Assembly (NCBI RefSeq): GCF_002007205.1
Contig: NZ_LAZS01000006.1
Span: forward strand, 806,001 to 870,000
Direction: 5' to 3'
From: Ensifer adhaerens
GTDB taxonomy: Bacteria; Pseudomonadota; Alphaproteobacteria; Rhizobiales; Rhizobiaceae
Length of the DNA stretch: 64,000 nucleotides
Part shown: positions 1-64,000 of the stretch, piece by piece
Position numbering within the stretch: position 1 is the first letter of the stretch
Layout of the letters: each line of letters starts with the position of its first letter
Translations under genes and position numbers: made by a program
The notes under the pieces: model-generated
Database searches by the model: none
Told to the model about the DNA's origin: nothing
What the model saw: the letters and a program-made list of their open reading frames with translations, nothing else

Positions 1-18
1 TCCGATTCGAGGCCTTCC

Positions 19-717
19 ATGCACTTCCAACACGCAGACGACATCTGGCGCGATTTCCCGGAGCTCAGCGCCGGAGCGCTTTTCATCGACGGCATAAACG
101 GTGACGTTTCGGTTGAGGACCATGCTCACCAGTTCCAGGCGATCGCGAATGATCGCCTCGAAACGGCTTCGGAAAGCGACCTGCCCGAGATCCAGGCCTG
201 GCGCCGAACCTTTGCCAGGATGGGATTGAAGCCGACGCAATACCGCTCGGCCGCCGAAGCCTTGCTTCGGCGCTTCCGGAAAGAAGGCAGCCTGCCGGCG
301 ATCCACCCGCTGATCGATCTCTGCAACGCCGCCTCGCTCGCCTTCGCCATTCCGATCGCGGTGTTCGATCTCGCGCAGGTTGCCGACTACCTCCATGTCC
401 GTCGAGCGATCGGCGACGAGACCTACCTGACATTCGCAGGAGAGATCGAGAACCCGGAAACCGGCGAAGTGATTTTCGCTGACGCCAAAGGACAGGCGCA
501 TGCCCGGCGCTGGACCAACAGGCAGAGCGGCCTCTCAGCCATAAGGCCACAGACGACGCGCGCGCTGATCGTGGCCGAAGCGCTGCACGAAACGGCGCGC
601 GCGGATATCGAGCGGCTGATGGCAGCGCTTTCGCAAGCGCTCGAAAGCACCTTGGGCGCTCGCCCGAACATAACCATGCTCGATCGTTCGTCGCCGCGTT
701 TCGATTTTTCGGTTTAG
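19..717 (+). CDS. B3/B4 tRNA-binding-domain protein
   Basis: A 232-residue protein resembling the free-standing B3/B4 domain family, related to the editing domain of the phenylalanyl-tRNA synthetase beta chain. The family signature is visible mid-protein: an I-Q-A-W-R-R stretch, then a K-P-T-Q-Y-R-S-A-x-E-A-L-L-R-R block near residues 70-86 and S-L-P-A-I-H-P-L-I-D-L-C-N near 91-104. No signal peptide or membrane segment is present, so it is probably cytoplasmic. Free-standing members are assumed to act in amino-acid or tRNA quality control, but the substrate is unknown. It stands alone, convergent with prfC. The ATG at 19 lies near the window edge, so an upstream start cannot be excluded. Confidence 0.8.
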   Translation: MHFQHADDIWRDFPELSAGALFIDGINGDVSVEDHAHQFQAIANDRLETASESDLPEIQAWRRTFARMGLKPTQYRSAAEALLRRFRKEGSLPAIHPLIDLCNAASLAFAIPIAVFDLAQVADYLHVRRAIGDETYLTFAGEIENPETGEVIFADAKGQAHARRWTNRQSGLSAIRPQTTRALIVAEALHETARADIERLMAALSQALESTLGARPNITMLDRSSPRFDFSV

Positions 718-793
718 GGATTTCGTTCAGATACGGCGCTCCGGCGCCGAGAGACCGGCCGATGCCTTTGCACCGGCCGGTATGATCAGCTGA

Positions 794-2377
794 TCACGCC
801 GCCTTGGCGACGTGATATTCCTTGATCGCGACCATCTTGATCGCCGGATAACGCTCCGCCTCGTAGCGCAGCGAGAAGCTGTCCTGCGCCAGGAACACCG
901 GGTCGCCGTCGAGATCGCGGGCGATGTCGCCGCGACGTGCGGTCACGAACTTGTCGAGCTCGGCAGGCTGATCGGACGAAATCCAACGGCAGACCGAGAA
1001 GCGCGACATTTCGAAGGAAACCGGCAGGCCGTATTCGGCGCTGAGGCGCTCCTTCAACACGTCGAGCTGCAGCGCACCGACGACGCCGACGATCGCCGGC
1101 GAGCCGTCTTCCGGCGAGAAGAGCTGCACGACGCCCTCTTCCGCCATCTGCTGCAGCGCTTCCTTCAGCTTCTTCGCCTTCATCGCATCCTCGAGCCGCA
1201 CGCGGCGCAGGATTTCCGGCGAGAAGTTCGGCACGCCCTGAAACACCAGCGGCTCGCCCTCGGTCAGCGTGTCGCCGATACGGAGCGTTCCGTGGTTGGG
1301 GATGCCGACGACGTCGCCGGCATAGGCGGTGTCGGCGAGCTGGCGCTGCGAGGCGAAGAAGAACTGCGGGGCGCTGAGTCCAAGCTGCTTGCCGGTGCGC
1401 GACAGGCGCGCCTTCATGCCGCGTTCGAGCTTGCCGGAGCAGACACGGGCAAAGGCGATGCGGTCGCGGTGGTTGGGGTCCATGTTGGCCTGGATCTTGA
1501 AGACGAAGGCCGTCATCTTGTCGTCGGTCGCATGCACCGTGCGGATATCGGCGACCTGGTCGCGCGGCGGCGGCGCGATGTCGCCGAGCGCGTTGATGAG
1601 ATCGCGCACACCGAAGTTGCGCAGCGCCGAGCCGAAGAACACCGGCGTCAGATGGCCTTCGAGGAAAGCCTTCTTGTCGAACGGCTTGCAGGCCTCGATC
1701 GCCAGCATCAACTCTTCGGTGAAGGCGTCGCGCTCGTTTTCCGGCAGGCGGTGGGAGGCCATCTCCGGACCGTTGACCTTGGTCGGGATTTCCTGCGTGT
1801 CCGAACCGCGCACCGTGTTGTCGGCGAGATTGTAGGAGCCGCAGAAGGTCTTCGAGCGGCCGATCGGCCAGGTGACCGGCGCGCAGTCGAGCGCCAGCTT
1901 CTCCTCGACCTCGTCCAGGATCTCGAAGGGATCGCGGCTCTCGCGGTCCATCTTGTTGACGAAGGTGATGATCGGGATGTCGCGCATGCGGCAGACTTCG
2001 AAGAGCTTCAGCGTGCGCGGCTCGATACCCTTGGCGGCGTCGATGACCATGACGGCCGCATCCACCGCCGTCAGCGTGCGGTAGGTGTCGTCGGCGAAGT
2101 CTTCGTGACCGGGCGTGTCGAGGATGTTGAAGACGTTGCCGCCATACTCGAAGGTCATCACCGAGGTGACGACCGAGATGCCGCGCTCGCGCTCGATCTT
2201 CATCCAGTCCGAACGGGTCTGGATGCGATCCTTCTTGGCCTTGACTTCACCGGCGAGCTGGATCGCACCGCCGAACAGCAGCAACTTTTCAGTGAGCGTG
2301 GTCTTACCGGCGTCCGGGTGGGCGATAATCGCAAATGTGCGGCGGCGGGAGACCGCCTCGGCGAGAGTTTCAGCCAT
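794..2377 (-). CDS. prfC: Peptide chain release factor 3
   Basis: A 527-residue translational GTPase that recycles RF1/RF2 from the ribosome after termination. The G1 loop A-H-P-D-A-G-K-T-T is at residues 19-27, the G3 motif D-T-P-G-H-E-D-F near 88-95 and the G4 motif N-K-M-D near 143. The switch region carries R-G-I-S-V. Length equals the family norm (about 527-530), so the gene is intact. It is divergent from dut, with about 90 bp between the two starts. Single-gene unit. The reverse strand is open over the same span only because of codon bias. Confidence 0.97.
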   Translation of the reverse strand: MAETLAEAVSRRRTFAIIAHPDAGKTTLTEKLLLFGGAIQLAGEVKAKKDRIQTRSDWMKIERERGISVVTSVMTFEYGGNVFNILDTPGHEDFADDTYRTLTAVDAAVMVIDAAKGIEPRTLKLFEVCRMRDIPIITFVNKMDRESRDPFEILDEVEEKLALDCAPVTWPIGRSKTFCGSYNLADNTVRGSDTQEIPTKVNGPEMASHRLPENERDAFTEELMLAIEACKPFDKKAFLEGHLTPVFFGSALRNFGVRDLINALGDIAPPPRDQVADIRTVHATDDKMTAFVFKIQANMDPNHRDRIAFARVCSGKLERGMKARLSRTGKQLGLSAPQFFFASQRQLADTAYAGDVVGIPNHGTLRIGDTLTEGEPLVFQGVPNFSPEILRRVRLEDAMKAKKLKEALQQMAEEGVVQLFSPEDGSPAIVGVVGALQLDVLKERLSAEYGLPVSFEMSRFSVCRWISSDQPAELDKFVTARRGDIARDLDGDPVFLAQDSFSLRYEAERYPAIKMVAIKEYHVAKAA

Positions 2378-2468
2378 GTCGTAAAATCCTGTGAGTTGCC
2401 GCGTCCTTTACAGGCTCGGCCCCGATTATGCAATTGACCGAGGCGCCCGCCGCCCGGCTTATGCGGGC

Positions 2469-2942
2469 ATGAGCACGCACACTTCCGAAACCCGCCCGAC
2501 CCTCAACCTCGTTCGCCTGCCGCATGGCGAAGGCCTGGAGCTGCCGGCCTACGAGACGGCAGGTGCCGCCGGCATGGATTTGCGCGCGGCCGTGCCCGGC
2601 GATCGTCCGCTGATGCTGATGCCCGGCAAGCGCGCGCTGGTGCCGACCGGCTTCGTCTTCGAGGTGCCGGCAGGCTACGAGGCGCAGATCCGCCCGCGCT
2701 CCGGCCTTGCCTTCAAGAACGGCATTACCTGCCTCAACACACCCGGAACGATCGACAGCGACTATCGCGGTGAGGTGAAGGTGCTGCTCGTCAATCTCGG
2801 CGACGAGGATTTCATCATCGAGCGCGACATGCGCATCGCCCAGATGGTGATCGCGCCGGTGACCCAGGTTGCCGTGTGCGAGACCGACAACGCCAGCGAA
2901 ACGACGCGCGGCGCCGGCGGCTTCGGCTCGACCGGGGTCTGA
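2469..2942 (+). CDS. dut: dUTP diphosphatase (dUTPase)
   Basis: A 157-residue trimeric dUTPase that hydrolyses dUTP to dUMP and diphosphate, keeping uracil out of DNA and supplying thymidylate synthesis. The conserved motifs are present in order: A-G-M-D-L-R-A near residue 35, P-R-S-G-L-A near 76, [10 protein letters not shown] near 94, and the glycine-rich C-terminal arm [10 protein letters not shown] that closes over the substrate. An upstream ATG at 2391 would add 26 residues with no family counterpart. The start at 2469 gives the usual length of about 156. Confidence 0.95.
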
Positions 2943-2991
2943 TCCGCACTTCCGGACGGAAAACCGCTTCACACTTTTCCTGGAATTGCTT

Positions 2992-3432
2992 CTAAAGCAG
3001 CGGCGGCAGGCGGCGCTTGACGGGCGTCGACTTGACGATCGAGGTGTTGGTCTGCGCCTTCTCGGCGATCCGGTCGAGGATCGTGTCCAGTTGCGCCATG
3101 TCGCGCACGAAGAGCTTGGCGATGAAGCAGTCGTCGCCGGTAACCTTGTCGCATTCGACGATTTCGGGCGTGTCTTGGATCAGCCGCTCGACGATGTGCA
3201 GCATGCCCGGCATCGGCCGGACACGGATGACCGCCTGCAGAGGATAGCCGAGTTTCATCGGGTTCAGAGCGATGGTGAAGCCATCGAGCACGCCGCGCTC
3301 TTCCAGCTTGCGCAGCCGATCGGCCGCACTCGGCGAAGACAGGCCAGCCTCCTGCGCCAGTTCCTTCAGCGACACCCGGGCATTGGCGGCCAGAATGTCG
3401 AGGATTCGTCGGTCAATCTCGTCCAGCATCAC
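2992..3432 (-). CDS. Lrp/AsnC-family transcriptional regulator
   Basis: A 146-residue regulator with an N-terminal winged helix-turn-helix (D-E-I-D-R-R-I-L-D-I-L near the start, then a recognition helix ending S-A-A-D-R-L-R-K-L-E) and a C-terminal RAM/AsnC ligand-binding domain. Such proteins form octamers and respond to amino acids. It is divergent from the EamA transporter at 3562, with about 130 bp between starts, so control of that exporter is a reasonable inference. An in-frame second Met one codon downstream is an alternative start. Confidence 0.9.
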   Translation of the reverse strand: MMLDEIDRRILDILAANARVSLKELAQEAGLSSPSAADRLRKLEERGVLDGFTIALNPMKLGYPLQAVIRVRPMPGMLHIVERLIQDTPEIVECDKVTGDDCFIAKLFVRDMAQLDTILDRIAEKAQTNTSIVKSTPVKRRLPPLL

Positions 3433-3561
3433 GGCACCCTAAGTCACAACACCAAACCGAACTTCGATAATTAGGCAATCTAGCACAACTGCCTTCGTTG
3501 AGCCATGGGAAAGACCACAGGCACCGGTTATTCTGCGGCCAGCAACATGGGAGCAGCAATC

Positions 3562-4476
3562 ATGAATTCCGAACTCAAGCGCGGCAGCATCGAGATGACG
3601 GCAGCGATGCTGATCTCCGGCACCATCGGCTGGTTCGTGCTGATGTCGGGGCAGCCGGTGACGAGCGTCGTGTTCTGGCGCTGCGTCTTCGGGGCGGCGA
3701 CGCTCGTTGTCATCGCCTGGGCGCTCGGGCTTATCGACCGCCGGCACTTCAGCCGCCGGATGCTTTTGCTCTCGGTCGTTGGCGGCATCGCGATCGTCGT
3801 CAACTGGCTGTTGCTTTTCGCCGCCTATTCCCATTCCTCGATCTCGATCGCGACCATGGTCTACAACACGCAGCCCTTCATGCTGCTCGGGCTCGGCGCG
3901 CTCTTCCTCGGCGAGAAGATCACCGCCACCAAGATCTTCTGGCTCTCGGTCTCCTTCGTCGGCATGCTGGCGATCATCGCAGCCAAACCCGGCCAAGGCT
4001 TCGCGCCCGAAAGCTACCTGATCGGCATCGCGCTTTCGATCGGCGCCGCCTTCTTCTACGCGATCGCCGCCATAACGACGAAGCTGCTCAAGGGGACGCC
4101 GCCGCACCTGATCGCGCTGATCCAGGTGATCACCGGCACCTTGATGCTGGCGCCGATGGCGCTGGCCGCCCCTGCCCCGTCAGGAGCGGCGCAATGGTCG
4201 ATCCTCGTTTCCGTCGGCGTCATCCACACGGGCCTGATGTATGTGCTGCTCTACGGCGCGATCCAGCGGCTGCCGACGCACATGACCGGGGCGCTTTCCT
4301 TCATCTATCCGATCGCCGCCATCGTCGTCGACCGGATCGCCTTTGGCCACCAGTTGCAACCGGTCCAGATCCTCGGCTCCATCGCCATCCTCATTGCCGC
4401 CGCCGGCATGAATCTCGGCTGGAAACTTCGCCTGCCCTCTTCTATCAAGCGGAAGCGCGAAGGGAGAACCGCATGA
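3562..4476 (+). CDS. EamA-family (DMT superfamily) transporter
   Basis: An inner-membrane protein of 304 residues with about ten hydrophobic segments arranged as two EamA repeats, the pattern of drug/metabolite exporters. The end of the first repeat reads P-F-M-L-L-G-L-G-A-L-F-L-G-E-K, a typical EamA ending. I chose the ATG at 3562 because GGGAG lies 8 bp upstream; the ATG at 3505 would add 19 polar residues. It is next to a divergent Lrp regulator, which suggests amino-acid-related efflux (inference). Its stop overlaps the start of the NIPSNAP gene (ATGA), so the two are translationally coupled. Confidence 0.88.
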   Translation: MNSELKRGSIEMTAAMLISGTIGWFVLMSGQPVTSVVFWRCVFGAATLVVIAWALGLIDRRHFSRRMLLLSVVGGIAIVVNWLLLFAAYSHSSISIATMVYNTQPFMLLGLGALFLGEKITATKIFWLSVSFVGMLAIIAAKPGQGFAPESYLIGIALSIGAAFFYAIAAITTKLLKGTPPHLIALIQVITGTLMLAPMALAAPAPSGAAQWSILVSVGVIHTGLMYVLLYGAIQRLPTHMTGALSFIYPIAAIVVDRIAFGHQLQPVQILGSIAILIAAAGMNLGWKLRLPSSIKRKREGRTA

Positions 4477-4778
4477 TCACCTGCTACCTGAAATACGTCA
4501 TCGATCCCTACAAGACGGCCGAGTTCGAGCACTACGCCAAGCTCTGGATTCCGCTCGTCAACCGTCTCGGCGGCACGCATCACGGCTATTTCATGCCACA
4601 TGAAGGGGCGAACAACATCGCGCTGGCGCTCTTCAGCTTTCCAAGCCTTACGGCCTATGAAATCTATCGCCAGGAAATGGCCGCAGATCCGGAGTGCCAG
4701 GAAGCCTTCGCCTACGCCGAAAAGACGCGTTGCATCTTGAGCTACGAGCGCAGCTTCATGCGTCCGGTCTTCGAATAG
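4473..4778 (+). CDS. NIPSNAP-family protein
   Basis: A 101-residue protein of the NIPSNAP ferredoxin-like fold. The N-terminus M-I-T-C-Y-L-K-Y-x-I-D-P and the central G-G-T-H-H-G-Y-F-M-P-H-E block are characteristic. The biochemical role of bacterial NIPSNAP proteins is not established; they often sit beside transporters or metabolic genes. It overlaps the preceding transporter by four bases (ATGA), so it is in the same operon. Confidence 0.85.
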   Translation: MITCYLKYVIDPYKTAEFEHYAKLWIPLVNRLGGTHHGYFMPHEGANNIALALFSFPSLTAYEIYRQEMAADPECQEAFAYAEKTRCILSYERSFMRPVFE

Positions 4779-4802
4779 CGCCAGGGGCGAGGCGAGCGCG
4801 GA

Positions 4803-5435
4803 TTAACGCCGCGCTTCCGCCGCCATGCTCAGCGCAAAACCGAACAGCGCCGTGCCCATCGCCCAGCGCTGCACGACCATGAACAGCGGCCGTCCGGCGA
4901 GGAAAGCCGAGATGCCGCCTGCGGCAAGCGCGATCAGCGCATTGACGGTGACGCTGGTGACGATCTGGATCGAGCCAAAGACTAGGGACTGGCCGAGCAC
5001 GTTGCCGAGCTCCGGCCGGATGAATTGCGGCAAGAGCGAGAGATAGAGGATCGCCACCTTGGGATTGAGCAAACTCGTCAGGAAGCCCATCACGAACAGC
5101 TTCTTCGGCCCGTCCTTCGGCAGATGGCGAACCTGAAACGGCGAGCGGCCGCCGGGCTTTATCGCCTGCCAGGCGAGATAGAGGAGATAGGCAGCCCCCG
5201 CGAACCGCAGCGCGTCATAGGCGAAGGGCACGGCAATCAGCAGCGCGGTGATGCCGAGTGCCGCCGAGACCATGTAGACGACGAAACCGAGCGCAACGCC
5301 GCCGAGCGAAATCAACCCGGCAGCAGGTCCCTGGCTGATCGAGCGCGAGATCAGGTAAATCATGTTCGGTCCCGGCGTCAGCACCATGCCGAGGGCCAAA
5401 AGCGCAAAGCCGATCATGTCTTTCAGTTCGGGCAT
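4803..5435 (-). CDS. LysE/RhtB-family amino-acid exporter
   Basis: A 210-residue, six-segment inner-membrane protein. The family motif G-M-V-L-T-P-G-P-N-M near residues 16-25 and the L-N-P-K block near residue 127 identify the LysE/RhtB family of small exporters of amino acids or derivatives. The exact substrate cannot be read from sequence. Convergent with the NIPSNAP gene. A second, distinct LysE homologue is encoded divergently at 5706. Confidence 0.9.
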   Translation of the reverse strand: MPELKDMIGFALLALGMVLTPGPNMIYLISRSISQGPAAGLISLGGVALGFVVYMVSAALGITALLIAVPFAYDALRFAGAAYLLYLAWQAIKPGGRSPFQVRHLPKDGPKKLFVMGFLTSLLNPKVAILYLSLLPQFIRPELGNVLGQSLVFGSIQIVTSVTVNALIALAAGGISAFLAGRPLFMVVQRWAMGTALFGFALSMAAEARR

Positions 5436-5705
5436 GGAAACGTCTCCCGCTTATCTTCCACCGCAAGCTCTACGCACCGGGCGCCGCCAGACAATGACTG
5501 ACTTGTCACCGGGTCAATATTTGTCGCCGAGCAACCACTGCACCACCCCTCAAGCGCGCATAGGCGACGATAACACCTCCAATGGCTGCAGTATCGCTAA
5601 ATCGGCTGAGCATTCGGGCAGCAAGCGGCAGGCGCTGTCGTTCTCGACGTTCCCTTCTTTAGCGGATTACGCTAAAAGGCTGCATCATCACCGGAAGGAT
5701 CGTTC
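5436..5705. promoter_or_regulatory. Divergent intergenic region between two LysE-family genes
   Basis: A 270-bp non-coding stretch separates the two divergently transcribed exporter genes and must hold both promoters. GGAAGGATC lies just ahead of the ATG at 5706 as ribosome binding site. I see no clear operator palindrome. Confidence 0.4.
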
Positions 5706-6323
5706 ATGACGCTCGTGGCTCTCATCGCCTATAGCGGCGCGCTCTTCATCGCCGCGGCCATCCCCGGTCCCGGCGTCACCGCGCTGGTCGCCCACGCGCT
5801 GGGCTCCGGTTTCCGCGAGACCTTCTTCATGGGCCTCGGCATCGTGCTCGGCGACATGATCTACCTGACGGCCGTCATTCTCGGGCTGGCGCTGATCGCC
5901 CAGACCTTCACGACCGCCTTCCTGGTCGTGAAGTTCGCCGGTGTTCTCTATCTCGGCTACATCGCCTGGAAGCTCTGGAGCCCGGGTCTGCTGCCGGAGG
6001 ACATCAAGGCAAAGCCGTCGACGAGTGCGGCCATGTCCTTCCTGTCGGGCCTGCTGGTCACGCTCGGCAACCCGAAGACGATGCTGTTTTACGTGGCGCT
6101 GGTGCCGACGCTGATCGACATCGAGGCGATCGGTCCCCGCGACTACGGCCTGCTCCTCACGGCAACCTTCCTGGTGCTCCTGGCGGTGCTTACGCCCTAC
6201 ATGCTGCTCGCGGCACGTGCGCGCCTGCTGCTCAAGCAACCGAAGGCGCTCAAGGCGCTGAACCGCGTTGCGGCCAGCGTGCTGGCAGGAACGGCGGCCT
6301 ATATCGCCGTCCGCGCCAACTGA
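5706..6323 (+). CDS. LysE/RhtB-family exporter
   Basis: A 205-residue membrane protein with six hydrophobic segments and the family motif A-A-A-I-P-G-P-G-V near residues 17-25 and G-N-P-K-T near residue 122. Probably an amino-acid or homoserine-lactone-type exporter; substrate undetermined. It is only distantly similar to the divergent LysE protein at 4803, so this is not a recent duplication. A ribosome binding site (GGAAGGA) precedes the ATG. Confidence 0.9.
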   Translation: MTLVALIAYSGALFIAAAIPGPGVTALVAHALGSGFRETFFMGLGIVLGDMIYLTAVILGLALIAQTFTTAFLVVKFAGVLYLGYIAWKLWSPGLLPEDIKAKPSTSAAMSFLSGLLVTLGNPKTMLFYVALVPTLIDIEAIGPRDYGLLLTATFLVLLAVLTPYMLLAARARLLLKQPKALKALNRVAASVLAGTAAYIAVRAN

Positions 6324-6460
6324 AAAAACTTTTCCCGAACAACGACTTCGCCGGTGCTTTTTCCTCCGGCAGATCGCTGGACTGCGTTTGCCGTTCTGGA
6401 AACGCGCGGGCATTGTTCCTATTCTCATAGCTCGACAATTCACGCCCAAGGGAGAAACCC

Positions 6461-7429
6461 ATGTCCGACACACGCAAGCCCGGCCGCGGCCGCGTCTATT
6501 CCTCGATCACGGAAACGATCGGCGATACCCCGATCGTGCGCCTCGACAAGCTTGCCAAGGAAAAGGGCGTCAAGGCGAACCTGCTCGCCAAGCTCGAGTT
6601 CTTCAACCCGATCGCGTCGGTGAAGGACCGTATCGGCGTAGCGATGATCGAGAGCCTGGAAGCGCAGGGCAAGATTACGCCCGGCCGTACGACGCTCGTC
6701 GAACCGACCTCGGGCAACACCGGCATCGCGCTCGCCTTCGTCGCGGCTGCCAAGGGCTACAAGCTGATCCTGACGATGCCGGAGACCATGTCGGTCGAGC
6801 GGCGCAAGATGCTGGCGCTGCTCGGCGCCGAGCTGGTACTGACCGAAGGCGCCAAGGGCATGAAGGGCGCGATCGCCAAGGCGCAGGAACTGGTCGAAAC
6901 GCTGCCGGACGCGATCATTCCGCAGCAGTTCGAAAACCCGGCCAACCCGGAAATCCACCGCAAGACCACGGCCGAGGAAATCTGGAACGACACCGACGGC
7001 GCCGTCGACATTTTCGTCTCCGGCATCGGCACCGGCGGCACCATCACCGGCGCCGGCCAGGTGCTGAAGGCGCGCAAACCCTCGATCAAGGTGATCGCCG
7101 TGGAGCCTGAAGAATCCCCGGTTTTGTCCGGCGGCGCGCCCGGCCCGCACAAGATTCAGGGCATCGGCGCAGGCTTCGCGCCGGCGATCCTCGACACCTC
7201 GATCTATGACGAGATCGTTACGGTCAACAGCGCCGAGGCGATCGAGGCCGCCCGCCTTGTCGCGAAGCTCGAAGGCGTGCCGGTCGGCATTTCCGCAGGC
7301 GCGGCGCTGACGGCGGCGATCGAAGTCGGCCAGCGCGACGAAAACGCCGGCAAGACCATCGTCGTCATCATCCCGTCCTTTGCCGAACGCTACCTCTCGA
7401 CGGTGCTGTTCGAAGGGCTGGGCGGCTGA
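6461..7429 (+). CDS. cysK: Cysteine synthase A (O-acetylserine sulfhydrylase)
   Basis: A 322-residue PLP enzyme that makes cysteine from O-acetylserine and sulfide, the last step of assimilatory sulfur metabolism. The PLP lysine is K55 in N-P-I-A-S-V-K-D-R. The substrate loop T-S-G-N-T-G lies at 83-88 and the phosphate-binding G-T-G-G-T motif near 190. Length matches the family (about 310-325). GGGAG precedes the ATG. It is a single gene followed by a strong rho-independent terminator. Confidence 0.95.
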
Positions 7430-7453
7430 TTGGCTGACATCACTTCCAATTGG

Positions 7454-7477
7454 AAAGGGCGCCACGGGCGCCCTTTT
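7454..7477 (+). terminator. Rho-independent terminator of cysK
   Basis: A perfect 9-bp stem (AAGGGCGCC / GGCGCCCTT) with a 3-nt loop ends in a run of four T, 25 bp after the cysK stop. Confidence 0.85.
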
Positions 7478-7503
7478 GTTTTGCCGTTGATTCGCGTTCC
7501 GCT

Positions 7504-7992
7504 TCAGCCAGCTTGCTCCATGAAGCTTGCAAGATTTGCGAGTGTCGAGCGCAGGCCGGCGTCGTGATCTACTCTGGAAATACCATCCGGCACGTTTTCG
7601 CAGGTGACGCTCACGCGGGTGCCATCTGCCACCGGCTCCAGCGCCCAAGTGATCCGCATCGTCCCGGCAAAGGCCGGATCGTCGGATTGAAACTCGGTCT
7701 CCTGCACCACGCACCGATCCGGCTCCAACGCGACGAAGCGGCCGGAAACGATGTCGGCATCCTCCGAACTTTTGCCCTGCGTCCTGTCGTCCGGCGCCTC
7801 GTAGATCAGTTTCATGCGGAAGACGCCGCCGACATGGGGCTCAAAGGCATGCACCTGCCCCTTCATGCCTTCGGGCGGTAACCATACCGCCACCGCAGCG
7901 GGATCGATCAGCGCGGCATAGACCGCCGACGGCGACGCCTTGATCAGCCGTTCGGCGCGATCGGTTCTTCTGTCGTTTGATGCATCCGTCAT
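7504..7992 (-). CDS. SRPBCC/AHSA1-family protein
   Basis: A 162-residue START-like (SRPBCC) domain protein of the activator-of-Hsp90-ATPase-like group. The segment S-P-S-A-V-Y-A-A-L-I-D-P-x-A-V-A-V-W-L-P-P near residues 20-40 opens the family, and residues in the V-G-G-x-F-R-M block follow. Proteins of this fold bind hydrophobic ligands; the function here is unknown. I chose the ATG at 7992 because a strong ribosome binding site (GGGGGTGA) lies just upstream. The longer reading frame to 8073 adds a proline-rich stretch with no family match. Confidence 0.85.
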   Translation of the reverse strand: MTDASNDRRTDRAERLIKASPSAVYAALIDPAAVAVWLPPEGMKGQVHAFEPHVGGVFRMKLIYEAPDDRTQGKSSEDADIVSGRFVALEPDRCVVQETEFQSDDPAFAGTMRITWALEPVADGTRVSVTCENVPDGISRVDHDAGLRSTLANLASFMEQAG

Positions 7993-8245
7993 CCGGTTCA
8001 CCCCCTGTCGGCCAATCATTTCAGGATGATCGTACGGAGTTTGCGGCGGCGGTGACATACAGCTCATCCGCAACGTCGAGAATTCGAGATCGGCAAGCGC
8101 GCCGCTGCCCCGGGAAAGACCCGCACATTACAAGACTGATCAGCCCAGCCAAGCGTTTCGAGCAACGGCTATGCCTAGGGGAGGACATGGTGTCGGAACC
8201 TCAAAACAGGAAACATGGATCGGATTGCCGCAGTGAGGGCGATCG

Positions 8246-9142
8246 CTATGCCGCCGCCTGTAGCCGCTCACCGGCAATGCGATAGGAAATCGCCTCGGCG
8301 AGATGGATGCGACCGACGGTTACTGCGCCATCGAGATCGGCGAGCGTGCGTGCAACCTTCAGCACACGATGGTAGCCGCGGGCGGAGAATTTCATCTTTT
8401 CGGCAGCGTCCCTGAGAAGCTGCAGCCCCGCCGCGTCGGGTGCTGCGATCTTCTCGATCAGCGAGGTCGACGCGCGGGCGTTGCTGGTCAGGTCCGCGTG
8501 GCCGAGGACGGCAAACCGGTCGATCTGCATGGCACGGGCGCGAGCAACGCGACGGGCAACGACCTCGCTGCTCTCGGCAGCCGCAGGCTTGAGGAGATCG
8601 GCGGCGCTGACGGCCGGCACGTCGATGCGGATATCGATGCGGTCCATCAGCGGACCAGAAATGCGCGCCTGATAGTCGGCCATGCAGCGCGGCCCGCGGG
8701 CGCAGGTGCGGCCGGGTTCACCCGCCATGCCGCAGCGGCAGGGGTTCATGGCGGCGACGAGCTGGATTGCGGCGGGGTAGCTGACGCGGTGGTTGGCGCG
8801 GGCGATGATGCATTCGGCGGTTTCGAGCGGCTGGCGCAGCGCGTCGAGAACCTGCGGCGTGAATTCCGGGAACTCGTCGAGGAAGAGGACGCCATTGTGC
8901 GCCAGCGACGCCTCGCCGGGCTTGGCGCGCAAGCCGCCGCCAACCATGGCGGCCATGGTCGCGGAATGGTGCGGTGTGCGGAACGGCCGCCGGTCCGAGA
9001 GCTTGCCGCCCGGTAGCTGCCCGGCGATCGAATGGATCATCGAGACTTCGAGCAGTTCGGCCGGATTGAGCGGCGGCAGGATCGAGGGCAGACGCGCGGC
9101 CAGCATCGACTTTCCCGATCCGGGCGGGCCGACCATCAACAA
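8246..9142 (-). pseudogene. comM: comM 3' fragment (AAA+ Mg-chelatase-like part), separated by insertion
   Basis: This is the C-terminal ~298 codons of ComM/YifB, a hexameric helicase that promotes branch migration in natural transformation. Visible are the Walker A loop G-P-P-G-S-G-K-S, the Walker B L-F-L-D-E-F-P-E-F, the cysteine cluster C-R-C-G...C-A-R-G and the C-terminal chelatase-associated domain. The N-terminal part lies about 10 kb away at 19028-19669, on the far side of an integrated element. The native sequence starts at about 9142. The frame continues into element DNA up to an ATG at 9163 (residues M-G-S-M-Q-H-K), so a truncated ATPase lacking the Lon-like N-domain could still be made. 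Confidence 0.93.
9136..9138. other. Probable attachment-site crossover, left junction
   Basis: The + strand reads ACCATCAACAACTTGTG here. To the left is ordinary comM (M-V-G-P-P-G). To the right the codons become TTG-TTG-AAG, which differ from the C-T-G-C-T-G-A-A-T at the other junction. Only TCA is shared, which fits a serine integrase that exchanges over a 2-3 bp core. The assignment rests on reading-frame restoration, not on a long direct repeat. Confidence 0.65.
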
Positions 9143-9364
9143 CTTGTGTTGCATACTACCCATCGCTACCGTGAAGCATGACGATCATTCAAGGCGATGC
9201 CAAGTGACGCTCACGGGGGCGCAGCCCCCTGCCGCGCCTGTCGGCTTGGCTCCCCCGCTCTCATTGGCGAGGGCCTAGTCCGGAGCAGGGCAGAAGGGCG
9301 GCCTGTGGCCTCGTTTCCCTTCCGTCCTGCTCCTGGGGTCGGTATTGTTTGGTCGCTTCGGACC

Positions 9365-9437
9365 GTCAATGGGAATTATCTGGGACCGTGGCTCGGCTCC
9401 GCCTGCGCCCGCACCATTCCCAGAAATTCCCATTGAC
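9365..9437. repeat. 20-bp inverted repeat (possible oriT or replication-origin hairpin)
   Basis: The left arm 9365-9377 (GTCAATGGGAATT) is a perfect complement of 9425-9437, and the inner arm 9379-9385 (TCTGGGA) of 9418-9424. Together they make a 20-bp stem with one bulged A at 9378 and a 32-nt loop. It lies about 230 bp inside the left end of an element that encodes both a relaxase and an HUH replication initiator. Hairpins of this size are typical of nick-site regions, but no known nic sequence was recognised. Confidence 0.6.
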
Positions 9438-9552
9438 CGCCCTCCCGCTCCGGTGACCTCCTGCACTGATTAAGAGTTTACGAAACGAATTAAGGAAGCC
9501 CGCGTCCTAAGTCCGGGTTCCCCTGGGCTCTTTCAACCAAAATTGTAAAAAT

Positions 9553-9582
9553 AACCTCATGAAATCATTCGTTTATGAGGTT
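9553..9582 (+). promoter_or_regulatory. Dyad masking the ribosome binding site of the small gene at 9587
   Basis: AACCTCAT at 9553-9560 pairs perfectly with ATGAGGTT at 9575-9582, with 14 nt between. The right arm contains the GAGG that serves the ATG at 9587. In RNA the stem would hide the ribosome binding site; in DNA it could equally be an operator. Confidence 0.5.
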
Positions 9583-9586
9583 TCCC

Positions 9587-9814
9587 ATGAAATTGACGAC
9601 GACAAAAATTAGGGCGCTGACGTTTACAGTTCTCATCGAGGAGGCAACCAGCAGCGGCACCAATGGTCAGCCCCTTTTCTATCTGGCGTCGGTCTACAAG
9701 TTAACTGACAACGGTACCAAGCAATTGCTGCGGCGCTCGCGACTCCCGGGAGCCGCACTCACCCTGAAAATCGAGATCGAGCGAGACGGATTGCGTGCCT
9801 TCGACCGCCTTTGA
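9587..9814 (+). CDS. Small hypothetical protein of the element
   Basis: A 75-residue basic protein, unrecognised. It begins M-K-L-T-T-T-K-I-R-A-L and has alternating hydrophobic strands and a K-Q-L-L-R-R-S-R basic patch, which suggests a small beta-rich or nucleic-acid-binding fold (inference). I chose the ATG at 9587 over the in-frame ATG at 9575 because GAGG at 9577-9580 is correctly spaced only for the former. It is convergent with the mob operon and separated from it by the hairpin at 9907-9930. Confidence 0.5.
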   Translation: MKLTTTKIRALTFTVLIEEATSSGTNGQPLFYLASVYKLTDNGTKQLLRRSRLPGAALTLKIEIERDGLRAFDRL

Positions 9815-9906
9815 GGCCCGCGCCGGAACGAGCGTTTCCGAAGGCATCCAACATCATCCGACCCGCGCAAAAGCGTTGTACGGGCCTGCAAATGCGAAGA
9901 AATGTT

Positions 9907-9930
9907 GACCGCCGACTAACGACGGCGGTC
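9907..9930. terminator. Hairpin at the end of the mob operon
   Basis: GACCGCCG at 9907-9914 and CGGCGGTC at 9923-9930 form an 8-bp stem with an 8-nt loop. It contains the stop codon of the gene at 9916 and lies between convergent genes. No long T run follows, so termination is only probable. Confidence 0.45.
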
Positions 9931-10443
9931 ATTTGCATTTTCCAGCACCGGCGGTGATGACGTTCGATCCAGCCGCCACGCCTCAGCGCGAGCCTTCATC
10001 GCCCGCGACGTCGCGGGCAGATTGCCGGGAACGTCACAACGCAATAGGTCTGACCACTCCCCGAAATCGAATGCATTCTTGATCCAGTCCGCCGCCTCCG
10101 GAACATCCCGCATCAGCGCGGCCTTCGCCGCCGTCAACCTCGTAGATTCCCGCATGGGCTTATGCCTGCGGATGAAAACCATGGCGTCGTCTCCGGACAT
10201 GTAGATTTCCTTTGGAGGCAGGGGGGCAGGAGCGCGCCCCTGCGGCTCTCCCGACCCAGAACCCGACGTCACCCGCTGTAAAGGCATCAACGGCATCGAA
10301 CCAACGAGAGCGGCGAAGATGGCGAGAAGTTGGGCGGTGGCACCTTTCGGCGACATTTCGCGATGGGCTTGACGCGCCCGCTTCATCCTCATTGCTATCC
10401 TGTGCCCGCAATGGCGCGGTCTTTCATTTGATTTCGCTTTCAT
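9916..10443 (-). CDS. Hypothetical protein, mob-operon accessory
   Basis: A 175-residue protein that I do not recognise. The N-terminal 30 residues are strongly basic. A hydrophobic stretch (A-Q-L-L-A-I-F-A-A-L-V-G-S near residues 37-49) could be one membrane segment. The C-terminal half is soluble, with an A-A-D-W-I-K-N-A-F-D-F-G-E-W-S-D block. Its ATG overlaps the stop of the relaxase gene (ATGA), so it is translationally coupled and probably assists mobilisation or replication (inference). Confidence 0.6.
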   Translation of the reverse strand: MKAKSNERPRHCGHRIAMRMKRARQAHREMSPKGATAQLLAIFAALVGSMPLMPLQRVTSGSGSGEPQGRAPAPLPPKEIYMSGDDAMVFIRRHKPMRESTRLTAAKAALMRDVPEAADWIKNAFDFGEWSDLLRCDVPGNLPATSRAMKARAEAWRLDRTSSPPVLENANDRRR

Positions 10444-11693
10444 CTCGGCCTGTACTCCCTTCCCTGTTTCAACTCTGGCTCATACCGAGCAAGCCTGCCC
10501 CGGAGTTCATTCACTTCCATCCAAGCGTCATTTCGCTGGGCGGCGAGAGCACGCACTGATGCCGCCGATGCCTCAGCCTTTCGCTCAGCGTCGCGGCGGC
10601 GATCCTTCTCGGCTTGGATTTCACCACGAGCGCCATCCAGGAGCCGCTGCGCCCGGTCAATTCGCCCACGGAACTCGCTTGCAACAGCCTCACGCACTTT
10701 CGAAATCAGCAGACCGTCGAAAAACGAGCGCAGAAGCCCGCCAAAGCCTTTCGTACGCTCTGCCGATCGCTGAGACTCCTCCGCCGCTTGACGTGCCTTG
10801 ACGGCTACGGCTGACGCTTTCTCGGCCCGTTCCCGTTCACGGCTGGCCCTCTCTGCGGCGCGATCAGCAGATGCCTTCATTTGGACGGCCTTTGCGGTCT
10901 CCGCCGAAGCGGCTGCCTTCGCTTGAGTGACAAACTCACGGCCCTCTGACTGGACAGCTTGCGCCCGCTCCATTGTCACCTTCAGGGCCTGCGCCTGTTT
11001 CTGCTCAGCTTGCCATTCGTCGCGCCGGAGACGACGGCGGCGAGGACCGAGGCGGGTCAATCCCGAAGGTGCGGCGACCGCATGAAAATAGCTGTCCTGC
11101 CACTTGCTCATTGCGGCCCGATAGGCTGCATCACCGCGGCGGTTAAGGGCTTTATCGTCCTCGCCTGGACGAGGGCCCTCCGCCATGACTGCAGCCTTCG
11201 CCTGTTGCCCAGGATGGAACCTTGACGCCTTCATGTCCTTGCCGCCCGGAAGGGCATAGGCATGTAGGTGCCACCTCGATTCATCCTCATGCCGTATTAC
11301 GGACGTCAGACCGTCTCCGAACTGCGCCTTGAGCCATAGAACGTTACGGCGCTCCCAAGCCTCCACCGCCTGTCGCTTGGCGGGATCGGCCCGAACTTCC
11401 TCCGGCGTGAAGGGGTGGCTGACGACGATCGTGCAGAGCGTATGCTGATCTTTCCGCACTGCTCGCTCTTTCCCGCCCCGCGGCGTCGTCTTCGCCTGGG
11501 CGGCGCGCTCGTCGTGCAAGCGCTCGATCTCATCAAGTCCGATTCCAAAGACGACTACAGGTGGACGAGGGTCCCGAACATGGACGGAGGCGGCAGGATC
11601 GCGACGAGCCTCGGAGAACACAAAGCTGGTGGACCGCCCCTTGCGATCACCCTTGCGACTGAAGTTCTCCATGTGTGCAAACTGGAACGCCAT
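10440..11693 (-). CDS. MobV/Pre-like plasmid mobilisation relaxase
   Basis: A 417-residue protein of the MobV (Pre, plasmid recombination enzyme) type, which nicks oriT and pilots a single strand to the recipient. The metal-binding signature H-E-D-E-x3-H-L-H is at residues 135-144 (H135, D137, E138, H142, H144), preceded by the strand C-T-I-V-V-S-H-P-F. The N-terminus begins A-F-Q-F-A-H-M-E-N-F. From about residue 225 to the end the protein is a long Ala/Glu/Arg-rich coiled coil. It lies 6 bp after the small cysteine-rich gene. Family assignment is from the motif; the N-terminal half is divergent. Confidence 0.8.
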   Translation of the reverse strand: MAFQFAHMENFSRKGDRKGRSTSFVFSEARRDPAASVHVRDPRPPVVVFGIGLDEIERLHDERAAQAKTTPRGGKERAVRKDQHTLCTIVVSHPFTPEEVRADPAKRQAVEAWERRNVLWLKAQFGDGLTSVIRHEDESRWHLHAYALPGGKDMKASRFHPGQQAKAAVMAEGPRPGEDDKALNRRGDAAYRAAMSKWQDSYFHAVAAPSGLTRLGPRRRRLRRDEWQAEQKQAQALKVTMERAQAVQSEGREFVTQAKAAASAETAKAVQMKASADRAAERASRERERAEKASAVAVKARQAAEESQRSAERTKGFGGLLRSFFDGLLISKVREAVASEFRGRIDRAQRLLDGARGEIQAEKDRRRDAERKAEASAASVRALAAQRNDAWMEVNELRGRLARYEPELKQGREYRPR

Positions 11694-11699
11694 GCGCCA

Positions 11700-11957
11700 C
11701 TACCGCCTCAATAGAGCGATGGCTTCGGCCTCGGCTTCTGAATCGAATTCAACGTCTCGGCGATGGTCCCCGACCCGCCGGTGTGTGGCGGCGTCGGTCC
11801 ATCCCCCAAAATGATAGACGGCACAGTCCAGGCACAGCCAACCGCCTTCATCGGTCTGAACGTCCGGCGCGTTTTCACAAAATGGGTCGATACACATGAA
11901 GGTGCCATTGGCATACTTGATGACCGGGCGTCCTTCGCATTCCTTTGCATGTTTCAT
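11700..11957 (-). CDS. Small cysteine-rich (zinc-ribbon-like) protein
   Basis: An 85-residue protein with paired cysteines: C7, then C-I-D-P-F-C, then C-L-D-C, with an H-F-G-G-W tail, a layout that suggests a small zinc-binding fold. No family recognised. It sits between the replication initiator (156 bp upstream) and the relaxase (6 bp downstream) in the same direction, so it is likely an auxiliary DNA-binding protein of the replication/mobilisation unit (inference). Confidence 0.6.
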   Translation of the reverse strand: MKHAKECEGRPVIKYANGTFMCIDPFCENAPDVQTDEGGWLCLDCAVYHFGGWTDAATHRRVGDHRRDVEFDSEAEAEAIALLRR

Positions 11958-12014
11958 TTACACGTCTCCCGCTTCTTCAAACATTGTCATCGCCGGCGGC
12001 CTCAGAGGCAACGA

Positions 12015-12031
12015 TTAGTGACCGACTAATG
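12015..12031. repeat. Short inverted repeat between rep and the cysteine-rich gene
   Basis: ATTAGT-GACCG-ACTAAT, a perfect 6-bp dyad in the 156-bp gap downstream of the rep stop. Function unknown; could be an operator for the mob operon or part of an origin. Confidence 0.35.
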
Positions 12032-12113
12032 CTTTTCCCTTTGGTCAAAGCGTCGGCTCTCCGAGGGGCCTTTCAGGCAGACCCTCTGGGGCCTGGCTGG
12101 GGCCTCTGGCGGA

Positions 12114-13568
12114 CTATGCCGCCACCAGTTCAAGCACCAGCCGCAACGGCGGCGGGCGGAACGTCAGGCCGAAGGCGACGGCATGACCGCGCTCGCGATC
12201 CATCGCCGTGCGCACCGCCTCGCCGCCCGAGCAACCAGACCGTTGCCGGACGTCATCGGCGCGAGCGGCGACCGTCCACGCAGACGGCACATGTTCTCGG
12301 GTCCGCGCAGGCTCACCCGTCTCCTGCGCATGACCTGCGAGTTCGAGCGCCAGCCGCTCGACTTCCGCCCACCGATCCGCGCCGAAGTCCTCGAGCGCGG
12401 CGAGCACGGTAGACGCCCTCTTGCGAGACATGAGCGTGTTCCAGATGTCGCGGCGCAGGTATCCTGCCGCCTGCTCTTCCGGGGACTCCTCTTCTCCGGG
12501 GCGCTCCTCGTCCTCGTCCGCCTCGATACCGAGAGCGGCGGCGATCCCGGGCGAGACGACGCAGGAGCGAACCCCCTTCATCGCCGCGGCATACTCCAGC
12601 CAAAGGGCTTTCATGCCGTCGTCGCCAGACGCCAGTTCGAGGATTTCGAACGGATGCAGCCCCTCTTTCGAGCGGGCCTTTTTCGTCGCCTGTCCTGCCA
12701 TTTCCCACGCGACGTCGCGGGTGCGCCCAACGCCCTTGGCGATGTATTCGGCCAGCTTCTCTTCTGACCGAATGACGGCGACGTCCTGCCCGTCGAGCAA
12801 GGCCGAATAGCCCGCCGCCTGGACGGCTTCCAGATACCGCCGCACGAACCATTCCCCGAGGTCCTGCGTCTCAGCTCCCGAGCCGCGCAAGAGCAATGCG
12901 GTATGGATGTGGAAGTGCCAGCCGTTGGCCTTCGAGAACGTCACTTCTGGCGCAGAAATGACCCCGAAAATCCCATGCTGCTTCTTCCGGCGCGCCCACG
13001 GCGCACCCTGCCGCGCCTTCCGCGAAGCGGCCTGAACGACCTTCCGGAGATCGGCCAGACCCTGCCCGCGGCTATGCCGCACGGTTAGGGTACACATGAC
13101 CATCTGCCCGTCGCTGAAGCCCTTTACATGGTCGAAGACCTCTGCCATGCGGTCGCGGCGCTCTTGCCCCTTGCGCGGAGCGCAAACGGGGCAAAGCCAG
13201 CCCGAGTCACAAGCGAACGTCCCCGAGGTCCGCGCACCTGCTGCGCGGAGGTGCAAGCCCACCTCCTCCACCTCAAACCCTGCCCGACCGCAACCGCAGA
13301 CAGAGGGGCCGCGCCCCTCTTCGGGGCGAAGGATCGAGGCCGCGACGTCGCGGAGCGCCCACCGCTTCCGCCTCTGCCGGAATGCCTCTTCTGCCCCTGC
13401 CTCTTTTGCAGGGGGGGGCAACGCAGCTCCTCTCTTGTCAAGACGGCTCGCTTCGCCCGCCGCAACAACGCGAACGCCCTGCTGTCGCGGGCGCTTGTCA
13501 ACAATTTTGACTGGAGGGTTTAGAGAGGCTGCTAAATCGGCTGGGATATGTCCCAGCCCCGGGCTCAA
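12114..13568 (-). CDS. Rolling-circle replication initiator (HUH, Rep_1-like)
   Basis: A 484-residue HUH-superfamily protein resembling plasmid rolling-circle initiators of the pC194/pUB110 (Rep_1) type. The metal-binding motif reads H-F-H-I-H (H218, H220, H222) after a G-W. The probable nicking tyrosine is Y275 in A-E-Y-I-A-K-G-V. Upstream cysteines C91, C93, C120, C126 and C129 (W-L-C-P-V-C) form a zinc-binding module seen in this family. The C-terminal third is acidic and variable. In an integrated element such a protein may allow replication of the excised circle. The first Met may be an over-extended start; the zinc module at residue 91 onward is clearly native. Confidence 0.85.
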   Translation of the reverse strand: MSPGLGHIPADLAASLNPPVKIVDKRPRQQGVRVVAAGEASRLDKRGAALPPPAKEAGAEEAFRQRRKRWALRDVAASILRPEEGRGPSVCGCGRAGFEVEEVGLHLRAAGARTSGTFACDSGWLCPVCAPRKGQERRDRMAEVFDHVKGFSDGQMVMCTLTVRHSRGQGLADLRKVVQAASRKARQGAPWARRKKQHGIFGVISAPEVTFSKANGWHFHIHTALLLRGSGAETQDLGEWFVRRYLEAVQAAGYSALLDGQDVAVIRSEEKLAEYIAKGVGRTRDVAWEMAGQATKKARSKEGLHPFEILELASGDDGMKALWLEYAAAMKGVRSCVVSPGIAAALGIEADEDEERPGEEESPEEQAAGYLRRDIWNTLMSRKRASTVLAALEDFGADRWAEVERLALELAGHAQETGEPARTREHVPSAWTVAARADDVRQRSGCSGGEAVRTAMDRERGHAVAFGLTFRPPPLRLVLELVAA

Positions 13569-13632
13569 TCAACCGTCAACGGCGGCTTTACAATGTCAGC
13601 AATGTCGGTCAACATTTAAGAACATACCCCGA

Positions 13633-13675
13633 AAAAACCGCCGTAGGGTCGCAAGCCCGATGATCGGCGGTTTTT
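13633..13675. terminator. Bidirectional terminator-like hairpin between rep and vsr
   Basis: AAAAACCGCCG at 13633-13643 pairs with CGGCGGTTTTT at 13665-13675, with an inner GGG/CCC helix in the 21-nt loop. Both arms end in runs of A/T, so it could stop transcripts from vsr and from the other side. It lies upstream of rep, so a role in replication origin structure cannot be excluded. Confidence 0.6.
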
Positions 13676-13795
13676 CTATGGTCAGTCGCCGGCGCGCAGG
13701 GGTCAAGCGCCGAACGATATCTCGGCGTGACACAGCCGCGGCAGTGTGACCAATGTCACGAACGCCCATCAAACCTAGCGTGCGACGTCAGTCGA

Positions 13796-14206
13796 TTAAT
13801 CCAGAAAGTCGCGCAGGCGATCCGCCAAATTGTCCGCAGTCGTCTCACACTCCCAGATCACAAGCACACGCCATCCTTCGGCAGTTAGAGACTCTATGTG
13901 CTGCTGATCCCGCTCCTCGTTCCTTGCAATTTTCGGGACCCAATAATCCCTCCTGGATTTTGGTAATGTCGCGTCTTTGCACGAAGGGTCCGGATGACGG
14001 TGCCAAAAACAGCCATGGACGAAGATAATGGCCCTCCTGCTTGGGAACACCAAATCAGGCTTACCCGGCAGGTCTCGCCGGTGAAGGCGATACCTGTAGC
14101 CCATCGCATGGGCCATTCGCCTGACAATCATTTCAGGCTTGGTGTTCTTTGAAGCAATGCGCGCCATGTTGGCGCTACGCCTCTCCGGCGTTAGCTTGTC
14201 TACCAA
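13796..14206 (-). CDS. vsr: Very short patch repair endonuclease
   Basis: A 136-residue Vsr nuclease that nicks next to T:G mismatches arising from deamination of 5-methylcytosine. The catalytic residues fall at the same positions as in the E. coli enzyme: D51 in L-P-G-K-P-D-L-V-F, H64 and H69 in F-V-H-G-C-F-W-H. The zinc-site cysteines and the Y-W-V-P-K-I-A-R-N-x-E-R-D helix are also present. It follows the C5 methyltransferase by 55 bp, the usual pairing, and would limit C-to-T mutations at that enzyme's target. Confidence 0.95.
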   Translation of the reverse strand: MVDKLTPERRSANMARIASKNTKPEMIVRRMAHAMGYRYRLHRRDLPGKPDLVFPSRRAIIFVHGCFWHRHPDPSCKDATLPKSRRDYWVPKIARNEERDQQHIESLTAEGWRVLVIWECETTADNLADRLRDFLD

Positions 14207-14261
14207 GGTTTACCCCTAAGTCGGGGAACTTCGATCCTGAGCCTCGCTGAAGGTCACCGTC

Positions 14262-15515
14262 TCATGCCGAGCGTCTAGCCCCATCAGGCGCAAAGTTCGC
14301 CGCCCGTTCATCCGTCGACTCTCCGAACCCATCGAAGACGCCGGCGGGCGTGTAAGCGTCCACGAGGACAGCTTTTGCCATAGTCGCGACTGCGTAGGCA
14401 AGCAAGGGCGGAACGGCGTTGCCTATTTGCTTCAGCATCTGCCACTCGCTGCTCTTGAAGACAAATCCGTCGTGAAACGACTGCAACCGCGCCGCCTCCC
14501 GCACAGTGATCCACCGATCGAGCTTGGGGTGAACCCATTCCGAGAGGTCACGGTGCATCTGTGCCAGAATTGTGTAGCTGGGCAAATCGGGATGCAGACG
14601 ACGCCATTTTTCGGGACGCGCACCGTTCCATATTTCCTTCGGCAGCGAGTCGGCCTTCTCTCCCGGTTTAAGATATGTGATTAGGCGCGCGCGTTTCGCC
14701 ATCATTTCCTTGGTATGGTGATTATGTAGCTGAGCTTCGCCGCGGCCAATCGCCCGCTTGCGTTTCGTAGACTTGGCGTAACATCCTTCCGAGTAGTCGA
14801 GCCGCATCATTTGCAAGAATGGGTGCGGTCGCTCAACAGATGGATATGGCAGCGTGGCTCCGGAGGGGACGACTTTACTCGGCAGATCGCCGATGGCGTC
14901 CCACACTGTCGTCTGCTTTTCCACCTTTTGCGTATCGAGGAGCTTGAGTGCGAAGTCGGTTATCTCTCCGCCGCAATTCAGATCGTCCCGCGTGCCGAAG
15001 AAAAACACCCGCTCACGCGTTTGGGGAACGCCAAAGTCAGCCGCGCTGACCTTAACAAACGTCGTATTGCCATAGCCCAAACCGCGAAAGTGCTCGATTA
15101 TAGCGTCGCGGAAATGCCCCTTTTTCATCAACAGGATGTTGGGGACGTTCTCCAAGAGAAACATCCTCGGCCGAAGCTGATCAACTACTCGGGCGAACTG
15201 GGTATACAGCTGGTTCCGGTCATCAAAGAGATTGCGGGGGCCGATTTGGCTGAACCCTTGGCACGGCGGGCCACCGAACACCAAGTCGACATCCTCTCCG
15301 CACATCTTCTGATGCTTGTCGAAGTTCTCTCCGGAAAGGAAATCATGAATATCGCCTTCGAAAAGAGGCGTCTTCGGGAAGTTCGCGCGATACGTCTCGC
15401 AGGCGAACCGATCGAACTCAACCGCCGCCTTCACTTCAAACCCGGCAAGCTCAACCCCCTCGCAAAACCCGCCGCACCCCGAAAAGAGGCTAACTGCCGT
15501 TGGTTTCTTCGTCAT
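14262..15515 (-). CDS. DNA (cytosine-5) methyltransferase of the R-M system
   Basis: A 417-residue C5 methyltransferase that protects the cognate target. Motif I S-L-F-S-G-C-G-G is at residues 9-16, the catalytic P-C-Q of motif IV at C85 (F-G-G-P-P-C-Q-G-F-S-Q), E-N-V of motif VI at 122-124, the motif VIII Q-T-R-E-R-V-F, and motif X Q-I-G-N-A-V-P-P near the C-terminus. I start at 15515 because AGGA lies 7-8 bp upstream of that ATG; the ATG at 15542 lacks one. It is divergent from the controller gene, with about 220 bp of regulatory DNA between. The target sequence is not readable from the protein. Confidence 0.95.
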   Translation of the reverse strand: MTKKPTAVSLFSGCGGFCEGVELAGFEVKAAVEFDRFACETYRANFPKTPLFEGDIHDFLSGENFDKHQKMCGEDVDLVFGGPPCQGFSQIGPRNLFDDRNQLYTQFARVVDQLRPRMFLLENVPNILLMKKGHFRDAIIEHFRGLGYGNTTFVKVSAADFGVPQTRERVFFFGTRDDLNCGGEITDFALKLLDTQKVEKQTTVWDAIGDLPSKVVPSGATLPYPSVERPHPFLQMMRLDYSEGCYAKSTKRKRAIGRGEAQLHNHHTKEMMAKRARLITYLKPGEKADSLPKEIWNGARPEKWRRLHPDLPSYTILAQMHRDLSEWVHPKLDRWITVREAARLQSFHDGFVFKSSEWQMLKQIGNAVPPLLAYAVATMAKAVLVDAYTPAGVFDGFGESTDERAANFAPDGARRSA

Positions 15516-15548
15516 AGCTTTTCCTAAAAGTGGCCGGCGCATTGAAGG

Positions 15549-15560
15549 GACTCATGAGTC
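15549..15560. promoter_or_regulatory. 12-bp palindrome GACTCATGAGTC upstream of the methyltransferase
   Basis: A perfect palindrome built of the same GACT/AGTC half-sites as the C-box, located 34 bp before the methyltransferase ATG. It may let the controller or the methyltransferase itself regulate this promoter. Confidence 0.5.
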
Positions 15561-15641
15561 CAGCTTCAGCGACCTTAAAGGTGGTCAATCAAGCTGGCAA
15601 CAGTCCATGTAGCCTGAGTCTTGGGGAGACGGTGGGAAAGT

Positions 15642-15664
15642 GACTTTCCCCTGTGGACTAGCCA
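15642..15664. promoter_or_regulatory. Degenerate second C-box-like site
   Basis: GACTTTCCCC followed by TGTG and GACTAGCC repeats the half-site / TGTG / half-site order of a C-box with poorer matches, just upstream of the strong site at 15670. Possibly a weaker controller operator. Confidence 0.35.
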
Positions 15665-15669
15665 TATGT

Positions 15670-15691
15670 GACTCATAGTCCGTGGAGACCA
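15670..15691 (+). promoter_or_regulatory. C-box operator for the R-M controller protein
   Basis: GACTCATAGTC followed by CGTG and G-A-G-A-C-C: the left half matches the published C-box consensus (GACT-Y-AT-AGTC, CGTG spacer) exactly, while the right half is degenerate. It lies 58-68 bp before the controller start, the expected place for autoregulation of the controller/endonuclease transcript. Confidence 0.75.
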
Positions 15692-15737
15692 CCCGTAATC
15701 AGTCGTACTCAGGAGGCCAATACGACTTAGGGGCACT

Positions 15738-15980
15738 ATGGACCTGTCGAAGTACTACGGCGCTGCCGTGCGTCAGCACCGACTGCTCGTGCGTCTATCG
15801 CAGGAGGAATTGGCGGAGCGTGCCGGGCTGGACAGGACATATGTCAGTGGGATCGAACGCGGCCGCCGGAACCCGTCACTGCGCAATCTCCAGAATATCT
15901 CTGAGGCGCTGGGGGTTGATCTCGACGTCATGTTCGCGACCGCGCGACAGATAGCCCTCAACCAATCGGGGAAAAACTAG
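15738..15980 (+). CDS. R-M controller (C) protein, XRE-type helix-turn-helix
   Basis: An 80-residue all-helical DNA-binding protein of the C.AhdI/C.BclI type. The helix-turn-helix covers about residues 22-42 (L-S-Q-E-E-L-A-E-R-A-G-L-D-R-T-Y-V-S), followed by the family-typical G-I-E-R-G-R-R-N-P-S-L. Such proteins bind C-boxes as dimers, first activating and then repressing their own operon, which delays endonuclease synthesis until the methyltransferase has protected the host. A canonical C-box lies just upstream, and the stop is followed at once by the endonuclease frame. Confidence 0.93.
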   Translation: MDLSKYYGAAVRQHRLLVRLSQEELAERAGLDRTYVSGIERGRRNPSLRNLQNISEALGVDLDVMFATARQIALNQSGKN

Positions 15981-17015
15981 GTGCCATTTACGTTCCCCAG
16001 CGCTCCCCACAGCGATAGTCAAGCGATCGTATGCCTCAATTGCAATGCCGCGGGCAAGGGATGCCTTGTGGATACGAGAGGAGGGAGGATACGCGGGCGC
16101 AAGACCCAATTCCAGATAACTCAGCGGCGAGTTATGGATTGTGCATTGGACACCTTCGTTCCCGGCACCGACAACGATCCCGACCCAACTCGTCTGTTTG
16201 CTGACTACCGGAGACAAGCATACGAGAACGTTGACACAGCTGGCCATGTGATCTGGCCCGGAGCATTCGAGTTGACCGAAGCTCAGAAGGCGAAGGTCGA
16301 CGGGGATATCTATGAAACGATGGAGGCGGCCGCGCTTTGGAATGCCGCCGCGGTCTGGAATTCGTTCATGGACACCGGCGTCTGGTCGAGCGCCGTATTT
16401 ACGCAGCCAAAGAACGCCGTCCCCAGCCCAGCGCGCAAAGTTGCTATCGTGAAAATGGCTCGCGGGGCCGATACGACCCTCATATTGAACGACAAGGCGC
16501 GCGCGGAGTACAAGGCATTCGAAGTGGCGCTTCAGACGCGCGGCATGGAACTAAAGCTCAGCACGCCGGACATACTAGGTCTTAGGATGCCTGATCCCAT
16601 GCCCGAGGGCTTCAGGCCCTTTCTGTCCCCTCTACCTGATTTGACACACGGAAGTCAGGAAATTTTGGACACAGCCTGGCAAGGGATTCAAGGCACTCTT
16701 GAAGGCCGCCACTTCCTGTTTGCCATCGCAGTGAAAACGAGTACACGAAGCGACAGGTTGTATCAGGCGCTCTTCGAGGCCAACGTTCTGAAATACATTC
16801 TGGGTTACGTACTTCGGGGCCCTGCGATCAAATTTCACGCCCATCTTGAAACGTTCGCCAACGCTGATGTCGTCGGACGCTACAAGGCCGCATCAATGAC
16901 ATCGCTCTTAGCCGGAGGGACTCCCGCGAAGGCAATCGACGAGACATATCTGGCGCTTTCCCCCCGCGATACGGCCCAGCACATCTTGGATCAGCTACCC
17001 GAGTTTCCACTGTAG
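15981..17015 (+). CDS. Putative Type II restriction endonuclease, Cfr10I/Bse634I-like
   Basis: A 344-residue protein in the endonuclease position of the R-M operon. The expected PD-(D/E)XK residues of the Cfr10I/Bse634I group are visible: G-D-I-Y-E (E112), S-T-P-D (D197), A-V-K-T (K252) and E266, exactly 14 residues after K252 as in that family. The motif R-S-D-R (256-259) just after the catalytic lysine matches the R-x-D-R element that reads CCGG in Cfr10I, Bse634I and NgoMIV. A conserved N-A-D-V-V-G lies near 294. The frame opens with a GTG touching the controller stop (TAGGTG). A start at the ATG at 16134 would give 293 residues, the size of Bse634I, and is quite likely the true one. Predicted to cut a CCGG-centred site; inferred, not shown. 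Confidence 0.78.
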   Translation: MPFTFPSAPHSDSQAIVCLNCNAAGKGCLVDTRGGRIRGRKTQFQITQRRVMDCALDTFVPGTDNDPDPTRLFADYRRQAYENVDTAGHVIWPGAFELTEAQKAKVDGDIYETMEAAALWNAAAVWNSFMDTGVWSSAVFTQPKNAVPSPARKVAIVKMARGADTTLILNDKARAEYKAFEVALQTRGMELKLSTPDILGLRMPDPMPEGFRPFLSPLPDLTHGSQEILDTAWQGIQGTLEGRHFLFAIAVKTSTRSDRLYQALFEANVLKYILGYVLRGPAIKFHAHLETFANADVVGRYKAASMTSLLAGGTPAKAIDETYLALSPRDTAQHILDQLPEFPL

Positions 17016-17289
17016 CGGCGTCCATACATTCCCCATCCAGGAACATCGGCGCTGCTGGTGACTGCGCTTCTGAGATCGCAGGCGCATTCCCTTGAGGACC
17101 GCCACGCTCACGGCTCTGATAAGCTTAGCTATTGGAATCGTCACCGGTGGCGAAAACCGAGAGATGAGGCCGACGGATCGGCCTTCTGCCTGGGATGTCA
17201 ATTTTTTGGAGCTCTAGGAAGCCCGTACAACAACGAAGAGACATCGGGATGATCCATAGGACGTCCCGCATCTCCCCCCGGGCACGGCG
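17016..17289. other. Gap between endonuclease and recombinase, no gene seen
   Basis: About 270 bp between two convergent genes. A short frame at 17058-17252 has no recognisable product or ribosome binding site. Nothing else stands out. Confidence 0.5.
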
Positions 17290-18984
17290 TCAGCCTACCG
17301 CGCTGCCAGAAGGATACAGGCCTTTTAATTCGTTCTCCGCATCTTGAATTTCACGATCGGAAATCAACGGCGGGAGCGGCGTCATAGTGTAAGTCGAGCT
17401 GCCGTCGCTTCGCCCAGCCCCATGCAACCACCTGTTCACGTAGGCCATCACCGCGCCCTCGTCCGGCAGGTTCTCTTCCGCCTCGAAGCCGAGTGCCGAT
17501 CTCGTATGAAACCTTGTCGGACCGACTGTGATCTTTTCTATCACGCTCCGGAGCATGTTCGAAACGTAGGTACGCAGCTCGACATTCCCGGGCTCTTCGC
17601 GCAGCCTAGTTGCCAAAACGGCGGCTTCCTTCATAGTCACGCCAAAATTGCGGGCGACGGTATCTCGGTTCGCTGCATTCTTGGCTTTTGCCAACGCCGT
17701 CTCGGCCTTGGATTTGTCCTTCTCAAGACTTGCGAGGCGCTGCTGTAGAGTTTCACTCAGTCCGTTGCGCTCGACCGCGTCGGCCATGCGCTCAAGGCGC
17801 GCCTGAATATCCATAAGAGCGGATTCACATGCCTGAACCTCGACGACTTTTTCGTTCTCCGCCTCATTGACCGTCGGGGAACAGTTCATAACAACTTTGG
17901 CTTCAAGCGTTTCATACGCATGCTTTTTGTTATGATCGCATCCGGCGTGCAGCAACGACGAACTGCATTGGAGATAAGGCTTCCCGCCTCTCTTGCCTTT
18001 ATCGATGTAGTGCATACCACCACCGCAGACCTGGCAGCGAAGCAGACCTGACAAGACATTCCGGTGCACACCGGCGGATCGTCTCACGGACGACGCCGCG
18101 CGCGCCTTCATCATCACCTGGGCTTTGTGGAAAGTTCTTTCATCGATAACTGACGGGTAATAGTCCTTCAGTGTTGCGGACGCAGTAGCGTCCGACCCAC
18201 CCGCCAGCTTCCCTCGGGGCGTGAACTCCCCATAGGTTGCGGGGTTGTCGAGGATTTTCTTGATATACGAGTCGTACCAAATCCGCCCCCCTCCAAACGG
18301 CTTGACCCCGTCGGCGTTAAGCTGCTTCGCAATGGAGCGCGTTCCGATGCCAGAGATTGACGATTCGAATATTCGTCTGACCACTGCGGCGTGTTCAGGG
18401 ATCAGCCTGTATTCGTCGCCGTCCTTTTTCATCCACGCCGGACATATTTTCGTCATGGCCTTCCCCGACGAGGCCGCCAGTTGCCGTTTCTTCTCCCATG
18501 CTTCGAGAACACGGTGGCCTTTAGTGGCGGATTCTTCGTGGGCACGCGCCATGATGCCTAGAGAAATCATGAGCTGGTAATTATTGGCCTCTACGCTCTC
18601 ACGCGAATACTCCTGGCTATCAAGAAGCGTCACAATGCGAATGCCAGCGTTGAGCAGATCGAGGAAGCGAGGAAGCGCATCGAGGACGTGTTCGCGTGAT
18701 AACCTATCCAAGGACTCGACCAAAAGGTAAGAGCCTCGTGGGACGTCTCCGGTCTCCACTGCCTTTAGGAAAGAGCCTAGAGCAGCGCGGTCGTCCACGT
18801 TCCTCCCGCGGAATGCTGAGACCCCTTCGTCGCGCAGGGACTCGTCCAACTCAAGTCCATGTTTGTCAGCAAAGAGACGCGCCTTCTCAAGTTGTCGTCG
18901 CAGGGAGTCCCCACGAGCCTGCTCGGGCCGCGAGAAACGGATATAGCTGTATACCTTCGGCTTTGCGGAGAAATCTATCTTCAT
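17290..18984 (-). CDS. Large serine recombinase (integrase of the element)
   Basis: A 564-residue site-specific recombinase. The resolvase-like catalytic domain starts at once: V-Y-S-Y-I-R-F-S-R-P-E-Q with the nucleophile at S18, then D-E-G-V-S-A-F-R-G-R-N and the E-S-L-D-R-L-S-R block. A Recombinase domain follows (A-W-M-K-K-D-G...I-A-K-Q-L-N), then a zinc ribbon (L-L-R-C-Q-V-C-G-G-G-M...C-S-S...C-D-H) and a coiled coil near residues 385-440. The gene begins about 45 bp from the right junction with comM, the usual place for an integrase next to its own attachment site. No directionality factor was identified; the small element proteins are candidates. Confidence 0.93.
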   Translation of the reverse strand: MKIDFSAKPKVYSYIRFSRPEQARGDSLRRQLEKARLFADKHGLELDESLRDEGVSAFRGRNVDDRAALGSFLKAVETGDVPRGSYLLVESLDRLSREHVLDALPRFLDLLNAGIRIVTLLDSQEYSRESVEANNYQLMISLGIMARAHEESATKGHRVLEAWEKKRQLAASSGKAMTKICPAWMKKDGDEYRLIPEHAAVVRRIFESSISGIGTRSIAKQLNADGVKPFGGGRIWYDSYIKKILDNPATYGEFTPRGKLAGGSDATASATLKDYYPSVIDERTFHKAQVMMKARAASSVRRSAGVHRNVLSGLLRCQVCGGGMHYIDKGKRGGKPYLQCSSSLLHAGCDHNKKHAYETLEAKVVMNCSPTVNEAENEKVVEVQACESALMDIQARLERMADAVERNGLSETLQQRLASLEKDKSKAETALAKAKNAANRDTVARNFGVTMKEAAVLATRLREEPGNVELRTYVSNMLRSVIEKITVGPTRFHTRSALGFEAEENLPDEGAVMAYVNRWLHGAGRSDGSSTYTMTPLPPLISDREIQDAENELKGLYPSGSAVG

Positions 18985-19026
18985 AGAAAAGCGCTATCAT
19001 TTCAATGTCTAGCGTGCAACATGCTT

Positions 19027-19029
19027 TCA
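19027..19029. other. Probable attachment-site crossover, right junction
   Basis: The + strand reads GCTTTCAGCAGATTGTGG. To the right, the reverse complement is native comM (G-N-H-N-L-L). To the left the frame runs into the unrelated residues K-A-C-C-T-L. TCA is the only base triplet shared with the left junction in the matching register. The conserved Asn codon (AAT) on this side places the crossover to its left. Confidence 0.65.
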
Positions 19030-19669
19030 GCAGATTGTGGTTGCCGGCCGCCGCCACCTCCAGCGCCCGCTTGGCGCTTTCCTGGCCCTTGATGTCGCCG
19101 AGGTCGGGCAGGTCGGACGCACCCGAGCGGATCGCGGCCTCAGGCCGTGAAAGCACCTGTGTGCCGCGGAAATGGTTGGCAATCGCGATCAGGCTGCGCG
19201 GCGCAAGTATGTCTATCTCGGCACCGGCCCAGGCGGCCTCGGGGCCGCTCTCGGCGGGGCAGATCAGACCCTTGCCGAGCGCATTGGCGCCGATCGCCGC
19301 CGGCAGTGCGCCGGCAACGGCGGCAATCGTGCCGTCGAGATTGAGTTCGCCGATCACCACATAGGGTGCCAGCGCATCACCGGGGATGGCGCCCAGCGCC
19401 GCCATCAGGCCGAGCGCGATCGCCAGATCGAAATGGCTGCCTTCCTTGGGAAGATCGGCGGGGGCGAGATTGACGGTAATGCGCTTGGCCGGCAGCGCCA
19501 GGCCGGAGGCGTGAAGGGCCGCCTGCACCCGCTCGCGGCTTTCGGCGACAGCCTTGTCGGGCAGGCCGACGATCTGCATGCCGACCTTGCCCGGCGCGAC
19601 CATCACCTGAACGTCGACCGGCAGACCCTCGATACCCTGAAATGCGACCGTGCTGACGCGCGCGACCAT
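19028..19669 (-). pseudogene. comM: comM 5' fragment (Lon-like N-terminal domain), separated by insertion
   Basis: The first ~214 codons of ComM: M-V-A-R-V-S-T-V-A-F-Q-G-I-E-G, the S-R-E-R-V-Q-A-A-L block, N-L-A-P-A-D-L-P-K-E-G and D-L-x-D-I-K-G-Q-E-x-A-K-R-A-L just before the ATPase core. At G-N-H-N-L-L the sequence leaves comM for element DNA, and the frame ends about 47 codons later at 18887. The Walker A loop and the rest are in the fragment at 8246. I chose the ATG at 19669 because GAGGGG precedes it. This product has no ATPase, so ComM function is presumably lost. Confidence 0.94.
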
Positions 19670-19890
19670 GATTATCCCCTCGCCCGAGCAGCCCGTATTC
19701 CCGGGCCGCACAACCGCTTTGGGTTGCAAGACGGAGCCTTGCACGGATCACGCACAAAAACAAGAACAATTACAGAACATTCGCAAGGAGGGCCGGCGCG
19801 CACCCGGCAACAGGGCGCTCCGGCAAATGGCCGCGGGCAATGGTCCGCGGCCTCAGTCGACCCGAGATGGGTCTCAAGCAAAACGCTCGA

Positions 19891-20838
19891 TCAGGCGCGC
19901 TTGCGCTCGATTGCGTCCCACAGCAGGCTCGCGACATCGGCGCCGCCGAACTTCTTGACTTCGCGAATGCCGGTCGGCGAGGTCACGTTGATCTCGGTCA
20001 TGTAGTCGCCGATGACGTCGATGCCGACGAAGAGGAAGCCGCGCGCCTTCAAGGCAGGCGCGATGCGGGCGCAGATTTCCTTTTCGCGTGGCGTCAGTTC
20101 GGTCGGCTCGGGGCGGCCGCCGGCATGCATGTTGGAGCGGGCGTCGTGGTCTGCCGGAACGCGGTTGATGGCACCGACCGGTTCGCCGTCGACGAGCAGA
20201 ATGCGCTTGTCGCCCTTGCGCACCGCCGGCAAGTATTCCTGGGCGATGAAGGGCTCGCGGAACATCTGGCCGAACATTTCGAGCAGAGAGGACAGGTTTC
20301 GGTCGTCGCGGGTCGAGTGGAAGACGCCGGCACCGCCATTGCCGTAGAGCGGCTTCAGGATGATGTCGCCCATCTCCTGGCGGAAGCTGGCGATCTCGGC
20401 GGCATCGCGGGTGATCAGCGTCTTCGGCATCAGGTCGGCGAATTCGGTGACGAAGATCTTCTCCGGCGAATTGCGCACCCAGGCCGGATCGTTGACGACA
20501 AGCGTCTTCGGATGCAGGCGCTCCAGAAGATGCGTCGAGGTGATGTAGCCCATGTCGAAGGGTGGATCCTGGCGGAGCAGGATGACGTCCATGGTCGACA
20601 GATCGACACGTTCCGGCTCGCCGAGTGTGAAGTGGTCGCCCTTGACGTCGCGCAGCGTCATCTGCTGTACGCTCGCATAGACATTGCCGTCGCGCAGCGA
20701 CAGTTTCTCTGGCGTGTAGTGGAAGAGGCGATAGCCGCGCGACTGTGCCTCGAGGCTCATGGCAAAGGTGGAATCGCCCGCAATGTTGATGCCCGACACA
20801 TGGTCCATCTGGACCCCGACATTGACGATTTTCGCCAT
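19891..20838 (-). CDS. gshB: Glutathione synthetase
   Basis: A 315-residue ATP-grasp ligase that joins gamma-glutamylcysteine and glycine, the second step of glutathione synthesis. The bacterial GshB pattern is clear: M-D-x-V-S-G-I-N near residue 11, the R-Q-D-P-P-F-D-M-x-Y block near 89, the ATP-grasp loop [11 protein letters not shown] near 162 and E-I-N-V-T-S-P-T near 283. Length fits the family (about 315). It lies downstream of the comM N-terminal part, with 220 bp between. Confidence 0.96.
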
Positions 20839-20986
20839 CTTCCCGTCCCCTCATGGATCACGGAGAGCCGTGATCGATTTCAAACCGCCGGAACGGAAGA
20901 GGACGAGAAAACCGTCGCCCTCTGCCGCACTGGCAAAGCCCTCGACATGTAGAATGCGGGCGGGCCTTAGGCAAGGAGAGGCGCGC

Positions 20987-21972
20987 CTATTCGAAGCCTT
21001 CGACCACGCAGGTGATGAGATCATGGTCCGAGAGCGGCCGGCCGGTTTCATCGAGCGAAGGAATGATCGTGGTCTCGCCGACCTTCAGCCCGCGCGACAG
21101 GAACCAGTCGAGCTTCATCGCCCGCTCCGGCCAGCGGGTGATCAGGCTCGGCCGCGTGGTCATCACGTCGAGCGGCCCTCCATGGCGGGTGAAGCCCCTG
21201 ACAGCGCTCATGGCAAAGAGCCTTTCAGCCTCGAAATCGCCGCCGGCGTGGTTGCCGGTGTTGAGATCACCGCCGATCAGCACCGGCAGGCCGGGGAAGG
21301 CTTCGTCGAGCGCATCGATCAATTCCTTGACCTGACGCTCGCGATAGGCGGCGGTCGCAGCACTTTCGAGATGGGTGGAGACGGCGACGAAGGGACCTGC
21401 CTCGGTGTCGATGACGGCGCCGATCGCGAAGCGCTCGCCGAGACGCGGCTGCTCGCCGTCGGTAAACCAGAGGCGTTCGCCCCAGAGACGCAGCATGAAG
21501 GGGCGCCCGAGCGGCACGGACGCCATCAGCGCGTTGCCGTGAAATCCCTTGGCGTTGAAATTATCTTCGCAGAATTCACGTTCGGTGTCTGAACCAAGCC
21601 CAAGCTCGATGAACTCGATGCCATAGGCGTATTGCATACCGAGGTCAGCCGCGACTTCGGCCGTCGGATGACGTTGGCCGGTGCGGGCCATGCCGTTGTC
21701 CATCTCCGAGAGCAGGACGACCGGCGCCCGCGTCTCAGCGAGATGCGCAGCACTTTCCGGCGCAAACAGGCAGCGCTCAAGGTTCCAGGCGGCAACCGTG
21801 AACGGAAACGCGAGCGGCGTATCGGAGGCCGGTGTGCCACCGACCTCGATGCTGTTCATCTCGGGGCGAGCGGCCATGGCGGCATCGTGGGCCGCGATGG
21901 TGCGCACGATCTCGGCAAAGCCGGCGCGGATTTCAAGGGACGGGACGGCAAGCTGCTCGACGATTTCACGGA

Positions 21973-21976
<4 letters not shown>
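20987..21976 (-). CDS. Endonuclease/exonuclease/phosphatase-family hydrolase of the ugp operon
   Basis: A 329-residue protein of the EEP (DNase I-like) fold. Family landmarks are A-W-N-L-E-R near residue 71, L-S-E-M-D near 97, V-S-T-H-L-E near 203, G-G-D-L-N-T near 243 and the C-terminal S-D-H-D-L near 318, with the metal and catalytic residues intact. The GTG start overlaps the ugpC stop (GTGA), so it is translated with the transporter. Its place is that of ugpQ in enterobacteria, so a phosphodiesterase acting on glycerophosphodiesters or phospholipid head groups is a plausible guess, not proven. Confidence 0.85.
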
Positions 21977-23085
<1,109 letters not shown>

Positions 23086-23151
23086 GGCTGCCTCCGTAAA
23101 TTTGGTGTCGTTTCAGGACCGGGCGGGACACTTGCCCCGCCGCCACTCCGC

Positions 23152-23994
23152 TTACTTGTCGCTTTCGGTCAGGCCCTTGATGAACCAGCGCTGGAAGATC
23201 ACCACGATCATCACCGGCGGCAGCATGGCGAGGATCGCCAGCGCAAAGGCCTCGTTATAGTCGGGGATGTTCGAGCCGACCCAGACGAGCAGGATCTGCT
23301 TGATGCCGCGCACCAGCGTGAAGAAGCCTTCGTCGGTGGTCATCAGCGTCGGCCAGAGATACTGGTTCCAGCCATAGACGAACATGATGATGAAGATCGC
23401 CGCCATCATGGTGCGCGAGAGCGGCACCAGCACGTCGATGAAGAACTTGAACGGCCCGGCGCCGTCGATGCGCGCCGCTTCCAGAAGCTCGTCGGGCACC
23501 GACTTGAAGAACTGCCGGAAATAGAAGGTGCCGGTGGCCGAGGCCAAGAGCGGCACGATCAGGCCGGTATAGGTGTTCGTCAGCTTCAGCGTGTTCATCA
23601 CTTCGTAGGAGGGAAGGATGCGCACTTCGAGCGGCAGGAGCAGCGTGGTGAAGATCACCCAGAAGAAGAAGGTCGCGAGCGGAAAGCGGAAATAGACCAG
23701 CGCATAGGCCGCCAGCATCGACAGTACGATCTTGCCGACCGCAAAACCCAAGCCCAGGATCATCGAGTTCAGCATCATGTTGAAGCCGGTGATCTTGCCG
23801 GTGAAGCCGCCTTCGCGCGTCAGAACCGTCTGGTAGGTCTCGACGAAATGGCCGCCCCAGCTGAGGCTGAGCCCGTTGCGGTGGATATCGGCTGCCTCGT
23901 GGGTGGAGGTCATGAAGGCGACGACGACCGGCGCCACCATGATGAAGACGCCGAGAAGCAGGATGACGTGGTCGAAAATCTTGGTGCGATACAT
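23152..23994 (-). CDS. ugpE: sn-Glycerol-3-phosphate ABC transporter permease
   Basis: A 280-residue inner-membrane permease with six predicted transmembrane segments. The cytoplasmic EAA loop reads E-L-L-E-A-A-R-I-D-G-A-G-P and contacts UgpC. I chose the ATG at 23994 (M-Y-R-T-K-I), which gives the UgpE length; the frame extends upstream into the ugpA coding region without family similarity. It follows ugpA by 10 bp. Confidence 0.93.
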   Translation of the reverse strand: MYRTKIFDHVILLLGVFIMVAPVVVAFMTSTHEAADIHRNGLSLSWGGHFVETYQTVLTREGGFTGKITGFNMMLNSMILGLGFAVGKIVLSMLAAYALVYFRFPLATFFFWVIFTTLLLPLEVRILPSYEVMNTLKLTNTYTGLIVPLLASATGTFYFRQFFKSVPDELLEAARIDGAGPFKFFIDVLVPLSRTMMAAIFIIMFVYGWNQYLWPTLMTTDEGFFTLVRGIKQILLVWVGSNIPDYNEAFALAILAMLPPVMIVVIFQRWFIKGLTESDK

Positions 23995-24004
23995 CGGCCC
24001 CACC

Positions 24005-25006
24005 TCAATTGTAGTGCACGCGCCGCTCGATGAAGCGGAACTGGAAGATGGTGAGAACGAAGACAATCAGCATCAGGATCACCGATTGGGCCGAAGAGCC
24101 ACCGAGATCGTTGCCGCGGAAACCGTCCATGTAGACCTTGTAGACAAGGGTGATCGGGTTGTTGGCGGCCTTGTCCTTCACCATCACGTCGATGGCGCCA
24201 AAGGTGTCGAACAGCGCATAGGTAACGTTGATGATCAGAAGGAAGAAGGCGGTCGGCGCGAGCAGCGGCAGGATCACCGTCCAGAAGCGACGGAAGCCCG
24301 AGCTGCAGTCGATCGCCGCAGCTTCCCGCACCGAGACCGGAATGCCCTGGAGCCCTGAGAGGAAGAAGATGAAATTGTAGGGGATCTGCTTCCAGACCGA
24401 GACGACCACCATGGAAAAGGCGGTGTCGAAGTAGTTGAGACCAACCTTGATGTCCCAGCCGAACCAGCGGGCAAGCTCGACGATCGGGCCGATATGCTGG
24501 TCGAAGAACATCATGCCGATGAGGCCTGCGACCGGCGGGGCAATGGCATAGACCCAGATCAGCAGCGTCTTATAGGCGGCGTTGCCGCGGATGACACCAT
24601 CGGCCTTGACCGCGAGCAGCAGCCCGATCGAGAGCGCAAAGAAGGTGACGAGGGCCGTGAAGACCGCGGTGAAACGGGCAATGCCGAGATATTCGCCCGA
24701 TTTCAGCACATCGGTGTAGTTGGTCATGCCGACGAAGGTCGAGCCGAAGCCGAAGGGGTCTTCGAGATAGAAGGAGGACTGGATCGCCTGGACCGACGGC
24801 CAGTAGAAGAAGATGAAGATGATCGCGAGCTGCGGCGCGAGAAAAAGGTAGGGCAGGAACGGCGAGGCGAACTGCACGCGCTTGGCAGCACTTTCCCCTC
24901 CGCTCGACTGGCCACCGAAAAGCCGGAAGGCGCCGAAGCGACGCCCCCCGGTCCTGGTTCCGGTCCCTCCCCGCGCTGCGGGGAGGAGATCTGTCGCGGT
25001 CGTCAT
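24005..25006 (-). CDS. ugpA: sn-Glycerol-3-phosphate ABC transporter permease
   Basis: A 333-residue permease with six membrane segments and the EAA loop V-R-E-A-A-A-I-D-C-S-S-G. It is about 40 residues longer than usual UgpA proteins (about 293). The surplus is N-terminal, Gly/Arg-rich and low in complexity, before the conserved A-A-K-R-V-Q-F-A-S-P-F-L-P-Y-L-F start of the normal protein. A palindrome (24966-24986) lies inside this extra stretch, which suggests an in-frame insertion of a repeat element. Starts 5 bp after the ugpB stop. Confidence 0.92.
   Translation of the reverse strand: MTTATDLLPAARGGTGTRTGGRRFGAFRLFGGQSSGGESAAKRVQFASPFLPYLFLAPQLAIIFIFFYWPSVQAIQSSFYLEDPFGFGSTFVGMTNYTDVLKSGEYLGIARFTAVFTALVTFFALSIGLLLAVKADGVIRGNAAYKTLLIWVYAIAPPVAGLIGMMFFDQHIGPIVELARWFGWDIKVGLNYFDTAFSMVVVSVWKQIPYNFIFFLSGLQGIPVSVREAAAIDCSSGFRRFWTVILPLLAPTAFFLLIINVTYALFDTFGAIDVMVKDKAANNPITLVYKVYMDGFRGNDLGGSSAQSVILMLIVFVLTIFQFRFIERRVHYN
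24966..24986. repeat. GC-rich palindrome inside the 5' end of ugpA
   Basis: CCTCCCCGC at 24966-24974 and GCGGGGAGG at 24978-24986 form a perfect 9-bp stem with a GCT loop. Similar CCTCCCC/GGGGAGG hairpins are common between rhizobial genes; here it is within codons 7-14 of ugpA. Confidence 0.6.
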
Positions 25007-25011
25007 CGAGA

Positions 25012-26310
25012 TCAGCCGGCCGTCTTGGCGAAGCGAGCGAGCAGCTCGTTGCCTTCCTTCTCGATCGTGTCGAACGCGTCCTTGACGGTCGTTTCGCCCG
25101 AGAAGATGCGGCCGTATTCGCGTTCCATGATTTCGCGGATCTGCGGATAGAAGCCGAGGCGGTAGCCCTTCGACCAGTCGCCGGCCGGCAGCATCAGCTG
25201 CTTGATGCCGACTTCGGCAACCGGCTTCTCCTTGTAGTAGCCGTCCTTCTGGGCAAGCTCGTAGGCTGCCTTCGTGATGGCCACGTAGCCGGTGGCCTTG
25301 TGGTAGAAGTACTGGATCTCAGGCGAGGTCAGGAACTGGAAGAAGTCGGCAACGCATTTGTTTTCTTCATCCGACTTGCCGGACATGGCGAAGAGTGCCG
25401 CGCCGCCGATGAAGGAGTTGGTGCCGGCGCCCTTGATCGAACCCCAGTAGGGCAGGAAAGTTGCCGAGAACGGCATCTGTGCGGTCTTCTGCAGGCCGCC
25501 GAAGGAGCCCGACGAACCGATCCAGAACGCGGCCTTGCCTTCTTCGAAGACCTTCTGGTTGTCGTTCCAGCCGGCGCCGTAGAAGGCGAAGTAGCCCTCG
25601 TCCTTCCAGGCCTTGAGCTTGTCGAACATCATGACGAGGTTCGGGTCGGTGACCTTCAGCTCAGTGTCGACGACGGCGTCGTAGCCGTTGTTGTTGGTGG
25701 CGAACTGGATGTTGTTGCGAGAGAAGAAGTTCTCGGTGAACTGCCAGGTGAGCTGCGACTGGACGAGCGGGATGTAGCCGGCTTCCTTCAGCTTGGGTGC
25801 TGCGGCTTCGAACTCTTCCCAGGTCTTCGGCGCCTCGACGCCGGCCTTCTTCAGGGCTTCGTCGTTGATGTACATGATCGGCGCGGAGGAGTTGAACGGC
25901 ATGCCGACGAACTTGCCTTCGCTGTCGGCGTAGAAGTAGCGCACGCCATCGATGAAGGCGTTGCGGTCGAAGTTGTGACCGGCCTTGATGATCAGGTCTT
26001 CGGCCGGGATGACCGCGCCCTTGGCGTTGATGATGGTGGCGGCACCGGCGTCGAAGACCTGGAGGATGTTCGGCTGTTCGCCCGAGCGGAAAGCGGCAAT
26101 ACCGGAAGCAAGCGCTTCCTCGTAGGTGCCCTTGGAAACCGGGGTCAGCGCGCAGGCGCTCTGGGCTTCGTTGAACTTCTTGGAAACTTCATTGATGACT
26201 TCGCCGTTGCGGCCGGCCATGCCGTGCCACCAGGTAATGTTGGTCGCGGCAAGCGACGAGGTCGCTGAAAAAGCGAGGGTAAGGGCTGCGAGCGTAAACT
26301 TCTTGAACAT
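25012..26310 (-). CDS. ugpB: sn-Glycerol-3-phosphate periplasmic binding protein
   Basis: A 432-residue extracellular solute-binding protein of the glycerol-3-phosphate transporter. The signal peptide M-F-K-K-F-T-L-A-A-L-T-L-A-F-S ends at S-S-L-A-A near residue 22, and the mature protein opens with T-N-I-T-W-W-H-G-M-A-G, typical of UgpB. GGAGAGGA precedes the ATG at 26310; an upstream in-frame ATG at 26361 lacks such a site and would bury the signal peptide. First gene of the ugpBAEC-EEP operon. Confidence 0.95.
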   Translation of the reverse strand: MFKKFTLAALTLAFSATSSLAATNITWWHGMAGRNGEVINEVSKKFNEAQSACALTPVSKGTYEEALASGIAAFRSGEQPNILQVFDAGAATIINAKGAVIPAEDLIIKAGHNFDRNAFIDGVRYFYADSEGKFVGMPFNSSAPIMYINDEALKKAGVEAPKTWEEFEAAAPKLKEAGYIPLVQSQLTWQFTENFFSRNNIQFATNNNGYDAVVDTELKVTDPNLVMMFDKLKAWKDEGYFAFYGAGWNDNQKVFEEGKAAFWIGSSGSFGGLQKTAQMPFSATFLPYWGSIKGAGTNSFIGGAALFAMSGKSDEENKCVADFFQFLTSPEIQYFYHKATGYVAITKAAYELAQKDGYYKEKPVAEVGIKQLMLPAGDWSKGYRLGFYPQIREIMEREYGRIFSGETTVKDAFDTIEKEGNELLARFAKTAG

Positions 26311-26349
26311 GACTAATCCTCTCCACCGGGTTGCGGATGGCAGTGGACT

Positions 26350-26367
26350 AGTGACCTTCAATGACAG
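26350..26367 (-). promoter_or_regulatory. Candidate PHO box upstream of ugpB
   Basis: The reverse strand reads CTGTCATTGAAGGTCAC. The first half matches the PhoB half-site CTGTCAT exactly, but the second half is degenerate and off the ideal 11-bp period. It lies about 45 bp before the ugpB ATG. PhoB control of ugp is known in rhizobia and enterobacteria. Confidence 0.35.
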
Positions 26368-26470
26368 GCCAGTTACGCTTTTGTGTCGGAACGATTACAA
26401 ATTCGAGAATATGTTCCAACGAGGGGCACCCGCGGAACAACGCAATCATTTTCCTTCATTATGCGCCGAT

Positions 26471-26839
26471 TCAGAACGCGTCCGGCAGGTGCCGCGGCCA
26501 GCCCCAGGGCGTCACCGTGACGATGTCGTAACGCACGGAAAGCCTGTTGAAATCCGGCTGTTTCGCCAGCCAGAGATCGCTCGCGGCACGGATACGCCTC
26601 TGCGCCGTGGCCGTTACGGCGAAGACGCCGTCCTCGGCCGATCGGCGGGCCTTGACCTCGACACAGGCGATGAGATCGCCGCGCCTTGCGATGATGTCGA
26701 TCTCGCCAAGCCTGGTGCGATGGCGCATGGCGACGATGCGGTAGCCCTTGAGCAGGAGGCAGAGGGCCGCGCGGTATTCGGCGAGATACCCTCGCCTCAG
26801 CGCATTCAGCTTCCGCTTGTCGCCGCCATCAGTCGTCAT
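26471..26839 (-). CDS. YraN/UPF0102-family nuclease-fold protein
   Basis: A 122-residue member of UPF0102, a small endonuclease-like fold. The core motif is G-E-I-D-I-I-A-R-R-G-D near residue 45 followed by C-V-E-V-K-A-R near 59, the PD-(D/E)XK-type E-x-K. The true function is unknown, though a role in Holliday-junction or RNA processing has been suggested for relatives. Its start overlaps the rsmI stop by 11 bp; this rsmI-yraN pair is common in Proteobacteria. Confidence 0.9.
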   Translation of the reverse strand: MTTDGGDKRKLNALRRGYLAEYRAALCLLLKGYRIVAMRHRTRLGEIDIIARRGDLIACVEVKARRSAEDGVFAVTATAQRRIRAASDLWLAKQPDFNRLSVRYDIVTVTPWGWPRHLPDAF

Positions 26840-27782
26840 GTCGCTCCTTCAACTGCAGCAGCCGATCGTAGAGCTCCTTGCGCGGCAGGCCTGTCTGGCG
26901 GGCGGCTTCGGTTGCCGCCTTGCCGGCCGGCATATCGGCGACGAGACTTCGCAGCAGAGCGTCGACATCGGCCGCCTCCGGCTCGGGTGCAGCGTCCGGC
27001 GGGCCGATCACCAGAACGATTTCGCCCTTGACCGCGCCTGCCTCTTCATAATGGGCGGCAAGCTCACCGAGCGTGCCGCGGCGGAACTCCTCGAAGGTCT
27101 TAGTCAGCTCGCGGCAGACGGACGCCCGCCTGCCTTCCCCCAGGACCTCAGCTGCCGCCGCGACCGTTGCGGCGATCCGGTGCGGCGATTCAAAGAACAT
27201 GATGGTTGCAGGCACGCTTGCGAATTCCTTCAAGCGATCGCGCTTGGCCTTGTCCTTGGTCGGCAGGAAGCCGGCAAAGAGAAAGGCGTCGTTCGGCAGG
27301 CCGGAGCCGACAAGGGCTGCGAGCGGCGCCGAGGCGCCCGGGATCGGCACGACACGGTGCCCGGCCTCGATCGCGAGCTGCCCCAGGCGGTAGCCGGGGT
27401 CGGACACCAGTGGCGTGCCGGCATCGGAGACAAGCGCTACCGACCGGCCCTCACCGAGGGCGGCGAGCAGTCGTGGGCCGGCCTCGTCTGCGTTGTGCTC
27501 ATGGTAGGCGTAGGGACGGTTGGTGATGCCGTAACGGTCCAGGAGGACGCGCGTCACGCGCGTGTCCTCGCAGGCGAGCACATCGGCGCCGGCCAATGTT
27601 TCCAGCGCCCGCAACGTAATATCACCGAGATTGCCGATCGGGGTTGCCACCAGATAGAGCGCCGCCTCGAGCGGGCGAGCCGGAACGCTCACATTGTGCA
27701 GACGATAGCTGCGCTCCCTCTGTCCGCCTGCCGGTTCCGCTGTCTTCTGCTTTTCCACCTGTAACGTCCTGATCGTGCTCAC
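26829..27782 (-). CDS. rsmI: 16S rRNA 2'-O-ribose C1402 methyltransferase
   Basis: A 317-residue tetrapyrrole-methylase-fold enzyme that methylates the ribose of C1402 in 16S rRNA. Family motifs: L-Y-L-V-A-T-P-I-G-N-L-G-D-I-T near residue 43, A-C-E-D-T-R near 69, L-V-S-D-A-G-T-P-L-V-S-D-P-G near 117 and P-I-P-G-A-S-A near 145. About 40 extra N-terminal residues precede the conserved start, so an internal start nearer V-S-V-P-A-R-P is possible. Divergent from dnaN. Confidence 0.94.
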   Translation of the reverse strand: MSTIRTLQVEKQKTAEPAGGQRERSYRLHNVSVPARPLEAALYLVATPIGNLGDITLRALETLAGADVLACEDTRVTRVLLDRYGITNRPYAYHEHNADEAGPRLLAALGEGRSVALVSDAGTPLVSDPGYRLGQLAIEAGHRVVPIPGASAPLAALVGSGLPNDAFLFAGFLPTKDKAKRDRLKEFASVPATIMFFESPHRIAATVAAAAEVLGEGRRASVCRELTKTFEEFRRGTLGELAAHYEEAGAVKGEIVLVIGPPDAAPEPEAADVDALLRSLVADMPAGKAATEAARQTGLPRKELYDRLLQLKERHDD

Positions 27783-28009
27783 CGATGTGTCTATCCGGTC
27801 TTTATGAGTGAGCCACCATGGCAGAGCAAGGGCAAGACGACGGGCCTACGTGCTGCATCTGGGGACAGAAGCCCTCAAACCCCTTGCTTTCCGGGCGCTC
27901 TTTCTGCCATTTTGCCGGTCCACATCTATCCGGTCGGTCGGCCGGGGCACTCGCAGTTGACGCTCAGGCGGACGTTCGCCCGCCGGGCAATGGTTGAAAG
28001 CGGCATCCC

Positions 28010-29128
28010 ATGCGCATTACTCTCGAGCGATCCAACCTCCTGAAATCGCTGAACCACGTGCACCGCGTGGTCGAGCGGCGAAACACGATCCCGATCCTCT
28101 CGAACGTGCTTCTGCGTTCCGACGGCGCAAGCCTCGAAATGAAGGCGACCGACCTCGACCTCGAAATCACCGAGGCGACCCCGGCCCAGGTGGAACAGGC
28201 TGGTGCAACCACCGTTCCGGCGCATCTGCTCTATGACATCGTGCGCAAGCTGCCCGATGGCTCGGAAGTGCTGCTCGCCACCAATGCCGAGGGCACGGCG
28301 ATGACCGTCGCCTCGGGTCGTTCGAAGTTCTCGCTGCAATGCCTGCCGCAGTCCGATTTCCCGGATCTGACCGCCGGCAGCTTCTCGCATTCCTTCCGCC
28401 TGAAGGCGACCGACCTCAAGATGCTGATCGATCGCACCCAGTTTGCGATCTCGACCGAGGAAACCCGCTACTACCTCAATGGCATCTTCGTGCACACGGT
28501 CGAGAGCAAGGGCGAACTGAAGCTGCGCGCCGTCGCCACCGACGGCCACCGCCTGGCGCGCGCCGACGTCGAGGCGCCATCCGGCTCCGAAGGCATGCCG
28601 GGCATCATCATCCCGCGCAAGACCGTCAGCGAATTGCAGAAGCTGCTCGATAGCCCGGACCTCGTCGTCACCGTCGAAGTCTCCGACGCCAAGATCCGCC
28701 TGACGATCGGCTCGATCGTCATGACCTCGAAGCTGATCGACGGCACCTTCCCGGACTACCAGCGCGTCATCCCGGCCAACAACGACAAGGAACTGCGCGT
28801 CGATTGCCAGTCCTTCGCGCAAGCCGTCGACCGCGTCTCGACGATCTCGTCCGAGCGCGGCCGCGCCGTCAAGCTGGCGCTGAACGAAGGCCAGATGACG
28901 CTGACGGTCAACAATCCGGACTCCGGCAGTGCTACCGAAGAACTGCCTGTCGGCTACGACCACGATCCGCTCGAAATCGGCTTCAACGCCAAGTACCTGC
29001 TCGACATCACCTCGCAGCTGACCGGCACGGACGCAATCTTCATGCTGGCCGATCCGGGCTCGCCGACGCTCGTGCGTGATCTGGCTGCTGAAGATGCGCT
29101 CTACGTGCTCATGCCGATGCGCGTGTAG
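28010..29128 (+). CDS. dnaN: DNA polymerase III beta subunit (sliding clamp)
   Basis: A 372-residue ring-forming clamp that tethers DNA polymerase III to the template. The N-terminus M-R-I-T-L-E-R-S-N-L-L-K-S-L-N-H-V-H-R-V-V-E-R-R-N is nearly invariant in alphaproteobacteria, and the C-terminal hydrophobic pocket residues Y-V-L-M-P-M-R-V close the protein. Length fits the family. About 230 bp of upstream non-coding DNA carries its promoter; a strong terminator follows. dnaA and recF are not adjacent, as usual for rhizobia. Confidence 0.97.
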   Translation: MRITLERSNLLKSLNHVHRVVERRNTIPILSNVLLRSDGASLEMKATDLDLEITEATPAQVEQAGATTVPAHLLYDIVRKLPDGSEVLLATNAEGTAMTVASGRSKFSLQCLPQSDFPDLTAGSFSHSFRLKATDLKMLIDRTQFAISTEETRYYLNGIFVHTVESKGELKLRAVATDGHRLARADVEAPSGSEGMPGIIIPRKTVSELQKLLDSPDLVVTVEVSDAKIRLTIGSIVMTSKLIDGTFPDYQRVIPANNDKELRVDCQSFAQAVDRVSTISSERGRAVKLALNEGQMTLTVNNPDSGSATEELPVGYDHDPLEIGFNAKYLLDITSQLTGTDAIFMLADPGSPTLVRDLAAEDALYVLMPMRV

Positions 29129-29154
29129 CCGGGCCTGACGCGGCGCGAAACGCT

Positions 29155-29187
29155 AACCCGTCACGCCCGCGCGTGGCGGGTTTTTTG
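29155..29187 (+). terminator. Rho-independent terminator of dnaN
   Basis: ACCCGTCACGC / GCGTGGCGGGT form an 11-bp stem with one G-T pair and a CCGC loop, followed by six T. Confidence 0.88.
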
Positions 29188-29363
29188 TTGGCCGCGGCAT
29201 TTGCGGGCTGTTGATAAGAGAACGCTTTCAGGCGCAGACAGACTTGTTTTTGCCGCAGATGGGGACACATTATGTTGACGCCGCCGCAACCGTCTCGAAT
29301 CACCGGGTAGGGAGTTCAGCGGACGGCCTGTGCGAGGAGAGGACAGCGGTTTTGAGGGGTTCA

Positions 29364-29966
29364 ATGAATTTGCGCGTGAAGGTGAAGGAACGGCTCGGAC
29401 GGAAGTTCGACGAGGAGATTCGCTTTTTCAAGGGATGGATGAGCAATGCCAAGGCCGTCGGCGCGATCCTGCCGACCTCCTCCGTCACCGCGCGCCGGAT
29501 GGCGAGCGTCATCAATCCGGCCTCGGGCCTTCCGGTTCTCGAGCTCGGCCCCGGTACGGGCGTCATCACCAAGGCGATCCTGGAACGTGGCCTTGAACCG
29601 TCCAATCTCGTGTCGATCGAGTACTCGACCGATTTCTACAATCAGCTCAGGACCAACTTCACCGGCGTCAACTTCATCAACGGCGATGCTTTCGATCTGG
29701 AGCATACCCTCGGCGAACTCAACGGCCAGACCTTCGACAGCGTCGTCTCTGCCGTGCCGCTTCTGAACTTCCCGATGCACCGGCGCGTCGAGCTGATCGA
29801 CGACCTGCTGTCGCGCATTCCGGTCGGAAGGCCGGTCGTGCAGATTTCCTATGGACCACTGTCGCCGGTCGTTGCCATGCCGGACCGCTACAGCATCCAG
29901 CATCTCGACTTCGTCGTGCGCAACATTCCGCCGGCGCAGCTCTGGGTCTATCGCCGGGCACACTGA
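29364..29966 (+). CDS. PmtA-type phosphatidylethanolamine N-methyltransferase
   Basis: A 200-residue SAM-dependent methyltransferase resembling S. meliloti PmtA, which converts phosphatidylethanolamine to phosphatidylcholine in the membrane. Similar features are F-D-x-E-I-R-F-F-K-G-W near residue 15, G-A-I-L-P-T-S-S near 33, the SAM loop V-L-E-L-G-P-G-T-G-V near 58, I-N-G-D-A-F-D-L near 98 and R-N-I-P-P-A-Q-L-W near the end. The ATG at 29364 has GAGGGG upstream; the longer frame to 29211 is not supported. Rhizobia often have several such enzymes, so I leave the symbol open. Confidence 0.85.
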   Translation: MNLRVKVKERLGRKFDEEIRFFKGWMSNAKAVGAILPTSSVTARRMASVINPASGLPVLELGPGTGVITKAILERGLEPSNLVSIEYSTDFYNQLRTNFTGVNFINGDAFDLEHTLGELNGQTFDSVVSAVPLLNFPMHRRVELIDDLLSRIPVGRPVVQISYGPLSPVVAMPDRYSIQHLDFVVRNIPPAQLWVYRRAH

Positions 29967-29970
29967 CGGG

Positions 29971-30558
29971 ATGTTCGGCGTCTACGTTACCCATCCGCAG
30001 GTCCAGATCGATCCGGACGTGCCCGTCCCGCAATGGGGACTTTCCGCTGTTGGCCGCGAGCGCGCGGTCATCACTGCCGCCTTGCCCTGGGTGCGCTCGC
30101 TCGGACGGGTCGTCTCGAGCGACGAAACCAAGGCGATCGAGACGGCGCAGCTGCTGGCCGATGCGGCCGGCGTGACCGTCGAGATCCATCACGATATGGG
30201 CGAGAACGATCGCTCCGCGACCGGCTTCCTGCCGCCGCCGGAATTCGAAAAGGCGGCCGACTGGTTCTTCGCCAACCCCACCGAAAGCTTCAAGGGCTGG
30301 GAGCGGGCCGTCGATGCCCAGGCGCGGATTTCGAGCGCAGTCTCCCGCGTGCTCGACAGCCACGATCCGAAGGTCCCGATCGCCTTCGTCGGCCATGGTG
30401 GCGTGGGCACGCTTCTGAAATGCCGGCTCACCGGCGCGCCGATCTCGCGCGCGGCCGACCAGAAGGGTGGCGGCGGCGGCAATGTCTTCGCTTTCCGCCT
30501 TGCGGATCGCACCGTCGCATGCGACTGGACCGCGATGGAACACTGGCAGGGGATCTAA
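29971..30558 (+). CDS. Histidine-phosphatase (phosphoglycerate-mutase-like) family protein
   Basis: A 195-residue protein with the histidine-phosphatase layout: an N-terminal strand with a histidine, [12 protein letters not shown] near residue 50, and the second histidine in F-V-G-H-G-G near 136. The first motif is altered: Y-V-T-H-P-Q-V replaces the usual R-H-G-E/Q, losing the arginine and glycine, so activity may be changed or absent. It starts 4 bp after the pmtA-like gene and ends 1 bp before pyrF, so the three probably form an operon. Confidence 0.8.
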
Positions 30559-30559
30559 G

Positions 30560-31264
30560 ATGACCGAAACCGCGCGCGACCGACTGATCGTAGGCCTCGA
30601 CCTCCCGACGATTGCCGCGGCCGAGAAGATCGTGTCGACGCTCGGAAACGACGTATCCTTCTACAAGATCGGCTACCAGCTCGTCTTTGCCGGCGGGCTG
30701 GAATTCGCGCGCGACCTGGCCGGAAGCGGCAAGAAGGTCTTCCTCGACATGAAGCTGCTCGACATCGACAACACGGTGGCCAAGGGCGTCGAGAACATCG
30801 TCAAGATGGGCATGTCGATGCTGACCCTGCACGCCTATCCGAAGGCGATGAAAGCTGCAGTCGAGGCCGCAAAGGGCTCCGATCTCTGCCTGCTCGGCGT
30901 CACCGTGCTCACCTCGATGGACGAGCAGGACGTGATCGACGCCGGTTATGAATACGATCCGCACACGCTGGTGCTGCGCCGGGCCGAACAGGCCCGGGCC
31001 GCCGGCATGGGGGGCATCGTCTGCTCGGCGGAGGAATCGGCGGCGGTGCGCAAGATCATCGGGCCGGACATGGCGCTCGTCACCCCGGGCATTCGCCCGG
31101 CCGGCGCGGACAAGGGCGACCAGAAGCGGGTGATGACGCCCTCCGAGGCGCTCAAGGCCGGATCCAGCCATCTCGTCGTCGCGCGCCCAATCGTCGCAGC
31201 CGCCGAGCCGCTTGCGGCTGCCCGGGCAATTCTGTCGGAGATGGACGGCGCCCTCGCGCGCTGA
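30560..31264 (+). CDS. pyrF: Orotidine 5'-phosphate decarboxylase
   Basis: A 234-residue TIM-barrel decarboxylase catalysing the last step of UMP synthesis. The catalytic D-x-K-x-x-D array is D63-M-K65-L-L-D68-I-D70. The substrate-phosphate loop includes T-P-G-I-R-P near residue 174 and the V-V-A-R-P-I block near 205. Start at 30560 gives the normal length of about 230. GGGGATC precedes it. Confidence 0.96.
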
Positions 31265-31380
31265 CACGGGCAGCCCTCCCGATATCTTGGCACCCCGGGC
31301 CGATCCGCTTGACCTCAACAAAAATTTGCCGGAAGTAACACTCCCGTCAGCCTTTCGTGCTGCAAGACGAGGAGCTCAAT

Positions 31381-31668
31381 ATGGCCAAGGGATACTGGAT
31401 CGCACGGGTCGATGTCCGCGACCCCGAGCGCTACAAGGACTATGTGGCGGCCGCAAAGCCGGCCTTCGAGAAATACGGCGCCAATTTTCTGGCGCGCGGC
31501 GGTGAACACCAGCGGCTGGAGGGCGGCGTTCGCGCCCGCAACGTCGTCATCGAGTTTCCATCGCTGCAGGCAGCGGTCGACTGTTACAACTCGCCTGAGT
31601 ACCAGATTGCCGCCGCGATCCGTCAGGAAGTCGCCGACGCCGAGATGGTGGTCGTCGAAGGCGTCTGA
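31381..31668 (+). CDS. DUF1330-family protein
   Basis: A 95-residue DUF1330 protein, ferredoxin-like dimeric alpha-beta-barrel fold. The N-terminus K-G-Y-W-I-A-R-V-D-V-R-D-P-E-R-Y and the K-Y-G-A-N-F-L-A-R-G-G block near residue 31 are diagnostic. Function unknown. It commonly follows pyrF in rhizobia, as here (116 bp gap). Start at 31381 after a GAGGAG site. Confidence 0.9.
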   Translation: MAKGYWIARVDVRDPERYKDYVAAAKPAFEKYGANFLARGGEHQRLEGGVRARNVVIEFPSLQAAVDCYNSPEYQIAAAIRQEVADAEMVVVEGV

Positions 31669-31787
31669 TCCCAGGCGTCACCACTTCTGCGGGCTCTGCA
31701 AGCCGACGTCGATTGGCCTTCACCTCTCGCGGCTGTTGGGCTATGTAGCAATCAATTCTTTCCGACCCGATCAGGAGTGCACATCCC

Positions 31788-32768
31788 ATGACCTTGTCCA
31801 ACCTTCCGCCGCTGGTGACGATTTTCGGCGGATCCGGGTTCGTCGGCCGTCATGTGGTGCGCGCGCTCGCCAAGCGCGGCTATCGCATCCGCGTCGCCGT
31901 TCGCCGGCCGGACCTTGCGGGTCATCTGCAGCCGCTCGGCAATGTCGGCCAGATCTCCTTCGTCCAGGCAAACCTGCGCTACCGTAAATCGGTCGACCGC
32001 GCCGTCGAAGGTTCCGACCACGTCATCAACTGCGTCGGCGTGCTGTTCGAAAGCGGCCGCAACACCTTCGATGCGGTCCAGGATTTCGGCGCCCGAGCCG
32101 TCGCGGAAGCAGCCCGTGGCGTCGGCGCGACGCTGACGCATATCTCGGCCATCGGCGCCGACGCGTCCTCCGCGTCGAACTACGCCCGCAGCAAGGGCCA
32201 CGCCGAGGCAGCCATCCTTGAGACCAAACCTGACGCGATCATCCTGCGTCCCTCGATCGTCTTCGGCCCCGAGGACGGCTTCTTCAACAAGTTCGCCGGC
32301 ATGGCGCGCTTCTCGCCGGTCCTGCCTCTGATCGGCGGCGGCGAGACGAAGTTCCAGCCCGTCTACGTGACCGACGTGGCCGAGGCCGTGGCACGCGCCG
32401 TCGACGGCAAGCTTGCCAAGGGCAAGATCTACGAACTCGGCGGCCCTGATGTCTTGAGCTTCCGCGACTGTCTCGAGATCATGCTCAACACGATCGACCG
32501 CAAGCGTACGCTCGTCTCGCTTCCCTTCGGCGTTGCGTCCTTCATCGGCAGCATCGCCTCGATGGTGCCCTTCGTCACGCCGCCTCTCACCGCCGACCAG
32601 GTGGTGTTGCTGAAATCCGACAATGTCGTCTCCGCGAACGCCGTTTCTGAAGGACGAACGCTTTCGGGCATCGGCATCGAGCCGACGATGCTGGAGCCGA
32701 TCCTGCCGACCTATCTGGTGCGCTACCGCCCGCAGGGCCAGTATACCCGCAGCGGCCGCGCCGCCTGA
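31788..32768 (+). CDS. NDUFA9-like NAD(P)-binding protein
   Basis: A 326-residue extended short-chain dehydrogenase/reductase of the type related to the mitochondrial complex I accessory subunit NDUFA9. The nucleotide loop F-G-G-S-G-F-V-G-R-H is near residues 13-22; L-R-P-S-I-V-F-G-P-E-D near 155-165 is characteristic. In alphaproteobacteria these proteins may have quinone- or complex I-related roles, but the reaction is not known. Single gene with its own terminator. Confidence 0.88.
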   Translation: MTLSNLPPLVTIFGGSGFVGRHVVRALAKRGYRIRVAVRRPDLAGHLQPLGNVGQISFVQANLRYRKSVDRAVEGSDHVINCVGVLFESGRNTFDAVQDFGARAVAEAARGVGATLTHISAIGADASSASNYARSKGHAEAAILETKPDAIILRPSIVFGPEDGFFNKFAGMARFSPVLPLIGGGETKFQPVYVTDVAEAVARAVDGKLAKGKIYELGGPDVLSFRDCLEIMLNTIDRKRTLVSLPFGVASFIGSIASMVPFVTPPLTADQVVLLKSDNVVSANAVSEGRTLSGIGIEPTMLEPILPTYLVRYRPQGQYTRSGRAA

Positions 32769-32794
32769 CCAGCCGCACCCGATCGATTTTTTTG

Positions 32795-32825
32795 AACGGC
32801 CGCCGGAACCACCGGCGGCCGTTTT
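32795..32825 (+). terminator. Rho-independent terminator of the NDUFA9-like gene
   Basis: AACGGCCGCCGG / CCGGCGGCCGTT, a perfect 12-bp stem with a 5-nt loop, ending TTTTC. Confidence 0.88.
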
Positions 32826-33008
32826 CTGTTGTATCGCGGTAACAGCGTTGCAGTTCTGCCGCAGTTGCAAAAGCGATTGGCATTTACCGCAAATTCAACA
32901 TGTCCTGATATTGATCATGTCATATCCACCCACTAAACACCGCCTCGCGCCCTCGATCCCAAGGCATGATGGCGGGCGGCAGCAGCAATCTCGAAAGGCA
33001 TAGCGTCC

Positions 33009-33170
33009 ATGGGCAAGTCGATCGCAATCTTTTTTGCGTGTGCGGCACTGATCATTCTGGCTGGCTCATTCATCGCGCCGAACACGGTCGCGAGCAGCGG
33101 CAAGGGCTGTGCGCCGGCCTACGGCGTCGATCCGTGCACGACGGCATCGATCGATCTTTCCGGCAACTAA
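33009..33170 (+). CDS. Small secreted or membrane-anchored protein (53 aa)
   Basis: ATG at 33009 opens a 53-codon frame: M-G-K-S-I-A-I-F-F-A, a hydrophobic core to about residue 20 (A-L-I-I-L-A-G-S-F), then a short polar tail with two cysteines (C34, C43). This reads as a signal peptide or N-terminal anchor with a tiny exported domain. No family recognised. A strong terminator 47 bp downstream supports it as a real transcription unit. Upstream, AAAGG precedes the start. Confidence 0.6.
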   Translation: MGKSIAIFFACAALIILAGSFIAPNTVASSGKGCAPAYGVDPCTTASIDLSGN

Positions 33171-33216
33171 GGCCGGCGCCTCGACGAGGCATCAAAAGTT
33201 ATTGGCGGGGGCCAGC

Positions 33217-33260
33217 AGCCGCGTGCGTTTCACCTTGAAATGCACGCGGCTTTGTTTTTT
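33217..33260 (+). terminator. Rho-independent terminator of the small secreted protein gene
   Basis: AGCCGCGTGC pairs with GCACGCGGCT and an inner TTTCA/TGAAA extends the stem to about 16 bp; TTTGTTTTTT follows. Confidence 0.88.
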
Positions 33261-33282
33261 GGGGACCGGCTTGCGGTCAAAG

Positions 33283-33311
33283 AAAAAGGCGCGTCCGGAA
33301 CGCGCCTTTTT
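33283..33311. terminator. Bidirectional terminator downstream of uppP
   Basis: AAAAAGGCGCGT / ACGCGCCTTTTT, a perfect 12-bp stem with a CCGGA loop. T runs on both strands allow it to stop uppP transcripts (minus strand) and read-through from the left. Confidence 0.85.
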
Positions 33312-33335
33312 TCGTTCGAGATCGTCGGTCCCTGC

Positions 33336-34142
33336 TCAGCCGAGCAGCCACAGCCCGATCAGGCCGGCCGTACCGACGATGATGCGCCAGATGGCAAACG
33401 GCGTGAAACCGCGGCGCGAGACGAAGTCGAGCAGCGAGCGCACGACGAAGATGCCGGCGACGAAGGCGGCGATGAAACCGACGGCAACCAGGGTGAAATC
33501 GTCGAAGGACAGCGCGTCGCGGTTCTTGTAGAGGTCCAGCGTAAAGGCGCCGACCATGGTCGGCATGGCCAGGAAGAAGGAAAATTCGGCGGCCGAGCGC
33601 TTGTCGGTTCCCATCAGCAGCGCGCCGGCGATCGTCGCGCCGGAACGGGACGTGCCGGGGATCATCGCCAGGCACTGGAACAGGCCGATCTTCAGCGCCA
33701 GCGACGGCGGATAGTCCATCACGTCCGTATAGCGCGGCTTCAGCGGCAGGTGGTCGATCGCATAGAGGATGACCCCGCCGACGATCAGCACGACGCAGAT
33801 CAGGACAGGCGTTTCAAACAGCACCGTCTTGATGAAATCATGGGCGATGGCACCGATGACCGCCGCCGGCAGGAAGGCGATCAAGACGGAGAGCACGAAG
33901 CGGCGCGCCTTGATGCTTGTCGGCAGCGCCAGCGCAATCGACAGAAGCTTCTGGAAATAGACGAGCAGGATCGCCAGAATGGCGCCCAGCTGGATAAGCA
34001 CGGCGAAGGTGTTGCCCGGCGATTTGAAGCCGAGGAAGTGGCCGGCGAGGAGAACGTGCGCCGTCGACGAGACGGGGATAAACTCCGTCAGGCCCTCGAT
34101 CAGACCGAGGACAAGCGCGCTGATGATCGATTGATCCGCCAT
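33336..34142 (-). CDS. uppP: Undecaprenyl-diphosphatase
   Basis: A 268-residue integral membrane phosphatase (BacA) that recycles undecaprenyl diphosphate to the lipid carrier for peptidoglycan and other envelope polymers. Catalytic motifs: [17 protein letters not shown] near residues 13-29 and P-G-T-S-R-S-G-A-T near 172-180. Eight membrane segments are evident. The start at 34142 (M-A-D-Q-S-I-I) gives the family length; an upstream in-frame ATG at 34211 adds a polar stretch. Confidence 0.95.
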
Positions 34143-34301
34143 ATATGAGATTTTCCTGACAAGATTTGGAGTGGGAGGAAAAGGCTGATTCGCTTGTGTT
34201 TGCCACCACAAATTTCTATAGCTCTAACACATGAGCAGTGGCCAGACGCTTGCGCCGCCACGCTGACGCCCCCAGCAAAGCCCTGAGAAGCCAGATCATC
34301 G

Positions 34302-34994
34302 ATGCCGACACTGTATCACCACCCCATGTCCGCCGCTTCACGCTTCGTTCGCCTGATCCTTTCGGAATACGGCTACCAGACGGAATTGACGGACGAGCAG
34401 CCCTGGGAGAACCGGCGCGACTTCCTGGCTTTGAACCCGGCCGGAACGCTACCGGTGTATGTTGACGATAGTATGAGGGCGCTCTGTGGGGCCACGATCA
34501 TCTCGGAATATCTCGACGAGACGAACGGCATCATGAAGCGGGATCGCCGGCTTCTGGCCGAGGATCCGTTCCAGCGCGCCGAAATCCGCCGGCTGGTCGA
34601 ATGGTTCCTGCAGAAGATGGAAGCCGATGTGACGCGGCCGCTGGTGCGCGAGCGGATCTTCAAGCTGCAGATGACGCCGGACCAGGGCGGCGGCGCACCC
34701 GACAGCAAGGTCCTGCGGACCTCGCGCGCCAATATCCGCCAGCACATGAAGTATCTCTCCTGGCTTGCCGGTTCGCGCACCTGGCTTGCCGGCGACCGGA
34801 TTTCCTATGCCGATCTCGCCGCCGCGGCGACGGTGTCGGTGCTCGACTATCTCGGCGAGATCGACTGGTCGGACGCCCCGACCGCCAAGGAGTGGTACCA
34901 GCGGCTGAAGTCCCGCCCCTCCTTCCGACCGCTGCTTGCCGAGCGCGTGCGCGGCGTGACCCCCGTTCCGCACTATGCGGATCTCGACTTCTGA
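34302..34994 (+). CDS. Glutathione S-transferase family protein
   Basis: A 230-residue GST. The thioredoxin-like N-domain has [13 protein letters not shown] near residues 5-17 and the cis-proline segment N-P-A-G-T-L-P-V near 45-52. The helical C-domain carries [11 protein letters not shown] near residue 160. Substrate unknown. It overlaps the start assigned to queG by 20 bp, so the two are probably co-transcribed. Confidence 0.9.
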
Positions 34995-36177
34995 GGCGAA
35001 AACCGTGCCCGGCATCGATGCCAAGGCAGACAGCGAGGAACGGCGGCGGCAGAAGCTGACGGCGTTCCTGAAGGCCGAGGCGGCCGACAAGGGCTTCGAT
35101 CTCTGTCGCATCACCCGGCCCGACGCCATTCCGCAAGCACCAGCCCGGCTCCGGGACTTTCTCGACGAGGGCTTCCACGGCACGATGGACTGGCTCGAAG
35201 AGACAGCCGAGCGCCGTTCCGACCCGCGCACGCTCTGGAGCGAGGTGCGCTCCGTCGTCATGTTCGCGATGAACTACGGACCGGAAGACGACCCGCGCGG
35301 GATCCTGGAACAGGCCGACCGCGGCGCGATTTCCGTCTATGCCCAGAACCGCGACTATCACGACATCATCAAGGGCAAGCTCAAGGAAGTCGCGACCCGC
35401 TTTGCCGCCCGCGCCGGCGAGGACGTCAAGGTTTTCGTCGATACGGCCCCGGTGATGGAAAAGCCGCTCGCCGAGAAGGCCGGCCTCGGCTGGCAGGGCA
35501 AGCACACCAATCTCGTCAGCCGCGAGTTCGGTTCGTGGCTGTTTCTCGGCAGCCTGTTCACCACGGCGGACCTCACCATCGACGAGGCCGAGCGCGACCA
35601 TTGCGGCTCCTGCCGGGCCTGCCTCGATGCCTGTCCCACCGACGCATTCCCTGCCCCCTACCGGATCGACGCGCGGCGCTGCATTTCCTACCTGACGATC
35701 GAGCACAAGGGCCCGATCGACAGGGAATTCAGGCCGCTGATGGGCAACCGCATCTATGGCTGCGACGACTGCCTTGCCGCTTGCCCCTGGAACAAGTTCG
35801 CGCAGGCGGCCTCCGAAATGAAGCTGAAGGCGCGCGAGGACCTGACGGCGCCGTCCCTCCGGGCCCTGCTCGATCTCGACGATCCCGCCTTTCGCAGCCT
35901 GTTTTCGGGCTCGCCGGTCAAGCGCATCGGCCGCGACCGCTTTGTCAGAAACGTCCTGATCGCGGCGGGCAACTCCGGCGATGCAGCGCTGGTGCCGTCG
36001 GTCCGCGCACGGCTGGCCGACAGTTCCGCCGTGGTGCGGGCGATGGCGGTCTGGGCCCTGTCACGATTGGTCGCGCCGGCAGCGCTTGCGCAAATTGCCG
36101 AACAATGCGAGCCAGAGACCGACGAAGACGTCCTCAACGAATGGCAGATCGCGGGAGTGAGCCGATGCATGTCCTGA
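34975..36177 (+). CDS. queG: Epoxyqueuosine reductase
   Basis: A 400-residue cobalamin-dependent iron-sulfur enzyme for the last step of queuosine synthesis, reducing epoxyqueuosine in tRNA. Two 4Fe-4S motifs are present: [12 protein letters not shown] near residue 210 and [10 protein letters not shown] near 262. The conserved D-T-A-P-V-M-E-K-P near 158 and G-W-x-G-K-H-T-N-L near 172 belong to the active site. A C-terminal HEAT-like region follows. The first 20-30 residues are poorly conserved, so an internal start is possible. It overlaps the next gene by 13 bp. Confidence 0.95.
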
Positions 36178-37040
36178 TCCTTGGCGCCGGCTACTCCGGC
36201 ACGGCAATCGCACGGGCCATGGCGCCGACAGCGAAAAGTGTCGTCGGCACCACCCGCACCGAGGAGAAGGCGGCAAGGCTCGAAAAGGCAGGGATCCGCC
36301 CGCTCCTCTTCGACGGCGAATCGGTCTCCGACGAACTGGGTGTCGCCCTTGGCCAGGCCACCCACCTGATCCAGTCGATCGCGCCCGGCCGCGACGGCGA
36401 CCCCATGTTCCGCGCTTCCAGCCCGGACCTCGCTCAACTCGCGCCGAACCTCAAATGGATCGGCTACCTCTCGACGGTCGGCGTCTATGGCGATCACGGC
36501 GGCGCATGGGTCACCGAGGACATGCTGCGCAAGCCGGTTTCCGCCCGCTCGGTCGAGCGGGTGGAAGCGGAGGACGCCTGGATCGCCTTCGGCGCGAAGC
36601 AGGATATTCCGGTCGCCGTGCTCCGGCTTGCCGGCATCTACGGACCGGGGCGCAACGCGTTCTGCAATCTTGCAAACGGCACCGCCAGGCGCCTGATCAA
36701 GCCGGGCCAGGTGTTCAACCGCATCCGTGTCGAGGATATCGGCGCTTCCGCTCTGTTCCTTGCCGACAACGGCACTTCGGGCGTCTTCAACATCACCGAC
36801 AACGAGCCGGCACCGCCGCAGGACGTGGTGACGGAAGCAGCAAGGCTGATGGGCGTCGAGCCGCCACCGGAGACTCCGTTCGAGCAGGCGGAACTCTCGC
36901 CCATGGCCCGCACCTTCTATGGCGAGAACAAGCGGGTTTCGAATGCCCGCATCCGTGCCGCAGGCTTTGAGTTTGCCTATCCCGATTATCGCGTCTCGCT
37001 TGCACAGCTCTGGCAGTCCGGCGCGTGGCGCGGACAATGA
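36165..37040 (+). CDS. NAD(P)-dependent epimerase/dehydratase-like protein
   Basis: A 291-residue extended SDR protein with a short nucleotide loop G-A-G-Y-S-G-T-A near residues 7-14, the S-T-V-G-V-Y-G strand near 104-110 and [11 protein letters not shown] near 157. The catalytic Y-x-x-x-K is not evident, as in other members of this group (YeeZ-like). Substrate unknown. The ATG at 36165 lies inside the queG 3' end in a different frame, so the pair is translationally linked. Confidence 0.87.
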
Positions 37041-37501
37041 AATGCAACACGGCACGCACCAGATAGCATAACCCGTAGTGCTTACAGAACGCCGATAGTC
37101 AGTCCGTCAGTAATGGCCAGGGCCTGTCCATCGCAATTGTGACATTCTTTGGATATTCGTTCGATACTTGGCGAATTTCATACAACCTGTGCGCTAGTAA
37201 CGAATTTTCGACCATCGAGAATCCGGAAGATTCGTCCAATTCGAAATTTTTAATGAAATTTTTCGTTTACCACCGAGCTCGGCCCGCGTGCGGAAAGCGG
37301 CGAGCGTTCAACCGCTGATTCCAAAGAACTTCCGAGACCTGTTTAAACTAATTCAAACAATCTTCGTTTTTAAATTTTCGTCATTTTTTAATAAATCCTA
37401 ATAGATCGTAAATGGTTGAAGCACGTTTTTGCCATTTTTCGCCCCAATTAGCGGTTCCCAGAAGTTTTTAACCAAGTGTTTTGACCGAGGGGATCGCCAG
37501 T
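37041..37501. promoter_or_regulatory. AT-rich 460-bp non-coding region upstream of the RlpA-like gene
   Basis: From about 37140 to 37480 the sequence is far richer in A and T than its surroundings, with several A/T tracts (around 37245-37265 and 37365-37400). No gene of credible length is present. It may hold the promoter and a long leader of the gene at 37502, or a small RNA; no defined hairpin terminator was found. Confidence 0.45.
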
Positions 37502-37876
37502 TTGACGCCAGCGAAGATCAAGACTGCTGCCGCGGCAGCGCTGTTCACGACCGCGATCGGTCTCGTTTCGGTTTCCGACAGCCATGCCGCCGGTGCTGGC
37601 TGCGGCGGCGCATCCTGGTATGCGCTGAGCTCCAAGACCGCCTCCGGCGAGCGCATGAACGCCGCTCACCTGACGGCCGCCCACCGCAGCCTGAAGTTCG
37701 GCACCAAGGTGCAGGTCACCAACAAGCGCAACGGCAAGACCGTGGTCGTTCGCATCAACGACCGTGGGCCGTTCATTCGTGGCCGCGTGATCGATCTCTC
37801 CAAGGCTGCAGCCTCGCAGATCGGCATGATCCGCTCCGGCCACGCCAGCATCTGTTATCGCGTCGTCAATTCCTGA
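37502..37876 (+). CDS. Septal ring lytic transglycosylase RlpA-like exported protein
   Basis: A 124-residue protein with a signal peptide ([18 protein letters not shown], cleavage near S-H-A-A) followed by a double-psi beta-barrel RlpA domain: A-S-W-Y-A near residue 39, F-G-T-K-V-Q-V-T-N near 67, and [17 protein letters not shown] near 85. The domain cleaves or binds peptidoglycan in the periplasm. I place the start at the TTG at 37502, with GAGGGGA 8 bp upstream; another TTG at 37481 lacks a ribosome binding site. No C-terminal SPOR domain, unlike full-size RlpA. Confidence 0.87.
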
Positions 37877-38012
37877 ACTTGAAATACTGCTGCCCGGCCT
37901 GTCGTCGGGTGGATCTACTTGCGTAAAGACCGTTCCTGGCGGTTATTGTTCTCCACCGTCTTGCTCTTCGATGCCATCGCCGCTACCACGGCGAAAAAGG
38001 AGTTGATCGAAG

Positions 38013-39299
38013 ATGCGTTTGGGCGGCAGGCTCGCTGGAGCCATTGAGGTTCTTGAGGATATCGAAAAGCGGAAGCGCCCGGTCGCCGACGCGCTCAAGG
38101 ATTGGGGGCTTTCCCACCGCTTCGCCGGATCCGGCGACCGCTCCGCGATCGGCAACATCGTCTACGACGCCCTTCGCATGAAACTCTCGCACGCCTACCT
38201 GATGGACAGCGACAGCGCCGCAGCACTCGGCCATGCCGTCATGTACCGGCAATGGGGCTTTTCGCCCGAGGCGCTAGCCGCCGAGCTCGATGGCGACAAG
38301 TTCGCGCCGGAAGCACCCGCCGAACAGCTTCAAGCCTTCACCTCACGTCGTCTCGAAGACGCGCCGGCCCATGTGCAGGGCGATATCCCCGAATGGGTCC
38401 AGGCCTCCTTCGAGGAGAACTTTTCCGACGACTGGCTCGACGAGGCCAAGGCGCTTGCCGGCCGACCGACGCTCGACCTGCGCGCCAACACGCTGAAGGC
38501 GTCGCGCGCCAAGGTGCTGAAGGCGCTGGAGCGCAGCGGCGCCGAGCCGGCGACCATCGCCCGCAACGGCATCCGCATTCCGGCCGGCGAAGGCGCCTCG
38601 CGCCTGCCGAACGTGACGGCCGAGCTTTCCTTCCAGAAGGGCTGGTTCGAGGTTCAGGACGAGGGCTCGCAGATCGTCGCCGATCTCGCCTATCCGCAGG
38701 AAGGCGAGCAGGTGCTCGACTATTGCGCCGGCGGCGGCGGCAAGACGCTCGCCATGTCGGCGGCGATGAACAACAAGGGCCAGGTGCACGCCTACGACAC
38801 CGACCGCAAGCGCCTTGCCCCGATCATCGAGCGGCTGAAGCGCGCCGGCACCCGCAATGTCCAGGTGCATGAATCGACCGACAGCCTCGCGCCGCTTGCC
38901 GGCCGTTTCGACCGCGTGCTGGTCGATGCGCCCTGCACCGGCACCGGCACCTGGCGCCGGCGGCCCGACACCAAGTGGCGGCTCAACCAGAAGAACCTCG
39001 AGGAGCGCATCTCCCAGCAGGAAGAAGCGCTGGCAAGCGCTGCCCAGTTCGTCCGTCCCGGCGGCCACCTGATCTACGTCACCTGCTCGGTACTGCCTGA
39101 GGAGAACGAGGCGCAGGTCTACGGCTTCTGCGAGGACAACCCGGAATTCGAGATCCTGTCGGCCGCCGATATCTGGGCGACGCTCTTCGGCACCGACAAG
39201 CCGCAGCCCTGGTCGGCGGACATGAAGACGGTGACGCTGACGCCGGCTTCCACCGGCACGGACGGCTTCTTCTTCTGCCTGATGCAACGCAAGGGTTGA
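38013..39299 (+). CDS. RsmB/NOP-family RNA (cytosine-5) methyltransferase
   Basis: A 428-residue SAM-dependent RNA m5C methyltransferase. An N-terminal NusB-like/PUA-related region is followed by the Rossmann core: Q-D-E-G-S-Q near residue 219, the SAM motif D-Y-C-A-G-G-G-G-K near 236, the catalytic V-D-A-P-C-T-G-T-G-T-W-R-R near 305 and the second cysteine T-C-S-V-L-P-E-E-N near 356. Probably an rRNA or tRNA modifier; exact target not determined. Free of overlaps with neighbours. Confidence 0.92.
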   Translation: MRLGGRLAGAIEVLEDIEKRKRPVADALKDWGLSHRFAGSGDRSAIGNIVYDALRMKLSHAYLMDSDSAAALGHAVMYRQWGFSPEALAAELDGDKFAPEAPAEQLQAFTSRRLEDAPAHVQGDIPEWVQASFEENFSDDWLDEAKALAGRPTLDLRANTLKASRAKVLKALERSGAEPATIARNGIRIPAGEGASRLPNVTAELSFQKGWFEVQDEGSQIVADLAYPQEGEQVLDYCAGGGGKTLAMSAAMNNKGQVHAYDTDRKRLAPIIERLKRAGTRNVQVHESTDSLAPLAGRFDRVLVDAPCTGTGTWRRRPDTKWRLNQKNLEERISQQEEALASAAQFVRPGGHLIYVTCSVLPEENEAQVYGFCEDNPEFEILSAADIWATLFGTDKPQPWSADMKTVTLTPASTGTDGFFFCLMQRKG

Positions 39300-39488
39300 C
39301 GCCTTTTGACAACTGTCAAAACACGCGCATCAGATTGAAAACGTTCTAAACTATACACTTTGACACAAGTTTGCTTTTGGTTCATGAGAGGCAGGCCCGG
39401 CCGGGCCTCTTCGTGTGGCCCCAACGCCTGAACGACGCCGCATTTGCGGACTCGCTCGGCTGCGCCGAAGGAGCAACAGGAGAGGGTC

Positions 39489-40769
39489 ATGACCAAGAAA
39501 TTCTTCCGCGGCGCTGCACTGGCGCTGATGACGGCGACGTCGGCGCTCGCCCTGCAGCCGGCCCATGCCGCAACCGATGCCGCCGCCGTGGTGAAGCACT
39601 ACGCCGCTGTCGCCCACGCCAAGTTCGAAGATGCGCTGACGACGGCGGAAGCGCTCGACAAGGCGGTCGATGCGCTGATCGCCACGCCGAGCGAGGAAAC
39701 CCTGAAGGCTGCGCGCGAGGCGTGGCTCAAGGCCCGCAACCCCTATCAGGAAACCGAAGTCTACCGCTTCGGCAACGCGATCGTCGACGAGTGGGAAGGC
39801 AAGGTCAACGCCTGGCCGCTCGACGAAGGCCTGATCGACTATGTCGACCCGAGCTATGGCAGCGAGAGCGACGAAAACGCCCTCTTCACCGCCAACGTGA
39901 TTGCCAACAAGACGATCAAGATCGACGGCAAGGACGTTGACGCTTCCAACATCACTCCGGAACTCCTGGCGGGAACGCTGCAGGAAGCCGGCGGCATCGA
40001 GGCGAACGTCGCGACCGGTTACCATGCGATCGAATTCCTGCTCTGGGGCCAGGACCTGAACGGCACCAAGGCGGGTGCTGGCAACCGTCCCTACACCGAT
40101 TACGACGCCAAGGCCTGCACCGGCGGCAATTGCGATCGCCGCGCCGCCTATCTGAAGGCCGCTTCCGAGCTTCTGGTTTCCGACCTCAAGGAAATGGTCG
40201 GCAACTGGACGGCAGACGGTGCTGCCACCAAGGCCGTCGAGGCCGATCCGAAGGCTGGCCTCGTCGCCATCCTCACCGGCATGGGCTCGCTCTCCTACGG
40301 TGAGCTTGCCGGCGAACGTATGAAGCTCGGCCTGCTGCTGCACGATCCGGAAGAAGAGCATGATTGCTTCTCCGACAATACGCACAACTCGCATCTGCAC
40401 GACGCAATCGGCATCCAGTCGGCCTATACGGGCGAATACACCCGCGCCGACGGCACCAAGATGACCGGCCCGTCGCTCTCCGAACTGGTTGCTGCCAAGG
40501 ACGCCGCGCTCGACAAGGAGATGACCGGCAACCTTTCGACCACGGTCGAGAAGATGCAGGCGATGGCCAAGCGCGCGGAAACCACCGAGGCCTACGACCA
40601 GATGATCGGCGAAGGCAATGCCGAGGGCAACGCCACCGTTCAGGCGACGATCGACGGCCTGATCGCCCAGGCAAAGACCGTCCAGCGCGTCATTGCGTCG
40701 CTGGATCTCGGCACCGTCGAGCTTGAAGGTTCCGACAGCCTGGATAATCCTAACGCCGTCTTCCAATAA
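39489..40769 (+). CDS. Imelysin-family periplasmic protein (1)
   Basis: A 426-residue imelysin/IrpA-type protein. A signal peptide ends near P-A-H-A-A (about residue 27). The GxHxxE motif is present as G-Y-H-A-I-E near residue 175. Imelysin proteins bind metal, usually in iron-uptake contexts, and sit in the periplasm or outer membrane. It opens a cluster with a di-haem oxidoreductase, a second imelysin, CorA and a DUF1513 protein, all of which but CorA are regular partners. The ATG at 39489 follows GGAGAGG. Confidence 0.92.
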   Translation: MTKKFFRGAALALMTATSALALQPAHAATDAAAVVKHYAAVAHAKFEDALTTAEALDKAVDALIATPSEETLKAAREAWLKARNPYQETEVYRFGNAIVDEWEGKVNAWPLDEGLIDYVDPSYGSESDENALFTANVIANKTIKIDGKDVDASNITPELLAGTLQEAGGIEANVATGYHAIEFLLWGQDLNGTKAGAGNRPYTDYDAKACTGGNCDRRAAYLKAASELLVSDLKEMVGNWTADGAATKAVEADPKAGLVAILTGMGSLSYGELAGERMKLGLLLHDPEEEHDCFSDNTHNSHLHDAIGIQSAYTGEYTRADGTKMTGPSLSELVAAKDAALDKEMTGNLSTTVEKMQAMAKRAETTEAYDQMIGEGNAEGNATVQATIDGLIAQAKTVQRVIASLDLGTVELEGSDSLDNPNAVFQ

Positions 40770-40817
40770 GCTGAAAAGGCGGGCCGCTCCCAACCGGTGC
40801 GGCCCGATCCTCAACTG

Positions 40818-42347
40818 ATGAAACCTGGCGCACCCCGCCTTATCGCGCTGCTTCTCGCTCAGGCGCTCTTGACGGCCCTGCCCGCCGCTGCCGGCGACGA
40901 TCTCCCGACCAAACGCACTGATCTCAGCAACGCTGACCGCGATCGCGTCGAGGCGGTGACGCGGCCGACGACGGACTTTTCCAAGGCGGAAACCTTCGAA
41001 GCCATGTCCGGTGGCGCCGCGACCTCGATCGCGCCCGTCAATGCCGACAGTTTTTCGCAATTCTCGGCCAATCTCACCTTCCAGGAAGAGGAAGGTTTCA
41101 AACTCGGCAATGCGCTGTTTCGCAAGCTCTGGGTTTCCTCCCCCTCTTCCACCCAGGCCTCGGACGGCCTCGGCCCGCTCTATAACGCCCGCGCCTGCCA
41201 GAGCTGTCACCTGAAAGACGGGCGCGGCCGTCCGCCCGAGGGTGCCGTCGACACGACCTCGATGTTCTTCCGCCTGGCGCGCCCGCCGCGCGACGACGCC
41301 GAGCGCCGGTTGATCGAGGCGCATAAGGTCGGCAACTTTCCGGATCCCGTCTATGGCGCCCAACTCCAGGATAGCGCCGTGCCCGGCCTAGCCGCCGAAG
41401 GGCATCTCAAGGTCAGCTACGCCGAAGAGCCCTTCGCCTTCCCCGATGGCGAGACGGCATCGCTGCGCCGGCCAAGCTATTCGGTGGGCGATCTCGCCTA
41501 TGGACCGCTCGATCCGGAAACCACGCTCTCGCCGCGTGTGGCGCAGCCGATGATCGGGCTTGGCCTGATCGAGGCGATCCACGAGGCGGATATCCTCGCC
41601 CTTGCCGACCCCGACGATGCGGATGGCGACGGCATCAGCGGACGGCCGGCGCTGACGCGCGACGCCAGGACCGGCAAGCTCATGCTCGGGCGCTTCGGCT
41701 GGAAGGCGCAGAACGCCACCGTGCGGCAACAAAGCGCCGACGCCTTCGCCACCGATATCGGCATCTCTTCTCCCGACGCGGACCGGCCGCATGGTGATTG
41801 CACCAAGGCGCAGGCGAAGTGCCTGACCATGGCGACCGGCGTGCAGGCGCGTCTCGGGCCGACCGAGGCCCCCGATCCGGTGCTCGACCTCGTCACCTTC
41901 TATTCGGAAAACCTGGCCGTGCCGGCGCGGCGCAAGGCGAGCTTTGCCGAAACGCTGCGCGGCAAGAAGGTCTTCTACGACCTCGGCTGCATCAGTTGCC
42001 ACACGCCGAAATTCGTCACGCGCCGGGATGCGGCCAACAAGGCGCAGTCCTTCCAGCTCATCTGGCCCTATTCCGATTTCCTGCTGCACGACATGGGCGA
42101 AGGCCTGGCCGACGGACAGCAGGTGGGTGTCGCGACCGGCCGCGAGTGGCGCACGCCGCCACTCTGGGGCATCGGCTTGACGAAGACCGTCAGCGGGCAC
42201 ACTTTCCTGCTGCACGACGGACGCGCCCGCAATTTCACCGAAGCGATCCTCTGGCACGGCGGCGAGGGGCAGAAGGCCCGCGACGCCTTTGCCGCCCTTG
42301 CCGCAAGCGATCGCCGCGATCTCCTTGCCTTCCTGGAGTCCTTGTGA
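40818..42347 (+). CDS. Di-haem oxidoreductase (DHOR, DUF1111) family protein
   Basis: A 509-residue periplasmic c-type cytochrome with a signal peptide (L-I-A-L-L-L-A-Q-A-L-L-T-A-L-P-A-A-A) and two haem-binding motifs: C-Q-S-C-H near residue 130 and C-I-S-C-H near 393. The family is known as thiol oxidoreductase/DUF1111 and regularly lies between two imelysin genes; an electron-transfer role in iron uptake is suggested, not proven. The ATG at 40818 is preferred to a GTG at 40797. Its stop overlaps the next start (TGATG). Confidence 0.9.
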   Translation: MKPGAPRLIALLLAQALLTALPAAAGDDLPTKRTDLSNADRDRVEAVTRPTTDFSKAETFEAMSGGAATSIAPVNADSFSQFSANLTFQEEEGFKLGNALFRKLWVSSPSSTQASDGLGPLYNARACQSCHLKDGRGRPPEGAVDTTSMFFRLARPPRDDAERRLIEAHKVGNFPDPVYGAQLQDSAVPGLAAEGHLKVSYAEEPFAFPDGETASLRRPSYSVGDLAYGPLDPETTLSPRVAQPMIGLGLIEAIHEADILALADPDDADGDGISGRPALTRDARTGKLMLGRFGWKAQNATVRQQSADAFATDIGISSPDADRPHGDCTKAQAKCLTMATGVQARLGPTEAPDPVLDLVTFYSENLAVPARRKASFAETLRGKKVFYDLGCISCHTPKFVTRRDAANKAQSFQLIWPYSDFLLHDMGEGLADGQQVGVATGREWRTPPLWGIGLTKTVSGHTFLLHDGRARNFTEAILWHGGEGQKARDAFAALAASDRRDLLAFLESL

Positions 42348-43459
42348 TGCCTCACATACGCAAACTTGCCCTCGCGCTCGCCCTGAGCACCGTCGCCCTC
42401 CCCGCCGCGGCGCAGGAAGGAAGCGCGCTCTCGCCGCGCGTCGTCAACGAGGCGGCCGTTCCCGCGGTGATGGCCAAGGCCGTCGACGCCTTCATCATCC
42501 CCGGCTACCGCAACCTGACTGAGAAAGCCGCGGCTGCGAGCGCCGCGACGGCCAAGCTCTGCGCGGCGCCATCGCAGCCGGCGCTCGAGACCGCCCAAGG
42601 CGCGTTTTCCGATCTGGTCGGCGCCTGGTCGACGATCGAGATCGTCAGGCTTGGTCCGGCGCTCGAACAGAACCGCTTCGAACGCTTCCTCTTCTATCCG
42701 GACCGCAAAAGCACCGGGCTGAAGCAGGTGCAGGCGATCATCTCGAAAAAGGACGAAAGCGCAACGGACGAGGCCAGGCTCAAGGGCAAGAGCGTCGCCG
42801 CCCAAGGGCTGGGCGCGCTCGAATATGTGCTCTACGGCACAGGCTCAGACACGCTTCTGAGCAAGGAGGGCGATTTCCGCTGCCGCTACGGCCTGGCGAT
42901 CACCAGGAACCTCGACACCATCGCCAACGAGTTCCTGGCCGCATGGCAGAAGCCCGATGGCGTTCAGGCCGCCTGGAAACATCCAGGCCCCGACAATCCG
43001 GAGTTCCGCGACAGCCGCGAGGCGGCGACCGAACTGCTGGGCATTCTGGTCCACGGCGTCGAGACGGTGAAGGACCAGCGGCTGAAGCCGTTCTATGAGG
43101 GCAAGGACGACAAGGGTCGTCCGAAGCTTGCGATCTACTGGCGGTCCGGCAACACGATGGCGTCGATCGCGGGGAACGTCCGCGGCCTGAAGGCCCTGTT
43201 CGACGTTGCCGACATGCAGAGCCTCTTGCCGGAGGACAGCCGCTCGGTCGCAGGCTCCGCCGACTTCGTGTTCAAGTCCGTGATCGGCATGGCCGGCAAT
43301 ATCGACGGGCCGATCGATGCGGCGCTTGCCGATGAAGACAAGCGCGCCAAACTCGCCTTCCTCTCGCTCAACACCAACGATCTGCTCGACCGCCTGAACA
43401 AGGACTTCGGCGGCGCGATCGGGCTTGGTGCCGGCTTCTCCTTCGCCGACGGCGACTGA
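42347..43459 (+). CDS. Imelysin-family periplasmic protein (2)
   Basis: A 370-residue second imelysin with a signal peptide (L-A-L-A-L-A-L-S-T-V-A-L-P-A-A-A-Q). The place of the GxHxxE motif is taken by G-L-G-A-L-E, so the histidine is missing. This fits the known split between imelysin subgroups and suggests a partner role rather than identical metal binding. Translationally coupled to the di-haem gene by TGATG. Confidence 0.88.
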   Translation: MPHIRKLALALALSTVALPAAAQEGSALSPRVVNEAAVPAVMAKAVDAFIIPGYRNLTEKAAAASAATAKLCAAPSQPALETAQGAFSDLVGAWSTIEIVRLGPALEQNRFERFLFYPDRKSTGLKQVQAIISKKDESATDEARLKGKSVAAQGLGALEYVLYGTGSDTLLSKEGDFRCRYGLAITRNLDTIANEFLAAWQKPDGVQAAWKHPGPDNPEFRDSREAATELLGILVHGVETVKDQRLKPFYEGKDDKGRPKLAIYWRSGNTMASIAGNVRGLKALFDVADMQSLLPEDSRSVAGSADFVFKSVIGMAGNIDGPIDAALADEDKRAKLAFLSLNTNDLLDRLNKDFGGAIGLGAGFSFADGD

Positions 43460-43564
43460 GAAATCCGGCTGCTCGACCGGGTGTTGACAATTCCGGCTTT
43501 TGGGCGCAAAGCGCTTCCCGTGTCCGCTCTCGCGGGCACGTTTCACCACAAGGACCAACTCACA

Positions 43565-43615
43565 ATGAACCCCGACAGTCGAAGTCGAGCCTTCACGCTC
43601 ACGGCCGTCCGGTCC
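43565..43615 (+). CDS. Possible 16-residue leader peptide upstream of corA
   Basis: An ATG preceded by AAGGA opens a short frame, M-N-P-D-S-R-S-R-A-F-T-L-T-A-V-R-S, then TGA, about 50 bp before corA. A TTGACA lies at 43484. Leader peptides controlling Mg2+ channels are known in other bacteria (mgtL), but this one has no proline run. Tentative. Confidence 0.3.
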
Positions 43616-43666
43616 TGATTGATCAGGGCTTCAGGCGGTCGGATGACTCGCCCTATGGAGCCCAAT

Positions 43667-44656
43667 ATGCTGCGCATTTTCAAAAGCCAGAACAGCCACC
43701 TCGTGCTTGTCGACATGCTCGATGGCATCGCCCTGCCGACCCCTGCCATCTGGTACGACCTTCTCAATCCGTCGCCTGAGGAAACGCGCCTGGTCGAGGG
43801 CCAGCTCGGCATCGAGATCCCGACCCGGGACGAGATGCAGGAGATCGAGCTCTCCGACCGCCTCTACCAGGAGGACGGTGCCGAATTCATGACGATGACG
43901 GCCGCCGCCAAGCTCGACAGCGATTACCCGGTCAAGGTGCCGGTGACCTTCATCCTGAAGGGCACGACGCTGGTCACCGTGCGCCATGCCGATCCCAAGC
44001 CGTTCCAGACCTTCTCCCACCGCATCCAGAAGGCCAACGGCCAGATCTGCGAAAGCGGCGAACTGGTGATGCTGGGCTTGCTTGAAGCGATCATCGACCG
44101 CACGGCGGATGCGCTGGAGCGCGCCGGCAGCGAGGTCGACGGAATTTCGCGGGACGTATTCCGCAAGACCAATGCCAGCGCCACCAAGAAGACGCGCGAC
44201 CTGCAGTCGCTGATCGAGCAGATCGGCCAGAAGGGCGACCTCCTGACGGTCATCCGGGAAAGCCTGGTCAGCATCGGCCGGCTCGTCGCCTATCACGTGG
44301 CACTCGAGGGCATGGGACCACGCAAGGCGGCCAAGGAAAGCCGGCAGCGGATCAAGCTGATCCAGCGGGACGCGACCTCGCTCGGCGACCACGCGCTGTT
44401 CCTGTCGAACAAGATCAACTTCCTGCTCGACGCGACGCTCGGCCTCATCAATCTCGAGCAGAACCAGATCATCAAGATCTTCTCGGTCGCCGCCGTCGTC
44501 TTCCTGCCGCCGACGCTGGTCGCTTCGATCTACGGCATGAACTTCGAGGTGATGCCGGAACTGCAATGGCAGTTCGGCTACCCCGCGGCACTGATGCTGA
44601 TGGTGATGTCGGCGATCGTGCCCTATTTCTACTTCAAGCGGCGGGGCTGGCTCTGA
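43667..44656 (+). CDS. corA: CorA-family magnesium/cobalt channel
   Basis: A 329-residue CorA pentameric channel for Mg2+ (Co2+, Ni2+). The signature Y-G-M-N is at residues 293-296 at the end of the first of two C-terminal membrane helices, and the second ends in P-Y-F-Y-F-K-R-R-G-W. The long N-terminal region forms the cytosolic funnel. TGGAG precedes the ATG at 43667. Oddly, it lies within the imelysin/DHOR/DUF1513 gene set, separated from the second imelysin by 207 bp and followed by a hairpin. Confidence 0.93.
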   Translation: MLRIFKSQNSHLVLVDMLDGIALPTPAIWYDLLNPSPEETRLVEGQLGIEIPTRDEMQEIELSDRLYQEDGAEFMTMTAAAKLDSDYPVKVPVTFILKGTTLVTVRHADPKPFQTFSHRIQKANGQICESGELVMLGLLEAIIDRTADALERAGSEVDGISRDVFRKTNASATKKTRDLQSLIEQIGQKGDLLTVIRESLVSIGRLVAYHVALEGMGPRKAAKESRQRIKLIQRDATSLGDHALFLSNKINFLLDATLGLINLEQNQIIKIFSVAAVVFLPPTLVASIYGMNFEVMPELQWQFGYPAALMLMVMSAIVPYFYFKRRGWL

Positions 44657-44673
44657 GCGCTCGATCGGCAAGC

Positions 44674-44703
44674 CGAAACGGCGGCGCAAGGGCCGCCGTT
44701 TCG
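44674..44703. terminator. Hairpin between corA and the DUF1513 gene
   Basis: CGAAACGGCGGC / GCCGCCGTTTCG, a perfect 12-bp stem with a 6-nt loop, 17 bp after the corA stop. Only three T in the distal arm, so it is a likely but not certain terminator; the ribosome binding site of the next gene follows closely. Confidence 0.6.
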
Positions 44704-44732
44704 CGATTAATCTTGTGGCTGGAGGCCATGTC

Positions 44733-45818
44733 ATGCGGGCCGCGACAGACCTGATCGACCGGCGCAGTTTCCTGAAGATGGCGGGTGTGGCCTGGGTGGC
44801 GAGCCTTGCGCCTGATCGCGCTTTCGCCCTTACGAGGGCGGATGCGGTCTTCGCCTCGGCCTTCATGGCGCCGGACGGCAGCTATGGCGTTGCGACACTG
44901 ACGGAAGCGGGCGAGATCATCGACCGCGCGGCGCTGCCGGCCCGGGCCCACGGCATGGCCTATTCGCCGGTGACGCGCCGGGCCGTCGCCTTTGCCCGCC
45001 GTCCCGGCACCTATGCGATGATCCTTGCGACCGACGGCACGGCCGAGCCGATCGTGATCGCCGCGGTGGAGGGCCGGCATTTCTACGGCCACGGCTGCTT
45101 TTCGGCGGACGGCCGGTTACTCTATGCCACCGAAAATGATTTCGCCTCAAATCGCGGCATGGTCGGCGTCTATGACGGCAGCGACAGGTTCACCCGCATC
45201 GGCGAGTTCCCAACCTACGGCATCGGCCCGCACGACATGACGCTTGCCGCCGACGGCCGCCTTCTCGCCATTGCCAATGGTGGCATCGAGACCCATCCGG
45301 ATTTCGGCCGCACCAAGCTCAATCTCGACCATATGGAGCCGAGCCTGACGCTGGTCGATACCGCGACCGGCGCGCTCGTCCAGAAGCACGGATTGCCCGA
45401 TGACCTCAGCCGCCTGTCGACCCGGCATGTCGATATCGGCCCGAAGGGCGAGATCTGGTTTGCCTGCCAGTATGAAGGCGCGCGCAACGATCTGCCGCCG
45501 CTCGTCGGTTCTTTCTCCAGGGGTGAGGACCTGAAATTCCTGTCGCTTCCCGAGCGCACGACGGAAGCGCTGGCAAACTATGTCGGCGCGATCGCGATCA
45601 ACCGGCACGAAGGGCTTGTTGGACTGACATCGCCGAAGGGCAACGTGGCCGTGACCATCGATGCCCGCACGGGCGCCGTGCTGAGGCAAGAGCGCGTCGC
45701 CGATGCAGCCGGCGTGGCTGCAGCCGGTCACGGCTTTGCGGTTTCCTCCTATGACGGCCACTTCCAGGATTACCAGAGCCGCGTCGCCTGGGATCAGCAC
45801 ATCGTTCGGCTGGCCTAA
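44733..45818 (+). CDS. DUF1513-family protein with Tat signal
   Basis: A 361-residue protein of DUF1513, predicted beta-propeller. The N-terminus carries a twin-arginine signal, D-R-R-S-F-L-K-M-A-G, so it is exported folded. Repeats such as G-H-G-C-F-S-A-D-G-R-L-L-Y and G-P-H-D-M-T-L-A-A-D-G-R-L-L resemble propeller blades. DUF1513 genes usually follow the imelysin-DHOR-imelysin set, and here it follows corA. Start at 44733 after GGAGG. Confidence 0.9.
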   Translation: MRAATDLIDRRSFLKMAGVAWVASLAPDRAFALTRADAVFASAFMAPDGSYGVATLTEAGEIIDRAALPARAHGMAYSPVTRRAVAFARRPGTYAMILATDGTAEPIVIAAVEGRHFYGHGCFSADGRLLYATENDFASNRGMVGVYDGSDRFTRIGEFPTYGIGPHDMTLAADGRLLAIANGGIETHPDFGRTKLNLDHMEPSLTLVDTATGALVQKHGLPDDLSRLSTRHVDIGPKGEIWFACQYEGARNDLPPLVGSFSRGEDLKFLSLPERTTEALANYVGAIAINRHEGLVGLTSPKGNVAVTIDARTGAVLRQERVADAAGVAAAGHGFAVSSYDGHFQDYQSRVAWDQHIVRLA

Positions 45819-45832
45819 GCCCGCAGCCGGCC

Positions 45833-46387
45833 TCAGGCCGAAAGGCGGCCCTCGCCGGCAAGTTTCGCCAGGTCGTTCCAACGGTAGGCTGTCTGGTCAT
45901 GAATTTCGCCGCCGAGGCTCACCTGCCCTTGGCCGACGGCGACAGCACCGAGATGCTCGTAAAACGCCCGGTTCGGATTGCTGGAAAGCACCCAGGCAAA
46001 CAGCGACTTTCCACCCAGCTCCCGGCAATGACCGGCGACGCTGCGCACCAGCGCCGAGCCGATGCCGGCGCCCTGGAATTCCTCGAGAACATAGAGCGCA
46101 TAGAGCTCTCGGTCGAACCGCGGCGGCATCGAGCGGGCTTTTCCATAATTGGCAAAACCGATCACCTTGTTCGTGCTCACATCGACCGCGACCAGATGAA
46201 AGACGTCGGCGATGCGCATGCGCCTGGCATGGCGCAGCGCCTGTTCCTCGACGGTCATGGCGTCGAGGAAGCCGTCGGAAATCAGCCCGCGGAAGGTCGA
46301 TCGCCAGGTTTCGACGATAACGGAGGCGATCATCATGATGTCATCCGGGCCGGCCGGCCGGATGTCGATGCGTCGGAAGGTCTTCAT
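45833..46387 (-). CDS. GNAT-family N-acetyltransferase
   Basis: A 184-residue GNAT. The acetyl-CoA loop reads Q-G-A-G-I-G-S-A near residues 105-112 after L-Y-V-L-E-E-F. The C-terminal N-x-x-N-R-A-F-Y-E-H-L-G-A near 138 is typical. Substrate unknown. Convergent with the DUF1513 gene and divergent from tspO. Confidence 0.9.
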   Translation of the reverse strand: MKTFRRIDIRPAGPDDIMMIASVIVETWRSTFRGLISDGFLDAMTVEEQALRHARRMRIADVFHLVAVDVSTNKVIGFANYGKARSMPPRFDRELYALYVLEEFQGAGIGSALVRSVAGHCRELGGKSLFAWVLSSNPNRAFYEHLGAVAVGQGQVSLGGEIHDQTAYRWNDLAKLAGEGRLSA

Positions 46388-46471
46388 GGCACCTGATATA
46401 GGTGGGGCATGATGGCTTCAAAACGGCGGCGCTGCTGGAAAGACGGAAAGTCTGTTCTATCTGGCGAGATC

Positions 46472-46924
46472 ATGAACAGAACCATCGTGTATGCAGTCTT
46501 CATCGCCGCCGTTCTCGGCCTCGGTCTCCTCATCGGCACCAACAACATCCCCGGCGATTGGTACCAGTCGCTGGCGAAACCGGCCTTTAATCCACCCGAC
46601 TGGATCTTCGCGCCGGTCTGGTCGATCCTCTACGTGATGATCGGCATAGTCGGAGCGCGAATGTTTCTCGACCTTCGTCACACCGCCGCGATGCGCCTGT
46701 GGCTGGCGCAGATGATCTTCAACTTCCTCTGGTCGCCGCTGTTCTTCGGGATGCAGGACATCGCGTCAGCCCTGATCGTGATCATCGCACTGCTGATTGC
46801 GGTTGCCGGTTTCGTGGTGGCAAGCTGGCAGCGGGATCGCCTTTCGGCGCTGCTGTTCCTGCCCTATCTTGCCTGGGTGGCGTTCGCGACCGTGCTCAAC
46901 GGCTCGATTTTCCTGATGAATTGA
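46472..46924 (+). CDS. TspO/MBR-family sensory membrane protein
   Basis: A 150-residue, five-helix membrane protein of the TspO/peripheral benzodiazepine receptor family, which binds porphyrins and affects stress or nutrient-linked expression in rhizobia. The motif W-Y-Q-S-L-A-K-P-A-F-N-P-P-D-W near residues 31-45 and P-V-W-S-I-L-Y near 49 are hallmarks, as is N-F-x-W-S-P-L-F-F-G near 88. ATG at 46472 is chosen; the upstream frame to 46409 is polar. Confidence 0.92.
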   Translation: MNRTIVYAVFIAAVLGLGLLIGTNNIPGDWYQSLAKPAFNPPDWIFAPVWSILYVMIGIVGARMFLDLRHTAAMRLWLAQMIFNFLWSPLFFGMQDIASALIVIIALLIAVAGFVVASWQRDRLSALLFLPYLAWVAFATVLNGSIFLMN

Positions 46925-47003
46925 ACTTGTCGTCCCCTGGCGGCCATGCCAGTGTCCAGCGACCTCAAGGCAATTCTGCCGCCAACAAGGACCTTGCCTG
47001 CCG

Positions 47004-47456
47004 ATGGACGAGCGTGATCCTCCCGATTTCCGAAAGCGCATCCGCGACAGCTTTGCGCGGCAGGCGGCGATGCGCACGATCGGCGCCGAACTGACGCTGG
47101 TCGAACAGGGCACGGTCGAGATCGAACTGCCCTTCGACGACAAGCTGACGCAGCAGCACGGCTTTCTGCATGCGGGCGTGATCTCGGCGGCGCTGGATTC
47201 GGCCGGCACCTATGCGGCCTATTCGGTGATCGACCCGGATGCTTCGATCCTGACGATCGAGTTCAAGGTCAATCTGCTGTCACCGGGGCGTGGCGAGCGC
47301 TTTCTGTTTCGTGGCGAAGTGACGAAGCCCGGCTCGACGATCATTGTTTCCGACGGCCGTGGCTATGCGATCCGCGCCGACGGGCCGGCGAAGCTGATCG
47401 CCTCGATGACCGGAACGATGATGGTGGTGCGCGGACGCGAGGGGATCGAAGGATGA
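47004..47456 (+). CDS. PaaI-family (hotdog) thioesterase
   Basis: A 150-residue hotdog-fold protein. The active-site motif is Q-Q-H-G-F-L-H-A-G-V-I near residues 50-60, and F-K-V-N-L-L-S-P near 88 is standard for this group. It hydrolyses an acyl-CoA; substrate unknown. Its stop overlaps the start of the nucleosidase gene by 4 bp (ATGA), so the two form an operon. Confidence 0.9.
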   Translation: MDERDPPDFRKRIRDSFARQAAMRTIGAELTLVEQGTVEIELPFDDKLTQQHGFLHAGVISAALDSAGTYAAYSVIDPDASILTIEFKVNLLSPGRGERFLFRGEVTKPGSTIIVSDGRGYAIRADGPAKLIASMTGTMMVVRGREGIEG

Positions 47457-48091
47457 GTTTTGGGATCAAGGACGTCGCCGGACGCAGGGTTCTCTACGTC
47501 ATGGCCGTGGACGCCGAATACGGACCGCACCTGAAACAACGGATCAAGCCGCTGATGACCGGCGTCGGCCCGGTCGAAGCCGCCGTCGTCTTGACGCGCA
47601 CGCTTGCCGAACTCGCGGCCGAGCGGGCGCTGCCCGACCTCGTCGTCTCGCTCGGCTCGGCCGGCGCCGCCACGCTCGAACAGACGGAGGTCTACCAGGC
47701 CGTGTCGGTCGGCTACCGCGACATGGACGCTTCGCCGCTCGGCTTCGAGAAGGGCGCAACGCCGTTTCTCGACCTGCCGGCCGTGGTGCCGCTGCCGCTG
47801 CGCATCCCCGGCGTTCCGGAAGCGCGGCTTTCGACCGGCGCCAACATCGTCTCGGGCGCGGCCTATGAGACGATCGACGCCGACATGGTGGAGATGGAGA
47901 CCTTCGCGGTGCTTCGCGCCTGCCAGTCCTTCGGTATTCCCTTGATTGCGCTTCGCGGCATTTCCGACGGCAAGGCAGAGCTCAAGCACGTCAACGACTG
48001 GACGGAATATCTTCACGTCATCGACGAGAAGCTTACCGGCGTGATCGACCGGTTGGAGAATGCAGTTTCGAGCGGCGCGATCCGGCTGTAG
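47453..48091 (+). CDS. mtnN: 5'-Methylthioadenosine/S-adenosylhomocysteine nucleosidase
   Basis: A 212-residue nucleoside phosphorylase-fold enzyme that removes adenine from methylthioadenosine or S-adenosylhomocysteine. Motifs: M-T-G-V-G-P-V-E-A-A near residue 35, S-L-G-S-A-G-A near 66, and D-M-V-E-M-E-T-F-A near 143 (ribose-binding E). It is a little shorter than E. coli MtnN (232). Upstream of guaA and overlapping the thioesterase. Confidence 0.87.
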   Translation: MSFGIKDVAGRRVLYVMAVDAEYGPHLKQRIKPLMTGVGPVEAAVVLTRTLAELAAERALPDLVVSLGSAGAATLEQTEVYQAVSVGYRDMDASPLGFEKGATPFLDLPAVVPLPLRIPGVPEARLSTGANIVSGAAYETIDADMVEMETFAVLRACQSFGIPLIALRGISDGKAELKHVNDWTEYLHVIDEKLTGVIDRLENAVSSGAIRL

Positions 48092-48203
48092 ACGCTGATC
48101 CCGCTCTGAAACCCCGGAATTGTCGGGGTGCAATTGAATCGTTGCGCTGTTGGCGGGCTTTCATTAAAGGCTCGCCATGATCAAGCTTGTTTGAAGGCTT
48201 CCA

Positions 48204-49766
<1,563 letters not shown>

Positions 49767-49800
49767 TCCCGCGTCCCGCCGAGTAGCCGAGAATACAGAC

Positions 49801-49824
49801 AAGCCCGCGTAACTGCGGGCTTTT
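49801..49824 (+). terminator. Rho-independent terminator of guaA
   Basis: AAGCCCGC / GCGGGCTT, 8-bp stem with a GTAACT loop, then TTTTC, 35 bp after the guaA stop. Confidence 0.88.
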
Positions 49825-49988
49825 CTCATTCTGGAGCCTGCGCTTGTCTGGCAGGCGGAGGCCATGCACCTGGAGCCAGGAAATCAACGCGCGAAAAGCG
49901 CATCTGAAGATCGCGGCGTGCGCTTCCGGTTTTTGGTTTTTCGCATGTCGTTACCGCAAAACCGCTTAGCACTTTTGCGCGCCATGCT

Positions 49989-50894
49989 TTAGGCGATCTC
50001 CAACTCCGCCAGCAGTTCCAGCATGGCGTCCACCTTGGGCAGCAATTGCCGCCCGACGGGCCAGATCAGATTGAGCGACAGACCATCCGTCGTCAGTTCC
50101 GGCAGAATTGGCACGAGCTCGCCACGCGCGATCTCGTCGCCGACTAGCCATGTCGCCAGTTGCGCGATGCCGCATCCGGCCTTGGCCGCGGCGACCAGAG
50201 CCTCGGCATTGCCAACGGTCATGCGGCCCTCCATCGTCCGCTGCTCGACCGCCCCGGGGGCATGCGCAATCAGCCAGGGGCTGGTCGTGCCATCGGCCTT
50301 GCCATAGAGCACGGCATCGTGCCGGGCGAGTTCGGCCGACGATAGAGGCGTGCTCCGCTTGGCCAGGTAGTCAGGCGCGGCGCAGAAGATCAGGCGTTCG
50401 CGGCCGAGGTAGCGATGCCCCACGGAGGCGGGCCAGTGATCCGGGCCGCCGATGCGCACCGCCACGTCGACGCCCTCATCCAGCAGGTCGACAAAGCGGT
50501 CGGTGAAGGTGACGTGCGGACGCAATTGCCGGTGCTGCTGCGCGAACCGCAGCATTAGCGGCCAGACGCGCAGACGGCCAAACGTCGTCGGCACATCGAG
50601 CCTCAGGCGCCCCACCGGCTCGCTGCGCTGCGCGGCGAGCACGGCCTCGGCTTCTTCCAGATCGGCCAGGACACGCACGCAGGTGCTGTAGAACGCCACG
50701 CCCGCATCCGTCAGGGCAAGGCGGCGGGTCGTGCGCTCGAACAACCGGGTGCCCAGCCGATCCTCGAGGCGCGCCACGCTCTTGCTGACTGCGGAACTGG
50801 TCAGGTGCAGTCGTTCCGCCGCCGCTGTGAAACTGCCTGCGGCAGCCGTTGCCACAAAGGTCTCGATACCCTTGAGGCGCTCCGCTGAAATCAT
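49989..50894 (-). CDS. LysR-family transcriptional regulator
   Basis: A 301-residue LysR-type regulator. The winged helix-turn-helix is at residues 5-63 (F-V-A-T-A-A-A-G-S-F-T-A-A-A-E-R-L, then S-S-A-V-S-K-S-V-A-R-L-E), with a periplasmic-binding-protein-like effector domain after residue 90. It is divergent from an MFS exporter (51007), 112 bp apart, the standard layout for LysR control of a neighbour. The ATG at 50894 is preferred; the frame upstream runs into the intergenic region and the MFS gene. Confidence 0.92.
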   Translation of the reverse strand: MISAERLKGIETFVATAAAGSFTAAAERLHLTSSAVSKSVARLEDRLGTRLFERTTRRLALTDAGVAFYSTCVRVLADLEEAEAVLAAQRSEPVGRLRLDVPTTFGRLRVWPLMLRFAQQHRQLRPHVTFTDRFVDLLDEGVDVAVRIGGPDHWPASVGHRYLGRERLIFCAAPDYLAKRSTPLSSAELARHDAVLYGKADGTTSPWLIAHAPGAVEQRTMEGRMTVGNAEALVAAAKAGCGIAQLATWLVGDEIARGELVPILPELTTDGLSLNLIWPVGRQLLPKVDAMLELLAELEIA

Positions 50895-51006
50895 GTTTTC
50901 CTCGTCTATTGCGGATCTCAATTCATCAATCCAAGGAAAACATATCCGAGATAAGAACAAAATTCTTGAATAGATTGGGGACATCGAATTCGCACAGGAA
51001 CTTCTG

Positions 51007-52191
51007 ATGTCATCCCTTGCAGCACCAGGCGACGCGGCTCCTGCCAGCCGCGACAGCCTCTCCATTGCCATCCTTGCGGTGGCGGCCTTCGTCATCGTTA
51101 CCACCGAATACCTGATCGTCGGGCTGCTGCCGGCACTGGCCCGTGATCTCGAGATTTCGATTTCGGCCGCCGGTCAGCTCGTCACCCTTTTCGCCTTCAC
51201 GGTCATGCTGTTCGGCCCTTTGCTGACGGCGATGCTGTCGCACCTCGAACGCAAGCGCCTGTTCATCGCCATTCTTCTGATCTTTGCCGCCTCCAATGCG
51301 CTCGCCGCGATCGCGCCTAACGTCTGGGTACTTGCGGTCGCCCGCTTCATTCCGGCGCTGGTGCTGCCGGTGTTCTGGGGCACGGCGAGTGAGACGGCCG
51401 GCCAGATCGTGGGGCCCCAGCGTGCCGGTCGTGCTGTTTCGCAGGTGTATCTCGGCATCTCCGCCGCCCTGCTCTTCGGCATTCCGCTGGGCACGCTGGC
51501 ATCTGACGCGGTGGGCTGGCGCGGCACCTTCTGGATCCTGGCAGGTCTTTCTCTGGTGATGGCCTTGGCTCTGGCGGTCTTCATGCCGACCGTGGCGCTG
51601 CCCAGACGGCTGCGCCTGGCGGAACAGGCTCGCATCCTTAAAGACCCGTATTTCGCCGGCAACGTCGTTTTATCTGTGGTGGTGTTCACCGCCATGTTCA
51701 CCGCTTACACCTACCTGGCCGACACTCTGGAACGCGTCGCTGGCGTGGCGCCGGCGCATGTGGGTTGGTGGCTCATGGGTTTCGGTGCCGTTGGCCTCAT
51801 TGGCAACTGGTTGGGCGGACGTTTTGTGGACCGCAGCCCGCTCACTGCCACCGCCGCGTTCTCGCTGCTGCTGGGCGTCGGCATGGCGGCGAGCGTGCCG
51901 CTGGCGGGTTCCTTCGTCTTGCTGGGAATGGCGCTTTCGGTGTGGGGCATCGCCTATACCGCGCTCTTTCCCATCTGCCAGGTGCGGGTGATGAAGTCCG
52001 CGTCGCACGCCCAAGCTCTGGCCGGAACCTTGAACGTGTCCGCAGCCAATGCCGGTACAGGCTTCGGCGCAATCATCGGTGGCCTGGTGATTCCGCGGTG
52101 GGGATTGGAGAGTATCGGTTACGTCGCCACGGGCATTGCGGCCGTGGCCATTCTGCTCGCGACCTGGATCTCACGCTTGCGACCGCGATGA
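51007..52191 (+). CDS. MFS transporter (sugar/drug efflux type)
   Basis: A 394-residue major-facilitator permease with twelve hydrophobic segments. The N-terminal T-T-E-Y-L-I-V-G-L-L-P near residue 38 and motif A-like L-E-R-K-R-L-F between helices 2 and 3 resemble the AraJ/SotB/YdhP efflux group. Substrate unknown. Likely regulated by the divergent LysR protein. Confidence 0.9.
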   Translation: MSSLAAPGDAAPASRDSLSIAILAVAAFVIVTTEYLIVGLLPALARDLEISISAAGQLVTLFAFTVMLFGPLLTAMLSHLERKRLFIAILLIFAASNALAAIAPNVWVLAVARFIPALVLPVFWGTASETAGQIVGPQRAGRAVSQVYLGISAALLFGIPLGTLASDAVGWRGTFWILAGLSLVMALALAVFMPTVALPRRLRLAEQARILKDPYFAGNVVLSVVVFTAMFTAYTYLADTLERVAGVAPAHVGWWLMGFGAVGLIGNWLGGRFVDRSPLTATAAFSLLLGVGMAASVPLAGSFVLLGMALSVWGIAYTALFPICQVRVMKSASHAQALAGTLNVSAANAGTGFGAIIGGLVIPRWGLESIGYVATGIAAVAILLATWISRLRPR

Positions 52192-52303
52192 GCGAGCGTG
52201 TCACGACGGAGACTGCTTCACTGCGCTTTTGTTTTGATGCGCTATAAGCTATTGACGAAATTGGATAATTTCCATGGCCCACAATTGGGCGGGAGCAACC
52301 ACC

Positions 52304-53053
52304 ATGTCAATGCCGTCGGACAAGCTCTATAACGATCCAGATCTTGTGGCGTTCTACGACATCGAGAACGGCTGGACCGCCGATTCGCAATATCTGATGA
52401 CCATGGCCGAAGGCCGCAACTCGATCCTCGATCTCGGGTGCGGCACCGGCATGCTCACGACTGCGCTTGCGGAGACGGGCAAGCGGGTCGTCGGCATCGA
52501 TCCGGCAGCGGCCATGCTCGATGTCGCAAGGCAAAGGCCAGGCGGCGACCGGGTGCGCTGGGTCGAAGGCGACGGGCGGACGATCCGGCTTGGCGAGACC
52601 TTCGACATGGTGCTTCTGAGCGGTCATGCCTTTCAGGTCTTCCTGACCAGGCAAGATCAGCTCGCCGCACTGAGGACCATCGCCGCGCATCTTTCACCCG
52701 AAGGGCGTTTCATCTTCGACAGTCGCAACCCGGTGGTCGAGGAATGGCGGGAATGGACGCCGGAGGAATCCGAGCGGGATATCGTTCATCCGGCCCTCGG
52801 GCAGCTTCTCGCCTGGAACGACGTCAGCCATGACCCGGAGACCGGTGTCGTGGAATATGGAACCTTCTACCGGGCTACATCGGACGGGCGCCTTTACGAG
52901 GCCCGTTCGAAAATCGCCTTCCCGCCTTATCGCGACCTCGTCGCAATGATCAACGAAGCGGGGCTGGTCGTCGAAACCTGGCTTGGTGGCTGGGATGGCA
53001 GACCGTTCGAAGCGTCCGCGCCCGAGATCATCCCGATCGGCCGGCGGCGATAG
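52304..53053 (+). CDS. Class I SAM-dependent methyltransferase
   Basis: A 249-residue methyltransferase. The SAM-binding motif I is I-L-D-L-G-C-G-T-G-M-L near residues 41-51, with the acidic V-G-I-D end of strand 2 near 64. The family often starts M-S-x-P-S-D-K-L-Y-N-D-P. GGGAG lies upstream of the ATG at 52304. Small-molecule substrate unknown. Confidence 0.87.
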   Translation: MSMPSDKLYNDPDLVAFYDIENGWTADSQYLMTMAEGRNSILDLGCGTGMLTTALAETGKRVVGIDPAAAMLDVARQRPGGDRVRWVEGDGRTIRLGETFDMVLLSGHAFQVFLTRQDQLAALRTIAAHLSPEGRFIFDSRNPVVEEWREWTPEESERDIVHPALGQLLAWNDVSHDPETGVVEYGTFYRATSDGRLYEARSKIAFPPYRDLVAMINEAGLVVETWLGGWDGRPFEASAPEIIPIGRRR

Positions 53054-53109
53054 GCGCGCGGTAGGCGGCCGCCAAGGCCTTCGCCCTACATGGCGCATGC
53101 GCGCCGCTG

Positions 53110-53556
53110 CTACTTCGCCGCGTCGCGCATGCCATCACGCAATTTCCGGACCCGTTCGTTGAGGTCGATCATCTCCGGCACGGTAAAGCCGGAGTTTTCC
53201 AGGAGCGCGTCGGTCAGGCAGCCGGTCTTCACATGCAGATCGCGTCCTTTCGCGGTGAGGTGGACTTCCACCTGCCGCTCGTCGGTGACGCTGCGATGCC
53301 GGCCGAGGAAACCGGCCGCCTCCAGCCGTTTGACCGCCGGTGTGATGGTGCTCGACTCCAGGCTCAGCCTGTCGGCGATCGCCGAGATCGTCAGCCCATC
53401 CTTTTCCCAGAGCGTGCTTAGGACGAGGTACTGCGTGTAGGTCACGCCGAGCGCGTCGAGCATCGGCTTGTACACCCGGTTGATGGCGATCGACGTGGAG
53501 TAGATCGAAAAACAGAGCTGGCTGTCGAGCGGCAGCGTCGTCGGTTCGTCGGGCAT
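53110..53556 (-). CDS. MarR/OhrR-like transcriptional regulator
   Basis: A 148-residue winged-helix regulator of the MarR family, OhrR subgroup. The N-terminal L-C-F-S-I-Y-S-T block has a cysteine at position 15, the place of the redox-sensing cysteine in OhrR proteins. The DNA-binding core follows (L-S-L-E-S-S-T-I-T-P-A-V-K-R-L-E, then R-S-V-T-D-E-R-Q-V near residue 90). It is divergent from a secreted hydrolase gene; two inverted copies of a 24-bp operator lie between them, so it probably represses itself and that gene and is released by peroxides or a reactive ligand. Confidence 0.9.
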   Translation of the reverse strand: MPDEPTTLPLDSQLCFSIYSTSIAINRVYKPMLDALGVTYTQYLVLSTLWEKDGLTISAIADRLSLESSTITPAVKRLEAAGFLGRHRSVTDERQVEVHLTAKGRDLHVKTGCLTDALLENSGFTVPEMIDLNERVRKLRDGMRDAAK

Positions 53557-53591
53557 TTCGGCCTCCTTGCAGCGTGTTCGCAGGTTCCTGC

Positions 53592-53615
53592 CGCGAAAAT
53601 CAATATCGCGATAAT
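53592..53615. promoter_or_regulatory. Operator copy 1 for the OhrR-like regulator
   Basis: A 24-bp sequence beginning CGCGAAAATCA and containing the perfect palindrome TATCGCGATA, 36 bp from the regulator start. It recurs in inverted orientation at 53655-53678 with one mismatch. Confidence 0.75.
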
Positions 53616-53654
53616 AAGTATCTTTACAAGAAAACCGAGCCGGCGTATACGATG

Positions 53655-53678
53655 ATTATCGCGATAATGATTTTCGCG
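53655..53678. promoter_or_regulatory. Operator copy 2 for the OhrR-like regulator
   Basis: The inverted partner of 53592-53615, again with TATCGCGATA at its core, ending 28 bp before the hydrolase ATG. The two copies face away from each other, one in front of each divergent gene. Confidence 0.75.
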
Positions 53679-53705
53679 AAAACAACTTACCGAAGGAGAC
53701 CCGAA

Positions 53706-54464
53706 ATGCTCAAGTCCCTCATCGCCGCCGCCGCTTTCGCCCTCTCCGCAAGCGCGCTGACGCCGGCCCAGGCCGCCCCTGCCACCAAGAATGTCGTGCT
53801 CGTTCACGGTGCCTTTGCCGACGGTTCCGGTTGGCAGGGCGTCTACAACATCCTGAAGAAAGACGGTTACAACGTCACCATCGTGCAGAACCCGACCTTG
53901 ACGCTTGCCGGCGACGTTGCGGCTACCAAGCGCGCGATCGCCGCCCAGGACGGCCCAGTCGTACTCGTCGGCCACTCCTATGGCGGCGTGGTCGTTTCGG
54001 AAGCCGGCACCGACGCGAAGGTGAAATCCGTCGTCTATATCGCCGCCTTCGCGCCGGATAAGGGCGAGTCCGTTTCCTCGCTCATCGCCAACCCGCCGGC
54101 AGGCGCGGCCGTTCCACCGATCCTGCCGCCGGTCGACGGCTTCCTGGCGCTCGACAAGGCGAAGTTCGCCGCCGCCTTCGCGGCCGACGTCGACCCCGAG
54201 ATTGCCGCCTTCATGGCCGACTCCCAGGTCCCGTGGGGCGTCGAAGCGGCAGCCGGCGCCGTCACCGCCCCGGCCTGGAAGGAAAAGCCGAGCTTCTATC
54301 TGGTTGCGACCGACGACCACATGATCCCGCCGGCCGCCCAGCGCCAGATGGCAAAACGCGCCGGCTCCACCGTGGTCGAAACATCCGGCAGCCACGCCGT
54401 CTACGTCTCGAAGCCGGACGCGGTCGCCAAGCTGATCGAGCAGGCAGCGCAGGCGAGCGAATAA
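53706..54464 (+). CDS. Secreted alpha/beta hydrolase
   Basis: A 252-residue hydrolase with a signal peptide (L-I-A-A-A-A-F-A-L-S-A-S-A-L-T-P-A-Q-A). The mature part has the alpha/beta-hydrolase start V-L-V-H-G-A-F-A-D-G-S near residue 31 and the nucleophile elbow G-H-S-Y-G-G near 93-98; a D-D-H and a late S-H complete the likely triad. Similar to salicylate-esterase/MenH-like hydrolases. Ribosome binding site GAAGGAG precedes the ATG at 53706. Probably controlled by the divergent OhrR-like regulator. Confidence 0.9.
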   Translation: MLKSLIAAAAFALSASALTPAQAAPATKNVVLVHGAFADGSGWQGVYNILKKDGYNVTIVQNPTLTLAGDVAATKRAIAAQDGPVVLVGHSYGGVVVSEAGTDAKVKSVVYIAAFAPDKGESVSSLIANPPAGAAVPPILPPVDGFLALDKAKFAAAFAADVDPEIAAFMADSQVPWGVEAAAGAVTAPAWKEKPSFYLVATDDHMIPPAAQRQMAKRAGSTVVETSGSHAVYVSKPDAVAKLIEQAAQASE

Positions 54465-54728
54465 GCGACATCAACCGACAACGAACGCAAAGGGGCGAAG
54501 CGCGACGCTTCGCCCTTTCGCTTGTCTCGAAGCCAATCCGGAGGATCCTGGTGGACGCCAACTGCGTATTGCTCCGCCAGATCTTTGGTTAGAATTTCTG
54601 ACCGCCCCATGCTCGATCGGCACCTCGATCGAACGGATCGCCCTTTCTATCTTCTGTCTCACCGGCGCTAAGGCCCAACGCCCGAGCCGAACTCAAACAG
54701 AAACGAACCATTCGAAAGGGGCATATCC

Positions 54729-55463
54729 ATGGAAAATGTTCACGGAAAAGTCGTGGCCGTGACCGGCGCAAGCAGCGGCATCGGCGAAGCCACTGCGAAG
54801 CTGCTGGCGGCTGCCGGAGCCAAGGTCGTGATCGGCGCACGCCGGTCCGACCGGCTGGAACGCATCGCCGGCGAAATCGCCGCCGCCGGCGGCGAGGTCC
54901 GCTTTCGCACGCTGGACGTGACGAGCCGGGAGAGCGTTTCCGCCTTTGCCCGTTTCACGCAGACCGAATTCGGCCGCCTCGATGTCATCGTCAACAATGC
55001 GGGCGTGATGCCGCTGTCGCCACTGGCGGCGCTCAAGGTCGATGAGTGGGACCGCATGGTCGATGTGAACATCAAGGGCGTTCTCTACGGCATCGCAGCC
55101 GCCCTGCCGATCATGAGCAATCAAGGGTCCGGGCAGATCATCAACATCTCTTCGATCGGCGGCCATTCGGTGTCGCCAACGGCCGCAGTCTATTGCGCGA
55201 CCAAATTTGCCGTCCGGGCGATCTCGGACGGCCTCAGGCAGGAGACCGACCGCATCCGCGTTACCGTCATCTCGCCCGGAACGACGACCTCCGAACTCGC
55301 CGATACGATCAGCGATGCGACCGCCCGAGAGGCGATGAACGAATGGCGGGCCATCTGCATCAGCCCGGACGCCATCGCCGCCTCGATCGCCTACGCCATC
55401 GGACAGCCAGACGATGTCGACGTCAGCGAGATCGTCGTGCGCCCGACGGCGAGCCCGCATTGA
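54729..55463 (+). CDS. Short-chain dehydrogenase/reductase
   Basis: A 244-residue classical SDR. The nucleotide loop T-G-A-S-S-G-I-G is near residues 12-19, N-N-A-G near 88-91, the catalytic serine in I-N-I-S-S-I-G near 139 and Y-C-A-T-K near 155-159. Arginines after the second strand (G-A-R-R) suggest NADP(H). Substrate unknown. GAAAGGGG lies just upstream. Confidence 0.92.
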   Translation: MENVHGKVVAVTGASSGIGEATAKLLAAAGAKVVIGARRSDRLERIAGEIAAAGGEVRFRTLDVTSRESVSAFARFTQTEFGRLDVIVNNAGVMPLSPLAALKVDEWDRMVDVNIKGVLYGIAAALPIMSNQGSGQIINISSIGGHSVSPTAAVYCATKFAVRAISDGLRQETDRIRVTVISPGTTTSELADTISDATAREAMNEWRAICISPDAIAASIAYAIGQPDDVDVSEIVVRPTASPH

Positions 55464-55551
55464 GGCACCCTTCGACCGCGATCGATCCGGCGAGAAAGGG
55501 CACGTTTCAAGCGTGTCTTTTCGTTTTATCAGCGTCAAAACAATAGTATTG

Positions 55552-55565
55552 ACTAATCAATCAGT
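55552..55565. promoter_or_regulatory. Imperfect dyad, candidate ArsR-type operator
   Basis: ACTAATCAATCAGT, with ACT-N-AT-N2-AT-N-AGT symmetry, 20 bp before the ArsR start. Similar AT-rich dyads are autoregulatory sites of ArsR proteins. Confidence 0.45.
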
Positions 55566-55584
55566 ACAGGCTAATGATTTAGCC

Positions 55585-55917
55585 ATGATGATTGAAACCG
55601 CCCCCGTCACCGCCGTCATGCGCGCCCTTGCCGATCCGACAAGGCGCGCCGTGTTCGAGCGTATCGCCAATGCCGACGAAATCACCGTCGTCGAACTGAC
55701 GCGCGGTAGCGGCGTGACCCAGGGCGCGATCTCGCAGCACCTGAAATCGCTGAAACAGGCGGGCCTGGTCGCCGAGCGTCCGGAGGGCCGCAACGTCTAT
55801 TACCGCGCCGAGCCCGAGGGCCTGGCGCCGCTCGCCGACTGGATGAGCCATTACGGCACCTTCTGGCGCGACCGCTTTGCCAACCTGCGCACCCTTCTCA
55901 AGGAGATCGATCCATGA
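55585..55917 (+). CDS. ArsR-family transcriptional regulator
   Basis: A 110-residue winged-helix repressor. The start M-R-A-L-A-D-P-T-R-R-A-V-F-E-R-I near residue 12 and recognition helix T-Q-G-A-I-S-Q-H-L-K-S-L-K near 46 are classical. It lacks the metal-site C-V-C motif, so it is probably of the non-metal kind that is paired with SRPBCC proteins. Its stop overlaps the next start (ATGA). Confidence 0.92.
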   Translation: MMIETAPVTAVMRALADPTRRAVFERIANADEITVVELTRGSGVTQGAISQHLKSLKQAGLVAERPEGRNVYYRAEPEGLAPLADWMSHYGTFWRDRFANLRTLLKEIDP

Positions 55918-56381
55918 CCGACGCAGCCGCCCTGAAACTCGAGACCCAGGACATCGTCGTCGACGAGGTGTTTCCGCATACGCCCGAAACGATCTGGAAA
56001 ACGCTGACCAACGGCGAGTTGATGGACCAGTGGATCATGCCGCCGACCGGCTTCCAGGCGGTCGAAGGCACCCGTTTCACCTTCCAGACGACGCCCGCCG
56101 GCGCGTGGGATGGGACCATCCATTGCCAGGTGCTGGAGGTGCGCCCGCACGAGCGCTTCGTCTATTCCTGGAAGGGCGGCCATGAAGACAATGCCGGCTA
56201 CGGCTCCCGTCTCGATACGGTCGTCACCTGGACACTGACGAAGGTCGACAACGGCACCCGCCTTCGGCTTGTGCATTCCGGCTTTGTCACACCAAAGAAC
56301 GACAGCGCCTATGCGAATATGAGCAATGGCTGGCCGAAGGTCCTGTCGCGGCTTGGCACCCTCTCCGACGAACAGCATTGA
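55914..56381 (+). CDS. SRPBCC/AHSA1-family protein
   Basis: A 155-residue START-like protein translationally coupled to the ArsR regulator, a frequent pairing. Family features include V-F-P-H-T-P-E-T-I-W-K-T-L-T near residue 19, W-I-M-P-P-T-G-F near 40 and a C-terminal W-P-K-V-L-S-R-L. Ligand unknown. Confidence 0.9.
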   Translation: MTDAAALKLETQDIVVDEVFPHTPETIWKTLTNGELMDQWIMPPTGFQAVEGTRFTFQTTPAGAWDGTIHCQVLEVRPHERFVYSWKGGHEDNAGYGSRLDTVVTWTLTKVDNGTRLRLVHSGFVTPKNDSAYANMSNGWPKVLSRLGTLSDEQH

Positions 56382-56498
56382 GGCGCAGGCCGGATCGCCT
56401 CGGCGATCCGGTAACGCCCCCCCGAAACAGGCAAAGAAACTCGTCGGCGCCGCGCTTGCGACGCCAGGCTTTGCCGTGCCCGAAACAGGAGCGAATGT

Positions 56499-56912
56499 AT
56501 GAGCAAGTCATATATCGGCGGATGCGCCTGCGGTGCGATCCGCTACGAGATCGCAGGAGAGCCGGTCTTTTCCAACGACTGCCAGTGCCGTGATTGCCAG
56601 CACGAGAGCGGAACGGGGCATGGATCGCACATGACGTTCCGCCGCGAGGGCGTGAAGCTCGAAGGTAAGGCCACCCATTGGGACATGGTCGCCGACAGCG
56701 GCCACGTGAAGACGCGCGGCTTCTGCCCGACCTGCGGCTCGCCGGTCTACATGACCTTCTCGGCCATGCCGGAGTTCTTCAGCGTTCGTGCGGCAAGCCT
56801 CGACGACCCCAGCCGCTACAGCCCCCAGGCAGTGACCTACGCGGTGCGCGGCCATGCCTGGGACCGCCTCGATCCGGCCTTGCAGACATTCGACCGGATG
56901 CCGACGGAATAG
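56499..56912 (+). CDS. GFA-family (glutathione-dependent formaldehyde-activating-like) protein
   Basis: A 137-residue zinc protein of the GFA/CENP-V fold. The cysteine pattern G-G-C-A-C-G (C9, C11), C-Q-C-R-D-C (C28, C30, C33) and F-C-P-T-C-G-S near residue 75 is complete. Despite the name, most members have no proven formaldehyde activity. Unlinked to its neighbours by overlap, but in the same direction as the ArsR/SRPBCC pair. Confidence 0.9.
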   Translation: MSKSYIGGCACGAIRYEIAGEPVFSNDCQCRDCQHESGTGHGSHMTFRREGVKLEGKATHWDMVADSGHVKTRGFCPTCGSPVYMTFSAMPEFFSVRAASLDDPSRYSPQAVTYAVRGHAWDRLDPALQTFDRMPTE

Positions 56913-57041
56913 CGACGCGGAGCTTCCGCCAAGGCACGAATTCTCGCCTGCCCGCCTGACGTCCTTGGCATCGTCGCCTGGCATCCCCATCTCCGGTTGA
57001 GCGCCCCCATCGTGGCGCGCGGCCGGGCGGAGGAGGATTGC

Positions 57042-57608
57042 ATGTCGTCGAGCCAATTCGCCTTCGATCTCGGCGCTTCCGGCGGGGCGCCGGCAATCGA
57101 CCTCCTCTACTTCGCACTGCGTCCGGACGCGCGAGCCGCCACGCGGGCAATTGCGATCGCCGAAAGGGATTTCGCGGATCAGGACTCCCACGGGTTCATC
57201 TATCGGCCGGACCGGCTGCATGTCTCCGTCGACAAGCGCTGGGAAGGCCGCGGCTTGCCCGACATTGCCATGGCAGATGCAATGAAGCGTGGCGCGCGGG
57301 TGGCATTGCCGCCCTTCGAGATCCGGCTCGATCAACTGAAAAGCAACGGCAACGGCGCGAACTGGCCAAGGGCGCTTCTGTCACGCGAGGCATCGCCGGG
57401 ATTTGGCGCTTTGGTGCAGCAGCTCGGGCAAATGACCGACCGCGCGATCAAGGCCATCCCGCACATGACGCTGTATCGGGCCGACCGGCCGGCACCGGCA
57501 ATCGAGATCGCCGACGCTATCGCCTGGACCGCGCGCGAACTCGTGCTGATCCATGCGCAGAAGGGAGCGGGTACCGCAAGGATCGCCGCCCGCTGGCCGC
57601 TTCGCTGA
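57042..57608 (+). CDS. 2'-5' RNA ligase family (2H phosphoesterase) protein
   Basis: A 188-residue 2H phosphoesterase with both signature motifs: R-L-H-V-S-V near residues 60-65 and P-H-M-T-L-Y near 142-147. Related to ThpR, which acts on 2'-5' or cyclic phosphodiester bonds in RNA. The ATG at 57042 has GGAGGA upstream; the alternative at 56997 lacks it. Confidence 0.88.
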   Translation: MSSSQFAFDLGASGGAPAIDLLYFALRPDARAATRAIAIAERDFADQDSHGFIYRPDRLHVSVDKRWEGRGLPDIAMADAMKRGARVALPPFEIRLDQLKSNGNGANWPRALLSREASPGFGALVQQLGQMTDRAIKAIPHMTLYRADRPAPAIEIADAIAWTARELVLIHAQKGAGTARIAARWPLR

Positions 57609-57613
57609 GCGGT

Positions 57614-58324
57614 TCAGTGCGCCCCCTCTCCGCTCCGATCGTCGTTTGAGCGCGAGAGGACGGTAACCACGAAGGGCGCGCGAACCGCAAAGCCCAAGGA
57701 CCTGTAGAGGTCGATCGCCACCGTGTTTGCCGCATAGGCATGAAGAAACGGCGTTTCGCCGCGCCTGAGGATTGCGTCGGAAACCATACGGGAAAGAACC
57801 GCGGCATAACCGCGACCGCGAAAATCGGGATGGGTGCAGACGCCGCTCACCTCGGTAAAGCCGTCGAGCTTCATCCTTTCGCCGGCCATGGCAACGAGGC
57901 GTCCATGCTGCCGGATGCCCCAGAAGGAGCCGAGCCTGTGAGTGTTTTCGAAGAACGGCCCCGGCCTGGTCAGCGTGGCGAGCGCCAGCATTTCCGGCGC
58001 ATCCGCCTCGCCGAGCGACTCGATGGGCGCGGCTCCTGCGCCGGCGCGAATTTCGGTCGCGACCATCTGCACGGCCTGCGCACTCACTTCGGCTTGGGTT
58101 CCGGCCGGCAACGGGCCTTCACCCGTCCGCAGATGGATGACGGTCCCGTCAGCGGGAATGAGCTCGCGAAACGCCGCATGCGATTCCGGCCGGTCGTTGC
58201 GCGCAGCCGCAAAGATCGAAACATCGGCAACGTAGCGCTTCGCAAGGCTGCCGCCGAGGGAGAATTGCGCCTGGCGTGACTGGAGCGCGTGCCAGTCCGG
58301 CCGGTCGAGCGGATGGTCAGCCAC
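57614..58324 (-). CDS. GNAT-family N-acetyltransferase
   Basis: A 236-residue acetyltransferase with a degenerate N-terminal half and a clear C-terminal GNAT domain: V-C-T-H-P-D-F-R-G-R-G-Y-A near residue 168 and N-T-V-A-I-D-L-Y-R-S-L-G-F near 205. The start is a GTG at 58324, with GGGAG 7 bp upstream, inside the 3' end of the MarR gene (8-bp overlap). The coupling suggests that the regulator controls it. Confidence 0.87.
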   Translation of the reverse strand: MADHPLDRPDWHALQSRQAQFSLGGSLAKRYVADVSIFAAARNDRPESHAAFRELIPADGTVIHLRTGEGPLPAGTQAEVSAQAVQMVATEIRAGAGAAPIESLGEADAPEMLALATLTRPGPFFENTHRLGSFWGIRQHGRLVAMAGERMKLDGFTEVSGVCTHPDFRGRGYAAVLSRMVSDAILRRGETPFLHAYAANTVAIDLYRSLGFAVRAPFVVTVLSRSNDDRSGEGAH

Positions 58325-58811
58325 ATTGGCACTCCCTTTTTTCGAGCGCCCGCCGGTCGAGCGACATCTCGTCAAGCCCCGCCTCGATGGCGTCAAGCTG
58401 GTCGAGAAGCGAACCCGAGAGCCCCGCGCAAAGGCCGGTGACGGCTGTCTCCACATGCCGCCAAACGTCGCGCTTCGACCGTTCGACGATGTTTCGGCCT
58501 TCGCTGCTGAGCACCACCGCTTTCTGCCTGCGATCGCGCTCATTCCGCTCGATCTCAATCAGTCCCTTTTCGGCGAGGAGCGTCAGGCTGCGCGTAACGC
58601 CGGGCTGACTGACGCCAAGCGCCTGAACCAGGTCGCCGACAGACAGCGCGCCATGGCGATCCAGGGCGGCGAGCACGGGGTATTGTCCGGCCGGAACGTC
58701 GAAGCCGACGCCCTCGCCGAACCGAGTGACATCCGCTTGCAAGCGCTCCGCGATCCGCTTCAGGCGACTGCCGAGGCAGAGGTAACCGAGCTGCCGAACC
58801 ACGTCTTCCAT
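58317..58811 (-). CDS. MarR-family transcriptional regulator
   Basis: A 164-residue winged-helix MarR protein. The recognition region reads L-G-V-S-Q-P-G-V-T-R-S-L-T-L-L near residue 65 and the wing N-E-R-D-R-R-Q-K-A near 91. It overlaps the GNAT gene, so the pair is one unit. A CATAAC/GTTATG dyad lies 19 bp upstream. Confidence 0.9.
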   Translation of the reverse strand: MEDVVRQLGYLCLGSRLKRIAERLQADVTRFGEGVGFDVPAGQYPVLAALDRHGALSVGDLVQALGVSQPGVTRSLTLLAEKGLIEIERNERDRRQKAVVLSSEGRNIVERSKRDVWRHVETAVTGLCAGLSGSLLDQLDAIEAGLDEMSLDRRALEKRECQCG

Positions 58812-58829
58812 GCATCAGATCTCCATTTG

Positions 58830-58855
58830 CATAACTTGATATATAACTTGTTATG
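58830..58855. promoter_or_regulatory. Imperfect AT-rich dyad, candidate MarR operator
   Basis: CATAACTTG and TTGTTATG ends flank a central ATATAT, with 6-bp perfect outer arms (CATAAC/GTTATG). It also contains two direct copies of ATAACTTG. Located just before the MarR start, probable autoregulatory site. Confidence 0.55.
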
Positions 58856-58949
58856 TAAATGCAAGCATGGACGCTTGATCTGAAGAAGCAGACAGCCAAT
58901 CACGCCTTGCCGAGGTGCCGACCCCTCCAGCTGAAGTCCTTATGGCAAC

Positions 58950-59576
58950 TCACGCCGGCGGGATAAAGGGCTGGCTGATCGCCTGGAAAACCGGAAGCGC
59001 TTCAAGCTTCTCCGCATGCGCCTTGAGGCGCGGATAGTCTGCGATCGTCACGAGATCAGAGTGCACGTCGTTCAGGAATCGCAGTACGGCCGCAACGGCG
59101 ATATCGGCGTGGCCGATACGCCCGCCGAACCAGAATTCGCCATTGCTTTCCGCGCGGCTCGCCTCGAGCACGCCGAGCGTTTCCGCGATCTGCCGACGGC
59201 ACCGACCGACCCAGAGGTCGGAGACCTGTCCATGCAGCCGTTTCTCGTAGAAAAGGCTGACGGCCTTGTCACCGAGCCCGGTCGCAAGCGTGGCGATCCT
59301 GAGCGCCCGATGCCGCATCGGCTCGGTTCGCGGGAACAGGACCTGATCGTCGGAAACGAGACTGTCGAGATAATCGAGGATGATGTGGCTGTCGGTCAGC
59401 GCCGTCCCGTCGTCCAGCACGAGCGTGGGCACCCGCGTCAACGGATTATAGGCCCGAAGCTCGTCGGCATTGCCGAAGGAGGACCAGGGACGGTGTTCGA
59501 ACGGGATGGCGTAAAGGCTGAGCGCGATGCCCACACGGCGGACGAACGGTGAGTCATATTGGCCGATCAGGATCAT
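58950..59576 (-). CDS. Glutathione S-transferase family protein
   Basis: A 208-residue GST. The N-terminal thioredoxin-like domain has G-Q-Y-D-S-P-F-V-R-R near residues 5-14, the cis-proline in R-V-P-T-L near 49 and D-S-H-I-I near 62. The C-domain carries A-D-I-A-V-A-A-V-L near residue 165. Start at 59576 (M-I-L-I-G-Q-Y); the frame upstream has no GST character. Confidence 0.9.
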   Translation of the reverse strand: MILIGQYDSPFVRRVGIALSLYAIPFEHRPWSSFGNADELRAYNPLTRVPTLVLDDGTALTDSHIILDYLDSLVSDDQVLFPRTEPMRHRALRIATLATGLGDKAVSLFYEKRLHGQVSDLWVGRCRRQIAETLGVLEASRAESNGEFWFGGRIGHADIAVAAVLRFLNDVHSDLVTIADYPRLKAHAEKLEALPVFQAISQPFIPPA

Positions 59577-59742
59577 TTTCCATCTCCCGGGTACGCTGGC
59601 GGTTTCATGGAACAACAGCCGCACATCCGATGTCAAAGCCAAAGCGACGTCCAACCCGAAACCGCACCCCAGTTCTTAGCGACTTGCGGAGCGCTTTGGG
59701 AATGCCGATAAGCGCCACCAACAAACGATACGGGAGGAGCCC

Positions 59743-60801
59743 ATGGACATTTCCGAAATCATCATCGCCGGCGATACGTCCGGCATCGAATGGCGCCTGC
59801 CGGTCTTCCGCTTCAAGGGCAGGACGGCGGCAGCACCCAAGACCTATGTCCAGGCGGCGTTGCACGCCAATGAGCTGCCGGGCACGGCGCTCGCGCATTT
59901 CCTGTTGCAACGGCTGCAGCAGGCGGAGAAGGACGGTGCCATCCTCGGCGACATCACCGTCGTGCCGCAGGCAAACCCGATCGGCACCGCGCAGTCGCAT
60001 TTCGGCGAGCTGCAGGGTCGTTTCGACTTGGGCTCGCGCACCAACTTCAACCGCGATTTCCCGCTGATCTCCCTTGCCGATCGCGACGGCCTCATCGACG
60101 ACCTCGACCGTTACTCGGCGACAGACCGGCTGAAGCGGCAGTTGCTGCATATGGCGCTCGGCGCCGACCTGATGCTCGACCTTCATTGCGACGACGAGGC
60201 GCTGCAATACGCCTATATCGACGAGGCCTTCTGGCCGGAGGCGGGCGACCTTGCATCGGCACTCGACATGGAAGCGGTCTTCCTATCGGACGGCGAAAGC
60301 TCCGCCTTCGAAGAGGCGGTTGCCTATGCCTGGAAGTACGAGACCGGCCAGAAGAAGACACGGCTGCCCGGGCGGCTTTCAGTGACGGTCGAGCTTCGCG
60401 GCACGCGCGATGTCTATCCGGAACTTGCCCGAAAGGATGCAGACGGCGTCTTCCGCTTCCTCATCGCCCGCGGCGTCGTTGCCGGCGACGAAGAGGCAAT
60501 CGCGCCGTTTTCCGGCATCGTCGCGCCGCTCGACAACATCGAGATGATCCGGGCGCCGGAAGCCGGCGCCATCCTGTTCCACCGCGATATCGGCGAAAGC
60601 GTGAAAGCCGGCGACCTGCTCGCAACGATCCTCACGCGACCCGGCCAGATGGGGGGCGCCCTCGAGGTGCGCGCGCCGCAGGATGGGCTGATCGTCACCC
60701 GCGTCTCGACGCGCCTTGCGCGCCGCCGCTCGGACCTGATGAAGATCGCCTGCGCCGCGCCATCGAGCGCCGTGCGCAAGCCCGGGCTGCTCGAGGCCTG
60801 A
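59743..60801 (+). CDS. Succinylglutamate desuccinylase/aspartoacylase-family deacylase
   Basis: A 352-residue zinc carboxypeptidase-like protein (M14-like AstE/AspA group). The zinc ligands are H and E in A-L-H-A-N-E-L-P-G near residues 40-47 and H in L-D-L-H-C-D near 147; the glutamate in V-E-L-R-G near residue 212 is probably catalytic. The C-terminal 80 residues form the beta-barrel domain of the family. Substrate probably an N-acyl amino acid or related amide. GGGAGGAG lies upstream. Near an Lrp regulator and an aminotransferase, consistent with amino-acid use. Confidence 0.88.
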   Translation: MDISEIIIAGDTSGIEWRLPVFRFKGRTAAAPKTYVQAALHANELPGTALAHFLLQRLQQAEKDGAILGDITVVPQANPIGTAQSHFGELQGRFDLGSRTNFNRDFPLISLADRDGLIDDLDRYSATDRLKRQLLHMALGADLMLDLHCDDEALQYAYIDEAFWPEAGDLASALDMEAVFLSDGESSAFEEAVAYAWKYETGQKKTRLPGRLSVTVELRGTRDVYPELARKDADGVFRFLIARGVVAGDEEAIAPFSGIVAPLDNIEMIRAPEAGAILFHRDIGESVKAGDLLATILTRPGQMGGALEVRAPQDGLIVTRVSTRLARRRSDLMKIACAAPSSAVRKPGLLEA

Positions 60802-60858
60802 GTACCAAGGCGGGCGGAACGCCAACGGCTTCCGTCCGCATTTTTGTCCAATGCGCAC

Positions 60859-61332
60859 TCATCCCGCCGTGGCGCCCATCATTTTCGGGCTGTCGAGCAG
60901 GATCGTCGAGCGCAGCGTCTTGATTTCGGCGATCTGCTCGAACTCGCTCCAGAGCAAGCGCTTGTAATCCGCGACGTCGCGCACGGCGATCTTCAAGAGG
61001 AAGTCGAAGTCGCCGGCGACCGTGTGGCATTCCACCACCTCCGGCATGCGCGAGACCAGCTCGATGAAGCGCTGGCCGACCTTGCTGGCGGTCCGCTCCA
61101 GCGTCACCTCGACAAAGGCCTGGAAGCCTATGCCGGCTGCCTTCGGATCGACGACCACCGTCTGGCGGATGACACCGGCCGCATAGAGCCGGGCAAGGCG
61201 GCGCGACAGCGGCGCCGGCGACAGACCGACTCTCGCCGCAAGCGCATTGTTGCTCAAGGACGCATCTTCCACCAGCAAACGGATGATCCGCCGGTCGATC
61301 TGGTCCAGTTCCATCGCCATCTTTTCAACCAT
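60859..61332 (-). CDS. Lrp/AsnC-family transcriptional regulator
   Basis: A 157-residue Lrp-type regulator. The helix-turn-helix (L-D-Q-I-D-R-R-I-I-R-L-L, then V-G-L-S-P-A-P-L-S-R-R-L-A-R-L near residue 38) is followed by the RAM domain with G-D-F-D-F-L-L-K-I near 108. It is divergent from the aminotransferase gene (61540), 207 bp apart, and is probably its regulator. Paralogous to the Lrp protein at 2992 but not closely related. Confidence 0.92.
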   Translation of the reverse strand: MVEKMAMELDQIDRRIIRLLVEDASLSNNALAARVGLSPAPLSRRLARLYAAGVIRQTVVVDPKAAGIGFQAFVEVTLERTASKVGQRFIELVSRMPEVVECHTVAGDFDFLLKIAVRDVADYKRLLWSEFEQIAEIKTLRSTILLDSPKMMGATAG

Positions 61333-61539
61333 CGTCCAGCTCCCACGCGCAAATCAGCAAATGAATTGCAGAATTTTGCGCAAATAGCACGCTGTCGTTA
61401 TTGTCTCCGTGGCAAAAATCCCATCGATTTTGCGCCTTTGCTGACTTAAGAAGGAAGCCGCAGGGCAGCCGGAGGAACGGCGGCCGGCAGGCTTCTCGGC
61501 CAACTTCGCATCGCTGCCACTCAAGGGGGAATTTCCGGC

Positions 61540-62709
61540 ATGTTCGACGCTCTGACCCGACAACCCGACGATCCGCTGCTGGCCCTGATCGGGCTTTACC
61601 GCAAGGACGAGCGCCCCGGAAAGGTCGATCTCGGCGTCGGCGTCTACCGCGACGAAACCGGCCACACGCCGATCTTCCGCGCCGTGAAGGCAGCGGAGAA
61701 GCGTCTGCTCGAAACCCAGGACAGCAAGGCCTATGTCGGCCCCGAAGGCGACCTCGTCTTCATCGACCATCTCTGGACGCTGGTTGGCGGCGATGCCGTC
61801 GATCGCAGTCATGTTGCCGGCGTGCAGACGCCGGGCGGTTCCGGTGCCCTTCGGCTCGCCGCCGATCTCATCCACCAGATGGGCGGCAAGCGCATCTGGA
61901 TCGGGCTGCCGAGCTGGCCGAACCATGCGAGCATCTTCAAGACGGCCGGACTTGAGCCCGCCGGCTACCCGTTCTTCGACGTGCCGACCCAGACCGTGCT
62001 CTTCGACACTATGATGACGGCGCTCCAGGGTGCCTCCACCGGCGACGCCGTGCTCCTGCATGCGAGCTGCCACAACCCGACCGGCGGCGTCATCACGCAA
62101 GCGCAGTGGATGGAGCTTGCCGCCGTCATCGCCGAGCGCGGCCTGCTGCCGCTCGTCGATCTTGCCTATCAGGGCTTCGGCCGCGGCCTCGACGAGGATG
62201 TCGCCGGGCTCCGCCACCTGATCGGCGTCGTGCCGGAAGCGCTGGTTGCCGTCTCCTGCTCCAAGTCCTTCGGTCTTTATCGCGAGCGCGCCGGCGCGAT
62301 CTTCGCGGTGACGACCTCGTCCTCTTCGGCCGATACGGTCCGCTCCAACCTCGCCGGCCTTGCCCGCACCAGCTACTCGATGCCGCCGGATCATGGCGCG
62401 GCGATCGTGCGGATGATCCTTTCCGACGCCGAGCTCAAGCGTGACTGGATGGAAGAGCTCGAAACCATGCGGCTGCGCATCACCAACATTCGCCGGGCAC
62501 TCGCCGAGGGCCTGCGCGACCGCTGGCAGGCGCTGGGCGCCGTCGCCTCACAGGAAGGCATGTTCTCGCTGCTACCGCTCGCCGAGGCCGACGTCATGCG
62601 GCTTCGAAACGAGCACGGCGTCTACATGCCCGGTTCCGGCCGCATCAACATTGCCGGCCTGAAGACGGCGGAAGTCGACGGCGTCATCGCCAACTTCAAG
62701 AACCTCTGA
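61540..62709 (+). CDS. Aromatic amino-acid aminotransferase
   Basis: A 389-residue PLP-dependent class I aminotransferase of the AspC/TyrB branch (Tat-type). Features: P-D-D-P-L-L-A-L near residue 9, D-L-G-V-G-V-Y-R near 29, the H-N-P-T-G loop near 181, and the PLP lysine in S-C-S-K-S-F-G-L-Y-R-E-R-A-G near 244. The R-E-R-A-G motif and length agree with rhizobial tyrosine/aromatic aminotransferases. GGGGGAA precedes the ATG. Divergent Lrp regulator nearby. Confidence 0.93.
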   Translation: MFDALTRQPDDPLLALIGLYRKDERPGKVDLGVGVYRDETGHTPIFRAVKAAEKRLLETQDSKAYVGPEGDLVFIDHLWTLVGGDAVDRSHVAGVQTPGGSGALRLAADLIHQMGGKRIWIGLPSWPNHASIFKTAGLEPAGYPFFDVPTQTVLFDTMMTALQGASTGDAVLLHASCHNPTGGVITQAQWMELAAVIAERGLLPLVDLAYQGFGRGLDEDVAGLRHLIGVVPEALVAVSCSKSFGLYRERAGAIFAVTTSSSSADTVRSNLAGLARTSYSMPPDHGAAIVRMILSDAELKRDWMEELETMRLRITNIRRALAEGLRDRWQALGAVASQEGMFSLLPLAEADVMRLRNEHGVYMPGSGRINIAGLKTAEVDGVIANFKNL

Positions 62710-62717
62710 GGACCATG

Positions 62718-63350
62718 ATGGCCGAGCGCAGCATCGACGCGACAGAAACCCCGACCGAACGCCATCGCCTCTATGAGGACGCGCTGGCGATTTTGACGGG
62801 CACGCTGATCATGTCGCTCGGCATCATCATCTACAGCAAGGCGATGCTGCTCACGGGCAGCACGTCCGGCCTGGCGCTGCTTCTGCAGTATGCGACCGGC
62901 GCAGAGTTCTGGCTGGTCTTCTCTCTCGTCAACCTGCCCTTCTACGTGCTGGCGGTCAGAAGGCTCGGCTGGATGTTTGCGCTGCGAACCTTCATCGCCG
63001 TCAGCCTGGTGTCGCTGTTCTCGCGGCTGACGGCCGGCTGGGTGGAGATCGCCCGGCTCGACCCGATCTATGCGGCTGTCGTCGGCGGTGGCCTGATGGG
63101 CATGGGCCTGTTGATCCTCTTTCGCCATCGCACCGGGCTTGGCGGCATCAACATCGTCGCGATCTATCTCCAGGAAAGGTTCGGCATCCGTGCCGGTTAC
63201 TTCCAGCTTGCGGTCGATCTCGCCATTCTCGCTGCCGCCTTCTTCGTACTGCCGCCATCGAACCTGGTGCTTTCGGTGATCGGGGCGGCGGTCGTCAACA
63301 TGACGCTGGCGATCAACCACAAGCCCGGCCGCTACGCCGGCGTGACCTGA
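62718..63350 (+). CDS. YitT-family membrane protein
   Basis: A 210-residue integral membrane protein of the YitT/DUF161 family with about five or six hydrophobic segments: L-T-G-S-T-S-G-L-A-L-L near residue 45 and G-L-G-G-I-N-I-V-A near 140 are family marks. Function unknown. GAGG precedes it; the adjacent ATG at 62715 is an equivalent start. Begins 8 bp after the aminotransferase stop, so co-transcription is likely and a link to aromatic amino-acid transport is possible (inference). Confidence 0.87.
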   Translation: MAERSIDATETPTERHRLYEDALAILTGTLIMSLGIIIYSKAMLLTGSTSGLALLLQYATGAEFWLVFSLVNLPFYVLAVRRLGWMFALRTFIAVSLVSLFSRLTAGWVEIARLDPIYAAVVGGGLMGMGLLILFRHRTGLGGINIVAIYLQERFGIRAGYFQLAVDLAILAAAFFVLPPSNLVLSVIGAAVVNMTLAINHKPGRYAGVT

Positions 63351-63460
63351 CAAACGAGCGCTCTTCCCTCCCGCGCATCGGGCGGCTATCACTCCCGTCA
63401 CTCTTTGAAATCGTGTGATTCCGGTCGGCTTTCCGGACTGAGCGATGACGACGTTGGAGC

Positions 63461-63811
63461 ATGGCAATGACGGTTACGATTTACGGCATCAAGAACTGCG
63501 ACACGATGAAAAAGGCGCGAACCTGGCTCGACGGCCGCGGCATCGCCTATCGCTTCCACGACTACAAGGCCGAGGGCATCGACCGCCCGCATCTCGAGCG
63601 CTGGTGCAAGGAGGCCGGATGGGAAACGGTGCTGAACCGCGCCGGCACGACCTTCCGCAAGCTGGACGAGGCCGACAGGCAGGATCTCGACGAACAGAAG
63701 GCGATTGCGCTGATGCTCGCCCAGCCCTCGATGATCAAGCGCCCGGTGCTCGAATCCGGTGGCAACCTGCTGATCGGCTTCAAGCCGGATCTCTACGAGG
63801 CAGCGCTGTAG
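63461..63811 (+). CDS. ArsC/Spx-family reductase-like protein (YffB type)
   Basis: A 116-residue thioredoxin-fold protein of the ArsC family, YffB subgroup. The N-terminal motif Y-G-I-K-N-C-D-T-M-K-K-A near residues 8-18 contains a single active cysteine, and R-P-V-L-E near residue 94 has the family arginine. The group is thought to be glutathione-dependent, not arsenate-specific. M-A-M start at 63461 or 63467. Confidence 0.9.
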   Translation: MAMTVTIYGIKNCDTMKKARTWLDGRGIAYRFHDYKAEGIDRPHLERWCKEAGWETVLNRAGTTFRKLDEADRQDLDEQKAIALMLAQPSMIKRPVLESGGNLLIGFKPDLYEAAL

Positions 63812-63832
63812 CGCCGGATCCGGAGCCCAACG

Positions 63833-64000
63833 ATGTCGAAGACAACGCGCGCCACGCAGATGCTTTCGAAGGCCGGTGTCGTCTTCAGCGTGCACAGCTA
63901 TGACTACGATCCCAACGCCGAACGGGTCGGCCTCCAGGCGGCAGAAGCGCTTGGCGAGGATCCATGCCGGGTGCTGAAGACGCTGATGGCTGAGGTCGAC
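63833..64000 (+). CDS. ybaK: Cys-tRNA(Pro)/Cys-tRNA(Cys) deacylase YbaK (5' part, cut by window end)
   Basis: The first 56 codons of a YbaK/EbsC-type editing protein that removes mischarged cysteine or proline analogues from tRNA. Visible are T-R-A-T-Q-M-L, F-S-V-H-S-Y-D-Y-D-P and the L-G-E-D-P-C-R-V-L-K-T-L block. The gene continues beyond base 64000. It follows the ArsC-like gene by 21 bp. Confidence 0.85.
   Translation, partial: MSKTTRATQMLSKAGVVFSVHSYDYDPNAERVGLQAAEALGEDPCRVLKTLMAEVD

Follow-up and report, generated by a model that had tools for sequence, protein, structure and literature searches.

A probable integrated pRm1132f-type plasmid in comM of Ensifer adhaerens and the integration polarity of related serine recombinases

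Genes and features of the comM locus

The window analysed here is a 64,000-nucleotide stretch of the Ensifer adhaerens genome (contig NZ_LAZS01000006.1, positions 806,001 to 870,000). Within it the comM gene is cut at codon 214, and its N- and C-terminal parts are separated by an element of about 9.9 kb, as described in the initial annotation (Table 1). The cargo predicted there, namely a serine recombinase, an HUH Rep, a MobV-like relaxase and a full restriction-modification (R-M) system, is present; the restriction endonuclease can now be specified as SgrAI-like, and a Vsr endonuclease is added to the list. The gene of the large serine recombinase (LSR) begins about 45 bp away from the core, also as proposed. 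With its own integrase and chromosomal attachment (att) sites, the element has the integration functions expected of an integrative mobilizable element.

Table 1. Features of the split comM gene and its insertion (window coordinates)
Feature	Position	Strand	Remarks
comM C part	8249..9142	-	host sequence from 9139 downwards; in ORF with Mg_chelatase and Mg_chelatase_C domains
C-side hybrid att site	9138..9153	-	core TT at 9139-9138; arm TGCAACA at 9153-9147
Whole inserted element	9140..19028	.	9889 bp, between the two core dinucleotides; comparison with intact comM
Stretch with four segments collinear to pRm1132f	9209..13442	-	
Long hairpin	9360..9442	-	in non-coding segment common to pRm1132f
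ORF, 175 aa	9916..10443	-	partial similarity to pRm1132f 5806-6211
MobV-like relaxase	10440..11693	-	78% identical to pRm1132f Mob
Small ORF, 85 aa	11700..11957	-	no family above cut-off
Rolling-circle Rep, pRm1132f type	12114..13568	-	HUH motif at residue 218
Vsr mismatch endonuclease	13796..14206	-	
C5-cytosine methyltransferase	14262..15542	-	
HTH protein, control-protein type	15738..15980	+	
SgrAI-like type II restriction endonuclease	15981..17015	+	
Large serine recombinase, 564 aa	17290..18984	-	Resolvase, Recombinase and Zn-ribbon domains, all above cut-offs
N-side hybrid att site	19015..19031	-	core CT at 19030-19029; arm TGTTGCA at 19021-19015
comM N part, codons 1-213 (213 codons)	19031..19669	-	comparison with intact comM

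The MobV model scored 36.7 on the relaxase, under the cut-off of 100, and the related plasmid pRm1132f is typed as MOBV. A search of the genome contigs with the LSR returned one locus; in the PDB the LSR gave a single weak match and Mob gave none. No mating-pore family was detected among the nine element proteins scanned. These proteins also include no Tn7-type transposase, and an origin like that of the AbaR islands of Acinetobacter is rejected on this ground; those islands likewise interrupt comM (described in PMC11472951) but are Tn7-like.

Boundaries of the insertion

The boundaries first proposed depended on related strains having a contiguous comM, and one is present in 12 of 15 genus-mates, where the gene is a single open frame of 510 codons with the motif NHNLLM(V/I)G running across the junction. 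An empty site therefore exists. The shared TCA at which the two parts were to be joined is not the core. Comparison with intact comM instead places the exchange point at the first two bases of codon 214, that is at 19030-19029 on the N side and 9139-9138 on the C side. Of the other three genus-mates, one (G001) has a different LSR element at the same spot in comM, one (G009) another insert in comM at codon 77/78, and one (G014) an apparently contiguous comM with the frame broken near codons 36-40.

Six elements could be followed at both ends. In four of them (the window element, G001, G085 and G243) the arms of the composite attP are symmetrical about bases 1-2 of codon 214, whereas in G023 and G552 the best symmetry centre lies elsewhere. 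The two hybrid sites of the window differ in their core, CT on the N side and TT on the C side, so that either one of them was substituted afterwards or the mismatch is tolerated. This disagreement, and the fact that no directionality factor was identified in the element, would be expected of a decayed element that has lost the ability to excise. We regard such decay as unlikely, since the reading frames of the LSR, Rep, Mob, endonuclease and methyltransferase are all open and the two comM halves are still 97-99% identical in protein sequence to their intact relatives.

It had further been suggested that the loss of ComM would reduce DNA uptake. This is imprecise, as ComM is described as a helicase that acts in the recombination of incoming DNA (PMC11472951). 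ComEC- and DprA-type genes were found in the host, by searches that both also match in the E. coli control.

Kinship with the plasmid pRm1132f

The Rep and Mob proteins find their nearest counterparts, within the plasmid records searched, in pRm1132f (NC_004965), a 7.2-kb MOBV plasmid of Sinorhizobium meliloti. Both rep and mob, together with two non-coding segments, are common to this plasmid and the element and follow one another in the same circular order. The matching window segments are 9209-9453 (pRm1132f 1836-1597), 9533-9811 (238-7171, across the plasmid start), 10310-11687 (5930-4555) and 12008-13442 (4495-3060); all four fall into one circular order on the plasmid, and the hairpin is conserved in both. 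On the strength of these matches, the element would, once excised, be a rolling-circle plasmid resembling pRm1132f and equipped with an LSR and an SgrAI-like R-M system. By its HUH Rep of that type and its backbone order the element would belong to the pRm1132f type. No member of the pRm1132f replication system other than pRm1132f itself is said to have been described in rhizobia (PMC10194956), and the window element would thus be a second.

Unlike the window element, pRm1132f lists neither an LSR nor an R-M gene among its annotated genes. The plasmid also contains about 1.1 kb (1837-2954) to which nothing in the element corresponds at the DNA level. The missing stretch and several small plasmid genes that are likewise unmatched could point to a mosaic, in which an LSR/R-M element already resident in comM later gained a pRm1132f-like rep-mob piece, so that the circle would not be a plasmid descendant; many other elements of the LSR clade do bear quite different cargo. 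A later gain of this kind is distinctly unlikely in our view, given that two non-coding segments match besides rep and mob, that all four segments keep the plasmid's circular order, and that a restriction-site footprint, described below, spans both parts of the element.

The restriction-modification system and a site footprint

The restriction endonuclease is homologous to SgrAI over residues 22-334 (E 7.8e-43) and, as in the SgrAI system, is accompanied by a C5 methyltransferase. The endonuclease is a distant homologue of SgrAI, and CRCCGGYG is the putative recognition site of the element's R-M system, on the indirect evidence of a site footprint. Nine of the ten RCCGGY sites in the element have the form CRCCGGYG, compared with 41 of 281 in the host part (Fisher p 6e-7). 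These nine stand against 2.3-2.4 expected, and the R-M/LSR part, which is not derived from pRm1132f, holds six against 1.1 expected. No RCCGGY site changed at both outer bases occurs (0 vs 7.1 expected), whereas sites changed at a single inner base show no depletion (4 vs 2.7 expected); this pattern disfavours SgrAI secondary-site cleavage as the cause of the footprint.

The footprint need not stem from the R-M system of the element, because RCCGGY sites are also few in pRm1132f, which has no annotated R-M gene, and in the elements G582 and G487, where their number is about half of the expectation. pRm1132f has five such sites, of which three are CRCCGGYG and two are others, against 10.5 of the latter expected. 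GGCGCC is absent from the element as well (0 vs 12.7 expected), and it is also depleted in pRm1132f, G001, G085, G023, the G009 insert and the host part, and hence its loss is not specific to the window element. Both observations would agree with a footprint left by host enzymes that cut RCCGGY wherever plasmids like pRm1132f reside, which would be uninformative on the specificity of the element's own system. We treat this origin as a serious but less probable option: CRCCGGYG itself is spared or even raised, including in the part of the element that is foreign to pRm1132f.

Related recombinases at comM

Most of the related LSRs share its insertion point, as the proposed mechanism would have it. 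Of 58 loci, 42 (the window and 41 of the 57 others) carry the insertion at bases 1-2 of comM codon 214; ten have no comM part in the fetched stretch, three lie at another comM site and three are placed otherwise. The weak LSR matches L006-L008, and 11 further matches that had no locus, fall outside these 58. Restriction genes, CBASS-like genes and further genes of defence type occur in other elements of the clade, according to a scan of 71 of 117 ORFs. The scan pooled unrelated ORFs, excluding LSRs and every ORF of G029, G639 and G468, and most matches cannot be assigned to a single element. This cargo is in line with the account of comM interruptions in Acinetobacter given in PMC11472951.

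Integration polarity

At all 42 loci that share the comM core the LSR gene starts less than 250 bp from the core and reads away from it. It lies beside the C part of comM at 32 loci and beside the N part at ten, including the window; the C polarity of L085 was assigned manually, its locus containing both comM parts. Nine changes of polarity are needed on a 38-row tree, seven of them forced by well-supported branches, and nine on a 58-row quick tree; the smaller tree was built without the 16 unlabelled rows and without L051, L052, L095 and L100, whose branches were long or whose sequences were short. Shuffling of the polarity labels on the 38-row tree gave a mean of 8.3 changes, close enough to the nine needed to indicate that polarity has no phylogenetic clustering.

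The sister pair G243 (N side, core AT read toward the LSR) and G142 (C side, AG) have 22 identical bp of recombinase-side arm, which with their AT and AG cores fits switching via a self-complementary core. G487 (N side, CT) and G672 (C side, AG) share 20 of 25 bp of this arm. The window element and its sister in Hoeflea are again of opposite polarity, with LSRs 59% identical and a Hoeflea core of AT; AT cores occur at only two of the 42 loci. We lean towards a reading in which the LSRs of the clade use one fixed comM dinucleotide and have reversed polarity about nine times through changes in the attP core, which in the direction of the recombinase reads AG, AT or CT. Matching attB cores would be provided by the variation between Leu and Ile at comM codon 214 (CTN, TTN, ATN), and AT would serve as a two-way intermediate.

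Polarity was scored from where the LSR gene lies with respect to the comM parts, and it could in principle also differ because the recombinase gene has moved or turned relative to its att site, with the core not reversed. This is very improbable, given the constant position and direction of the gene at the 42 loci and given that sisters of opposite polarity keep the same recombinase-side arm while their core is reversed or AT. If core reversal is correct, polarity reversal in this clade would be a natural counterpart of the laboratory polarity switch; no published report of natural polarity reversal by LSRs was found in the limited collection of literature searched.

A probable integrated mobilizable plasmid at comM

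Taken together, we consider it likely that the window holds an integrated small mobilizable plasmid, with a pRm1132f-type backbone that bears an LSR, the matching attP and an SgrAI-like R-M system, inserted at comM codon 214 in a direction set by a core dinucleotide that has been reversed many times in the clade. In the proposed mechanism, a rolling-circle plasmid with Rep, MobV-like Mob and the conserved hairpin segment would carry the LSR with attP and, in addition, the SgrAI-like endonuclease with its control protein, methyltransferase and Vsr. The LSR would recombine attP with the comM site in such a way that the initial dinucleotide of codon 214 is exchanged and comM is left split, and the core dinucleotide would set the direction in which the element faces. 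Repeated reversal of the core in the clade would probably have proceeded via a self-complementary AT core able to insert both ways. Once excised, the circle would be replicated by Rep and mobilized by Mob with a helper, and the R-M system would maintain and protect the element. The sequence itself supports the boundaries, the collinearity with pRm1132f, the preference of the clade for comM, both polarities and the site footprint; excision, replication, transfer, recognition of CRCCGGYG and switching via AT are deduced from these.

Such a history suggests a route from a small rolling-circle plasmid to a chromosomal island through the gain of an LSR. The comM clade would also offer a natural series in which the direction of integration flips with two base pairs, useful for tests of how LSR polarity evolves.

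Relation to known LSR insertions

To the initial annotation, a serine-recombinase element with such a load in comM of a rhizobial chromosome was new, but as an LSR target the gene is already on record. The magnesium-chelatase gene family is the target of 12.4% of predicted site-specific LSRs, and diverse LSRs converge on it (Durrant 2022, PMC10083194); in the sr1WO prophages of phage WO in Wolbachia, too, the LSR inserts in a magnesium chelatase gene (PMC9203015). We read the gene in both sources as being of the ComM/YifB type. The LSR elements of Durrant 2022 thus have the same target gene family as the window element, but that paper (PMC10083194) is not known to describe this element or polarity reversal at the comM site. 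While comM was thus already known as an LSR target, the probable pRm1132f-like plasmid nature of the element, the apparent repeated reversal of polarity and the CRCCGGYG footprint, which pRm1132f partly shares, go beyond the first reading of the sequence.

The sr1WO prophages resemble the window element in their alphaproteobacterial host and in the gene targeted, as described in PMC9203015; they differ from it in being prophages where the window element is plasmid-like, and the likeness holds at the level of the gene. The islands described in PMC3146451 are located at ssrA.

The element is real, of a known kind and at a known hot spot. This analysis adds its probable origin from a known plasmid type, a recurrent natural reversal of polarity in the clade of its large serine recombinase (LSR), and a restriction-site footprint. 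As a whole it is best explained, with good confidence, as an integrated pRm1132f-type plasmid carrying an LSR and a restriction-modification (R-M) system, whose core-set polarity has reversed repeatedly within the LSR clade.

Insertion into comM

The two parts of ComM lie ~9.9 kb apart in the window, and a contiguous comM frame of 510 codons is kept in 12 of 15 genus-mates, with NHNLLM(V/I)G spanning the position of the window's break; the initial annotation was thus right that an island splits comM. In genus-mate G001 this position is occupied by another, distinct LSR element, and in G014 comM is apparently unbroken by an insert, with its frame disrupted at about codons 36-40. In G009 another insert, of ~17.5 kb, interrupts comM at codon 77/78 (locus L029 from 1339; L030 to 8360). 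Among its products, three have a Mu-type transposase C-terminal domain, a fourth has an rve core and a further one is an IstB-like ATPase; a similarity search found no match to the window LSR in this insert. At locus L066 the comM N part is present twice (G245:C1:5109421-5110059 and 5121985-5122623), the extra copy being ~12 kb away from a comM whose N and C parts are adjacent.

Alignment of the flanks to intact comM fixes the exchange point at codon 214, bases 1 and 2: host sequence runs up to these bases at N-part junctions and resumes from them at C-part junctions. When attP was rebuilt by joining element ends, the arms were symmetrical about this core in four of six two-ended elements (window, G001, G085, G243); in G023 and G552 the top-scoring symmetry centre lay elsewhere. 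The cores of the window's hybrid att sites differ by one base.

The initial annotation expected ComM loss to reduce DNA uptake; the available text of PMC11472951 indicates that recombination of incoming DNA should be affected instead. ComEC- and DprA-type genes were matched in the host genome, but the same searches also give matches in E. coli, so the host is at most a candidate for competence. Self-protection of the island against replacement is accordingly a hypothesis.

Relationship to pRm1132f

Rep of the element shares 88% and 92% protein identity (two pieces) with that of the Sinorhizobium meliloti plasmid pRm1132f, and Mob 78%. Four DNA segments match in a common circular order, and a long hairpin, which folds better than 199 of 200 shuffled sequences, is also retained in the plasmid.

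Coordinates of features in and around the element
Feature	Window	Strand	pRm1132f
ComM N part	19669..19031	minus	
ComM C part	9142..8249	minus	
att core, N side (CT)	19030-19029		
att core, C side (TT)	9139-9138		
DNA match	9209-9453		1836-1597
DNA match	9533-9811		238-7171, crossing record start
DNA match	10310-11687		5930-4555
DNA match	12008-13442		4495-3060
Hairpin	9360-9442		retained

Plasmid positions ~1837-2954 have no match in the element, where the LSR, attP and R-M genes occupy the corresponding place. On sequence comparison, the simplest account would be a pRm1132f-like plasmid that acquired an integration module and an R-M module. In the available part of PMC10194956, pRm1132f is the sole member of its replication system described in rhizobia.

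The window LSR has all three expected domains. The endonuclease matches SgrAI across residues 22-334 (best E 7.8e-43) and also the Cfr10I/Bse634I family; RSDR and lysine stretches in the SgrAI alignment are presumably the recognition and catalytic residues. A control-protein-type gene lies immediately upstream of the endonuclease gene, and the methyltransferase and Vsr genes run in the opposite direction to it.

Target preference of the recombinase clade

LSR relatives (E <= 1e-30) occur in 21/397 genomes of the order, 42/394 of the family and 9/385 of the class, in overlapping samples that each count the window's genome. Among 58 LSR loci examined, with ~1.5 kb fetched on either side, comM is the usual target. 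The same insertion point recurs, 42 loci adjoining comM at the codon-214 core. Three more (L092, L094, L099) lie at another comM position, at about codons 28-33, in both orders relative to comM; three (L043, L076, L080) are otherwise positioned relative to a comM part, and ten have no comM part within ~1.5 kb on either side. This preference agrees with accounts of a magnesium chelatase gene as LSR target in the accessible portions of Durrant 2022 (PMC10083194) and a phage WO paper (PMC9203015), a gene that we read as ComM type. As far as these sources go, an LSR element in comM is therefore not the novelty initially supposed.

One comM element (L085 1475-4211, genome G133) measures just ~2.7 kb and holds the LSR and one other ORF of at least 150 aa. 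A pooled scan of comM elements (L027-L028, L056-L060, L062, L067, L085) gave MmeI- and EcoRII-type restriction genes, Vsr and McrB-like proteins, as well as CBASS-like (Cap15, CD-NTase, ThiF/E2/JAB), SIR2-, HerA- and AIPR-type proteins.

Reversals of integration polarity

In 32 of the 42 codon-214 loci the LSR adjoins the C part and is oriented opposite to comM (C polarity; cores in comM sense CT 30, AT 1, TT 1). It lies beside the N part, reading with comM, in ten, including the window (N polarity; CT 6, TT 3, AT 1). Nine polarity changes are required on a quick tree that includes 42 labelled rows and nine on a careful 38-row tree, where well-supported branches force seven; a single origin of polarity appeared in 0 of 200 bootstrap trees. 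Shuffled labels average 8.3 changes, so polarity is labile and without phylogenetic signal.

The core is reversed while the recombinase-side arm stays. Between genomes G243 (N) and G142 (C), 22 bp of this arm are identical, and their respective cores in the direction of the recombinase are AT and AG; G487 (N, CT) and G672 (C, AG) have 20/25 bp of it in common. The closest LSR relative found for the window (Hoeflea, 59%) is inserted with opposite polarity, and its core is AT. Sites synapse in either alignment, with efficient strand exchange only when the central dinucleotides are parallel (PMC3783163, available text). The natural core pattern is consistent with steps through AG, AT and CT, AT working both ways; two AT cases suggest this two-way role.

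Restriction-site footprint

RCCGGY is avoided in the element and CRCCGGYG spared: nine of its ten RCCGGY sites are CRCCGGYG, against an order-3 Markov expectation of 2.3 CRCCGGYG and 15 other RCCGGY. The corresponding fraction is 41/281 in the host part of the window, and ranges from 0/41 to 5/24 among stretches taken from nine further comM elements and from the G009 insert. The footprint is present in both the plasmid-like and R-M/LSR parts, an indication that the two have moved as a unit. An SgrAI secondary-site pattern was considered and is not what the site classes show. Most likely, the element's methyltransferase would protect CRCCGGYG, and RCCGGY-type restriction in hosts would have removed the other sites; pRm1132f, with CRCCGGYG at 3/5 RCCGGY sites, leaves room for doubt. 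Other RCCGGY sites are also at about half their expected number in the G582 and G487 elements, which slightly lowers our confidence in the overall explanation.

GGCGCC is absent from window positions 9140-19028 (12.7 expected). The motif is under-represented in pRm1132f too, as well as in some of the other inserts in comM and in the window's host part.
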